Origin: Beroe forskalii
Lineage: Eukaryota; Ctenophora; Nuda; Beroida; Beroidae
NCBI GenBank assembly: GCA_011033025.1
Contig: WFMF01000011.1
Span: 1,202,688 to 1,266,687, forward strand
Reading direction: 5' to 3'
Length of the DNA stretch: 64,000 nt
This document shows positions 1 to 64,000 of this stretch, piece by piece (the stretch's first letter is position 1; the number at the start of each line of letters is the position of its first letter). A program made the position numbers and the translations under genes. The notes under the pieces were generated by a model. It made no database searches. It saw only the letters and a list, made by a program, of their open reading frames with translations, and had not been told where the DNA came from.

Positions 1-261
1 CCCCCGCAATAATTTTCATCTTCCGCCATGGCTGTAATTTCGATGTCAGAGTTTCAGTCATTAACATTATTAGTTCAGAACATCATTATCGCCCTCCCAC
101 TGTGGCTTAAATTCGGCATAATAATCATCGATATATTACCCCTTGAAACTTTTAAAACAACTTTTTATTGACTGTATATAGTAACACCCCATTTTGCACC
201 AGTAGTACGCCAATAGCATCAGTATCAAACCAGCTTCTGACTAATGGATACTGGCAAGTAC
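1..261. other. AT-rich non-coding stretch
   Basis: No ORF, RNA gene or clear repeat structure was recognised in this leading segment. Confidence 0.5.
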
Positions 262-1566
262 TCTTCCACGAACGGAGTTACGAAGATTTTTATGTAGTTT
301 GCGGTTGAGTTATGGGCAAAGTTACGAAGGAAGTAGAATTTGGCTTCCATGAAACTCACCATAAGTAGCGTTAATTTGTATCCCACAAATATTTACGGGG
401 TTTTCTATTTTCTTCGCAAGTAGTGCCGTGATATGTTATGATTACCTTATATGGAAGGTAATTAGCGTATATAGCATTGGGAAATCTTCGTAACTCAGAT
501 TTTCTTCGTAACGCAAGAATATGGAAATGAAATCGTCACATAAGTTACGGGGATAGTTAGGGGGATTAAAAAGCATACTTACGAAGATTTTTTCTTCGTA
601 AACCGGCGAATGTAGGAAGTCCCAACAACAGAATTAACTATTCATAGCAATTCGGAGGGTATGATTATTTTAAGTTCATCGAACCATTCACATTTTCATA
701 TTTAAATCACATTTTCCCACTACCAGTAATAGTATTGTCATAGCTAGGTACCGATATTAGACTCAACATGTCATGAGTCCCAAAAAATCGTGATATTTCT
801 TATTTATCTTTTCCATTTTGTTTGACCTCCAAAGCTTAGAATTAAAAATTGTGTCCATAATCCACACAGTGGTTGTTGTCAGGAACAATGTACATTTCAT
901 CCAAATTTGAGCTTTGAGAGTATGAGGCCGACGACCAAATTTTTCCATTAAATCGTTGCATTAAATCAATCAATGGATTAGGGCAGTTAAATGGTGCATC
1001 ATTCACTCATGAACATAATAACACCGCCTATAAACAGAGATATGATCGGATCAAATCACAACACTTCTGTAGTAGGTAGGTACTGTGGTTTGTAGATTAG
1101 AATAGGTACATCATATATCAGCCAAAAGGCAAAACCATCCATCACCATCCGAAGTCGAAACAGTACTAGCATGGATATTGGATAGGCATTAGGCATTGAT
1201 TAACTAATGAACCCGATATATCAAACATAATGGAAACACAACGGAAACAAAACACAGAACACTATAATATGATTACAGTGACCCGGCCCAAGCATCACGG
1301 CTATGCTAACATATCCATTACATGCTTACCTACTCCACACCATATTTGGGCATAATCCGTTACAAATATGGTAAATAGTATAGTATACGCGGCTAAATAA
1401 ACACACATAAAATTCTTCGTAACTCTCTTTGGTGGAAGACAGTTAGGGTAATTATCGCGCCCATAAAGTTGTGGAGAATTTCATGGAAGACAAAAAATTT
1501 TCTTCGTAAGAGTTATGGGCTTTTTCAATGTTACGTAAAATATTTACGGACTTTTTTCGTGGAAGA
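262..1566. mobile_element. Candidate non-autonomous terminal-inverted-repeat element
   Basis: The segment is bracketed by an 11-bp perfect inverted repeat: TCTTCCACGAA at 262-272 and its complement TTCGTGGAAGA at 1556-1566. Inside each end the motif TTCGTAA or TTACGAA recurs many times in both orientations (about 270-620 and 1410-1550), a subterminal-repeat pattern common in DNA transposons. No transposase-like ORF is visible and no target-site duplication could be recognised, so the boundaries are tentative. Confidence 0.4.
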
Positions 1567-1612
1567 CCTCCTGGGGTGTTGCTAAAATTAGCCAACTTTA
1601 GGTACATCATTT

Positions 1613-4600
1613 TTATCTTAAATCCACCTCAATATTTTCCATTGCAACGTTCGTGCAAGAAGCTATATTCACAGCTTTTATGAGTATCGCTTTTGTCTCT
1701 GTTTTAAAACGAGCACATCTAAAAATCAGTATTAATGGGTTGACACCACATCCTAGAAAATAGAAAAGATTTGCAGCTGTGACAAAATACAGTTGCATTT
1801 GATCATCCATCTGATAATCGTGAACGATCGCTAACACAAACTGAATCAGGAAGGGTATCCAACAAAAAACAAACATGATGAGGATGATTAGAACTGTCCA
1901 CGAGACATTGATCTCGTTGTCCCGTTTAGTGCGCACGTTTTTACTTGAAAACGAGGAAGGATACGCCTTTTCTCTGCAGAAGTTTCTGTGGAAGTGCAGT
2001 GCTTTCAGTACTTTGATGTAATAGAATCCCATGAAGGAGAATGGAACGACAAAGTTGGCTAGTATGTTGATAAGGACCTGAAATATTACAGCATTTTATC
2101 ATTCAAGATCATAATACAAATACAATCAATCTAACAAGGTGAATTCTGCAATTTGCTGGCAGGGCAGATGTCCAGTGTTGACTTTTCAACTAGCGCCGAT
2201 CAGCGCTGATTGGCGCCAATTGCAAGGTCAAAATCTGCCACTGTGAGGAGGGTACTGGGCTAAGGTCTAACTGCACTACTGCTCTACTATCTAATCTATG
2301 TAACGTCTGAGTGTGCAGTGTTCACTTACATCTATGGTTTCAGCTAGATCTGAGCGTGGAATGAACCACCATTGCTGGATACAGTACCCCGTGTAGTCGT
2401 TGTAAACATAAGCTCCGTTACTTTCTGAAAGGTTTTATATCATCTTTCCAATGATGATATGTTTTGTTATGGAGAAAACGTGCAAACCCTGATCTAGGAT
2501 ATCAAGACAACCCACATTGAGGCAGAAGCCGTCAGCCGAATTCTGAGTTAATTTGAATTATTTTTCGAGTTATGCAAAATAAATTAAGACTCAATTTAAT
2601 GTAAGGAAATACAAACCTTGAATTTTCTCTCAAAAGCCCCTGTTTAGAGCATTTTTGGCCATTGGGATCCAAAAGGCTGGGAACTATTTGTGCTATTTCA
2701 AGGTACGACATCAAGTCCACTAGAACCAGTCCATGATTATTCAGCTAATTCACGTTTTTATTCCTAGCTTCCTAGGTCCAAGTTTGTCAAGATTTCGGTA
2801 GGTATCTGATCAGCTTGGTGGTTGTGGTCCCCCAGACTTTTCTAATTAGTTTACTCTTGAAACTTTGCAGACCATATAATTTTAGGCCAAAGAAAAAATG
2901 CTGCTTTCGGAATTTCGAATTGTGGCCAATTTCAAGATTTATAAAGTGGCGTTTTTGGACGATTAATTATGGCCATTAAGAAATAGAAATAGAATATCAA
3001 GTCAAATTACAACATGTAATGTCAGACTTCACTGAAAGTAATAACTGAAAGTAATAACTTAAAAAGGAAAGAAAAAGTTAAATTAATAAGACCAAAACTG
3101 ACCGAAAATGCCTTGTGCTATGACCGAAAACTGCTTTGTGCTATGTGAAGGCATAACACCAAGTCCACTGAAACCAGTTTACCATTACATCATTCACCTT
3201 TCTTATGGGATTTTCTGACTAGGCCACAGGGCAGTATTGTGGTTTTTATAGTGGTTCTCCGTTTTTTTTAATTAATTAACTCATGCAACTTTGCACACCA
3301 TTCAAGTTTGATCTGACTTTTATTGTGTTATATCATGGCGGAAACTTGGATACTTGGATGTAAGCCTCGGTAATTGATATTAAGATTTTGTGAATGGTTA
3401 TTTGAATAGGTATAAGTTAGTTATTTTAACATCAGTATACTATGCTATTTAAATAGTACAGTAACGTGTATGTCGCTATACAGTATACAATATACATGTA
3501 CGAAGATACACATTGATTCCCACTGCCCTGAAATTGTTTCCTCTAGGATTTGCAATATTCCATAATAAATACTAAAATACCCAATATGATCTAAAAATGT
3601 GGATCTGGAATCCAGAAAATCCATAACTTGAATATTACATCAACATTTCATTCGATCTGTGAAAAGTAGCAGAAGCATGGATAGTGAAAGCCATGGTTAC
3701 TTCAGGAGTATCCAGTATCCACCCTCCACAGGAGTACAAAACACTATTTTACCTGTCATAAAGACTGTTATCAGCGAGTAGAGAAGGGAGTAGATCCATA
3801 TTGTAGAGAGGGCAGCGAGGGCAAAGGTTTTGTTGATTATGCGTCTGAAAATACATTATGCCTTATATCGATTGACACTTTATCAGCATTGATATTAAGA
3901 CCAGGAAAATTGAATATAGTATTTTAGCTATTTTTAAGAAGGAGAGAACGACAAAGTGTTAGACTTTTGGAAATTTCATAGTAAAATATTAAAACAGCAA
4001 TTACCGTAGTACTATGATGGTAACATTTCAATACCTTCGACATAGTTGGTCTTGAAGTTATAGAGTTCTCAAATAATTGTTTAAACTTTGGTGCTATCAT
4101 TTTGAAGGAATAAACTCGCAGTCATGATAACAGTTTAGATCCAATTATGGGGAACGGAAATTTCATCTCAAGAAACTTTATCTAATAACTTCATAATACC
4201 CAGTGAAATAACATGGGGAATATGGGAATCAAATTCCCACTCAAATTTTCAAAAATGAGAAATTGAAAAAAAGCTTAAATTCGAACAAAAAAGCTTAAAT
4301 GCGTTTCATAAATGATGAACTCAAAATCATGAAATTCATAGAGTTGAATACCATAATCGACCTTCCCCGGTGCCCAATCCGAATCCAGCCGTTGGATTCC
4401 CACCGCATTCCCAAACCAGCCATCACATTCCCAAACCAGCCGTGCCGCATTCCCAAACCAGCCACCACATTCCCAAACCACTAAACCAGCCGCGATATTT
4501 CTTTGTGTTTGACTTTGGTCAAACATTTTTAATTGAAACTAAATGGCCATCATAAACATTTCAAAATCATTACCATATTCAATGAAAAACACTATTGCAC

Positions 4601-7204
4601 GTTTCTATTGTTTAAATTTCGGTCTTTTCAGTGAAAACATGCTAAAACCAGCTGGACTTAAACTCAAGCTGAAAAAGCCATTTTTAACTCTAATTTACAG
4701 ATTCCCAGCCAATTTAAAGATAATTCCACTGGGTCATAATATACTAATATTTCAACTCCGAGCTAAGGTTGGGGTCTCTGTTAGGGTTAAGGCAAGGGTC
4801 AGGACTAGAGAAAGAAGTGTTCTGACTCCTGAGAATGAAGATGAAATGCTGTGAGATGAAATTCTTCTACCTCAATTATATTTAATTTTTTACCAATAAT
4901 AGCGGAGCTTACTTGTAAGACAAGGGTTTTAGAACTCCGACATATCTCTCAAAACTTATCACTGCAACAGTGAATGTGGAAGAGCATAGAAGTGTCTGTC
5001 GAACCACTCCCACGATTGTACACAGGACAGCTTTCTCTGACAATACCTGGGAAACAATTAGGGGTTTTACCACTTAATCCTAAGACAGCTGTATGAAAAT
5101 GAAAGACGAAAGGAGTAATTGTAGGGATCAATTTTCTGTTGTTGAAGACTGAAACTTGAATTTGGCCAGTTTCCAACCCAAATTCTATCAACAAAATTTC
5201 ACTTGGTTAAGTTTGACATTTGTCTTGACTCTGCCAGTAATTTCTATGTTTAAAGCTGGAACACAACTCTTGAGTCTACACATGCCATTACACACTTTTT
5301 CGAGCTAGTGGGGGCCAAGGCCCCCCTAGATTTTTTCTAGGGGGGGGGGGGGGGCTTTTGAAAACTATGGGGGCCAAAATTTACAGAAGCAAATTTTCAT
5401 TTCCATAGCCCTATTTTCACAATTTTGCATAAAAATACGACTAAAATCATATTTTATTCATTGATTCAACTCTAAAAAAGGTGAATTTCAGGAAAATTTC
5501 TGTCTAAATGAACTAAATTTTCACTTCCTTTCTATGTTCAAATTTTTGAGAAAATCTTAGGTAGGGCCAAGCCCCCCCCTAAGATTTTTCTAGAGGGGGC
5601 CTTTTGAAAACTGGGGGGGGGGGGGCGTGTAGTCCCATGAGTCTACAGTTCCTAATAAGCTGTATCGTAGATTATCGATTTTGTATTTGAGGAAACGACA
5701 TGTATTTGTCAACCTCAGGGAGTTCATATAAAACACAAAGAAGTGTGGTTGTCAATGTCCATGTGGCTGGTTGACATAATATATGAAGATCATTTGTTAC
5801 GTGTTTGGGTGTTATCTTATCTAGGTACGTGTGCATTTCATTTAGGCATTTAGGTACTGTGGAGTTCCTACTGATGAATTGAAGCGTGAATGATGTTCAT
5901 TGGGGTGTGCAATGGCTGTCTGTTTCAGGCCCGTAGCCAGGGGGCTGCGGCCTCCTCGTAAATATTGTACCGCTCAAAATTTTGCTCTTATTTTAATGAA
6001 TGTCTTAATATTCGTTTTAGGATAGTATTTGTGTATGTAAAAGAATGATAAACTTGTTCGACCCAAAAACAGTCTGCAATTTTTCAAAAAAATCCTTGGG
6101 CTGGGCCGAAAGCCCTGTCGTATCTCACTGTGAAGGGTCCTACCCGGATAAAAATCCTGGCTATGGGCCTGGTCTGTTTGAAAGTTGGTCAGCTCATTCA
6201 ACTCTTTCCATCAGTATGCGTGTCTGATTGAGCTACTCACATTATGCTCTCTGAGCTGTGCGAAGGACACAGCTGTGAATGGCATCACTGTTACGCCCAC
6301 ACCAAGGTCTGAAACCGCCATGTTCGTTATGAGAATGTTGTTGGGGAAGTTGAGAAGTCTTTTCTTCCACATAGCTAACAAAATCTGGAGAGGATTCATT
6401 ACGACGTCATGTGTATGACATTAATACAAGCTTGGAAATTCTAACTGTCACGATCATTTTTTTTGATGTACAAAAGTGAATAACGACTCGACCCAAAACC
6501 ACCACATACCAATTGAACAACAGTCGCCCCGGTAGTACGACATTTAATCTTACAACATTTGATCACAAAACACTTGATCTCACTGTTCTAACCTTATAAA
6601 TCCCATAACCCTTATCCTAAATTTTGCCTGAAGTTGAAATTTTGCAAGATAAAGTGTGGTGAGATCAAATGTGCGTTACTCCTTTCCCCGTTTATATTAG
6701 AGCATCATTTTCGCAGGAAAATTCGGGTCATGGCCTTGCCCATGCCTACGTAATATTTCTTGTAAAAATGGATTTTTGAAAAGTGAGTACAAGGTCATTG
6801 GTCAGGCCATATAACCTAGAGATGGTCGTGTAGTTCTACAAAATCATTATTCCTTAATCTTACCAGAGAATTTCCAGTCAAGACAACTGTCATTAGGATA
6901 AGGCACAGAAGAAACAGCACACGGTCAAGCCAGTGAATTGAGAACCTGTGAAAGGCACCAAAGCTCTATTAATTTGGTAATAGAATATTTGGCAATAGAA
7001 TATTTGGCAATTGAATTTGGAAGCCAACATTATGAAGCATTCTTGCAAAGATTCAAAAAATAGCATTTCCGATAATGGTTTTGTCCTTTTTCAATTCTGC
7101 CCTACGATTGCTTGTTCAATAACCATTTATCTGAACTCAACTTACACTGATGCATAGAGATGAGTTTCTGTCACCCATTCAGTGAGGAACTCCGGATTAT
7201 CCAT
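1613..7204 (-). CDS. Class A (rhodopsin-like) orphan G-protein-coupled receptor, 7 exons, 352 aa
   Basis: Exons in transcription order: 7146-7204, 6864-6945, 6241-6384, 4913-5034, 3753-3844, 2330-2424, 1613-2077. All introns are GT-AG and all phases close, giving an open frame from ATG at 7204 to TAA at 1613. The N-terminus is short (about 20 aa) without a signal peptide. TM1 has GNS (N1.50). TM2 has NMAVSDL (D2.50). TM3 has the conserved Cys and ERY in FERY. Extracellular loop 2 has the partner Cys in TGYC. TM6 has FCWIPF (CWxP). TM7 has NPLIL where NPxxY is usual. Counting from the ERY motif, position 3.32 is Arg, not the Asp of amine receptors. TM7 lacks the retinal-binding Lys, so it is not a functional opsin. 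It should be a plasma-membrane receptor coupled to G proteins; the ligand is unknown. The exon 4 start is the least certain: tandem AGs offer 5036 or 5034, and only 5034 keeps phase. A microexon for extracellular loop 1 is possible. Confidence 0.9.
2160..2255. repeat. Short fold-back (palindromic) repeat in GPCR intron
   Basis: An imperfect inverted repeat of roughly 40-bp arms. GCAGATGTCC...TTGAC...GCGCC on the left is mirrored by GGCGCC...GGTCAA...ATCTGC on the right, meeting at AGCGCT. It looks like a small MITE. No clean target duplication was found. Confidence 0.55.
2690..3310. repeat. Diverged direct duplication inside GPCR intron
   Basis: Two segments share the same order of landmarks. 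CATCAAGTCCACTAGAACCAG (near 2708) matches CACCAAGTCCACTGAAACCAG (near 3158). TTAACTC-type text followed by AACTTTGCAGACCAT (near 2860) matches the same stretch near 3285. This is an old duplication of about 200 bp within non-coding intron. Confidence 0.5.
4395..4490. repeat. Short tandem repeat (CATTCCCAAACCAGCC-type)
   Basis: Four imperfect copies of a unit of about 20-27 bp containing CATTCCCAAACCAGCC, in the intron between GPCR exons 4 and 5. The small ORFs through it on both strands are repeat translations, not genes. Confidence 0.6.
5313..5640 (-). repeat. Dispersed C/G-run repeat, copy A
   Basis: Reverse-orientation member of a family also seen at 7450-7680, 14884-14985 and 49597-49850. 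The shared core reads (in this orientation) GGGCCAAGCCCCCC, AGATTTTTCTAG, a G run, then CTTTTGAAAACT. It is joined to an AT-rich body containing TTCATTGATTCAACTCT. This copy holds the core twice (5318-5375 and 5569-5630). It lies in the GPCR intron between exons 3 and 4. Confidence 0.65.
5926..6171. mobile_element. hAT-type MITE with intact 8-bp target-site duplication
   Basis: A 246-bp element begins CAGGCCCGTAGCCAGG and ends with the complement of CAGGCCCATAGCCAGG, a 16-bp terminal inverted repeat with one mismatch. It is flanked on both sides by exactly GTCTGTTT (5918-5925 and 6172-6179). An 8-bp target duplication with CAG-starting ends is typical of the hAT superfamily. It has no coding capacity. 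It sits in a GPCR intron about 70 bp from exon 3; the intact duplication suggests relatively recent insertion. Confidence 0.9.
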
Positions 7205-7449
7205 GATGTATTGCTATTACTTGAGAATAAGTAGGTTTGTTAAAGTATTTTTGAAAACAATATGCTTAATTAATATATGCAGCAGTAGCAGCTATATTCA
7301 GCAGTTTTTGTGAAACATGAAGTATTGAATATGAATAAATACCTTCTCACCTTGAGAGCTGTGTTGATAACTCCGAGACGAAGTCAAAGCAGTTGAAAGG
7401 CTCGATTTTGCCCCAAAATCCCCCCCGCCCCAATCGAGTAACTTAATAA

Positions 7450-7680
7450 CAACACCCCCTCCCCTAGTTTACGAAAGGCCACCTCTAGAAAAATGTTAGG
7501 GGGGCCTTGGCCATACCCAGGATTTTCGCAAAAAATGAACATAAAAAAGAAGTAAGAATTAAGTTCAGTTAGGAATTTTCTTGAAATTTACCTTTTTAGA
7601 GTTAAATCAATCAATCAAACATGGTTTATCAGCTGTATTTATGTAAAATAGTGAAAATTTGGGCTTTAAAAAATGTAAAT
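7450..7680 (+). repeat. Dispersed C/G-run repeat, copy B
   Basis: Plus-orientation copy: C-run, GAAAGGCCACCTCTAGAAAA, a G run, CCTTGGCC, GGATTTTC, then an AT-rich body with GTTAAATCAATCAATC. It aligns by eye with copies A (inverted), C and D. Confidence 0.65.
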
Positions 7681-8541
7681 TTGCTCAAAAAGTGATGAAT
7701 GGCAGGCTTAATAAACATACCGATTTCCACCTTTAATCAGATTGAAGGATCATTTTTTTCGAGGCATCCATAATCCTGAAAGTTTGTCAGACTGATTTTG
7801 AACTTTTTAGGACATTCCTGTCAGATCTAAGTGAAACACGAATGACTTCCAATCTTAAAATTACCCCTTTTTGCTTTTATGACAGAGCAAATTCACGGTT
7901 TTTGAATTGAAAAGGCCTTTTTAACCTTAAATCGCAATAGAGGTCTCATGTCTGACCAAAAATGGTGATTGGATAGCCGTAAGCCAGGTGACAGTCAGTG
8001 ACCCTACTGCAGCAATGATATCCGCCAGTTTTTGATATTCACCATTATCTATTTGTAGATGATGAACGCTGGTTTTCAGATTTCCTTTCCCAAAGACCCA
8101 ATTACTAATTAGGTATCGAGAAAATTCAAATTGAAAGGTTTTCTGATTGGGCTGCACTTCTGTATTGAAAACAAACTTTTTTGTACGTTTTAGTATTTTG
8201 TACATATAGTATATACTCTTATTGTCTCAAATGTATAAGGCTTAAAGTTTAGGTACACACTATTGTGAATAATATGTCTTTAAAATGGAATAGCATTGTC
8301 CAAGCTCTGATCGATTATATTGCTAAACAATGGCTGCATCAGAGCCACGTTGGACCAACTAACATTATATTGTCTTTGAACTTTTGTATTAGCTGTAGAT
8401 GTGTGATTTATCATGTGTCTGGAACCATCTGCGCTATAACAGCTGTTATATATTATTATGCCATATACATGAGGGTAGTGTCTCACTCCTAAGCTCCTAT
8501 AATTCATTATACATGGCAAGTTATAACAATGTAGCATCATT

Positions 8542-8612
8542 TCATTTTGAGAGCCGCGCCCTGCTGACAATGCCTGAGCTAAGCAAGGACATTGGCACAA
8601 CTCTCAAAATGA
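8542..8612. repeat. Small inverted repeat
   Basis: TCATTTTGAGAG at 8542-8553 and its perfect complement CTCTCAAAATGA at 8601-8612, separated by 47 bp. Confidence 0.6.
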
Positions 8613-8888
8613 GGAGATATTAATACATTATAACATAATATTATGCTATATCTGTTTCTCTCAGTTATGGTAGTTACTTCCTTTGAAATGATTTGTACTT
8701 GAACCTGTTGCATTGTATTGATAGATACCTGAATATTGATAGATATTCTTTTCATTGGTAGATATTCTTTTCATTGGTTATTAATTGAAATGAAATTGCT
8801 ATATTTCGAAGCATTTCCAATCATCGACTTAAGGATTTAATTCGAATTTCGGGCTTCGGCAATTAATTATCAAACATTGGACGGTTGA

Positions 8889-8947
8889 AGCCCGAATTAA
8901 ATTTTGTTTACTTGAGATTCTCAAGTAAACAAAATTTAATTCGGGCT
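8889..8947. repeat. Perfect 28-bp hairpin with 3-nt loop
   Basis: The left arm 8889-8916 (starting AGCCCGAATTAAATT) and right arm 8920-8947 are exact complements around the loop ATT. A broken extra copy of the GCCCGAA arm end lies just upstream at 8845-8865. It could extrude as a cruciform or give a long RNA hairpin. No protein is encoded. Confidence 0.9.
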
Positions 8948-9195
8948 CAAGTTGAGAATTGAGCTGCTGTATATACTGGAGCTTTCTCCTTCGTAACACT
9001 TCAACAACAATTATAAACATAAACACGAAGTTTCCCATTAAAGCTATAGCATTGAAGTATATAAGAAAGACCAGGACTACAGAAATAGCTCCTAGACAGA
9101 GACATAGTATTGTGTGATTGTTGCAGAAGTTCCATAGCAATGATAGTGATTAAAACCAGCGATTGATGCACACCAGTCCTAAAACCTCTCAATAT

Positions 9196-12100
9196 ATGAG
9201 ACTACAGCAGGGGGACTTGCTGTTCAACATTAAATCATGGGTACTCCTTCTCTCTCCTATGCTTCTCTTTGCATGTGGTTCAGTGTCAGCAGATGGTAAT
9301 ACTAATGCGTATAACATTTCTACTTCAAGTCTTGAGGGAAGCAACACAGCAAACAATTTGACATCTGAAAACACCACTGGGATTGTTAATAATCAGCATG
9401 ACATTAGCTCCAATGAAAGCCAATCTAACAAAAGTGCTAGTGATAAGACAGCAATTGTGCACATATCTGAGTCAAAGTTATCGGGGAAGGCTGGAAAAGA
9501 ATCAGAAAACATTGTTAGTGAACAAGATTTAAAGGAAAATCCTGCATTTGATATCAATAAACTTTTCAAAACTAAACCTCCATCACACAAGGTACGATTT
9601 TGATAGATGTTAATACTTTAATACTTTATTGTCAAAACGCAATATAACGCTAAGTATAAAGTATAATGATCATACTTTTGTTGGCCGTAAATATTGTGTA
9701 CAAAATCAAAAAAGAATGTATACGTTGATATGAATTGTTGATACGTTGATATGAATTGTAAACTATGTATTGATGAAGGTCATACGAGCCCATTACTCAT
9801 ACTGCGGGAGCCCTCCGGGAGTACTGCGGGAGTACTGCGGGTGTACTCCGAGAGTCCTTCGGGAGTACTCCGAGAGTCCTTCGGGAGTACTCCGACAGTC
9901 CTCCGGGAGTACTCTGGGAGTCCTCCGGGAGTCCCCCGGGAGTACCTCGGGAGTCCTCCGGGAGTCCTACGGGAGTACCCCGGGAGTCCTTCGGGACTAC
10001 CCTGGGAGTCCTACGGGAGTACCCCGGGAGTCCTACGGGAGTACCCCGGGAGTACCCCGAGAGTCCCCCGGGAGTCCTCCGGGAGTCCCCCGGGAGTCCT
10101 CCGGGAGTCCTACGGGAGTACCCCGGGAGTCCTACGGGAGTACCCCGGGAGTCCTACGGGAGTACCCAATAGCTCCAGGTGAGCCCAACAACCCAATAGC
10201 TCCTTGTGAGCCCAACAACCCAATAGCTCCAGGTGAGCCGAACAACCCAATAGCTCCATGCTAGCCCAACAACCCAATAGCTCCAGGTGAGCCCAACAAC
10301 CCAATAGCTCCATGCGAGCCCAACAACCCAATAGCTCCAGGTGAGCCCAACAACCCAATAGCTCCAGGTGAGCCCAACAACCCAATAGCTCCAGGTGAGC
10401 CCAACAACCCAATAGCTCCATGTGAGCCCAACAACCCAATAGCTCCAGGTGAGCCCAACAACCTAATAGCTTCTTGTGAGCCCAACAACCCAATAGCTCC
10501 AGGTGAGCCCAACAACCCTATAGCTCCATGCGAGCACAACAACCCAATAGCTCCAGGTGAGCCCAACAACCCAATAGCTCCAGGTGAGCCCAACAACCCA
10601 ATAGCTCCAGGTGAGCCCAACAACCCAATAGATCCATGTGAGCCCAACAACCCAATAGCTCCAGGTGGGCCCAACAACCCAATAGCTCCTTGTGAGCCCA
10701 ACAACCCAATAGCTCCAGGTGAGCCCAACAACCCAATAGCTCCTTGTGAGCCCAACAACCCAATAGCTCCAGGTGAGCCCAACAACCCAATAGCTCCTTG
10801 TGAGCCCAACAACCCAATTGCTCCATGTGAGCCCAACAAACCAATAGCTCCTTGTGAGTCCAACAACCCAATAGCTCCATGTGAGCCCAACAACCCAGTA
10901 GCTCCATGTGAGCTGAACAACCCAATAGCTCCAGGTGAGCCCAACAACCCAATAGATCCATGTGAGCCCAACAACCCAATAGCTCCAGGTGGGCCCAACA
11001 ACCCAATAGCTCCTTGTGAGCCCAACAACCCAACAGCTCCAGGTTAGCCCAACAACCCAATAGCTCCTTGTGAGCCCAACAACCCAATAGCTCCAGGTGA
11101 GCCCAACAACCCAATAGCTCCTTGTGAGCCCAACAACCCAATTGCTCCATGTGAGCCCAACAAACCAATAGCTCCTTGTGAGTCCAACAACCCAATAGCT
11201 CCATGTGAGCCCAACAACCCAGTAGCTCCATGTGAGCTGAACAACCCAATAGCTCCATGTGAGCACAACAACTCAATAGCTCCAGGTGAGCCCAACAACC
11301 CAATAGCTCCATGCGAGCCCAACAACCCAATAGCTCCAGGTGAGCCTAACAACCCAACAGCTCCAGGGGAGCCCAACAACCCAATAGCTCATTGTGAGCC
11401 CAACAACCCAATAGCTCCATGTGAGCCCTTCGACCCAATAGCTCATTGTGAGCCCACATTCCATAACTCAATAGCTCCAAGTAAGCTCAACAACCAATTA
11501 GCTCCAGGTGAGCCCAACAACGCAAAAGCTCTATGTTACCCAACAACTCAACTGCTCGATCTAACCCCAAAAACTACATTTGAGCAAAATTACCCAAGAG
11601 CCCCATCTGAGCTCAACTACCCAAGAGCTTCGTGTGATTCACAAGTACCCTACACCCCTCAAACTCATCCATTTACAAAACTGCTTCCAGTTTTAATCGA
11701 AACAGATCACCATGGTCATTGGCTATTGGCAACACCCCACTATCTTTTGTAAGTGGGGTGGGTGGAGAATAACAGTGTTATCCTCCTCCCCAAGAACCAT
11801 GACATGGGAGCCCAACATCTCAATAGCTCCATGAGAGCCCAGCAACCTAATACCTAGCTCCATCAAACCAAACAGCTCCATATCTGCATTTAGCCCAACA
11901 ACCCAACAGCTCCATGTGAGCTCAACAACCAAATAGAACCATGCATCTCCCCAACAAACCAATAACTCCTCACTATTACAAAACTGCTGCCAGTTATAAT
12001 CTACCTATATCAGGTCACAGTTTTTGGCAACACTCTACTTTCTTTTCGAAGTGGGGGTGGGTGGAGAATAACAGAGTTGTTCTCTGCCCCAAGAACCAAG

Positions 12101-14677
12101 ACCTGGAAGCCTTTGCTCCAAAAACCAGCTGTTTCCAGTGAACACATGAATAATATTGTGTACTGAAAAACGCAGCATTGTTACACCATATGACATTAAC
12201 ATAATAACTTCGCACATTAAACAAAAACAGAAAAATGCATGCACCAAAGTTTGCTTCCAACCTGGTACAAATCTTTTAAAAATGGCCTTACAAATTTACC
12301 AAATTTAACAATTTACCAAATCAACATTAATGATATACAGTAACCTCTTTGTCAATGAAAATTTACGACAAACTTTATTGATATATCAAAAAATCATTGC
12401 ACACCAATTTCTTTAAACTGGGACGTTTTAAACTAATCATTCCCCTGAAACCAGTGGATGATAAGAATTCAGTTATTAAGTTATTAGAAACGGACAACAC
12501 ACCATCACTCATAGAAGAAACACAAAATATTAAGCTGTCCCAGCATTTGAGTCAACCAAAAAACCATTCTTATAGATAGTAGACATAAATATTGCGATGA
12601 AACCTACTTGAGAGTTCATCAATAAAACACAAAAAGCCTGCCATACGGCACACGCCAAAAAAGATATGAAAAAGGACTTTGATAGTGGATACCTCATCAC
12701 ATGAAGTAATAACAACATGGATAACATCAAATGCAATTAAGCACACCCTACCGTCAATGTAATCGGCGAACTGCACAAATAACAAATTAACTGACAAAAA
12801 GCAAGGTAACTCATAATTATGAGTTACAGTATGCACTAAAACATCAGCTTAAAAATATGGAAGTACTGATCATGGAAAATGCCTCCTTCATTAGGTAAAC
12901 AATGGATCATCGAAAATGAAACAAGAAAGAACTAAATTATATAACCACCAACATTATGTGAAAAGTAAGCAAAAGAAATCTAAGTACGTTGATGCCAATG
13001 ATAGTCGACCAGAGAACACTGCTCGGAGGACGGAGACGCTTTAGTAATAACATAGTAAACTTCCTCATTCTTGAGCCTGAACAAAACACACTTTTTCGAT
13101 TTCAAAAAGAGCCTCAAGGACAGGAGCTTCACAAGGCAGCTGCCTCAAGGCAGGAATACACAAAAATATAAACAAACCAAAAAAGGGGGATTCACTCTGT
13201 TTGCCCAATAATGAGAAACATGACTCAGGACATTCTTTCCCATTACTTGTCCAAGAAATAAAGAAGAATGGGAGGAGAAGATTTGGTTGCTTCATCGCCT
13301 CAAAAAGAAGCAAACCGTATTTATTCGGCTCAAGTTGAACAGACAGATAACTGCTTGAGTTGGGGCCATTGGGGTCTATTACCCAATTGGAGAACAATTT
13401 TCTGTATAGATATCTGTCCTCTACCTACTATATAGACTATTAGTTATGCCAACATATCAGCCAAACCGCGACCGTTGCCTCTCAGACTATGAGGGGCCAT
13501 GTCGTATGGCACAGCGCCTCCGCGGAAGCGCATTTTACCTACCTACCTACCTACGGGAGTACCCCAGGAGTCCTATAACGGGAGCTGGAGTACGCCGGGA
13601 GGACCCCGGGAGTCTCCCGTAGGACTCCTGGGTGCTCCCGGGGTATTCCCGCGGTACTCCCGTAGGACTCCCAGGGTAATCCCGTAAGACTTCCGCAGGA
13701 CTCCCAGGGTAATCCCGTAAGACTCCCGGGGGACTCCCGGGGTACAACCGTGGTACTCCCGTAGGACTCCCGGGGTACTCCCGTAGGACACCCGGGGTAA
13801 TCCCGTAAGACTCCTGGGGTACTCCCGTGGTACTCCCCCAGGACTCCCGGGGTAATCCCGGGGTACTCCCGGGGGACTCTAGGATTGCTCCCGTGGTACT
13901 CCCGTAGGACTGTCGGAGAACTCCCGGGGGACTCCCGGGGTACTCCCGTAGGACTCGCGGGGTACTCCCGGCCGGACTCTAGGATTGCTCTCGTGGTACT
14001 CCCCCAGGACTCCCAGGGTACTCCCGTAGGACTCCCGGGGGACTCTAGGATTGCTCTCGTGGTACTCCCCCAGGACTCCCAGGGTACTCCCGTAGGACTC
14101 CCGGGGTACTCCCGGGGGACTCTAGGATTGCTCCCGTGGTACTCCCGTAGGACGGTCGGAGAACTCTCGGAGTACTCCCGTACGACTCCCGTGGTACTCC
14201 AGTAGGACTCCCGTGGTACTCCCGGGATACTCCCGCAGTACTCACGGAGGGCTCCCGGAGGCGGGAGGACTCCCGGGAGTCTCCCGCAGTAATTCGCTCG
14301 AAGTCGAAACAAGTTAAGGGTCAGGCTGGGAGCTGAAGAATTCACTTAAGAAATATTTTAAAGGACAAGCATTACATTATGCATGATTGGAAATTGTACA
14401 TACCATAGCAATGAGTTCACCATTGACCTGATTTCGTAAACTCTAATTTTCCCTTTTCTATGGTTTCTTCCCCTATTTTTTCAACGTTCCGTTGCAGGTA
14501 AAAGACCCTACGCTGTTGCAAAAAGACGAGGTGAAGGTTATAACAGATAAAAAAGTCGATGATGAGGGAGACAAATCAAAGCAAATTACCAATCGTGATT
14601 CGAGTGAGGAAGCTGATAATAAAACAGAGTCTAAAACCATCGAGTTTGATTTGGATAATCACGATGAAAAAGACTGA
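9196..14677 (+). CDS. Secreted low-complexity N-glycosylated protein, 2 exons, 191 aa
   Basis: Exon 1 is 9196-9591 and exon 2 is 14498-14677. The donor is AAG|GTACGA and the acceptor follows a long pyrimidine tract (TTGCAG|GTA); both junctions are phase 0. The ATG at 9196 was chosen because it opens a signal peptide: a polar start, then hydrophobic SWVLLLSPMLLFACG, then SVSADG as likely cleavage region. An in-frame ATG lies 30 nt upstream. The mature protein is rich in Ser, Asn, Lys, Glu and Asp, with several N-glycosylation sequons (NIS, NLT, NTT, NES, NKS, NKT) and an acidic C-terminus ending DNHDEKD. No known domain was recognised and no function is proposed. The gene model rests on the signal peptide, matching composition of the two exons and splice phase. 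Its intron is mostly minisatellite. Confidence 0.72.
9804..10166 (+). repeat. 11-bp minisatellite (GGGAGTMCYMC), forward block
   Basis: About 33 tandem copies of an 11-bp GGGAGTCCTAC / GGGAGTACCCC unit in the intron of the secreted-protein gene. Long ORFs through it translate as degenerate Gly-Val-Leu-Arg-Glu repeats and are not genes. The same unit reappears inverted at 13553-14295. Confidence 0.9.
10167..11570 (+). repeat. 27-bp minisatellite with recurrent 5'-splice-site-like CAGGTGAGC
   Basis: About 50 tandem copies of a 27-bp unit: AACAACCCAATAGCTCC, then AGG, TTG or ATG, then TGAGCCC. Roughly 20 copies have the CCAGGTGAGC form, which on the host gene's sense strand matches CAG|GTGAGC, close to the metazoan donor consensus. 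Units decay towards the 3' end (11450-11640), with scattered remnants near 11800-11940. The 100-270-residue ORFs on the minus strand are repeat translations. Confidence 0.95.
11640..12110 (+). repeat. Tandem duplication of about 320 bp beside the minisatellite
   Basis: CAAAACTGCTTCCAGTT...GGCAACACCCCACT...GTGGGTGGAGAATAACAG...CCAAGAACCATGAC (11678-11800) recurs with changes at 11979-12100. The remainder of this intron, 12111-13548, shows nothing recognisable apart from a short CCTA run near 13540. Confidence 0.65.
13553..14295 (-). repeat. 11-bp minisatellite, inverted block
   Basis: About 67 copies of ACTCCCGTAGG / ACTCCCGGGGT, the reverse complement of the unit at 9804-10166. It lies in the same intron, about 200 bp upstream of exon 2. 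Together the blocks form an inverted repeat that could pair in the nascent transcript. Confidence 0.9.
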
Positions 14678-14818
14678 ATAATTGGTATCTCTACTTAAAC
14701 TTTTATCAAACCCACATGTTAGTATGTTAGTATGTTTTATTAATTTTTAACAACTAGATCAATGGTTTTGATAACGGTGTTGGTGTTCCAATTGTTCCAT
14801 ATTTGTGCCAAATACTAA

Positions 14819-14880
14819 TTATAATATTCATGGGACAACAGTCCCATGGGATTGGAACTATAGTCCCATGAATATTATAA
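14819..14880. repeat. Perfect 18-bp inverted repeat
   Basis: TTATAATATTCATGGGAC (14819-14836) and its exact complement (14863-14880). The spacer holds a further GTCCCATGG partial copy of the arm. It abuts repeat copy C. Confidence 0.85.
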
Positions 14881-14883
14881 TAA

Positions 14884-14985
14884 GGGGACCAAACCTCCCA
14901 ACCAAGTTTCCACCCCTCCTAGAAAAATCATAGGGGGTGAAGGCCCAACCGAGGATTTTCTCCAAAATTTGAGCATATAATAATA
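14884..14985 (+). repeat. Dispersed C/G-run repeat, copy C (degenerate)
   Basis: CACCCCTCCTAGAAAAATCATAGGGGG...GGCCCAACCGAGGATTTTC followed by AAATTTGAGCAT aligns with copies B and D but is truncated and diverged. Confidence 0.5.
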
Positions 14986-15089
14986 AGAAAATTGGCGTAA
15001 AACTAAAATCAAACAGCGTACCGACAATTATAGTGCGCACAAAAGAATCCGTTTCCCACGGTTTGATAAGTTCACACTTGGGTGCCCTA

Positions 15090-15208
15090 TCAATGGTTTG
15101 ACTCAAACCATTGACAGGTACATCTGCCACAGAGGCTGTGGCAGCAGCCTTTGAGGTGCCTAATCAGCATTCAGCTCCAACTTTGAGCTGAATGCTGATT
15201 GAGCGCCT
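15090..15208. repeat. Three consecutive perfect or near-perfect hairpins
   Basis: Hairpin 1 (15090-15114) is TCAATGGTTTG-ACT-complement, an 11-bp stem. Hairpin 2 (15124-15144) is CTGCCACAG-AGG-complement, a 9-bp stem. Hairpin 3 (15154-15208) has 23-bp arms around a 9-nt loop, with one or two mismatches. The upstream part (15019-15085, CCGACAA...GTGCGCAC...TTTCCCACGGT) has a second copy at 60521-60560, so this is a dispersed repeat. Confidence 0.8.
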
Positions 15209-15736
15209 CAGGTGCTAAAAACAGCTTCATTATTAAGTGCGCAGCATACCCCACAGCCTAGTCAAGGCAGTAAACCAAACGACAGGTACGCCGAAGGTGT
15301 AATTCTTGCTCATAATACCGTCTTGGGAAGTCTCACAAGTTGGAAAGTTGGACGACTGAAAGTTAAATTAAAATTTTAAAGCGCTAAAAGGATTCGTTGA
15401 CTGAGAGTTGAGACTCAGAGGATCTCAATTCTTGACAGTGCGGCAGATCCCTCCTTGTAGTTGTACTCCTTAGATCCTAAATATAGTCCGTTGTACCATG
15501 TTTTGTCAATGTCAATGTCATGCGAACTGACATTAATTATATAGAACTAGAAGTCCTTGCTCCATCATGCGAGCTGCTGAGACAAGGTCACCTCAACTTC
15601 AAGACAAGGGGTCACCTCAAATTGCTTTATTGTACCCTTGTCACGCCGCACCATGAAATGACCACTTGGAGTTGGATCAACGGATCGGCGTGCTCTGGAG
15701 ATGAATTTGAAACTTGCCGAGAAGTTGAAGAATCTG

Positions 15737-16065
15737 TCGTACGATTCAGTGCTCATGCTGAGCTCCAAAGTCCAACATGTTAAAATTGTAGCTGAATTCT
15801 TCGGACACAACTCACAAGCAGTACAACTACATTCAACCCTTTAATTTGGGATACAAGCATGGTTATCTCATGGTGCGGTGCGACGACTGACGAGGGTACC
15901 ATTAACTGTGTGAGTTTTTATCTGCAGTAATATTCAGTGCTGAGCTACAAAATGTTCAAATTGTAGCTGAATACTTCGGACACAACTCACAAGCAGTACA
16001 ATTTTGACCCTTTCATTTTGGAATAATCTCATGCGTGCGACGTGACGAGGGTACCATAAACTTTA
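15737..16065 (+). repeat. Direct duplication of about 180-bp period
   Basis: The text GTGCTGAGCT...GTTCAAATTGTAGCTGAATACTTCGGACACAACTCACAAGCAGTACAA...GACGAGGGTACCAT occurs twice (15737-15905, 15934-16065) with moderate divergence. Confidence 0.65.
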
Positions 16066-16873
16066 AATATAAAGCAATGCAATGTGACCCCTTCCCCTTG
16101 ATGGAGCGCACTATAAAATTTAATGAGCTAACGTCTATCTGTGAGTTTGTACAACAAATTACAAAACATGATGCAACCCTGCAATGTGCAGGAATAGGCC
16201 TAGTCCTATAAGTTCTACCGGACTGTCAAGAAAATGAAATGAGATCCAACTTCTGACACTCCTCAATACTGCAGTACATCTGAGCCGGCATGACATATTG
16301 GAAAGTTTCGGTCATACGAGCGAATTACTGCGAGAGTCTCCCGGAGTCCCCCTGGTATTTTGAAAAACACGATTTTGGGATAGAAGTTGGCCAAGATGGC
16401 CCGGACGTTTACAAGCATTTTGGCGATGGCCTCGAGTCCAAAGGTCCATTTCAACGGAAGGAGATAAAAGGATAGAGCTTAGTATTTAATTACATTCGAT
16501 TCGTCACGACGAGCTGATAATTTTGGTGTATTTCAATTGGTTCGTCAAAATTGTCTGAGTCGAGGCAACGCCAAAATTGGATGGAAAATGCCCATGCAAA
16601 GCGCTCGCTGAAGTGGCAGATGGCCTATTTTGGACCTGAAGGCGGCCAATATGAATATGGCCGCCAGGTTGGCCACAGTTTTCAAGATATGAGCTTCAAA
16701 CTTGGTTTGCCCATCATTTAGGTCAGTATCGGTGGGCAAACCGATTTTAAGGGAATCGGGTGTAATTTGGCAATTTTAACCCATATAAAACCCCAAAAAT
16801 TCCATGAATTTAAAATGGCTTTATCCCAATAAACGCAATATTTCCGAAGTGTTCTCCACTCGACGTCTAATAA

Positions 16874-17105
16874 CATAATCCTTTTTGCAGGGGTTAGCCT
16901 TTAGAGGGGTAAATTCCACAGAAATTAATGGATCCGCATTTTTTTTATTAAGGTCTCCAAAAATATTTGAGCACAATTGGCCCAAAAATTTGGCAAAATT
17001 TCGAGCCAAATCGGCTCAAAATTTTTTGGAGGTCAAAATAAAAAGTTCGGGTCCATTAGTTTCTGCGGAATTCTACCCCTATAATCCATGCAAAAATAAT
17101 TATGG
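16874..17105. repeat. Palindromic repeat, copy 1
   Basis: A segment of about 232 bp that is nearly self-complementary. It starts CATAATCCTTTTTGCAGGGG and ends with a diverged complement of the same text; the centre is TTTGGC / GCCAAA rich. A second copy is at 17281-17512, with a partial third between them. Confidence 0.75.
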
Positions 17106-17280
17106 ATATGCAAATATTATGATTTTTGGCTCATTTGGCCCAAAAATTTGGCACAATTTTGCAAATGGGCTCCAATTTTTTGGGGACATGAAAACAAAAT
17201 TTCTGTGGAATTTTGAGCCAATTTGGTGCGAAATTATGCCTATTTTTGGGCCAAATGGACTCAAAAATTTCATATTTTTT

Positions 17281-17512
17281 GCATAATTCTTTTTGTAGGG
17301 GTTAGAGGGTGTAAAATAAATTCCGCAGAAACTAAAGGTCCCGAATTTGTTATTTTAGGCCTTCAAGAAAATTTGAGCCTATTTGGAGCAAAATTTTGCC
17401 AAATTTTTGGGCCAAATGGGCTCAAAAATTTTTGGAAGCCTAATCAAAAATCCGGATCCATTTATAGTTTCTGCGGAATTTACCTCTTTTAACCCCGCAA
17501 AAAGGATTATGC
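17281..17512. repeat. Palindromic repeat, copy 2
   Basis: Second copy of the 16874-17105 palindrome, same length, with ends CATAATTCTTTTTGTAGGGG and the complement of CATAATCCTTTTTGCGGGG. Confidence 0.75.
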
Positions 17513-17607
17513 AAAATATCAATAATCCTGGCCGAAGTGATTAGCCCTTGAATTATAGAAGAAACTTTGAAAAATTGCGTTATGAGATTCCCGCCCTGGC
17601 CAGGGCG

Positions 17608-18964
17608 GTAACCCCCTGCATATCAGAAAAATAAAAGGAAATAGAGAGTCGGGACCTATCTAGAACGATTCGTCATAAAAATTTAGGTCTAGAACAACTG
17701 TTCTTATAGATACGCGTATACTTAAATCACACGCTACAGTAACGTAACTGGCCAGGGCTATATATGAGAGAATTCGGTGTCACAGGAGTTTAATAATAAT
17801 AATATGAAGATAATTTGGGACCCAATTTAAATCGATGAGATCTCAAGTTCCACAAATGGTAGAGACATGATCGAGGTCACGTTTTGTAGATCTAAGATGG
17901 GAAAATGTAATAGGCTATAAGAGACGTTCTGGTGACGTCATTATGACGTCATTATGACGTCATCAACTTAGCGAATTTTTACTATTTTTTTAGAGAAAAT
18001 AGGTCGTTTTCGAGCGCATTTTTCACCAAGAAGGAAAGGAGATAGCTCAAAAATTTTGAAAAATCGTTGGTTGCAAATTTAAAGAGCTTTCAGAAAATCA
18101 TATGGTTTATTGGTCTATCTCGATTTTTCATCGAGATATACGCGATTTTCTAATGTGCAGTAAAAAATCGATGTCGAAATTTTAACGGACAGAACTTAAA
18201 CGAACAAGATGTCAAGAACTGCGACTTATCTTGAGATGAGACTGGTCAAAGTATGTTCTACTATAGCGGAATTGCTTAATAGGCTATATAGGAAGTTGGT
18301 TTGAGCCTATTTTAGTGCTGTGATGACGTCATCAAAATCGCGTAAAACCACTAAAATAACGTATTTTGCGATAAAACGCTATTTTGCGCTACTTTGAACA
18401 TCTCTAACATTTCATCAGATTATGTTTTACTTCGATGTTTTGCTTTTATACCTCGAGTTTTAACTATAAAACGAGTTTCAAGGTGATCGGTCGAAATTTG
18501 TCTTCATGTGAATCCCTTAAAAATTGAGCTGCAGAATGGTTGTAATTACTTTTATGACAAAAATTTTACTGTAGCTCTATTCTGTGATACGATGGTGAAT
18601 TAATAATGGTTTCTTCATGTTTCGCAGTTGCTAAATGTGGGAAATATACGATAAAATAGTGAATCACGTGAGTTCACGTGGACGTTTTGTAGAAATTAGG
18701 GGATTTGAAGAAATTGATATTTACACGGGATTTTCGACATGATTACGATGAAATGAGTTCAAATACGACTAATGCACGTGAAATTAGATCTGGGTGCTAC
18801 ATTTTAGCACGTGAGTTCACGTGGACGATTTGTAGAAATTAGGAAATTGGTCAATTCTAGTAATTCCAAGTTAGAATAACGTTGTTTCGTAATGCGTGAG
18901 GTTTAGTTACGTTGGCTCCAACCGAAAGAAATGGGCTGACGTCACCAAATCAGCAGGGGGTTAC
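17608..18964. mobile_element. Element bounded by GTAACCCCCTGC inverted repeats
   Basis: A perfect 12-bp inverted repeat, GTAACCCCCTGC at 17608-17619 and its complement at 18953-18964, encloses 1.36 kb with no coding sequence. The inside contains three TGACGTCA palindromes at 11-bp spacing, a fourth at 18324, and duplicated CACGTG pairs. No target duplication was recognised, so superfamily is not assigned. Confidence 0.5.
17933..17962. promoter_or_regulatory. Three CRE-like TGACGTCA palindromes at 11-bp spacing
   Basis: TGACGTCA occurs at 17933-17940, 17944-17951 and 17955-17962, in phase with the DNA helix. TGACGTCA is the established CREB/ATF binding palindrome. Function here is inference; the sites lie inside a repeat element and may simply be part of it. 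Confidence 0.4.
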
Positions 18965-19295
18965 TACGACAACCGTCTCGGTTTTGGAGAGCCTTAAACT
19001 ATAAAGCCAGTTTTTGGATTTTCGGGAGGTTTCTATGGGCTAAAATGGCCAAATTACACCCGATTCACTTAAATTAAAAATCGGTTTGCCCACCGATACT
19101 GACCTAAATGATGGGCGAGACAAGTTTGAAGCTCATATCTTGAAAAATGTAACCAATCTTGTCACCTTTACGTCCAAAATAGGCCAACTGCCACTTCGGC
19201 ACGCGTGCTAATTCGCAAGGCCATTTTTCATCTGATTTTGTTAAACAAATACACTAAAATGATCATTGATCAGCTCGTCGACGCGAGACTGCACT

Positions 19296-20621
19296 GTCAA
19301 CACTTCCAGATTTGATTTGTTAGTCTTAAATATTAGATTATTTTTTTAGATTTCTAGATTTAATTTTCATGGTGCATCAAGTTATCGCAACTTATATCCC
19401 AAAATCTTATGAAAAACTTGGTCTTTGTGGACAAGTTCACTGTACAAAGAAGAGAAACAAAAAGTTAACGGCTTCGATAATAAATATCAAATATTATTTT
19501 ACATTACACTCAAATAGTAACAATTCATCTGCAATCAGTATCGTATAAAATGATATGGTGACTACTGCTCAGAGTCGTGAAACCACTAGCATAAGTAATG
19601 AATAATCGGCGGTATGGACAAGGCTGCAGATCTAAGCTGGAATTACAGTGGGGGTTGTTGGCAGGGAACTGTAGGGGGCCACCACCCCGGTAGGGAATCT
19701 AGGGGCGCAGCCCCTCGGCCCTGGTGAGGCGAAATGCTTTGGGAAAGCCATGTCATTTCGGATCCCTTCATAACAATTCACAGAAAATGGGTACCCTCTC
19801 TAAACTTCTTAAGCCCACCTCCCCATAAACCCGGCCCTGCTTAGCTTATATTAGGGAAAGGGGGGGATTGTAACCCCCAAATCCAAGCTTAGCTCTGCCT
19901 CACTGGGTGGTATGGATTTGCTTTTAAGAACAGTGACATATTTCCTACAGATACAATTTAACTGATACAGTTTAAAAGATGGAGAATCAAATATGTTACA
20001 TTGAGAGCTGCTACTTTCTAAATATTAAAGCAGGTAGGGGGAGAGAGAGCGTGAGCATATTATCTGCGTGATAACCAGCAAGTAACGCGCTTTTATAATA
20101 GCGATTGCAGGGCAACTGCCACAAGAAAACATGTGCAGCGACCATCTAAAGGAGTAACTATGAATTGAATTTGATTTTATTAAACCTTACTTAAAAATGT
20201 TGAATCCAGACAAGGGTAATCAGACACGAGTTTCATTGGTCATGGTGTATGATTATAACCTGTGGTACAATATTACCTTCGATAATGGACTTGGTGCAGC
20301 TCATTTATTAATGATAACCAACTTACAAGGTCTCGGTATTCGATTTTACGACCAGCACTTCGCCATGTAATCATGAAAGTCGTAACTGATTATTATATTT
20401 AATATGATTGATATACAATCGAAACGGCCCTATATGAATATTGCCATATTTGCTCTACATGGTCGATAGAGTTAGAAGATCGATATTGTGGCAGTTATTG
20501 ACAATCGTACTATAATTAGTTAGTCATTTGACCAAAAAGGTTCAATGATTGTTCCACGAAAGATTTGCTCTCGCTTTCTATATTTCCTGACAGCTCTTAA
20601 CATCACTCCCCAACCATTTGA
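19296..20621. other. Intergenic stretch containing one MITE
   Basis: Apart from the element at 19619-19908, nothing coding or structured was recognised. Confidence 0.5.
19619..19908. mobile_element. Candidate MITE with 8-bp direct-repeat flanks
   Basis: The ends carry imperfect inverted repeats: AGGCTGCAGATCTAAGCTGG near 19621 against the complement of AGGCAGAGCTAAGCTTGG at 19882-19899. The element is flanked by the direct repeat GGTATGGA (19611-19618 and 19909-19916), consistent with an 8-bp target duplication of hAT type. The interior is GC-rich and non-coding. Confidence 0.6.
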
Positions 20622-20865
20622 TATTTGACTACACTTCGCGTATTTGGGATTTGCACGCTGCTCGGTCAAGTCTCTGCCTCTCACGCGATCTCCTTTGCGT
20701 ACGATACCAAATCCGCTAACCCAACAGTTGCATCTGACGTTGGCAACGTCAGGTTTAACCGTCTGATTGGTTTATTTTGTATCGTACACAGAGGAGATGA
20801 CTTGAGGGCAGTGGATTGACCTAGCACTGCGCCAATTTCAAATACGCGAACTAAAACAATTGATA
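20622..20865. repeat. Long imperfect palindrome of about 240 bp
   Basis: The left and right halves are about 75% complementary along their length. Arm landmarks are TTCGCGTATTTG / CAAATACGCGAA, TCTCCTTTGCGTACGATAC / GTATCGTACACAGAGGAGA, and a central CTGACGTTGGCAACGTCAG. Overlapping ORFs on both strands are by-products of this symmetry. Confidence 0.8.
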
Positions 20866-21960
20866 TCCGGAATATCACATCTGAAAGAGAAATATGCGAT
20901 AACTCTTTAAAGCTATTTAGGTGATGCGATAATTCAGTCCTTTCAGTGACTTATCATAATTTTATAATAGCAGCACAATACCACACATGCGATCTCTATC
21001 GCACTTTTTTACCTACATTAAACATCGTATAATAAACAGTAGAAGTAAATAACTACTTACTATTAGTTATTGTAGTGGAAAAAGTTGCAAACTATTTTAA
21101 TGTTCATCACAAAATCAATGTTTATTTCAGATTTGCAGAAGGAAAATACATCTCACACTGCAGCACCAAAGTCATATATTTCATGCGAGATAACCTGCAC
21201 GACATTTAAAGTCAAATAATCGCACGAGCGCAGCACAGTCTCTTCACTGCCAAGTTCTAGGCTGGGTACTGGATAATACGGATATTGCAGAACGCAAGTA
21301 TTTGTACTTGAAGAGCTGATAATGTGGTTGGTCCGTGCGAGCTCTTTTTCTTAATAATCTCTAAAAGATATGCCACTCGTATCAGTGCACATGAAATACA
21401 CTGAGTTTTGCTAAGAGAGTTGAGGAAACTCATGTTACGAGGCCCGTAGTGCGGTATACAATGTCTGGTTGAGACGTTATAAGTCACGTAATCACGTATA
21501 ATGTCTGGGTGAAGTGAGACAAAGTCACGTACGCTGCACACTGTGCAGTGAGACCCACGCGTGTCTCACTCGCCTGTCTCCGCTGAGTCTGATGGTGTTG
21601 AGGTGTCGAAGTCTCCGACGTGTACGTAGCAGGAGACCCCGCCGGCTGCCAGGCAACCCGGACCCCACGCCACACTGTGTATCGCTTTAGCGTCGTAAAA
21701 CACGCCCTCAACCACCTCTGTGTCGCTGTTTATTATCTGAGAGAACGAGAATTTAACTATTTTAATTTATTTAATTATTTATATAGATATTTATTTAGCT
21801 ATCTATATAGCTACTAATTTATTTAGTGTCATCATATTCAGATAGCGCTCATATGAGATAAATGATTATAAATAAGTATCTCATGTATAAATAATACTTG
21901 GGATTGAGTTTGTCAAAAACGATCTTATAGGATGATTATTGTGTATTTAGATGCAAATAT
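20866..21960. other. Region 3' of the WD40 gene; nothing recognised
   Basis: AT-rich with a TTTA/TATA simple stretch around 21760-21840. A further 3' exon of the WD40 gene could lie here, but none could be identified. Confidence 0.4.
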
Positions 21961-24900
21961 TTATCGCATTTTAAGAGAATAGACACCACCCAATGAGTTT
22001 TGCCACCATTGTGCAGCATACAAACCCACCTTAGCATCGTTAGAACCTGATCCTCCTGCAAATATCCTCTTGGAATCCACGAACTTGCAGGAATAAAGGT
22101 ACTCGGCGTGGTTGTCATTCTCTTTGTACTTCACGGATTTAATGAGCTTCCCGCTCCCTAGGTCCCACAGCTGAAAAGAGCGGAATTTGCTGTCAAATTA
22201 AACGATTTCATACAAATTTAAATTACAAAGTGATGATGCATCAAATGGGTTCGCCTTATAGATGAAAATTTCACGAGAATTTAAGGCTGGCTTACAATTC
22301 TTCAATGGCCCTCTTTTAAGAAATTAATGGATTATAGAACTACTCTGAATTCCACGAAGGATGTCCAAAAAGTACGCTTCATCACCTAATTTGGGACAAT
22401 ATTCCTGGACGCAAAACATGTACATTTAGAATACCTGTAGAGCGTTCTCTATGCTGAGTGAGGCGGTGACACACTTGTCTCCCATCACGTCCACACCGTC
22501 CCCACACACTTTGGGGCCCTTGAAGGTCCTCACAGCAGCCTTCTCCGGCTCCATTCTGATATCCCACAGGAAGACCGCTCTGTGGAATGGAGGAGGGTTA
22601 CTGTTTGAGTTTGTGATGAAGTTTGGGAGCCAGTGGCTAGAAAGGACCAACTGGATGGTTTGGTTTGGAGCGCCAGTAATTTTACTGAAATCATTTGAAT
22701 CTTTCTTGAGCTTGACTTCACACGATTTCCCAAGCATGTCGATAGTGTCAAACGCTCTTTGAATTCTTAATTAAAAGTGAATCTTTGTTTAAAGGCAAAG
22801 AGATGTTTAAAAGTCATTTTGCAGGCACGATACCAATTTATACCACCTGCCTCCCAAAGTTTCAAATATACTCCATTATGCACATTGCACATATTCACTA
22901 TTCTTAAATATAAAATAAGAACTGTAGTGTTGTTCACACAAGCGTTTAGCATAAATATCTATTATGCAGCTTACAACAAAGCGGACCATTAATCTCGCAA
23001 GGAAGTGTCACAGCATTAGGCGAGCGTGGTTTTGTGTCAGTGAATTACCTGTCCCACCCTGCTGAAACACACTGGTAGGGGTTCTCAGGACGGAACTTGA
23101 TGGCGCTAACTCGCTGCTTGTGCGCATATTCCTCCTCCTCGTCATACTCCTCCGCAACACGACCCACATCCCTCACATACTCCATCCTGTTAGCGTCTAT
23201 CACCTGCAGTATACAGCCCTGTTAGCGTCTATCACCTGCAGTATACAGCCCTGTTAGCGTCTATCACCTGCAGTATACAGCCCTGTTAGCGTCTATCACC
23301 TGCAGTATACAGCCCTGTTAGCGTCTATCACCTGCAGTATACAGCCCTGTTAGCGTCTATCACCTGCAGTATACAGCCCTGTTAGCGTCTATCACCTGCA
23401 GTATACAGCCCTGTTAGCGTCTATCACCTGCAGTATACAGCCCTGTTAGCGTCTATCACCTGCAGTATACAGCCCTGTTAGCGTCTATCACCTGCAGTAT
23501 ACAGCCCTGTTAGCGTCTATCACCTGCAGTATACAGCCCTGTTAGTATATACAGCCCTGTTAGCGTCTATCACCTGCAGTATACAGCCCTGTTAGCGTCT
23601 ATCACCTGCAGTATACAGCCCTGTTATACACCGGGCAGCCCTGTTAGCGTCTATCACCTGCAGTATACAGCCCTGTTAGCGTCTATCACCTGCAGTATAC
23701 AGCCCTGTTAGCGTCTATCACCTGCAGTATACAGCCCTGTTAGCGTCTATCACCTGCAGTATACAGCCCTGTTAGCGTCTATCACCTGCAGTATACAGCC
23801 CTGTTAGCGTCTATCACCTGCAGTATACAGCCCTGTTAGCGTCTATCACCTGCAGTATACAGCCCTGTTAGCGTCTATCACCTGCAGTATACAGCCCTGT
23901 TAGTGTCTATCACCTGCAGTATACAGCCCTGTTAGTGTCTATCACCTGCAGTATACAGCCCTGTTAGCGTCTATCACCTGCAGTATACAGCCCTGTTAGT
24001 GTCACCTGCAGTATACAGCCCTGTTAGCGTCTATCACCTGCAGTATACAGCCCTGTTAGCGTCTATCACCTGCAGTATACAGCCCTGTTAGTGTCTATCA
24101 CCTGCAGTATACAGCCCTGTTAGCGTCTATCACCTGCAGTATACAGCCCTGTTAGCGTCTATCACCTGCAGTATACAGCCCTGTTAGCGTCTATCACCTG
24201 CAGTATACAGCCCTGTTAGCGTCTATCACCTGCAGTATACAGCCCTGTTAGCGTCTATCACCTGCAGTATACAGCCCTGTTAGCGTCTATCACCTGCAGT
24301 ATACAGCCCTGTTAGCGTCTATCACCTATACAGCCCTGTTAGTATCACCTGTATACAGCCCTGTTAGTGTCTATCACCTGCAGTATACAGCCCTGTTAGC
24401 GTCTATCACCTGCAGTATACAGCCCTGTTAGTGTCTATCACCTGCAGTATACAGCCCTGTTAGCGTCTATCACCTGCAGTATACAGCCCTGTTAGCGTCT
24501 ACTATCACCTGCAGTATACAGCCCTGTTAGCGTCTATCACCTGCAGTATACAGCCCTGTTAGCGTCTATCCTGCAGTATACAGCCCTGTTAGTCTATCAC
24601 CTGCAGTATACCCCTGTTAGCGTCTATCACCTGCAGTATACAGCCCTGTTAGCGTCTATCACCTGCAGTATACAGCCCTGTTAGCGTCTATCACCTGCAG
24701 TATACAGCCCTGTTAGCGTCTATCACCTGCAGTATACAGCCCTGTTAGCGTCTATCACCTGCAGTATACAGCCCTGTTAGCGTCTATCACCTGCAGTATA
24801 CAGCCCTGTTAGCGTCTATCACCTGCAGTATACAGCCCTGTTAGCGTCTATCACCTGCAGTATACAGCCCTGTTAGCGTCTATCACCTGCAGTATACAGC

Positions 24901-27900
24901 CCTGTTGCCTGTCACCTGCAGTATACAGCCCTGTTAGCGTCTATCACCTGCAGTATACAGCCCTGTTAGCGTCTATCACCTGCAGTATACAGCCCTGTTA
25001 GCGTCTATCACCTGCAGTATACAGCCCTGCCCTGCAGTATACAGCGTCTATCACCTGCAGTATACAGCCCTGTTAGCGTCTATCACCTGCAGTATACAGC
25101 CCCTGTTAGCGTCTATCACCTGCAGTATACAGCCCTGTTACAGCCCTGTTAGTATACAGCCCTGTTAGCGTCTATCACCTGCAGTATACAGCCCTGTTAG
25201 CGTCCCCTGTTAGTTGCGTCTATCACCTGCAGTACAGCCCTGTTATCGTCTATCTGCAGTATACAGCCCTGTTAGCGTCTATCACCTGCAGTATACAGCC
25301 CTGTTAGTGTCTATCATCACCTGCAGTATACAGCCCTGTTAGCGTCTATCACCTGCAGTATACAGCCCTGTTAGCGTCTATCACCTGCAGTATACAGCCC
25401 CTGTTAGTGCTGTCTATCACCTGCAGTATACAGCCCTGTTAGCCCTGTTAGCGTCTATCACCTGCAGTATACAGCCCAGCCTATACAGCCCTGTTAGTCT
25501 ATCACCTGCAGTATACAGCCCTGTTAGCGTCTATCACCTGCAGTATACAGCCCTGTTAGCGTCTATCACCTGCAGTATACAGCCCTGTTAGCGTCTATCA
25601 CCTGCAGTATACAGCCCTGTTAGCGTCTATCACCTGCAGTATACAGCCCTGTTAGCGTCTATCACCTGCAGTATACAGCCCTGTTAGCGTCTATCACCTG
25701 CAGTATACAGCCCTGTTAGCGTCTATCACCTGCAGTATACAGCCCTGTTAGCGTCTATCACCTGCAGTATACAGCCCTGTTAGCGTCTATCACCTGCAGT
25801 ATACAGCCCTGTTAGCGTCTATCACCTGCAGTATACAGCCCTGTTAGTGTCTATCACCTGCAGTATACAGCCCTGTTAGCGTCTATCACCTGCAGTATAC
25901 AGCCCTGTTAGCGTCTATCACCTGCAGTATACAGCCCTGTTGGCGTCTATCACCTGCAGTATACAGCCCTGTTAGCGTCTATCACCTGCAGTATACAGCC
26001 CTGTTGGCATCACCTGCAGTATACAGCCCTGTTAGCGTCTATCACCTGCAGTATACAGCCCTGTTAGCGTCTATCACCTGCAGTATACAGCCCTGTTAGC
26101 GTCTATCACCTGCAGTATACAGCCCTGTTAGCGTCTATCACCTGCAGTATACAGCCCTGTTAGCGTCTATCACCTGCAGTATACAGCCCTGTTAGCGTCT
26201 ATCACCTGCAGTATACAGCCCTGTTAGCGTCTATCACCTGCAGTATACAGCCCTGTTAGCGTCTATCACCTGCAGTATACAGCCCTGTTAGCGTCTATCA
26301 CCTGCAGTATACAGCCCTGTTAGCGTCTATCACCTGCAGTATACAGCCCTGTTAGCGTCTATCTATCACCTGCAGTATACAGCCCTGTTAGCTATCACCT
26401 GTATACAGCCCTGTTAGCGTCTATCACCTGCAGTATACAGCCCTGTTAGCGTCTATCACCTGCAGTATACAGCCCTGTTAGCGTCTATCACCTGCAGTAT
26501 ACAGCCCTGTTAGCGTCTATCACCTGCAGTATACAGCCCTGTTAGCGTCTATCACCTGCAGTATACAGCCCTGTTAGCGTCTATCACCTGCAGTATACAG
26601 CCCTGTTAGCGTCTATCACCTGCAGTATACAGCCCTGTTAGCGTCTATCACCTGCAGTATACAGCCCTGTTAGCGTCTATCACCTGCAGTATACAGCCCT
26701 GTTAGCGTCTATCACCTGCAGCCCTGTTAGCAGCCCTGTTAGCCCTGTTAGCGTCTATCACCTGCAGTATACAGCCCTGTTAGCGTCTATCACCTGCAGT
26801 ATACAGCCCTGTTAGCGTCTATCACCTGCAGTATACAGCCCTGTTAGCGTCTATCACCTGCAGTATACAGCCCTGTTAGCGTCTATCACCTGCAGTATAC
26901 AGCCCTGTTAGCGTCTATCACCTGCAGTATACAGCCCTGTTAGCGTCTATCACCTGCAGTATACAGCCCTGTTAGCGTCTATCACCTGCAGTATACAGCC
27001 CTGTTAGCGTCTATCACCTGCAGTATACAGCCCTGTTAGCGTCTATCACCTGCAGTATACAGCCCTGTTAGCGTCTATCACCTGCAGTATACAGCCCTGT
27101 TAGCGTCTATCACCTGCAGTATACAGCCCTGTTAGCGTCTATCACCTGCAGTATACAGCCCTGTTAGCGTCTATCACCTGCAGTATACAGCCCTGTTAGC
27201 GTCTATCACCTGCAGTATACAGCCCTGTTAGCGTCTATCACCCCTGCAGTATACAGCCCTGTTAGCGTCTATCACCTGCAGTATACAGCCCTGTTAGCGT
27301 CTATCACCTGCAGTATACAGCCCTGTTAGCGTCTATCACCTGCAGTATACAGCCCTGTTAGCGTCTATCACCTGCAGTATACAGCCCTGTTAGCGTCTGC
27401 ATCACCTGCAGTATACAGCCCTGTTGTTAGCGTCTATCACCTGCAGTATACAGCCCTGTTAGCATCACCTGCAGTATACAGCCCTGTTAGCGTCTATCAC
27501 CCCTGCAGTATACAGCCCCTTAGCGTCTATCACCTGCAGTATACAGCCCTGTTAGCGTCTATCACCTGCAGTATACAGCCCTGTTAGCGTCTATCACCTG
27601 CAGTATACAGCCCTGTTAGCGTCTATCACCTGCAGTATACAGCCCTGTTAGCGTCTATCATCACCTGCAGTATACAGCCCTGTTAGCGTCTATCACCTGC
27701 AGCCCTATATCACCTGCAGTATACAGCCCTGTTAGCGTCTATCACCTGCAGTATACAGCCCTGTTAGCGTCTATCACCTGCAGTATACAGCCCTGTTAGC
27801 GTCTATCACCTGCAGTATACAGCCCTGTTAGCGTCTATCACCTGCAGTATACAGCCCTGTTAGCGTCTATCACCTGCAGTATACAGCCCTGTTAGCGTCT

Positions 27901-30900
27901 ATCACCTGCAGTATACAGCCCTGTTAGCGTCTATCACCCTGCAGTATACAGCCCTGTTAGCGTCTATCACCTGCAGTATACAGCCCTGTTAGCGTCTATC
28001 ACCTGCAGTATACAGCCCTGTTAGCGTCTATCTATCACCCCTGTTAGCAGTATACAGCCCTGTTAGCCCCTGCGGTATACAGCCCTGTTAGCGTCTATCA
28101 CCTGCAGTATACAGCCCTGTTAGCGTCTATCACCTGCAGTATACAGCCCTGTTAGCGTCTATCACCTGCAGTATACAGCCCTGTTAGCGTCTATCACCTG
28201 CAGTATACAGCCCTGTTAGCGTCTATCACCTGCAGTATACAGCCCTGTTAGCGTCTATCACCTGCAGTATACAGCCCTGTTAGCGTCTATCACCTGCAGT
28301 ATACAGCCCTGTTAGCGTCTATCACCTGCAGTATACAGCCCTGTTAGCGTCTATCACCTGCAGTATACAGCCCTGTTAGCGTCTATCACCTGCAGTATAC
28401 AGCCCTGTTAGCGTCTATCACCTGCAGTATACAGCCCTGTTAGCGTCTATCACCTGCAGTATACAGCCCTGTTAGCGTCTATCACCTGCAGTATACAGCC
28501 CTGTTAGCGTCTATCACCTGCAGTATACAGCCCTGTTAGCGTCTATCACCTGCACAGCCCTGTTAGCGTCTATCACCTGCAGTATACAGCCCTGTTGAAG
28601 TCTATCACCTGCAGTATACAGCCCTGTTAGCGTCTATCACCTGCAGTATACAGCCCTGTTAGCGTCTATCACCTGCAGTATACAGCCCTGTTAGCGTCTA
28701 TCTCTATCACCTGCAGTATACAGCCCTGTTAGCGTCTATCACCTGCAGTATACAGCCCTGTTAGCGTCTATCACCTGCAGTATACAGCCCTGTTAGCGTC
28801 TATCACCTGCAGTATACAGCCCTGTTAGCGTCTATCACCTGCAGTATACAGCCCTGTTAGCGTCTATCACCTGCAGTATACAGCCCTGTTGGCGTCTATC
28901 ACCTGCAGTATACAGCCCTGTTAGCGTCTATCACCTGCAGTATACAGCCCTGTTAGCGTCTATCACCTGCAGTATACAGCCCTGTTAGCGTCTATCACCT
29001 GCAGTATACAGCCCTGTTAGCGTCTATCACCTGCAGTATACAGCCCTGTTAGCGTCTATCACCTGCAGTATACAGCCCTGTTAGCGTCTATCACCTGCAG
29101 TATACAGCCCTGTTAGCGTCTATCACCTGCAGTACCTGCAGTATACAGCCCTGTTAGCGTCTATCACCCTGCAGTATACAGCCCTGTTAGCGTCTATCAC
29201 CTGCAGTATACAGCCCTGTTAGCGTCTATCACCTGCAGTATACAGCCCTGTTAGCGTCTATCACCTGCAGTATACAGCCCTGTTAGCGTCTATCACCTGC
29301 AGTATACAGCCCTGTTAGCGTCTATCACCTGCAGTATACAGCCCTGTTAGCGTCTATCACCTGCAGTATACAGCCCTGTTAGCGTCTATCACCTGCAGTA
29401 TACAGCCCTGTTAGCGTCTATCACCTGCAGTATACAGCCCTGTTAGCGTCTATCACCTGCAGTATACAGCCCTGTTAGCGTCTATCACCTGCAGTATACA
29501 GCCCTGTTAGCGTCTATCACCTGCAGTATACAGCCCTGTTAGCGTCTATCACCTGCAGTATACAGCCCTGTTAGCGTCTATCACCTGCAGTATACAGCCC
29601 TGTTAGCGTCTATCACCTGCAGTATACAGCCCTGTTAGTCTATCACCTGCAGTATACAGCCCTGTTAGCGTCTATCACCTGCAGTATACAGCCCTGTTAG
29701 CGTCTATCACCTGCAGTATACAGCCCTGTTAGCGTCTATCACCTGCAGAGTATACAGTAACCCTGTTAGCGTCTATCACCTGCGGTATACAGCCCTGTTG
29801 GCGTCTATCACCTGCAGTATACAGCCCTGTTGGCGTCTATCACCCCAGTATACAGCCCTGTTAGCGTCTATCACCTGCAGTATACAGCCCTGTTAGCGTC
29901 ATATGCAGCCCTGTTAGCGTCTATCACCTGCAGTATACAGCCCTGTTAGCGTCTATCACCTGCGGTATACAGCCCTGTTAGCGTCTATCACCTGCAGTGT
30001 ACAGCCCTGTTAGCGTCTATCACCTGCAGTATACAGCCCTGTTAGCGTCTATCACCTGCAGTATACAGCCCTGTTAGCGTCTATCACCTGCAGTATACAG
30101 CCCTGTTAGCGTCTATCACCTGCAGTATACAGCCCTGTTAGCGTCTATCACTGCAGTATACAGCCCTGTTAGCGTCTATCTCACCTGCAGTATATATCAC
30201 CTGCAGTAGCCCTGTTAGCGTCTATCACACCGGTATACAGCCCTGTTACATCACCTGCATCACCTGCAGTATACAGCCCTGTTAGCGTCTCACCTGCAGT
30301 ATACAGCCCTGTTAGCGTCTATCACCTGCAGTATACAGCCCTGTTAGCGTCTATCACCTGCAGTATACAGCCCTGTTAGCGTCTATCACCTGCAGTATGC
30401 TACAGCCCTGTTAGCGTCTATCACCTGCAGTATACAGCCCTGTTAGCGTCTATCACCTGCAGTATACAGCCCTGTTAGTGTCTATCACCTGCAGTATACA
30501 GCCCTGTTAGCGTCTATCACCTGCAGTATACAGCCCTGTTAGCGTCTATCACCTGCAGTATACAGCCCTGTTAGCGTCTATCACCTGCAGTATACAGCCC
30601 TGTTAGCGTCTATCACCTGCAGTATACAGCCCTGTTAGTGTCTATCACCTGCAGTATACAGCCCTGTTAGCGTCTATCACCTGCAGTATACAGCCCTGTT
30701 AGTGTCTATCACCTGCAGTATACAGCCCTGTTAGCGTCTATCACCTGCAGTATATACAGCCCTGTTAGCGTCTATCACCTGCAGTATACAGCCCTGTTAG
30801 CGTCTATCACCTGCAGTATACAGCCCTGTTAGCGTCTATCACCTGCAGTATACAGCCCTGTTAGCGTCTATGCAGTATATCACCTGCAGTATACAGCCCT

Positions 30901-33900
30901 GTTAGCGTCTATCACCTGCAGTATACAGCCCTGTTAGCGTCTATCACCTGCAGTATACAGCCCTGTTAGCGTCTATCACCTGCAGTATACAGCCCTGTTA
31001 GTGTCTATCACCTGCAGTATACAGCCCTGTTAGTGTCTATTACCTGCAGTATACAGCCCTGTTAGCGTCTATCACCTGCAATATACATTTTCTGAGCTTA
31101 TGATTCAGTCTATCTCATATTACGTATAAAAATCCCTTTTTAATGCCCTTCATGTAACGAATGCCTGACCTGGATTCGTCTGTTATCGAGAGCGCAGACA
31201 TGGTAGCTGGGAGAGGTGTCTAAGGAGTAGATGGCATTTTCCAGATCTACTTTGGAGGTCTCCACCAGTCCTGCTTCCTCCTCCAGCTTGTAGGTCTGGA
31301 TAAGACCGTCAGCTGTTCCTGTAATGATGAACTGATACATGTGTGCGTCTGCTACTGCTATTTTAGCTTCCCTTTGAGCTTAATGAGCTACGTACAAATT
31401 CTTCCACTTTTTCAAATTTTTAAAGCTCTAAATCGTTTTTCATATCAATCTGATCAAACTGATTTATAACTTTTATGAGGCTTCTCGGGCCACAATGAAG
31501 AACTTATACCTACCACAAATCATAAGCTTGAATTTCAAATTATTACCAAACTGTGTTGATGTAAAAACTACTTAACCACGTTTTATACAAACGTACCTGC
31601 TACAATTCGGTGATGGTCGGAATCAACGTGGTCCCGAATACTGGTTACAGGCATATTCTCAGGGGATGGCTGAAGTTTAAAACGCATGGTCAAAAGTTTG
31701 ATACTTTGATACAATAAATTGTAAAATTCAAATGAATTGAAAATAATTTTTAGGGCACGACCAAATCAATGCCAATCATATCAGTTAATAATCCTGAAAG
31801 GGATTCAATGAGTCCTGAATATGCTTCAATTTTGAGGCAAGCATATGATTATGAATACAATCTTTAAAACATCCGATTCCTTACTTTCAATTTCAAAGAA
31901 TATGAATTTCAGTTTGAATTTCAGCCGTTTTCGTTTGTGTTAACCGTACCTGAGCAGTGTAGGACCGTTTGGTAGTCTTGAAGTTGTGAACATTAATCTT
32001 TCCGTTGCCGAAGCCTAGGGCCACCTCGGTGGTGCCTTGTAGGAAGTGCATGCTGTAGAGCCCGACAGCTTGGGAGGCCACGTAGATCTGTCTCTTGGTG
32101 GTGATGGCGTCTGTAGGGGGCACCAGTCTGCCGGCCATCATCTCAGCAGTGAGGGCGTGCTTCCTCTTGTAGAGGTCCGGGAACAGCACCGACATGTCCA
32201 CCTGGGGGTGGAAAGGGTTAGAAGCTGTAATGGATGGGGCAGAGGGTTCAACAGAACCTAGAGGGAATTTAGGGTTAGGGTTAAGAGGAGGGTTCGGGGA
32301 TAGAAAGGGACTTGGGGATCAGAAGGGGTTATGGGTCCGCCTTAGTTAGGGTAGAACAGGGGCTATGGGGTCAGAGGAAGTAATTATGCCTTAGGGCTTA
32401 AGAGTATAGGGAGCGAGATAAGAGCGGTCTTGAGTTCATAATGAAAGTATTAGGTCGTATTTCATTTTCAATGAATAAAATTGCAGAGGTGTGAAATGTA
32501 GGAATTTTAAATTATTTAAAAAAAAACAGACAAAGAGTTGAATTTTTGCAATTAGGCATCGTCACATGTTACGTTAGGTGATTACGCAATACGTGAATAA
32601 TCCCTTAGTATTGGAATTTTCCTCCTGCTCAACCATTTTTCTAGGCATTTTACATTTACCAACTCCAAGTCCTTCCGCTGATTCTTTGAAAATGGCTATA
32701 ATTGAGACTGCTTTCTCTTTCTTTTAGCTCTGAACAAAAATTGACTGAATTCGAATAAAAATTAACCAAACCATTCATGTTAGTGCAAGTTACTTTTAAA
32801 TAATTTTCATTGTTCATCTGGCGACTGGGACACAGCTTCCAACCAATTGTTTGCTTTATAAATTTGGGGAACAGGAGTAATGATCTAGTCAACTTGAATT
32901 GAACTCGCAATAGACAAGGGTAGTGCAGGGTTGCACAATCACCTGTATTCCTGTAACCTGGTTCTGGGGAGGAATGGGACATTATTTTAAATTTGAGTGA
33001 ATTATATAGCCTAAAATCCTAGTAAGCCAGTTATAAAGTCAGTAGCAGCCAGCAAAATTTTTAACCCTTTGCTGTCGCCTGCCTTGCCCGCCACGGAATT
33101 TTGGATGCATAAATATTTAAAACCTTAAATAGCGAAATAAATCAATTTGTGCAATTCTGGTAAAAAGGTTAAAAACCTGGGAAACACTCAGGCCAGTTAC
33201 ACAATAGCTCAAAAGTATCATGTCACTTTATAGCAATGTTTGGAAATTCTCCGATCTTTCAATGCACATTTTGGGCACGCTTCAGGCAGAAAGCTCAAGG
33301 AGCACGTGGGCAGAAACACCTCGGTCACACTCGAGGGCGGAAGGCAAACCTGGAGCAGAGTATGGGCACTATAGGCAGTAGGCATTCTGATGACCAAAGC
33401 CACGATCCAATAAACTGCATTGCTGCAAGACCTTTACAATAGCACAATGACCAGGAAGGTAGTTCTTTTCCTGTTGCTCACCTTCATTGAGGCAGATGAA
33501 ATGGGAATTGACTAGAAGAGGGGGTGGCGATACTTTACCCCATGCTATACTTTGCTCGGGTTCAGAATTTTTCAGCTCCACAGTATCGGTTGGAACCTGA
33601 CTGCCAATTGTCAAGGCATTCAGGCAACAACAAATGCTTAGTGAGAACTGCGAGCGAAGGGTGGAAGGGGAACATGAACAGTTAGGGAGTTCAGCTGGGT
33701 TCATGCCTGGTTATTTTCAGCCCTGAACCCCCCAATAACAGTTACCGTGGGGTAGTGAGCGAAGGGTGGGTGTAGAGAGGAGGTGGAACCACGGCGAGCA
33801 GGCTTCATGTTTCAGCGACAAATCACAACCCAATACTAAGTTACATTCGATCTGAAGTTGGTCATAGCTCCATACGACGCCTGTGTCATGCACTATCATC

Positions 33901-36900
33901 AGCATGGTAGAGTAAGGAGAGTAAACACAAGTAAAATTCATAAATTCCCAATGACAATTATTGTTAACGGTCATCTATTGCATGTTTATGGAAGACGTTT
34001 CAAACGGAAAAAGACGATTGGATTAGTGAAGGTTAACCGAAAACCCAATCTCGCGTAATATTTTGGCCATAACTGATCTACTTCTACATTTCACGCAGTC
34101 AATCACTGATCCTAAATGTCATGTTGCCATTAGATAATGCCCCGGTACAAAACACAATACCTTAATAATATACGACAGTTTTCAAAGCATGATGTGTTAC
34201 ACACACACTCTTCAACTACATTTTGTCGATGTTAGAATTTGAGGATGGCAGCAGAAGAAGCAATATCTGCCATCATGACACGACGATGATACGATGGCAC
34301 CTGCTAATTACATGAAACATTTGCTAAAATCCGGTAAAACTAACGTGCGGCGCTGGCGTGCCACATGTCGGATGTCGAGGATATGAACTGCTGGTGCTGC
34401 TTGATCGATTAGAGCGCCGTGTTCAGAGTGAGAAGTAAGATTGCTTGCTGATACTCATATTAAGGTCTTATGATGTTTACAATGTGTTGTCATATTATAG
34501 CTAACATTATACAGCACATTGGAGTTTAACTAAAGACACGGGCTCAATAGAGGACGGTGCCCCTGCTACCTAAACATGCCTTAATGAGGGGTTATAGGAA
34601 CTACATCGGTAGTTCAAAAAACAATATTTAATGTAAGATGGAAATCGGTATGAACATTTTGGTATGTTCAATGTGACAAAAGGGCACGCGCACCAAACGA
34701 CGATGGGCTTCACATGCCATCTGGGATCTGGCTCTCGGTCAGCCAGCGAGTAACTAATCATTAATCAGGACAGTTGGCCGAAGGGATTGCTTTGAGAAAT
34801 AATGGAAAAATCCAGATGATATGCATAGATAATATGATGGTCCTTAGAATCATTACAATCTTAGACAAATTCGCAAAATTTAAAATTGAAGAAAAAACTT
34901 AATAAGAATAAAACTCACCCTTGACCATGCTGAGGTGGTTGGCTGCGGTCTCTGAAACACAAACTGCTGCACTTTTCCCCATTTACTCTTCCGTTTCAAC
35001 ATTTCGTCTGGGAAAAGTGTACAGATTCAAGAAATTGACAGTAGAATAATATAACTAAGTTATCAACTGAGATATTACAATTGCTGAGTAGTTCAATAAA
35101 TAAATATGAATTCATTTCAACTTTTCCGATTATTCGGTCTCGAATGCTTTCCCTGACAGCAAAGAAAAGCTTGCTTCACCAATGTTTTCAGCACGGGATA
35201 AAGCAGTAATCTGGTCAAAGCTGTAAAAAATCAACGAATTTCAAGAAAAATTAGATAGGTAGATAATATTCGAAAATTTTTCAGTGTCCATTCTCCTACA
35301 ATTATTATGTCTACCATTTATCATTGTCCAACCACAAAATTTCTTATGCAATAAACTTCTTCGACTTATGTAGAACAATTGAAATAACAAAAGAACATTG
35401 TCAGGTTTTACGTTATCCTATACAGAGGGGTTTACATTACAATACAGATAAGAATAGGATGAAAACACCCTATCCACTTACAGTCAAAGCAAAGAAAAGA
35501 GTAAACTTAGAAGGAGTAGAGATAGAACCAGTTGGTATCTGCTATAACAGACAACTGTCAACCACCGTAGGATCGTCAGTCATATTATTATATGTTGGAG
35601 TTTAGACTACACGTATGCGAATATTATATGCATAGAGATATATGAGATATTTAGCTCTAGCATGAATATGTCTTAGAACGGACATTGACGAACCAATGAT
35701 TACCTAATTCTATCTGCCAACCCATCCACATTTTGATGTTTACCTACGTACTACACACCAGTAAAACAGGTTCTCTTCTCAAGAAACTTTTTGGAATTAT
35801 AATATGTTAGTCAGCTGAAAGGTTCTTATAATTTTCTTGAATGATTCTTGATCGCAAATTTTTCTACTCCTTTTCTCATTCCTAAGAGGGAGTACGGGCA
35901 AAAGAAAATCTAGGCTATAAGTTTCTGAATTGCACGGTAAAAAGTAGGAATTTTATTAACCATCACTAATAAGCAATTTAATGACATTTGGATCTCATTC
36001 GGTAAATTATGCTCTCAGTCAACGTACACACCGATCGGTCCCAGTCAGTTTCATTACTTCATGACACTATGAACAGTCGACCCACGGCTCGTATTTTAAG
36101 AACAACACCAATCACCAGGATTGGAATCAGGATGGGGGGATCTATTTTATGACATGATGTCAGACCGTAAATTTACCAGACAGATTGAATTCTGGGAATT
36201 TGACCTCTGACAGCCATTTATTGAGACCCCTTCATATCGCGAGACTTCCTAGAGGCTAGACTTCATAGTGCTACAGTTGTACTATGAGATCTACAGGTGA
36301 GCGTATTAAGGGGGGTTCACCCCTCGAATTTTGGAAAACACGAATTTGAGATATGAGTTGACCAGGATGGCCGGGGCGTGTACCAACATTTTGAGAGCCA
36401 AAATCCCCGAGGCCTAACTCAAAATTTTGGTCAATAACATGAGTTCGAAATTAAGTTTCAAAGCGATTCTGAAATTTCATGCAGAAACAATAAAAAATGG
36501 CGGAGGAGAAGCGAAAAGAGTAAAGTCCATTTGGGCAAAAACGCAAACTGAGATATAAGCGATTTAGTGGATTTTTGAAGGTTTTTATGGGCTGAAATGG
36601 CCAAATAAGGTCTGATTCACATTAGAATTGGTTTGCCCATCAATTTTGACCTAAATGATGGGCAAAACATGTTTGAAGCTTATATCTCCAAAAATGTGGC
36701 CAAAATGGCCATCTTTAGGCCCAAAATAGGCCAACTGCCACTTTGGCGCGCGCGCTTCGCATGCCCATAACTTGGCCATTTGTCATCCAAAGCTCAGCTC
36801 TATCTCTATCAGGTAAAGTTTCGATTTTTGGACGCCATTTTTGCTCTGAGGCCTCACATGGGCAATGTTGGACCTATGGACTCAAGACCACCGTCGAAAT

Positions 36901-39900
36901 GTTGGTACACGCCCTGGCCATCCTGACCAACTCATATCTCAAATTCGTGTTTTGAGATATGACAAAGACCTTAAACTTGATCAGATTGGTTCTGCCGGCG
37001 TAAAATATTGAACAACTTCTAAAGACTAAACCCTTAAATAACTTAATCAGCGTACCTTTGGGCTTTGCATCGTTCACATATCCATTAATATTTGAATTTT
37101 ATGCCAATAGCTTTAATGTTATGGAACACAGCGATGGGATTCAAGGCTTTTGAGACAAGCTAAAACCACTTAATACTTTAATAAGAGCAAAGTTAAGTTA
37201 ATAAGAGTTTGCTTTAGAGGCGTAAGATGAACAAGCAGAAAATATTATAGAGCCCTGCGACAGCAGGGCTTTATATGATTTAAATGTTGACAGCGCAGCT
37301 GGAGACTTTCACTGAATCCCTAGCGCCGGGATTAATATTTTAGGAGGCCCTCACTAGCTCGGATCATGCTCATCATCACTGTTCCAATCTCGTACAACTA
37401 CCAGTTTACCACCGTGTCTCCGTGAGTTGGTAATATTCACTGAAGGAATTGAAGATTTCGCTCAAGTTTTAAAGAAACTTGTGGGCACTACTCGAAATTC
37501 TATTGAACTGATTCCATACTATGGTTTGGGCTTCCCATTACCACTTCCCTGATGTAATCTAACTTTTAATAAATGATCCATTCGACCATTTTCCAATGAT
37601 ATATCACAGTTATAACAGTGGGAAGATCTTGAATTCCTAGGTTGGTTATAAGCCGCTGAGAGCAGTCACTGATTTGCAGCATGGTTACACCTTGTGATTT
37701 GAGCGACTTGTGCAGGATATAATCACACACATCAGACACTCTCTGAATCAAAGCATGTTGTCGCTAACTTTCACAAAGATTTCATACTTTCATTGGGAAA
37801 CTTCTTAACTGACAACTTAGGAGAGATGTTTAAACGATTAATATTGACACGAGATCTTAGAAGGTTTTGAAAATCATGTGATTATCGTCATCAGCTGACA
37901 AGCTGCAATATTGAAATTTTCTCGAATGATACAGCTAAACAGTTAAGTCTATACAGCCGGCAATGGTAATATGGAGATATGGGTAAAATCAATCAAAATG
38001 AAATGGTGTAATGGTGTAGTTGAACCACGCGTTCATGAGGAAGCAAAATGGTATTGTGTGAATGGGCATGCAGGGCTGGTTGGAAGAAAATAATAGAGTT
38101 TCATATTTAGATGTCTAAAGCAATAATTCCAGACTTGAGAGATATGATGAGGAACAAGGCGCTGTGTCACTCGAATTACGTGGCTGATGGGCCAGTATGT
38201 ACACATATTATGACACCCTGGGCTCATGCACAAATTAAAAGCAACTAGCAGGGCCCGTGGCCTCCGGCCACCGTTCACCATTTTTTCGCTTCAGCAATTC
38301 GTACAGTACAATGTAGTAGTTCTTATCAGTGATGAGGTCATATTTTAATCGAGTGTACCCACTCCTCTAAGTGATGTCTATAAAATACATAGACACGCGC
38401 CTATTGGGTCCATTTTGGGATACTGCCCGAGGGCGTAAGCCCGAGGGATGTATCCGGTTTTGGCCCGAGCCCGTAGGGCGAGGGTCTAAACCAATATGGA
38501 CCCGATCAGGCAAGTGTCTATATATTATAGACCCGCATGAAAACGTCAGAGGGTTCTATATACCTGGTGGTGTCAAACGTCACTGGTACTTTCGTATGAA
38601 CATCCCGATCATCGGTAAGCTTGATTGGGTACTGAGTGGTGTCAGAGAGGTCTGTGGCTATATATAAGGAAGACCGGACAGACAGATATATATTTATTTA
38701 TATATGAGGAAGAATTATAAGTAGTAAGATACTGTGAATTTGCTGATGAGACAGTGCTTTACAATCCATATAGTCTAGTTAACCAGTGTCAAGGATCTTA
38801 TTTCACGTCTTCTGATACACTACGGAGTGGTGTCAGACCGGACAGACGCCAGACAAACATAATTACATAGATAAATATACATATGATGAAGAATTATATA
38901 TAGTAAGATTGCGATATTGCCAACTGAGAATTGTAATCCCTCCGGGGCTCCCTTCACATGACAAACAGTTCCTCCTTCCCCAAGAGCTGCCCTGAACGTG
39001 CAAATTAAAAACCCCGCGCCACTGCACGTGCACAATATCAGCGTTCGGCGACCAACTACTCATACATCATTAATAAGCATTTCATTAGACATTCACAGCA
39101 CAATGCCATTATACTAAATGCAGTGTAACAGTGTAACTAAATGGCGGAAGTCGGCTTCCAATATCTTAATGAAGAACATTACATAAGAGATATGTGAAGA
39201 ATGAACTGCTGTAGTTAGGAGGTACCAAGTCAGACGTCGGATCCCAGTATTTACTATATCGTATGATTATTATGAAATACAGTGTCCAATATATAATCAC
39301 CACTATTATAAAGTTATAAGTCGAATATATCATATAAACACTTCCATACAGACGAGTGGCCTGTAATAGCAGATGGTATTTGTGTTCGGTGTTGTGTCCT
39401 AAGCCCGTAACCTAGGTAGCATATGGGTCAGGGATTATACGCACCTTACATGATTATTAAACTATAGAGATCATAAACGCGTGGTGAATTATATTCAATT
39501 ATCATGGAATGATTATTAAATTGAATTATTACTATTGAATTATTGATATAATGCAATAAAATTCATGTGATTAAAACTATATAAAGACTATAAAACTTTA
39601 AAACTATAAAGTCTTTAAAACTATAAAGATTTGTAAAATCTTTATAATAAAAATCACAATAAAAATCATGTGATTAAAACTATATAAAGACTATAAAACT
39701 TTAAAACTATAAAGTCTTTAAAACTATAAAGACTTGGTGAACAGACTACAGCAATTCTGTACTGTGGTTTGTAGATAAAAATATAATAAGGGCGCCATCA
39801 AAAGAGACACTACGTCAATCAAAGTTTAATACCATTTTAACAAAGTGTGTAATTTGAACGAATTGGTATCTATCCGATATCCATTATCGATATCTTATAG

Positions 39901-42900
39901 GATATTCTGTAAAACACCAGAGCAGAGATCTTGCAAGTTATACTTGTTTATTACAAGTTTTTTGTGAGCTTAGTTATTAAAAGATACTTTGGGCCGTGAA
40001 AATATCATAACTTATTTATAAAATTTCTTATGTACTAGGGCGTTCGGAAATGATTGTCACTTCAGGCATAAAATGACGAATATAACCAAATATGTCAAAA
40101 TTTCTACATATTCGAGTACAAGGGTCTCTACCAGACTGAATTGCAAATTTTCAGTGTTAACGAAGATTTTTGAGTTGGTCATTTAGCTTGTTTTTTGATT
40201 GTTTTCAGGTGCTCCGCTGTATGGCGAATTCTACATCTTCTAGGCCATGTTTTTATGGTCCGATTTCACTATTCAGGAAATATTCAGGGCGTTCAGGTCC
40301 AAAACTAAAGAATAGGATGATTGGTTGACATCCGGGGCATATTTCTGTACAATTTAACCCTGCATGATTGATAATGAGTAGAGCTAAAAAGTGGCAAATT
40401 TAACAGTTCAGTAACCGATAATGCAGTACACAGCTAGCACACACGTTTCTGAAGTTAAGAAAATTAGTCAAAATCTCAAAAATGGTTGTCTTATGTACGG
40501 AAGGGTCTGAACTAATAGCCTAACACGATAACCGAAGGTTTTAAGTTATTTAAATGTTGTTTTTCTGGACAATTGCCAGAGCAAAAGTTGCAACTGCCCT
40601 ATCTGGAGCATATCCTTTTTGAGGTGAAAGCACCCCTTAGGATTATTTCATCTCGACGAAAAACAGTCCATTTGTTCCGGTTAGCATCCACGTGTGCTGC
40701 AACAGCCTCATTTTGATTCTCTCACACTTCTTGGGTCCGTTGATAGTGCGTTTTCTTTGACAACGAAATTTGTGGTCAGTTTCGTACAGCGGAGCAAATA
40801 ATTACAAATTTGAATCTGCTGTAGAATGGGCTAAGAAAACTTAGTTATCGGTAAAACCCCATCATCTTAATTCAAAAATGTCTGAAAAAACCGAATATCA
40901 CATCAAAAAGTTATTCCCGGCAGCCGTTTCTCCAGAAAATTCCAAGTGACAATCTTTTCCGAACGCACTATTATTACTAAGTTAAACTTAGTTGAATGAT
41001 GCTTGAATAAAACTTAAAACCTGAGGTGTAAGTCAGTGACTACGCTACTAATATAAAACTTGGCTAAATAGTCAGATGCGACACATTTACCGCTAAACAA
41101 TAAGTTTTCACAATGCTACCCATGTTTCCATGGGAACGGAGTTACATATACCTCGTATATTGCCACAACTTGGGCACAATATGAGATGTGTAAATAGGAT
41201 GAAAACCACATCCATTTGAAAAGGGCTCACTTGACCAGGGGTAGTGGCTCTATATGAAAAGGAAACCATTTAAATGAAAGTTATTCCTTGAGAAGGAGAA
41301 TAGGGTAACCAGTTTTTTGGTGACCCAGAGTCCGGGTGGATTGGAAACCAACACTAACGTGTACCATACTGAGCCAATACTGGGACACAGTTTAGCGAAG
41401 CTCTCACACAATCTCACACAGTGTGATCTAAAAGCAAGTGCCCAGAAACATTCACTAAGCGCCTGGTACTGTTTTGTATCAGCTCCATGTTTATCATTAG
41501 ACGACATCCTATATGGAGTTTTAATAAAAATCCATGATCCAAAAGTTTCTGAAATGTCTGTACCAGCCTTTTAATCCAAAAATTTTCTGATACTCTATTT
41601 ACAGTAATTCTTTCCAATTCCATGTTGTAAATTTTGAAAATATGAGATCGGTTAAGATAACAATTCATGAAATTATTGAAACTGATAATGTCAAGATATG
41701 AAAATCCGATTTCAGGATTTGCATTTTGCAATCATTTTTATTGTGGCTAGAAATTTTACGATTTCGAATTTTCCACGAAAATTCCCAAGATAATTTATAA
41801 AAAATAGGAGGATAAGATGACATCATGATCATCATAACTCCAAGTAGTAAATTTCCGACGAAGATGCAATATTTTTCGTGCGTGGGGCTAAGTATTTCAA
41901 GTTTTATTCCCATGCGATATTTTTGCGAAGCTGCAGACTGCTAACTGACCTGTCAAAACTAACCTGTCACAATATCAGGATTTTAGCTATAAAATTCGTG
42001 TCGCTGATCTCTCAAGGTGTTCTAGGTGAGGCGAGTCTACTTCAATAGTAAAACTTCAATAGTAAAGAAGACATGAACGATTACCTTTGATAAACCGTAA
42101 ATAAAAGCATCGTGATGCTTTGAAAACGGTATAGCATTCGTCAACGGATTGCAGACTTGGGTAAACCCTTACTGAAACGTGGTGGTAATAAAACCGAGCG
42201 ATAACGCAAGTTAAACTACTCTTATCTCCCTAGAAAACCCAGTTAGATATCCTAATTAACCTATTTATAAAGGTTTGTGACTATTAGCTGGTGCCTACGA
42301 AGCTACAAAACAAAGGCCCGGGACACGGGGCACGGCATTGAGATGTTCTGACAACTGACAAGAGGCCTCAGAGGGCGCACAGAGCAACCCCCGTCACACA
42401 GCCATTATAGGAGAGTTGCAATGCGTAGCTATAGATTACCTTAATCTCATTAATAGGTTTATAGGAATGATCCGTAAAACACGGTCATTTCTCTTAAATA
42501 CAGAATATGCTGTAATATGGCGTATCATGTGTTAAAGTGCCCCAACACATCACGATGACACGTTGTAGTGCGGTGTTTTCAGGTGTTTCTCCCATTTCTC
42601 ACTTATATCAAGTACTGCGAGCACATTGCGCGCACCTCCTACCTGCTCTTGCGTATATTGATAACGCGCAAAGAAATTAACCTGATCCCACCCACGTGAT
42701 GACGAAACATTAAAAGCATCCACAAGTTCGGCGGGTGGTCACGTGGTGTATTATACACGACATATGCATATCATTGCACATCATTTCACGGGAGGATTAT
42801 TAAAGCACACGTTATGAAAGAAATGCTCGGCGGTGTTCCTCCAGTGTGCCTGAATTTCGGGTGATTACTAACTCAAGATTTCATTACTAGGACGCCATAG

Positions 42901-45900
42901 GGACACGTTAATACGTCCTATGACATGGTAATGATGGAGCCAACCTGGAGACATGTTGGTAAACACAGGTTTCAAAACACATAGGATTCAAGACATGCAT
43001 GGGATCCAAGACAAGAATAAGATTCAGGACATCATAAGAAATTGAGATTTTCATTCGCTCATGCGTTCTGAGTGCAATGTGGCCACTGGTCATCATTACC
43101 CTCATAACTGAACATGCAAAACCAGCACTCAAAAGCAGAAACAAAGGAGGAGGAGGAGGAGGAGGAGGAGGAGGAGGAGGAGGAGGAGGAGGAGGAGGAG
43201 GAGGAGGAGGAGGAGGAGGAGGAGGAGGAGGAGGAGGAGGAGGAGGAGGAGGAGGATTACTAGTATGTGTACTCATAGGTTGAAAGCAACAGGTCGAAAA
43301 GTAGGTCAAAAGGGCTCAATAAATACCCTTATATGGCTTCGCAATTGCATACCGGCATCCAGCCACTTCTCTCTGCTGCACACAGCACTGTTAATGTTGC
43401 TGATGTGATATACCACTGAGGCACTGGAGACCACTGCACAAGTCCTTCCTTCATCTTTTCACGAGTTCTATCAGGAGTTCTATCAGTGAACCTGCGGTTC
43501 ACAACTTCACGCCCTATCGGAGTATCAGGAGAATCAGTGAACCTGGTTTCCACCCTACTGAAACAAAGTTTTGGAACTCCTCAATATCGTGGCTGCTGCT
43601 TCGAAGCCACTTTTACTAGACACAGAACTCTACTCCTTACAATCTAAATGAGGTAACAATTAATTGTAACTATCACTGACACCTTGGATCAGGTGGCACG
43701 GAGCATCTGGTTCATCATCTCTCACGCGAACCACTTCATTGGTTCCCACATCACGTCCAAACACCATCACTGTTGTCATCTTTTCCTGCCAACTTGACTG
43801 TAGCTTACACTTGCGTTTTCCTCTCCTTAACTCCTCAAATAGTCAAATCCCTACTTAACAACATCACTGAAATTTCCATGATCCCACTCTTCACACATCC
43901 ACGCAATCTGCTCAGATTCGGTTGTCTCCTAAAGTTCATCTTAGATAGTACCTTACGAGACAAATTTATAATTATATGGTGTGAAATTTGGGGAAATCTC
44001 CGAAAAATATCCCCCATATTTTCGTTTCCCAAAAAAATAAATATGACGTCATCATCATACGTTAACATGTGTAATATTCCAGACAATATCCTCAAATTTC
44101 GTACCCCGCCCCCCCCCCATTTTGATCCCCAAAAGTATTGATCCACGTTACTTTTTCTCGTAAGGTAGATCATTTGCGGTTTCAGGATGTTTTTCTGGTT
44201 CTCAATCAATTCATTCCATAACAGCTGACAGCAACCAGAGTCTCTATGCTTCTTCCTAAAGCATGGAGACTGACAAAACAAGATCTGACAGAGTTACTTT
44301 GTCACACTTTATAACAGCTTTCTTGCTGACCTCTCCCAAACAGAGAACTGGAAAAAGGGGGTCATATCTTTCTTTTACAGTAAGCAGCGACGATTGCATT
44401 TGATGTGCACTACATTATACGACGTGGTGCACATAGAGTAGTTGCTGAGTTGTGGTTTACTGGTTTACCGATAACACGCATTAGCAAGTATAGGATTTAG
44501 GATAAGTAAAGGATTCAATACAATCATAGAATTCAAGACATCTGTTGAATTCAAGACTTGTACAAGGTTCAAGACATGTAACATGTTTAGGATTCAAAAG
44601 ATACATAGAATAAAGGACGGCTATTGAGTGGTTCAAGGTGGCCTAATTTAATGATTAAGTGAAAATATGAATTTTTGAAATTTGAAAATCGTCATTTTTG
44701 ACCATTTTTGGGACAGGAGCCAACTTTGAAAATTCATATTTTCACTTCTGAGGCCTAAATCAAAAATCGGCTCGCATGAAAGTTTTGTTTTATGCCCTAG
44801 AACATTACTACCAAGTTTCAAGGGTTTTACTCAAAAGCTGTAGGAGGAGATAGATTTTAAAGTTCATTTTCGGCAAATCGCGTCGTAAGTTCGCGCGTGC
44901 ACTGTAATTACAGGCGAAATCGCGATTTGAAAAATTCATAACTTCGGCTAGAAACAATATTTTTTGATGCGGTAAAAACCTACTGGTAGCTGGCGTTCAG
45001 CTCTATCAGAAACAACAAAAAACTGAAAATTGACCTCAGACCCCCCCCGACCCCCTTAAGTAGCTTGTGGAATTACCTGGCACTTTACGCAAACAGACGA
45101 ATTATTATTTGATATCAAAAGATCAAAGGTAAGTTATTCGAACTCAATCTTAACTGGGTAGGGTAATAAGTTACAACGAATCGTACAATCGGACAATTAG
45201 CTTGTAACAAAGTGAACGGATAAAGAATCGAAAAACCGATCAAGCCTTCTTTTCTCCCGAAAAAGATTAAAATACCTACGGCTAATGGAGTTTTAGCTTA
45301 ATGCTATAAGTTTGTTGTTAAGCTGATGATGTATTAAAAAGTTACGCTAATTTAAAAAGAATATAAACTATCAAGGCTTATACGACGGCGTCCATAACAA
45401 TCGGAAAACAACTGCTAGATCATCTTTGGATGAAGTCCAGAGCGGAACTTTCCAATTATAGATATCAGATACCATTGAAATCACGAAACTAGCCGTAAAC
45501 GTGCTTACACTGCCTCATTATTTGAAACGAAGACGATAATCAAGTGTAGCAATGGTGGACGATAATAATAATCATGATATGAAATGATATCTTGTTTAAA
45601 CTCGGCGTACAGCAGTAACGTGCACTGTTTTATATATCAATCACTGCTCTCAATGCACGGGCTATGGGCGTAGGAAAGTGACACTGCTGTCTGGGTTAGG
45701 AGAAGTGAGTTGATGACGTCAAACTGGCCATGTTCCGTGGGTAGGGTATATAATCTAGCTAGTGTATTTGAGGGAAATGTAATGCAGTATCTTCCACTCC
45801 AATCACGCGCCAGTTTACCGCCCAACATGTGGTTATACACGGTGTCTTACTTTACACAAACACGAGGTTGTTACAGAGTTACATGGAATCATGCTCCAAT

Positions 45901-48838
45901 TATAAACACAAGGTGCTGTCTCTAGAGTCATTAGCAAACAACTACCTTATATAATACCTGGTGACTGGTCATTGCCCCCATATCAACCAATACTTATTAA
46001 GTTCACCAATAATCCTAACCTATTACAGCAAGTTGGTCAACTCGTTCAACTCTCACCAATCAAAATTTCTAAGAAGTGAGAACCCATTATTAGCAGTGAT
46101 TAATATTCTTTGAATGGCCAAAACCTTCCAATATTGCCCTGCATTGCGGAATTTCCCATTTCCCTACATCCTTTTCCATAACCCGTACATATTTTGGCTC
46201 AGGCCTCAGAGTTATCACTTATCACCCATGCTTTATCCGACCAAATATGATCAGATGAGGTGACCACCATCACTTTCAACTCGTGATGAATAAACATTAC
46301 TCTATTACAAGCCATGTGCCATGCGTGTATGATATCAAAATACAGCCTGATATACAGACTAGCATCACTTGATGTCATAATAACAGTATAGCCCTGTGTA
46401 AAGAGAAAAAAAGAATGATGTTAATAGTTATGATAATATGAAATGTTAGCCCAGGAAAGCTTTCTTTGATATGGAAGGTCCTCTTTTTTGATAAAACTCA
46501 AATCATTAGACTTGTAGACAGATCAACCCTCGGCTTCAATTAGCGTTAATCAAATTAGGCAAAGTCACCACACTTACTTCTTTATCTGGAACCTACTAAG
46601 CATAAAACAACAACCATTCATCAAGTATTAGACTGAAGATTTCTACGAAGGTAAGCATTAATTAGGAATTTGACCATGTGACATTGGATCAAAGATTATA
46701 ATCAAGAAATTTCAAATTTTCTATTTCATACGAGGTCTTACATACAGAGCAGGTATGCCTTATTTCATATTAAAAATCATTTGGCCACAATGACTCAGCG
46801 GCTTCAGGATGTGTTTCAGTTTTGTTGAAATGATATAAAGTTTTACCATGCTGCTAGCATTCCTTGAAAAGATGCGCTCAATAGAGTATGGACTCACCAG
46901 AAAAATATGTCTAAGATAGGTGTGGCTACACTGCATAGCAGTTTAAGTATTAAGTAACCAAGTAACTTTTGAATCTGAGGCCATGTCTCATGAGAAATGG
47001 CTGCTTCATGGTGATCACCGAGTAGCAATGAATTTCATGACTTTATTTCTGGTTAAACCTAAAAGCCATCTTAAAACTCGCAATTATTCCGAGGAAACAA
47101 TTATGAATTCACACATGCACGACTTGATAGTCACAATAAATCAACCTAAATGCATTAGTTACACGGTCACTTAAAGACTTAATGATAAACTGATAACAAA
47201 GTTATTTACAACAAAAAATACCTTCGTTGTACTAATAATTAAGTGTACAAGTAAATAAGAAACTTCCGAAAAAAAAATCTTATTTTTACAGATCTTAATT
47301 TGTACATAATATCTAAATTTGTAGGTTTCTCAATACATAAAAAATGAAATTTTCCTGAATTTTCATCGACATTGATCAAGGCCCATTCTGTTTCACTTTA
47401 GCAACATCACTGCAAACTCGTCCTAGTCCAAAATCACACTCGTTGCTGGATGGGATAGATTCTACAATGCTAATCGATCCATATTCTAAACTTAGTCTTA
47501 ACTCTTCAACGGTATATCAAATACTTTGTAAAATCGTTAAAACGTCAGAAACTGTATTTGAGTCTTGTCGTTTTCTAGTAAATATTTACTTTTTCAATAA
47601 AAAATTCGGATTTTTCAGATTGAATTCAAATTTCTCGGAAAATGTGGAAAGTTTTCAAGTGGAAAGTACAAGTCTTAAATTATGCAGTATAGACGCCTAA
47701 TTGGTACAGAACTTAATAAGTACAGCTAAGGTATAACAAAATAGTATTAGTAAGGAAGCGTGACATGGAGCATATAAGCGTATAATATCTCAATATAATA
47801 CCACTTCCGTGCAATTAGTCAATGAAAGCTGGCCGTGGTACGATACACAAATATAACGCCACAAAAGTGAACGTGATCATTCATCATGTTGCTCTCGCCA
47901 CTCGGCTTACGCCTCGTGCCAATTAGTTTACTGATTAACACTCGGAATACGGATTCGTCTCAAATTATTAGTACGCTGTGATTTCCACTGGGCTTCCTCT
48001 CGTGCCACAATCGGTGTAGAACAGCGAATAAAATACCAAACTACGAGCCTCCACTGAGGGCAGGTAACACCCAACCTGTGGTTTGTAGGTACCAACTATT
48101 TGTAGGTATAGTTGGGGTCAAAACAGTCAACGTTCCCTTGACACCTTTAAAACAACTTTTCCTCTACTGTGTCAACTATTTGTCACACAATATAGTTCTG
48201 CAGAAATTTATCTAGTAATGAAGGAAATGTTGATTGTTGAGGTTCAAGCAATTATAAGACATTTGTTGAGGAAATGGTAGACTGTTCGAAGGAAATAGTG
48301 AATTGCAGAGGAAATAATTTACAGTTGAGGATAGGAAATAATTGTCTGTTGACCAAAATTGTTCACTGACGACTGTTGAGGAAATAATTATATGTAAGAC
48401 AAAATTGTGGCAGCAATAGCTAAATTTTGAGGACATATTTGATTGAATTGAGGAAATAGATGAAACAGGCCGAAACATCACTCAAATAGGAGTTGGTCAA
48501 AAATGGTAAATTTACCGATTTGTTCATGCTCAATTTAGCAAAAAATAAGGGTTCAAATATCCCACTTTGTTAATTTAAATTGTAGATCATTAAAACCACA
48601 CTCATCTTTGTGATCAATCTGGCATCAGTAAATAATACTTAACCTGTAGTATCTGAAAATCTGTATAATGTGAAAAATTCTACTTCTACAGGCCATGGTA
48701 AGATGTAATCTCCTGATAACTAAGCATACCTTCATCCAGATCGCTGTCATCAGAGTACTCATATTCGCCACTGGAAGTGGGCCTGGAGTCCTCGGCGAAC
48801 TCAGGTAACACATACTGATACAAATACGACATCGACAT
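21961..48838 (-). CDS. WD40-repeat protein, 8 exons, about 403 aa
   Basis: Exons: 48730-48838, 34919-35007, 31950-32201, 31597-31669, 31170-31348, 23049-23203, 22435-22579, 21961-22170. All introns are GT-AG and every junction keeps phase. The ATG at 48838 (MSMSYLYQYV) was chosen as the first plausible Met; the frame is open upstream. The N-terminus is acidic and disordered (EYEYSDDSDLDEDE), then basic (MLKRKSKWGKV). WD/GH-type blades follow: VALGFGNGKINVH, FIITGTADGLIQTY, HVCALDNRRIQVI, CVSAGWDRAVFLWDIR, CVTASLSIENALQLWDL, RIFAGGSGSND. WD40 propellers are usually protein-interaction scaffolds; the specific orthologue and partners are not recognised. The last exon either reads to TAA at 21961 (ending GGVYSLKMR) or is cut by a donor AAG|GTGGGT after 22030, with a final exon not found. 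The fifth intron is the 7.9-kb splice-acceptor minisatellite. Confidence 0.85.
23204..31084 (-). repeat. 32-bp minisatellite derived from the intron/exon junction (about 246 units)
   Basis: The array fills nearly the whole intron before WD40 exon 23049-23203. Read on the sense (minus) strand, each unit is GTGATAGACGCTAAC, AGGGCTG, TATACTGCAG. The first 18 bases (through AGG) equal the first 18 bases of the exon, and CTGCAG is the exon's own acceptor. Every complete unit therefore contains a 3' splice site and exon start. Each also has CTAAC, a match to the metazoan branch-point consensus, with its A 18 nt before the AG. The distance from outermost to innermost acceptor (31076 to 23204) is 7,872 bp, or 246 unit lengths. 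Most units are identical; GTGTC for GCGTC variants and broken units cluster near 24480-25500, 27390-27530, 28020-28080 and 30150-30300. Confidence 0.98.
32202..34918. other. WD40 intron of 2.7 kb, no further gene seen
   Basis: It contains a short TTAGGG-like run near 32268-32285 (two to three units) and otherwise unremarkable sequence. Open frames at 32656-32982, 33369-33704 and 33858-34058 show no recognisable domains. Confidence 0.5.
36335..36953. mobile_element. Fold-back element with inverted repeats of about 60 bp
   Basis: The left arm (AAAACACGAATTTGAGATAT...GGATGGCC...GTGTACCAACATTT, 36335-36395) is mirrored by 36893-36953 with only a few mismatches. The middle contains TCATTTAGGTCA-type text (inverted as CCTAAATGATGGGCAAA) shared with the cluster at 16350-19295. 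Non-coding, MITE-like. Confidence 0.8.
38376..38532. repeat. Compact palindromic element (157 bp)
   Basis: The arms GTCTATAAAATACATAGACAC and its near-complement at 38514-38532 are themselves palindromic. Inside them GGGTCCATTTTGG pairs with CCAATATGGACCC. The centre has two GC hairpin motifs, CCCGAGGGCGTAAGCCCGAG and GCCCGAGCCCGTAGGGCGAG. Confidence 0.7.
38636..38925 (+). repeat. Diverged direct repeat (GTGGTGTCAGA...GACCGGACAGAC)
   Basis: GTGGTGTCAGA, GACCGGACAGAC, ATATAT...GA(G/T)GAAGAATTATA and AGTAAGAT(A/T) occur in the same order at 38636-38735 and 38826-38912. Confidence 0.5.
39563..39736 (+). repeat. Two near-identical 70-bp direct repeats
   Basis: CATGTGATTAAAACTATATA followed by repeated CTATAAAG/CTTTA blocks occurs at 39563-39633 and 39667-39736 with 104-bp spacing. 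Confidence 0.8.
40038..40968. mobile_element. Tc1/mariner-like non-autonomous element with TA flanks
   Basis: Terminal inverted repeats of 25 bp: GGGCGTTCGGAAATGATTG at the left, and the right end reads in complement GTGCGTTCGGAAAAGATTG; both continue TCACTT. They are flanked by TA (40036-40037, 40969-40970), the target site of the Tc1/mariner superfamily. The 931-bp interior has no transposase ORF. Confidence 0.75.
43146..43255 (+). repeat. (GGA)n microsatellite, about 36 copies
   Basis: An uninterrupted GGA run of about 110 bp. On the WD40 sense strand it is TCC, a polypyrimidine tract within the first intron. Poly-Gly and poly-Pro ORFs through it are not genes. Confidence 0.95.
44660..44746. 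repeat. Inverted repeat (AAGTGAAAATATGAATTTT)
   Basis: AAGTGAAAATATGAATTTTT near 44659 and AAAATTCATATTTTCACTT near 44728 are complements around a spacer of about 50 bp. The following 300 bp (to about 45060) may belong to the same element. Confidence 0.65.
48225..48450 (+). repeat. Degenerate TTGAGGAAATA-type repeat
   Basis: GTTGAGGAAAT or close variants (GCAGAGGAAATAAT, GGATAGGAAATAAT) recur at irregular 25-60-bp intervals. Low complexity, non-coding. Confidence 0.5.
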
Positions 48839-50700
48839 CGGAAGGAGTAATTCTTGGAATTGAGAGAAGTATACAATAGCGTAATTCACCCTAGTGAAGA
48901 GTCAAAGAACTTGCGAAGATTCCCCGGAAAAGTAGCTGTATAATATCTGCTGGAGAATGTAGTAGTACTATGAACGTGATACAGTGCAATATACCGTGTA
49001 TCATGTGAGCTGATCAGCGAGCCGTGTAATTCATTATGTTTTAATGGTGATTATTATTAAAACACATTGCTCACCGCGGAGCTGAGGCTGCAGGAGCTGC
49101 CGTACCAAGGGTTATGTGTTTGTTGAGGAGATTGGAAGATGGATCAGGAACAGAAAATGTACAGATAGAGGAAAATTTGACTTTTTTCTTCGGTCGATTA
49201 TTTTAATAAAATGTCTTTTTACCGTAACTTATGATCGAATAGTATTAAACTTGACGTTAGCACCAGATTTTTACATATTGACTTGGTATGCACAAGATAA
49301 ATTAGAGTTTAAATCAGCACGTGAGCACAGATTCGGATATCTTTGAAGATTTAACTTAGCATATCACTTACTTTGAAGAAGCTCAACTTTAACTCGATGT
49401 TCGTCAAATAAAAAAGGCTTAAAGTAATCTTAATTAATTTTGTTATTAATGCATATGCCTAAAATCTTACAAAATGTAAACGAACGTTAATAATAACAAT
49501 TCAAACAAAGAGTTGAATAATAGCATTATCATTGTGTTGTGCCGCATAGCTATAATAATGCAATATCCACATCCCAAGACGCATGTCGCATGGGACTAAA
49601 CGCCCCCCCCCCCCTAGCTTTCAAAGGCCCCCTCTAGAAATATCTCAGGGGGGCCCTTGGCCCTACCTAGGATTTTCCCAAAAATTTGAACATCAAAAGG
49701 AAGTTATGATTCAGTTGGACAGAAATTTTCCTGAAATTCACTATTTTATAGAGTAAAATCAATCAATAAAACATGATTTCAGTTGTATGTTTATGCAAAA
49801 TAGTGAAAATAAGGGCAATGAAAAATGAAAATTTATTTATGTTAATTTTCAAGGCTCAAACCTCCCCTTCCTCATACTTGAACTCTGCACACATTTAATT
49901 TTAAATCAGCTAGTGTATACGCATGGGACTAGGAGGGTTCCTCACGTGTATTATTGCAGTGAGCATATGTCTGGGTGTGACCGGCACGTGTGGAGGTTAA
50001 TAATGAATACCTGAGCAGTTTCATCTTAACTTGCCTCAATGTCACACGTTATAGGATGTCGAGTAAGTTAATCAAACTTTAAGAAATGGGAGGTGGATTT
50101 CCATTTTAAAGGAAATTAATGCCCCACGCGTCAATCTATGCCCATTGCCCCATGTAATTAAACCTGTTATTGCGGCATTTGTTCATGCAAAGTTTAATTA
50201 ACGTTGCAGCCAAGCAATGGTAGCGCTGAGTTCTGGAATATTGGAGTTCATGACATAGTTAAGTGGCTGATATAGCATAAGAATTAAGATTTAATAGAGC
50301 TTTACTCTAAAAGTCTTTAGGACACTTAAGTACTTTACAGTGCTCACTTACGAAATCTTCTCTTGACGAGGTGAAAGTGGTTTACTGGTGTGAGGCTTCA
50401 GAGATTTTAATTATCGGCTTTTAGTCGAACAAATTTTATATCGTCGCTGTCTGAGCGATTTGCAGTCAATTACAATGATATCAAAGGAATGGTAACAAAT
50501 TTCATAAATTCTCCAGCATGAATGTAAGTACCACATCCATGACCTAGTACCACACTATCATAGCTGCTTGTTTGATATCCCAGCCCTATTCGGTTAAATT
50601 CTCAATACCTTAGTCATAGTGATGAGGATGAGGGTCGAAAGTGGCCATTCAGGACAAACAAACAAAAAGATTAAAAAAAACAGCTTGGCAATTTAATATT
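48839..50700. other. Region upstream of the WD40 gene
   Basis: It should contain the WD40 promoter, and possibly a 5' non-coding exon ending near 48888. An AG acceptor-like CACTAG|G lies just upstream of the open frame. No core promoter motif could be assigned. It contains repeat copy D. Confidence 0.45.
49597..49850 (+). repeat. Dispersed C/G-run repeat, copy D
   Basis: C-run, TAGCTTTCAAAGGCCCCC, TCTAGAAATATCTC, G-run, CCTTGGCCCTACC, then the AT-rich body with AAATCAATCAATAAAACATG. Preceded by GCATGGGACTAAACG, which resembles in complement the right flank of copy A (GTAGTCCCATG), suggesting it belongs to the element end. Confidence 0.7.
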
Positions 50701-50701
50701 T

Positions 50702-51022
50702 TTGAAAGAAAACACTTTTGCTATCCCTGCAGCCAACAACCGAATATTCACAGACGATACCCTTAAAGTGAACAGGGAAGTTGCGGAGCTCATTACCACC
50801 ATCAGGGACGAGAATTCTCAAAACAGAGGACGACTCTTTTCATACAGCAATGACTCTATGAAAGACTTCTATCAATCAAGCCCCAATAATGGATTCCAGT
50901 TGTCTGGCCCAGGGGCTCTGATTATGTGGAAAAGGCTCGAGGATGCTCTCAGAAAGGCACTCAGGATTGAGAGAAAGCAGCTGAGTAATCGGATCAACCA
51001 CAGGAATACACATAATGAGTGA
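50702..51022 (+). CDS. LINE ORF1-like protein, C-terminal fragment
   Basis: About 106 codons, charged and likely helical towards the end (WKRLEDALRKALRIERKQL). There is no ATG of convincing context at the left edge (the frame starts at TTG), so it is probably 5'-truncated. Its stop overlaps the ORF2 start within ATGAGTGA (51015-51022), an arrangement compatible with termination-reinitiation. Nucleic-acid binding is assumed from position only. Confidence 0.6.
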   Translation: MKENTFAIPAANNRIFTDDTLKVNREVAELITTIRDENSQNRGRLFSYSNDSMKDFYQSSPNNGFQLSGPGALIMWKRLEDALRKALRIERKQLSNRINHRNTHNE

Positions 51023-54000
51023 CAAGGATAGTTCAACCCACCCTAGGACATCACATGTTCCTCATAAAAGAAATCTGAACCACCTTCGCGTACTTTCATG
51101 GAACATCCACGACTCAAACGACAAAATAACTGGCTCAAAACTCACAGATGAAGTCTTCATTGCAACTACCTCTCAGTGTGACATAATTTGTCTCCAAGAG
51201 ACTAAGCGAAGCCTCAAGATCCCGGGGTTCAAGTGTTTAACAGCAACAGGCCAGACAGTAGATCAGGTGGAGTCTGCATTGGGGTAAAACATGAGATCTG
51301 CCTACTCATCACACACGTGAACACCAAGAAATTCTCCCCAGACATCCAAGCAATCAGGATCTCGAAAACTTAACGATCTCTCCAAAGATATCCTCCCTGG
51401 TTAATGTCTACGACTCACCAGTAAATTCCTCACAAGCAGAAACTCATGGCAAATGGCACTTTGAGGACACACTCGAGAGCCTTGGCAACTTCCTTGATAG
51501 CCAAAGGGGGGATGATCTCTTGCTTTGTGGAGACTTCAATGCAAGAACAGGCAATGAAAACAGCATCTGCATTAGGGAAGACCTCATGCAAGACAACCTA
51601 GCAAGTGGCAAATCTCTCACCGCAAGCAGTCTCCCCACTAAATCTCCCCGGCTCAGGTGCAGCCAAGATAGTACCATCAACAACAGGGGCCGAGTTTCGT
51701 TAGAGCTAGCCACCCCACACAATGCCAAGATTGTAAATGGAGCGGCTATAGGAAACGTTCTGGGTGACTATACTTGCATCAACTACAGGGGCAAAGTGTA
51801 GTTGACTACTTTCTTGCTCTTATGAGGTTTTCCATGAAGTGGCATCACTTAAGTTGTTAGACCTGACCTCCATCTCTGACCACCGACCTCTCATCTGCAG
51901 TCTCTCCGCCCCTAGTCTCTCCAACATGCGGCATGAGTTGAGAGAGGCCGACTTTGAAAACGTTCCACCTGGTTTCCCCAAATGGGAAAAACTGGAAAAC
52001 AGGTCTGCCCAGCACCATCAAGGGCCAGAGTAACCCAGGCATCATTGCTAGAATGAATCTGTTATGCGCCCAAAAAACCCAAACCTCTGATGATGTCTAC
52101 AGTATCAACTCCAAACTTATTAACATCATCCAAGATGTGGCAATTAACACACTGGACAGGAAAAGTGGTCTCCCTAAGCGGAAGTACCACAACAAAGCCT
52201 CATGGTTTGATGGAGACTGCCGCAAGGCAAAACGTAAAACCAACAAATTAGCTAGGAGGGTCAACAAACTTCAACCAATGAGAATCGCAAGGCCTATTAC
52301 AAGCAGAAAAAAGGATTACAAGAAAATCCTCAAGAGGGAAGAAGAGTCGCTTCTTCGCTAATCTCAACCGTAAAATCAATGACATGAAGACAATCAACTG
52401 ACTGAATTAAAAAGCTCAAGTCGTTCAGGAATGAACCACAATCCATGGACCTTCAAGACCTGGTCACATTCTATGAGTTTTTCAAGAATCTTTTACGCCG
52501 AGAAGGTTTTGCCTGACGAAATAACCTCAAGCCTAAAAAAGTCCTATGGTGGTCATGACACTAGCCAGCAACCTACAGGAAGGCTCAATGACCTAATAAA
52601 CAGAAGCATCTCCCTTTGAAGAACTCACATCATGTATAAAAAAGCTCAAATTAGGAAAAGCATCTGCAGAAGACTGTTTGACGAACGAACTCAAAAATAG
52701 TAGGACCCTTCTCCTTAAATGCATAGTTAAGGTCTTCAATGCTTGCCTCGATGAGGGTGTCTACCCTGGAATGTGGCACTTATCACACCATTACACAAAA
52801 GGGTGACAAGTACGACCCAGACAACTATCGTGCCATTGCTGTTGGCAGTAATCTGGGCAAACTCTTTGCTAACATCTTGCTTGAGAGGTTGATCAACTTT
52901 AGGAACCAGCGCTGCCCAGATCCCATAAAACCAGCTTTGGGTTCTGCAGTAATGCCCAAACTAGCGACCACATTTTCGTCCTTAACATGCATCCAAAAGC
53001 AGCTCCAAAAAGGTGAATATCTTTATAGCTGCTTCATCGACTTCAGAAAAGCCTTTCGATACCGTCTGCAGAGAGGCACCTTTCAAGCTTTTCCATCTTG
53101 GTGTGCGGGGAAAATTCTTCAAATGTCTTGAACATATGTACACTCACCTAAAGCCAAAATCAAGCTCATCAACAAAGCTCAGATGCCATTGATGTTCTGA
53201 TTGGCACAGAGCAAGGACATCCAATGAGCCCTGAGCTATTCAAGATATAAATCTTTGGAGCTCTCAGAAGACCTGGACAATACGCCTCATGTTGAATCAC
53301 CACTCATCAACACTCAAATAGTAACCCATCCTCTGGGCCGACGATCTTGTGCTACTCGCCCTGAACAAAGAATCTCTCCAAAGACTTCTTAACACAGTGC
53401 ATGAATTCTGTTCTTGCTGGGGGCTCACTGTCAACATGACTAAGACCGCAACACTGGTTTTCAACAAGGCAGGTAGGCAACTCAAAGTGGGATTTGGCCT
53501 ACGCTATGGAGCTGTTAGGGCAGTCGGCAAAAGAGTATTGTTATCTTGGAATCACCTTCATGCTTAATGGCAGTTTCAGCAAAGCACAGAAGGAACTACG
53601 ATACAAAGGTCTAAGAGCATATTTCTCTCAAACGCATGGTTGACACCAAAAGCCTGACAGTTAAATCACACCTCCGTCTGTATGATGCCCTTATAACACC
53701 AGTAGTCACCTATGGATGTCAAGTCTGGCTGTTTGAAACTAATATTTTCAAGATGATTACCAATGGAACCCTACAATCCAACTTAGGCATCTTTTAACCA
53801 AGCTATCTAACGACCCCATGGAGAACCTCCATCTCAAGTTTCTAAAGTGGACACTAGGGTTGTCATCCAAAGCCACTAATCTTGTATGCTGGGGAGAGAG
53901 ACAGGTAGATTTCCTCAAGCAGTACAGGTAGCAAAACAAGCACTTTGACTATAAGCGACTTGAAAACCTGTCGTCAAATGAAGCTGAAACGCTGGCTGGT

Positions 54001-54725
54001 CATGCTTTCATCGAACAGCGTGAGCTTGCATTACCCTGGCACAGTCGCTTTCTGGAAATCAAGATTGCCCTTAACATGCTCAGCAACACCAACCCATTAG
54101 AGGGCAGACAGAAACTTCAAAACCAGTTTGTCACATTGTGGAAGCTGCCCTGCCGCTTTATAGCAAGCTGAAGTTTTATGCCATGGTCAAGAAACAAGCT
54201 AGCCTTTGAAGAATACCTCACTATGCATCAATATGAGAGGAGAAAGGCTCTGTGCAGGCTCAGAGCTAGCAACCACAACCTCAACTGTGAGACAGGTCGA
54301 TACCTTATTCAGCCAAAGAAAGCATCTCCAGGAGACTCTAAAGCTGAGCCAGCTTCCGTAGTGCCCCCAATGTATGGAGGAAATGCTGCAAAGTCTGCTC
54401 TGGACCAGCTGCAGAGGATTAGCCCAGCTGCTGCTTCGACCCCATCATTGAAGACGAGCAGCACTTCCTAGTCAGCTGCCCTGCCTACCACCCACAAAGG
54501 CTTGATTTGGAAGAGATTCTAAGTCTTCATTACTGTCCTGGGAACCCAGTCGACTTCAGGGGTTATTCCAAAAACCATGCATGGTACCTTTGGGAAATTT
54601 GTGCACAGACTGATGAGCATCCGCTTCCCGACCTTCCTCTGATGGACAAGGCATGCCAAAGAACTGACAGCAAAAAGGAACTTAAAGATTTCCCAGAATC
54701 TCGGCATCAGCATTTTCAGACCTAG
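51015..54725 (+). pseudogene. LINE ORF2 (endonuclease and reverse transcriptase), broken
   Basis: Endonuclease landmarks are LSWNIHD, DIICLQETK (51150-51210), GDFNARTG (around 51530) and SDHRPL (around 51875). Reverse-transcriptase landmarks are DNYRAIAVGSNLGKLFANIL (52820-52880), SCFIDFRKAF (around 53020-53050) and the catalytic WADDLVLL with ADD at 53337-53345. A C-terminal DEQHFLVSCPAY (around 54453) suggests the zinc-binding end region. At least six frame changes are visible, for example near 51285, 51800, 52030 and an extra C at about 53056, plus in-frame stops. In a live element it would nick target DNA and reverse-transcribe the RNA. Confidence 0.9.
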
Positions 54726-55409
54726 GCAACATAGACACTCTCATATTAGCATGAACATTATAGTTTTCAAATTAACCCTCCGTGATTTTATAAAGATTTT
54801 TCCTAATAGGTTTTCCAAGAGATCATTTTATCATATTTATTGCACTGGATTCAATTTATACTTTGGCCTTAAGCGTTTTAGCTTACCTTTTTAACGCTTT
54901 TTCCTTTTTAACTATGCATACATTTGTCCTTTTGGGTTTTTAAGGGTGTTTTCTTAACATTTAATCTTCTTCCGTAGATATATCTTTTTTTTATTAATAT
55001 TTTTGATCGGTCTGACGTCGCAATATTTAAGTTTTTGAAGTGACAAGACTGTAAATACTATTCTATTCTATTCTATTCTTGGCCGCGAGAGGGCACTACA
55101 TTGTGTATTGTAATGAATTAATACCTTGACACTTCAATACGAGCTGAGCAGATGCTTCGGATATGAAGCACAGGTGGTTACACAGCTAGAATGATTCTTA
55201 CCTTCCAAAAGTGGGTAGCAGGAGTAGCCAGGGTACCGAGGGGAAAATTTGACAAAACCGAGGGGATTTTCAAGTCAAGATGCACGCACGCGCAGCGTGC
55301 GTGCCGCGCTGAAATCTTGAATAAAAATTTGATAAAAATCATATTCATTCACAATTTTTGTGTTCTAATAACAACGTGGATCAATTTAACTGTAAAAATT
55401 CATTTAAAA

Positions 55410-55645
55410 GGTGGGGGAATGCAAAGGGACGTGAGGGGAAGTGATCATAAGGTGAGGGGAAGTGGGTAATGAAGCAAGGGGAAGTGAAGCCGAGGGGAAG
55501 ATGGTGTGATGGGTAGATGGGAGATGGGTTGAGGGGAATTAAGGTGAGGAGATTTTAGCTGGGGGGAATCAAGGTGAGGGGAAGTAAGCTGAATGGATGT
55601 AAAGTGAGGGGAATTAACTAATTACGATGAGGGGAAGTATGATTG
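55410..55645 (+). repeat. Degenerate GTGAGGGGAAGT repeat, left block
   Basis: About 12 diverged copies of GGTGAGGGGAAGT or GGTGAGGGGAATT. The last part, GAATTAACTAATTACGATGAG, is repeated on the other side of the ORF (near 57136), so the ORF-bearing segment may have been inserted into this array. Confidence 0.75.
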
Positions 55646-56037
55646 AAAACCCCGAAGGGCACCGCAATGGGCTTCTAAATATATTTGAAATATGATTAAC
55701 TTCAATCTTGACATTGAACACATCAATTTAATATCTTCAGCTTGTCAACTTCTAGTATCATTCATGCAGTCAAAACGTGTATGAAACTTAAACAAAATTA
55801 ACTAAATGAAATCAATACCGCGAAAACTGTTCAGTTTTGTGTGGGCAATGACAATCATAAGAACTGTTCTATTAACTGTAGATTACACGCATCTGAATAA
55901 CATGAAATTATCAAACTTGGGCTTATCAAATCCTTTACAAAATTGCATTTAATGGATACATAATTGTGTAATGAATATTCAAAATAGAATGATAAGATCA
56001 TAGTAATGGTAAAATTGATATAATGATCTACTTCTTA

Positions 56038-57012
56038 TCAGTACTCAATATGTGACCACCTTTTTATGAAATGAAGTTTGTTGGGTTCAGCAGTTCTTTT
56101 CGCTTTGAGTTGTGTGACTAAATCGCGATGCACCTCACGTTCCTCCAGTGTCCTATCCGGGCAGATGAAGACTCGCTTGTAGTCCTCCGAATCTCTTAAC
56201 AGCTTTGCTTTCCTGAAGATCTGAGTAACAATGTCTGAACAAGAGACTGCTACTTTGACTGGCCGCGGAGTTTTCTGTTTACCCTTCACTCCGATCCTGC
56301 ATGCTTCAAACTTCGGCTTCTCTCCGACTGCCTCTAGAACTTCGCTAACTCTCTGATCGACTTTCTCTTCTGGTTCCTCTGCCAGTCCAAATATTACCAG
56401 GTTACGGCTCCTGTCTTCTTCTGCAACCACGTTCTTCACGACTGATTTCAGTACTTTCTGATCCAAAACACCTCCATTATTCTTTGAGTCCTGCACTGCC
56501 TCACTGTATGACTTCAGCTGTGTCTCAACGGTGTTTCCAACAGACGTCACCACCGATTCCTTGAACTCCTGCAGCTGAGAGTCCTTAGAAGTAATCAGCT
56601 CCGCTTGTAGCTTAATAACCTGCTCCTCACTGTAAGACTTCAACTGTGTCTCAACCCTGTCTCCAACTGAGATTACCACCGAGTCCTTCAGCTCCTGCAA
56701 CTGAGAGTCCTTAGCAGTGATCAACTCCTCTTGTAGCTTGATAACCTGCTCTTGTTTCTTGATAACTTCAGATTTCTGCTGCTGTAACTCGCTCTCCAGA
56801 TGCTCAACTAGATCAGTTTGTGCGGTGACTATTCTCAAGGCAGCTACCAGCTTTGAAGACATCTGCTCCCGGCTGATCTCTCTTCGTCTGGAATAAGATT
56901 CAGCGTCCATTCCATTAGGGTGGTTTTCGTGTGGAAGAAGATACCTCATGCCCCGTAGCCATTCTCTACAGTCGAATTTCACTTTCTTGAATCTATCGGT
57001 ATATCCTGCCAT
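56038..57012 (-). CDS. LINE ORF1-like coiled-coil and RRM-type protein, 324 aa, intact
   Basis: The start at 57012 (MAGYTDRFKK) is the first ATG; the frame is open a further 28 codons upstream without ATG. Residues about 60-190 are a heptad-rich coiled coil containing a perfectly adjacent 42-residue duplication (residues about 88-129 and 130-171, DNA 56500-56751). The C-terminal 120 residues (RNLVIFGLAEE, ACRIGVKG, RPVKVAVSCSD, RVFICPDRTLEER) match the pattern of the RRM-like and C-terminal domains of LINE ORF1 proteins (transposase-22-like). Such proteins trimerise and bind RNA in ribonucleoprotein particles. No ORF2, zinc knuckle or poly(A) follows. It is the only long intact ORF in the DNA element around it. 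Confidence 0.8.
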   Translation of the reverse strand: MAGYTDRFKKVKFDCREWLRGMRYLLPHENHPNGMDAESYSRRREISREQMSSKLVAALRIVTAQTDLVEHLESELQQQKSEVIKKQEQVIKLQEELITAKDSQLQELKDSVVISVGDRVETQLKSYSEEQVIKLQAELITSKDSQLQEFKESVVTSVGNTVETQLKSYSEAVQDSKNNGGVLDQKVLKSVVKNVVAEEDRSRNLVIFGLAEEPEEKVDQRVSEVLEAVGEKPKFEACRIGVKGKQKTPRPVKVAVSCSDIVTQIFRKAKLLRDSEDYKRVFICPDRTLEEREVHRDLVTQLKAKRTAEPNKLHFIKRWSHIEY

Positions 57013-57117
57013 GATACACAGTGAGTATACCACAGCACAGCACGTTGCGATTAACAAGCAGCGATAACGAGCTGATAAGAGAGGTGAGAAATGCAACGTA
57101 TGTAAAAGTATAAAACT

Positions 57118-57290
57118 AGCACTGAATGGTGAGGTGAATTAACTAATTAAGGTGAGAGGAAGTGAGGTGAGGGGAAGTAACTTGATGAGATGTAAGGTGA
57201 GAGGAAGTGAGGTGAGAGAAGTATCAATTAAGGCAAAAGGTGAGGTTTGAGGGGAAAGTAAGGCGACAATTACTTATAGAGGTGGGGCAT
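57118..57290 (+). repeat. Degenerate GTGAGGGGAAGT repeat, right block
   Basis: Continuation of the block at 55410-55645 on the far side of the ORF, with GAGGTGAATTAACTAATTAA at its start mirroring the end of the left block. Confidence 0.7.
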
Positions 57291-57399
57291 GGCAGATAAG
57301 GGAAAAGCGACGTGCCAAACGAGAGAAAAATACTGACCATAGAAAACGCCTATGGCAAGAAAAGGATCGTTTATCAAATTACACATTTCCAAATTGATC

Positions 57400-57990
57400 T
57401 CAGAGGCAGAATCAGGTACAAAACCTTAAAATTTTTCGCCTGCGGCGGGCTATTGTAATCCAATAAATTTGTCACTAAATTGATCCTAGACACAATCGCA
57501 GATGTGAAAACTTTCACAATTTTTTGCCTGTGGCTGGATGTTTTAATCACAATTTATAGATTAACCAAGTTGATCTTAGAAGCAGATTCAGGCACAAACC
57601 CTTGAGAAATTTTAGCCTGCGGCGAGTTGTTTTGGTCCAATTATGTCACTACATTGATGCTAGACATAATCTCAAACGAAAACTTTCGAAATTTTTTGCC
57701 TATGGCTGGCTTTTTTAATCACGTTGACCAAATTGATCTCAGGGGTAGATTCAGGTACGAAACCTCGAAAATTTTCGCCTGCGGCGGGCTATTTTGATTC
57801 AATTATGTGATTAAATTAATCAAAGACACAATCTCAGTTGTAAAACTTTCGAAATTTTTGCCTTCGGCTGGCTGTTTTAATCGCATTATGAAATAACCTA
57901 ATTGATCTTAGTGGCGGATTCATGTGCAAAACCTTGAAAATTTTCGCCTGCGGCGGGCTTTACTGATTGAATTATGTCACTTAAAATTAG
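57400..57990 (+). repeat. Alternating dimeric tandem repeat, about 170-bp period
   Basis: A half-unit with TTTCGCCTGCGGCGGGC (or close variants; near 57438, 57612, 57774, 57944) alternates with a half-unit carrying TTTTGCCTGTGGCTGG (near 57524, 57696, 57860). Each is followed by TTTTAATC and a TTGATC...GACACAATCTCA spacer. The strong-stem core GCCTGCGGCGGGC is kept while the spacers drift. Confidence 0.8.
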
Positions 57991-60520
57991 CGTGTGGCTC
58001 CGAGCAAGCTTGAAACCGAGGGGATTTTGATATCTGCTACCGAGGGGATTTTCCTTTTTGGAAGGTAAGGAATGATTAAAAACTGATAAATCGTCATTGT
58101 AAGCACATAAAATCCCATGTAAACAAAGCCAATGACCCAATGTTAACTTGGTCACGTGACTCATGTCCAGCAGTACTTCTCTCTTCATCAAATTCTCACG
58201 TATTATAACAACGCCTAATCTTTCACCCAGTACATGTTCACTATTCAGTGAAGGTTTGTAGATTTTAGTTGGAAAAACTTCCCCTCCCATCTTATATGGG
58301 AGAAACGCATCAAGCATATCAGACGTCATAATCAAGTGGTTGCCTCGTTCTCATAAAATAACACTTGAATGCTTTACTTAATAACCACAATACACAAGAA
58401 GTAAGACTTGGGCATGTAATATTTGCTAGACAAAGTATTACGTCATGTTTTGAACCCGGAATGTTCCTAAATAACCACATTAATTCATGACGAATCTTGG
58501 CCCGCATATATCGTATCGGAACGTTTAAATGGCAAGGAAACAATCAAATGCGTTCTATTGTCAGTTAATAACAAAAAAGCATTGTAAAGTTTTATATCGT
58601 CCAAGTCGACATAAAGCACAAAAGCAGACATAATATATCGTGTAGTGTGGTAATGTTAAACGCATTCTATATACCAGTCAAGTGATCAGCGCGTGTATTA
58701 TCTGTAATACGTTGTGGCATTAAAAACCTCGGAGAGAACAATAGTCGTTTGAATGCTATAAGTATAATGATCTTTGGCGCAGAATGTAACTATTGTATCG
58801 AGCGTATCGATGGTTATAATTGTATCAGATTATAATTTTAACAAGTGGAGACACTGAGCAACAGCTCATAGGAGTGTACTGCATGTAAATATCGGGTAAT
58901 TAAAAGTTACGCGAACATTGGTTTTAAAACATTAAAATGTTTAATTTTCAAAATGCAGTAACACTTTAGGTTCATTATTCACACTTCATTTCTTTCTTTT
59001 TGTCATAAAATAAACCCATTCTAAAATCCTATTCATCAGAGAAATTTATTCGCGTGATGACGACAGTGAATTGATTTTTCGGAATTAGTGTCACATGATT
59101 ACTGATTTTGATATTCTCGTCGGGTAAAATTAGCGTGGTTTTGAACCTTGATCATATCTCACTAACGTACTACTATCTACATATCAATGAAAAAGAGCAT
59201 AACAAGCAGTTGAGCATATGCCAAGTTGCACTCAAATACGGCAGTACGACGCATTGCATCTCGACTCTCAAGTTTTAACCAAGGTCTCACATTGGATGAT
59301 ATTGTAAAGTCAGTCATGCTCGCGGCATTGATTTAAACTACCCACACTAAAAGACTTTTTAACACATTTCGGGATGGTATCAGTGAAACACGGTAGAAAC
59401 TAGCAAGCATATGTGGCATATTACCTACACGTTGGTGCGTGGAGTTGTAAGTGAGTCAGTGAATCATGTGCTTCGCATGAACTCTTCATGATGAACTAAG
59501 TTCCATGACATACTGTACTATATGCTTCATATATTAATGACGATTAAAGTGGTGTGAACAAGTTGAGAACACTGCTTCGATTGCAAGCATTTTTTTCCTA
59601 TTGCCAACGTATGGCATGTCACTGACGATTGGAAAGGAGGGTGTATCGCTTATAATGGAAGAGTTCATACCTTCATAATATGCAGCTGCATTATGGTATC
59701 AGGGAAACGGGCCAATTAAGATAAAAAGTGTTTACATTCATATCAATACAATAACTTCAAAGCAAATAGAGAGAGCAATAGTTGGAAGAATGCTTCGTGC
59801 ACAAGAAAAGAGAAATTGAAGAAATTGATGTGAAGGTATAAAAACTCAGTCAACAAACACCGCGGAGCTCGTAACTCAGTGTTAAATTGTTATACTCATA
59901 CAGATGTGTTATACTGAAAAAACAATACTCATACAATCAGTCGCTATTAAGTCACAGTCAGCTGCCACTATAAAATAAAGCATCATTGTCTTCGTATACC
60001 GCAGCAAGTTAAAACATGAGTCGCTCAAATCATTGGCAAATACGTGTCCAAGTTTACTTAAATCCATGAAGAGCGCCCCACAGACCTTTGCGGTTGCAAA
60101 AAGTCCGTCGGGGCACTCAAAATTACTATTTATCAACATTTCCAGAGGAAAGGAGACTGCAAAGTGCCTCAATTACCAACAAAGTCTTTTGCGGAAAGCT
60201 CCATACTAGGTCTTAATATTTGATACGTTCTTGCTGCTTAGTCATAACCTTCAACTAGTGGTCTATTATAGGTCACTTTTCGACTTTGAAGTGACATAAA
60301 GGTTACATCTACTTCTGATGATTCGGACAAAAAATAAACAAAGACATAACTCTTTGCGAAATAAAAAAGATTTTTCAAAGATTTCGCCATCCACGCATGG
60401 ACACTGGACACAACCGTTCTTGTTACTTTTAGATTTCACATGTGCCTTCAAACACGAAGAGGAGTCATTAACCTAAAATAAGTACGGAGTGTGGCAGGTC
60501 TCAGTATCCTAATAGGGCCT

Positions 60521-60590
60521 ACCGACAAGTGCGCACATAAGAATCTATTTCCCACGGTCTAACAGGGTGGCCTGTCAATGATTTGAGCTG
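60521..60590 (+). repeat. Second copy of the 15019-15100 dispersed repeat
   Basis: ACCGACAAGTGCGCACATAAGAAT...TTTCCCACGGT...CTGTCAATGATTTGAG aligns with 15019-15107 but lacks the downstream hairpins. Confidence 0.6.
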
Positions 60591-60964
60591 AGTGAGAACA
60601 TCAGATGCTGAAAACGACAACTGCGCACATTGCAGCACAGCCAAGTCAGGATCTAATCCAAACTACAACAAACGACATGTGGGCCCAATGTTTCTAGTGG
60701 AGACTTTGAGTGATCTTGAAGCGTCTCTTGGCGACCCAGTGACATTTTTCAAGCCGATTGACCGACATACGGCTAGCCAAAAAATTGTTATATTTGAAGT
60801 CTAAAAAGCAGAAATGATCGACAATCAACTTTTGATTGTTACCGTTGAAATTGGTTTTGCACGGCCATAGATGTGTTTTCGTGACTAGCCACTAAAAATT
60901 ATTATTACCCTGCAGTGTAATTACTTTTCGAGTTTTTGAGCAAAATTAATCATGTAATATCACC

Positions 60965-61080
60965 GTACCCAGCAGTTGAATTACTGTCAAGTGTGTAATT
61001 ACTATACCTCAACTGTTGAATTACTATTCAAGTGTTGAATTACTATTCTCAACTGTTGAATTACTACTGTTGAATTACTA
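60965..61080 (+). repeat. Degenerate TGTTGAATTACTA tandem repeat
   Basis: Five to seven copies of a 13-24-bp unit, TGTTGAATTACTATTCTCAAC and shorter variants. Confidence 0.7.
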
Positions 61081-62218
61081 ATCATTTTCTGAAACGGCCA
61101 ATCGCACGATCCTAACCTATTTGCTATCTCTGTGAGCAAGTAAATAGGGAATGATAAGTTCCCATGATATCTGTTATCGCACTTTTCATAACAGATATCA
61201 AGATAAGGAGCACAATATGTATGTTACATTACAAATGGTACATTCGGTAGCACAAGATAAAAGTAGATAAGGAGCTCATGTATAAAATACGATATATGGG
61301 GCAACACAAGATGAAAAGATAAAATAGATGAAAGGATTAAAGTACACTAGTTACAGTACCTTATATCGTATATATGGCGCCACGCAGACGCGTTTGATAA
61401 CACCATCCGTGTTTCAATGTTTATTTATCGAGTGTTTGAGAGATAACGCAGACTTGTGGCGCCATTTGTATGGTGTAATGCAGTGAACTCCGTTAATCGT
61501 TAAAGTAATGTACATTTATTTCTGTTAGCCGCGTAGTCATTTCTATCTGTCAGTGAACTTCGGTTCTTATTTTAGATCGGGTTGAAAGTAATGATCATAT
61601 GATCCTATGGTACAATACTTATTGATCAACAAAGAGTGTATACATGTGCATTTTGATACATTCTTAAGATTTAGCTTACTACAATACTACATTCTAAAGA
61701 TTTCGCTTTCTACATACAATCGTGTTTTCTTTAAGGGCAGGTTCTATACGAGATTTGCATAAGATTGTACCTCTCAAGTTGGGTCAGTTGTTGACATGAT
61801 GATTGTGATTTGAATTGTTTAGTTTTCGATTGAGTACTTATTCATACTTGATTCATGCTTTTATGGCAATGAAGGATCATAAAATTTTTTTGTAAAGTAC
61901 CTATATAAACTATACGTCATACACTAACAGTATACATCAATGCTGGGTGCTGGTTCTATCCTTTGGAATTTGAATATATTCGCTGAATTGACCCCCACAC
62001 GATGATGATTAATGATTATGTTATGTTGACTTTTAAAAATTCATCGGTGGAAATTTGTTATCAAAATTTTCGCCTGTTTCAATTATAGAATTATGAAATA
62101 GGGTACCTGTTAGTGTTCTTCAAAAAGCATTGCCTTCGAATACATAATAAGTTCATTCGAACTAATATTATGTTTTTAAGTTTCCTTTGATTGCTGCATA
62201 AATGGCAGGGTAATAATA

Positions 62219-62385
62219 CAGTAAATACACACTTGGGTGTGTAAATTACCATCGTAATTGCACTCGCAAGCTCGTGCAATTACTCCAATAAATTCACTCG
62301 CAAGCTCGTGCATTTATTGCATGAATTCCACTCGCAAGCTCGTGGAATTAATGTGGTAATTACACACCCAAGTGTGTATTTACCG
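62219..62385. mobile_element. TA-flanked palindromic element with three hairpins sharing one loop
   Basis: Outer arms (62219-62251, beginning CAGTAAATACACACTTGGGT, and 62354-62385) are complements with one mismatch and one indel, and TA lies on both sides. Inside are three hairpins at 62254-62283, 62287-62318 and 62324-62349. Their stems differ (GTAATTGCAC, AATAAATTCAC, AATTCCAC with their complements) but all enclose the same loop TCGCAAGCTC. Non-coding; TA flanks suggest a Tc1/mariner-type MITE. Confidence 0.85.
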
Positions 62386-62580
62386 TATATAATGCCACTG
62401 GGCTTGGCGATATCTTAGATATGCATGTCTACTTGGTTAGGTTATCACTGGTAGATACCAGATATAAATATGATAGGTTAGACGGTGTTGTGTTTCCGGC
62501 ATTTGTTCCACTGTAGAAACAACTTTTGAGAACAACAAGTCGCTACTGATTACCACTTGGATAGGCTTGCCCATGGCAAT

Positions 62581-62742
62581 GGCATGGCCCCTGCCAAGAA
62601 GCGCAAATCCCAGAATCATGTTCTGTATGACATCTGTGTGACCATTGACCAGCGATCTTATCTTTCAGAGCTGATCCCAGATTCCCAGAGCAGATTCATT
62701 GAATGTGCGCACTTGTCGTTTCAGATGCAGAGGATTTACTGA
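62581..62742 (+). CDS. Possible short coding fragment, unrecognised
   Basis: From ATG at 62581 (MAPAKKRKSQNHVLYDICVT) to a TGA at 62740-62742, about 53 aa with a basic nuclear-localisation-like PAKKRK. Its base composition is more coding-like than the surroundings. No homologue was recognised; it could be a retrocopy piece, an exon or chance. Confidence 0.25.
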   Translation, partial: GMAPAKKRKSQNHVLYDICVTIDQRSYLSELIPDSQSRFIECAHLSFQMQRIY

Positions 62743-64000
62743 TTGGGCTACTCCCCAAATTTTCCCACGCTACCCTGTCAATTATTGAGCTCCTATGTGC
62801 ATGAGCTCCTATAGCGCATGAAATAAGAAGGGTTCGAGCTGCTTCCCAAGTGCCATTCCCCAACTTTTCAGTTCGCAGTTCGCACTAAACTTGTGCATTT
62901 GGTTGCTTATCAAAGTCAAACTGTGTGACACATGCCTCTTTAAACTTTAAAACTGATGGGTCTAGCAGCAATATACCACGTGCTACGATTGCAAAATGGA
63001 TTGCAACATTGTTTTGCTACATAGAAATTTCAAATGAACCAAACTCTATAAGTCATGTCCAATCAAAATGAACACCAAATTGACTTATTGAAGTACTAAC
63101 ATGAGTAGGGAATGAATGCTTCATCTCACGACGTTTCATCTCAGTTCTCACGACACTTTGTCTCATGATATTTCAACTCTAAGCAAAGGTTGGGGACTGG
63201 GGTCTGGGTTGGTTTGAGGGTTGAGACTAGCATTGAGGTTATGGTAATAGGGTCAGGACAGGGAGATGAAGTGTCCTGAGATGCAATGTCGTAGTACCCA
63301 TGTGTATACGTACTGGTATGTGCTGGTACGTATTGGAGATTTGACGCTCTGGTATGTGCAACATTAATTGTACCCAACTGGTATGTTCAACATAAAATGT
63401 GCTGATGCCTATGCACTATGTCGATCACCCATGTCGTTTACAAATTTATGTCCCATACTTTTTCCAAGAAGTTCTGTCTGCTTTTTATAATCCTTCATCA
63501 CGCAAACGATTTCCACTTCGTACGAGGCGAAAGCGTAGCAGTGAATTCTACAAACACTACTCAAAGACCGTGCGTGCCAAATGCAGAAAATTCATATTAA
63601 AGACACACATTTGCCACCGCGCGCTACGCAAACAACACGTTATTTAGCCCCCTCCAGTAGGACTTTCTCCAAAATTGTACGCAATGAACAGCGATATTTG
63701 TGATCTTTCAAAAAAAAAACTTTGAAGTTAATGTTGGTGTATTTTGAAGTTTATGTGATGAAATCGGACCAAATTAAAAGGATTATATGAGGCCGATAAT
63801 TGGAACCCATTAGCAAGCTTTCGGGTGACACACTCGAGAAATGACTTGAAAGGATATATTTATGACTTGAAAGGATATATTTAGAATGCATACAAATTTC
63901 GAAAAAGTCGATTCACTGAAAATTTCTCTTACCAATTTTCACCAAATTTTCAAGATATGTTAAAGAACATAATTTGAGTACTGTGTAAGTTTCAAGGAAT
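62743..64000. other. Trailing non-coding stretch
   Basis: Nothing recognised except two adjacent copies of ATGACTTGAAAGGATATATTT at about 63841-63882. Confidence 0.5.

Follow-up and report, generated by a model that had tools for sequence, protein, structure and literature searches.

How the spliceosome chooses among identical splice sites is an old question. The WD40 gene described here, found in a 64-kb stretch of a ctenophore contig (the window, numbered from its first base), is a natural test of site choice, as one of its introns carries 238 TGCAG acceptors, of which 206 share the same 16 nt. Our answer is that this array is an extreme case of a known kind of repeat, the "mirage", and that its size, its ctenophore host and its recurrence are new. 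We give a probability of about 0.7 to the explanation that the array is an acceptor-type mirage minisatellite that has grown to giant size, a tolerated expansion of which the exon-proximal copy is used in the mature mRNA.

The WD40 gene is encoded on the minus strand and is intact, with 8 exons of matching phases and a single ORF of 389 aa. Homologue alignment and reading frame placed exon E0 with the start codon (MLKRKSKWGKVQQFVFQRPQP) at 34919..35002, E1 at 31950..32201, E2 at 31597..31669, E4 (155 nt, donor ACAG|GTAATT) at 23049..23203, E5 at 22435..22579, E6 at 22030..22170, and E7 with the stop codon at 21566..21736. Exon E3 (149 nt), which ends in NRRIQ in phase 0, had been given as 31170-31348 in the sequence-only reading. 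This was wrong; homologues put its start at the acceptor ATTACAG|GAACAG, so that the exon occupies 31170..31318 on the minus strand, and a first gene model with E3 at 31348 was replaced once the homologues were aligned.

Of six homologues, five covered 89-97% of the WD40 protein, with identity reaching 85% in the best, and one covered 51%. All six aligned across the E3|E4 junction (RRIQ|VIDA), joining exactly Q|V, and the homologous proteins pass through it without extra residues. The continuity of the homologues confirms that the exons flanking the array belong to one gene, and it fixes the start of E4, ruling out any other position. A homologue search with a 110-aa piece alone returned no homologues, and an Rfam search of the window returned no match. 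The idea that the gene model is wrong, with the array being coding or outside the gene, deserves almost no credence given homologues that run straight through E3|E4. A coding or in-frame array was also rejected because a length of 32 nt is not divisible by three and because stops arise in the exon's frame, in which the unit reads VIDANRAVYCR*.

The intron between E3 and E4 spans 7,966 nt (23204..31169, minus strand; GT..AG, donor CCAG|GTCAGG). Its first 94 nt (31076..31169, minus strand) are free of the array and end in the outermost acceptor, TGTATATTGCAG, whose last base is 31076; this is the first intronic TGCAG, ending at intron position 94, and the last TGCAG adjoins the exon at 23203. 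The distance from first to last is 7,872 nt, or 246.0 x 32 nt. The array, 246 unit lengths of GTGATAGACGCTAACAGGGCTGTATACTGCAG (23204..31075, minus strand), fills that distance, starting immediately inside the outermost acceptor and ending at the last one, and TRF reported it as a 32-bp array at 23186-31087 with 244.9 copies. Each unit combines GTGATAGACGCTAACAGG, the first 18 nt of E4 (23186..23203, minus strand, encoding VIDANR), with GC and the 12 nt of acceptor, TGTATACTGCAG. The outermost acceptor matches the acceptor of the unit at 11 of 12 positions. Three claims of the sequence-only reading were thus upheld: that the 32-bp unit duplicates a 3' splice site together with the start of the exon, that about 246 unit lengths separate the outermost acceptor (31076) from the one giving the reading frame (23204), and that the intron would be about 94 nt without the array. 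The array has enlarged the intron about 85-fold, from 94 to 7,966 nt. The 94 nt of intron with an acceptor of their own ahead of the array suggest an older intron that predates it.

The exact 16-mer TATACTGCAG|GTGATA was found 206 times, the last acceptor included. Exact copies of the 32-mer numbered 179 in the window (0 in each of 100 shuffles) and also 179 over the whole 216-Mb assembly; withheld stretches and diverged copies aside, the exact unit is therefore restricted to the WD40 locus. Wrap-around alignment of the array counted 47 substitutions, 13 of them G>A at the CpG of the unit, along with 25 insertion events (44 bases) and 53 deletion events (396 bases). As deleted bases outnumber inserted ones, "246" is a length in units and not a number of intact units.

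The array could be real and its length a product of assembly, with copy number inflated or scrambled. The 78 indel events, compared to 47 substitutions, in a near-identical array are in keeping with this, as is an exact 352-bp repeat that is present twice with its variant included. We nevertheless regard it as improbable. Just 5 of the 53 deletions and 10 of the 25 insertions involve a single base, a pattern that we judge to differ from typical read error. The excess of G>A at the CpG resembles true mutation, and the array sits inside a 1.27-Mb contig. Duplication of a kilobase block as an assembly error was rejected, since no copied block of kilobase scale is present and, purely periodic repeats aside, no exact repeat is longer than the 352-bp one.

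Which acceptor can be used was addressed through the reading frame. Only 1 of the 238 TGCAG acceptors, the last one (TGTATACTGCAG, 23204..23215, minus strand; exon start 23203), gave the full ORF, in agreement with the earlier claim that it alone holds the frame. With the remainder of the array taken as retained, the remaining 237 led to a stop within 32 codons, and 184 of the 238 led to a stop 11 codons after E3. Of all 744 intronic AG dinucleotides, 2 gave an open frame as far as the true stop: the last acceptor, and another AG located 15 nt further upstream, which would insert five codons. No mark in the site itself sets the last acceptor apart, because its sequence equals that of the decoys. 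It is also weak, with a pyrimidine fraction of 0.50 compared to 0.67-0.92 at the other acceptors of the WD40 gene. From the reading frame and the homologues, we infer that E3 is spliced to the last acceptor in vivo.

The same counts could mean that this individual carries a gene crippled by the array, a weak or null allele whose transcripts would mostly meet premature stops and which survives because the expansion is recent. The protein would be truncated by 237 of the 238 TGCAG choices, and the copies differ so little (47 substitutions over 7,872 nt) that the expansion may be too recent for an intact ORF to mean much. However, the ORF is intact over all eight exons, a protease gene on the same contig has a similar array and a Pfam-supported junction, and work on amphioxus mirages suggests that these leave regular splicing undisturbed (PMC3087553, PMC3902484). 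We consider a crippled allele to be about as improbable as an array length produced by assembly.

A giant mirage accounts for these observations as follows. The repeat unit lies across an exon-intron border (18 nt of E4, GC, 12 nt of acceptor), and the exon to which its border copy belongs is real and conserved, as the homologues span the junction. A short tandem duplication may once have covered the intron-exon border, taking in 12 nt of acceptor, 2 nt of filler and 18 nt of exon, and may later have grown to 246 unit lengths. We infer an origin by duplication and slippage and a neutral expansion, one that would be tolerated because each added copy sits on the intron side. The mature mRNA would take the exon-proximal acceptor, and all upstream copies would be removed with the intron. 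Choice of the last copy would most simply reflect exon definition, as only that copy precedes an exon of normal size (155 nt) with a donor at its end, and the upstream copies would head exons longer by 32n nt. If splicing went astray to an upstream copy, CAG|GTGATA would form anew and could be spliced again downstream, and any products left mis-spliced would probably go to nonsense-mediated decay.

Recreation of a donor also underlies a possible, though on balance unlikely, alternative, stepwise (recursive) removal of the intron. An early acceptor would be used first, the junction CCAG|GTGATA would then act as a donor, and the array would be spliced again until no downstream acceptor was left, with each dual-specific unit acting as a ratchet. 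Such stepwise, self-correcting splicing is possible because 229 of the 238 TGCAG acceptors are followed by GT and would recreate a GT donor; GTGATA follows 216. In the unit, a branch-point-like CTAAC lies ahead of the acceptor (237 CTAAC in the intron), and consensus branch motif, acceptor and donor occur together at 192 places. On a generic donor matrix of approximate frequencies, CAG|GTGATA scored 7.4, compared to 8.5 for the E3 donor CAG|GTCAGG and 5.0-10.5 for the other donors of the gene. Early splicing to the first acceptor is plausible, as the array-free intron is 94 nt. However, ratchet points have a good polypyrimidine tract before AG|GT, and the acceptor here lacks one (fraction 0.50). 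E4 itself starts with GTGATA, so the same logic would skip E4 too. The exon junction complex is reported to suppress recursive splicing on constitutive exons (PMC8605326), which also argues against this route.

The array might instead be a functional regulator, with the number of decoy acceptors tuning the output of full-length mRNA. The 192 places at which branch-point-like motif, acceptor and donor all match the consensus fit such a role, and array length may vary among alleles, as reported for other mirages (PMC3087553). The AG|GT columns, however, are unprotected, having 3 substitutions in four columns compared to about 4 expected; outside the CpG columns there were 31 substitutions over the 30 columns of the unit. 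Masking of the inner acceptors by RNA structure was rejected, since a six-unit fold is only mildly stable, with a mild advantage over shuffles (z -1.83), 9 of 200 of which folded equally well. A regulatory function is, in our view, highly improbable.

Arrays at exon edges recur in this contig. Over 264 kb of its sequence, the WD40 array has 4 donor-type counterparts. In one of them, the exon of a papain-type protease precedes a 41-bp array with 83 AACAG|GT donors, the first of which joins the downstream exon as YWTLKN|SWGEDWGENGF; the Pfam PF00112 match improved from 4.8e-05 without the next exon to 8.6e-19 with it. In the 264 kb, 94 arrays were scored by the best donor in their unit; 16 of them reached p <= 0.05 and 8 reached p <= 0.02. 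The motif MAGGTRAG was found in 4 arrays compared to 0.4 by chance (0 of 300 random draws reached 4), although 2 of these 4 arrays had no visible exon. Relaxed AGGTRNG was found in 6 compared to 1.5 (1 of 300 draws), and MAGGTRW in 7 compared to 3.0 (10 of 300 draws). In contrast, over 300 draws neither AG|GT (17 vs 15.5) nor the acceptor motif (5 vs 5.1) was enriched in arrays, and control motifs were near their means (reversed donor, 1 vs 0.5; TGGA, 18 vs 17.8; GATG, 16 vs 16.9). Donor triplets in the 264 kb numbered 10, 33 and 58 at three levels of strictness and the reversed control 0 at each, a control that is not matched, as single donor words are commoner than control words. Two 27-bp arrays that show no exon account for a good share of the triplets. 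We therefore claim recurrence and not a minisatellite hotspot at splice sites, a candidate set aside because the motif counts are mixed, exonless arrays feed the triplets and the control is unmatched. A broader proposal, that exon-edge minisatellites recur in this ctenophore genome and that such introns are removable by self-correcting recursive splicing, with hundreds of dual-specific units ratcheting down to the copy of the real exon, is doubtful.

The protease gene is the mirror test of the WD40 locus, with donors repeated in place of acceptors. If both genes are spliced normally, the cue cannot be site strength and has to be where a site lies with respect to the exon. Mirage-like repeats are now found outside amphioxus, which suggests that repeats seeded at exon edges are tolerable elsewhere in animals and can enlarge an intron by the 85-fold or so seen here.

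Several known systems resemble the WD40 array in part. At Drosophila ratchet points, a juxtaposed acceptor and donor (AG|GT) restores a 5' splice site (PMC8605326); these points are widely spaced in long introns, whereas the candidate AG|GT sites of the WD40 intron come about every 32 nt. In the Rogers model, tandem genomic duplication of AGGT segments produces new splice sites and intron gain (PMC3443670). Both cases involve a duplicated stretch with AG|GT, but the model yields a new intron, whereas the WD40 intron seems to have existed already and been enlarged, and we claim no new intron position. In human UBC (2024), AG|GT in each repeat can serve as acceptor and donor, linking repeats to splicing (PMC10809524). 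The WD40 array shares an AG|GT per repeat and dual-specific potential; however, UBC units are coding, 228 nt long and in frame, with variable products, and any TGCAG copy other than the last in the WD40 array truncates the protein.

Human IFI6 (1995) likewise has a minisatellite at a splice site, its units bearing usable splice signals, and two downstream repeat units are also reported to be used, giving three mRNAs (PMC4526556); IFI6 repeats donors, whereas the WD40 array repeats acceptors. In duplicated human genes, variable internal tandem repeats at exon-intron borders can change the exon-intron structure and have been linked to new introns (PMC2812944). These too are minisatellite expansions at a border, but they average four 30-bp units, with alternative transcripts common, compared to 246 unit lengths here.

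The sequence-only reading knew of no described system of this type, a claim that is not supported in view of the amphioxus mirages. These are minisatellite-like repeats spanning exon-intron borders in Adh3, the globins BflGb6 and BflGb9, TnC and PGBD5 (PMC3087553, PMC3902484). Donor-type mirages are known, and that of BflGb6 is acceptor-type, like the WD40 array, and comprises the 3' end of an intron and the start of exon 2. The published figures are 6 and 3 units of 150-160 bp for BflGb6 and 2-7 units of 60 or 108 bp for PGBD5; at 246 unit lengths of 32 bp, the ctenophore array is far larger.

Eight exons, E0 to E7, make up the WD40-repeat gene, running from 34919-35002 down to 21566-21736 with matching phases and an open reading frame of 389 aa. 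A protein search with this product returned 14 matches at E <= 0.01. The best of them, P0001, had 85% identity at 97% coverage and is encoded on a 1,516-nt contig of source 'lgn', whose length suggests a spliced transcript. Next came two proteins of source 'jgi' and a hypothetical protein of Mnemiopsis leidyi, all at 65%, and two turtle proteins at 29%. These matches point to a ctenophore as host, probably one other than Mnemiopsis. The Pfam WD40 family (PF00400) scored above its cut-off (36.3 vs 27 bits), and the PDB matches listed were to WD40 proteins, WDR5 and RACK1 among them. In the alignment, all seven other sequences ran through the E3-E4 junction, RRIQ|VIDA, without intervening residues. 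The upstream exon, E3, first drawn at 31170-31348, stood except for its start, which was mended to 31318 because of the homologue alignment.

The intron between E3 and E4 contains, on the minus strand, a 32-bp tandem array that TRF placed at 23186-31087; the window covers the closing 64 kb of its contig, which is 1.27 Mb long, and the assembly has 216 Mb in 1,134 contigs. The array unit, GTGATAGACGCTAACAGGGCTGTATACTGCAG, comprises 18 nt of the next exon's start, 2 filler letters, and 12 acceptor-like nt that are identical at 11 of 12 positions to the outermost acceptor, TGTATATTGCAG. This agrees with the sequence-only reading, which had described the unit as a duplicated acceptor plus exon start, and its estimate of about 246 unit lengths between the outermost acceptor and the one giving the reading frame was matched by a distance of 7,872 nt, exactly 246 x 32. 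TGCAG occurs 238 times in this intron, and TATACTGCAG|GTGATA at 206 places, the last acceptor counted. The exact 32-mer had 179 copies in the window and 179 in the whole assembly; the exact unit is thus private to the WD40 locus. Relative to the unit, the array shows 47 substitutions, among which 13 are G>A changes at the unit's CpG; insertion and deletion events number 25 and 53, and 15 of these 78 indels involve a single base. The longest exact repeat, excluding purely periodic ones, was 352 bp. Read from sequence, this pattern speaks for a real, recent expansion with slippage, 246 being the unit lengths as assembled.

All 238 TGCAG sites were tried one by one as the acceptor joined to E3, with the remaining array retained. 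Only the last acceptor, the one at E4 (23049..23203), yielded the full protein, as had been proposed for it. All 237 other joins met a stop within 32 codons, and 184 of the 238 did so 11 codons past E3. Among the 744 AG dinucleotides in the intron, one other site kept the frame; it precedes the last acceptor by 15 nt and would add five codons. The unit also contains CTAAC, which we take to be a branch-point-like motif, with its second A 18 nt before the last base of the acceptor.

TRF found 94 arrays with a period of at least 12 and at least 2.4 copies in 264 kb of the contig (C110). Fifteen of them, picked for splice-like motifs in the unit or by eye, were inspected for an adjoining exon, and 5 of the 15 had a unit that spans an open exon's edge. 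These are the WD40 array and four donor-type arrays. The first, (a), has 87 copies of 41 bp over 3.5 kb on the minus strand (C110:1169337-1172826; in pieces of the contig, L026:6650-10000 plus L027:1-139). There, the unit repeats the end and donor of a papain-type protease exon whose product closes with ...YWTLKN (splice border AAGAACAG|GTAAGAGG), with AACAG|GT present 83 times and AACAG|GTAAG 44 times in the segment. The downstream exon carries on as SWGEDWGENGF, completing YWTLKN|SWGEDWGENGF, and its addition improved the Pfam Peptidase_C1 match from 4.8e-05 to 8.6e-19.

For the other three, exons were assigned from open frames and splice signals alone. Array (b), 22 bp x 28.7 on the minus strand (C110:1042474-1043091; L013:9787 to L014:404), follows a coiled-coil-looking putative exon ending LEAK|GTATGT, with donor CTAAG|GTATGT and 22 occurrences of CTAAG|GT; its Pfam matches were solely below curated cut-offs. 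Array (c), 57 bp x 3.1 on the plus strand (C110:1179286-1179455; L027:6599-6768), has a putative exon end ATATACGCTCATG|GTAAGT, also given as CAGATATACGCTCATG|GTAAGT. Since its unit consists of this exon end plus about 40 nt of intron closing in the acceptor-like CCAACAG, each unit looks like a micro-exon. Array (d), 51 bp x 5.2 on the minus strand (C110:1086554-1086822; L018:3867-4135), repeats the end and donor (AAAAAG|GTGAGA) of a putative open exon ending GGAAAAAG|GTGAGA. The exons of (c) and (d) had no Pfam match. Read-through past the first donor met a stop shortly after in (a) and (b), and after continuing through the second unit in (d). The frame of (c) is open across the whole array, so the stop argument does not hold there.

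The exon-edge type includes the two longest of the 94 arrays, which measure 7.9 and 3.5 kb; this was noticed post hoc. Enrichment of splice motifs across the arrays was mixed: a strong donor motif occurred in 4 arrays vs 0.4 expected, AG|GT and the acceptor motif were not enriched among the 94, and 2 of the 4 strong-donor-motif arrays showed no exon. A strong donor-like motif is also carried by two short 15-bp arrays with units of the AAGGTGAGG type (window 55530-55617 and 57148-57223), which lie about 1.5 kb from each other; no exon was seen at their edges. The contig holds further repeats. One 27-bp minisatellite (ACCCAATAGCTCCAGGTGAGCCCAACA and variants) occurs at two places, window 10164-11551 and C110:1157878-1159484; many units contain CAGGTGAG, variation is almost solely by substitutions, and no adjoining exon was seen at either place. 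Two arrays with long open frames, about 3.5 kb from each other at window 9800-10163 and 13630-14258, repeat an 11-bp unit resembling CGGGAGTACTC (period 11/22/33), and a perfect AGG run of 37 copies occupies 43145-43256.

The most economical reading of the WD40 array is a tolerated expansion. Copies gained between intron and exon would leave with the intron, provided that splicing uses the copy directly adjoining the exon body; in the WD40 gene this would be the last acceptor, in (a) the first donor. Such a rule would follow from exon definition without any difference among the sites. The unit also contains CAG|GT, and after splicing a GT donor would arise anew at 229 of the 238 sites; as this holds for nearly all units, stepwise recursive removal of the array is a real alternative, one under which early mis-splicing could be repaired. 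However, the array acceptor is weak (pyrimidine fraction 0.50 vs 0.67-0.92 in the gene's other acceptors), and the exon junction complex is reported, in the part of the source available, to suppress recursive splicing on constitutive exons (PMC8605326). For the question of how a single splice site is chosen from among identical ones, the array is a natural test of unusual clarity.

The claim that no described system is of this type was not borne out, as the amphioxus mirages, minisatellites spanning an exon-intron border, share the structural definition that the WD40 array fits. In the available parts of two reports (PMC3087553, PMC3902484), the BflGb9 mirage is donor-type, other genes are also affected, the Adh3 mirage has units of 10-72 bp and somatic instability, and mirages are believed harmless to splicing. 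Close systems, as far as the accessible parts of the sources describe them, are the IFI6 donor minisatellite (PMC4526556), dual-specific splice sites in tandem repeats (PMC10809524), and variable tandem repeats at exon-intron borders of duplicated human genes (PMC2812944). Titles and abstract openings of the literature matches listed named no such arrays in ctenophores, which is weak evidence that none has been published. The WD40 array differs from the mirages in its host, which is not amphioxus, and in size, since it spans 246 unit lengths and the mirages compared have 2-7 units. It is a new, extreme case of a kind already known, with further cases close by, and probably extends that kind to a new phylum.
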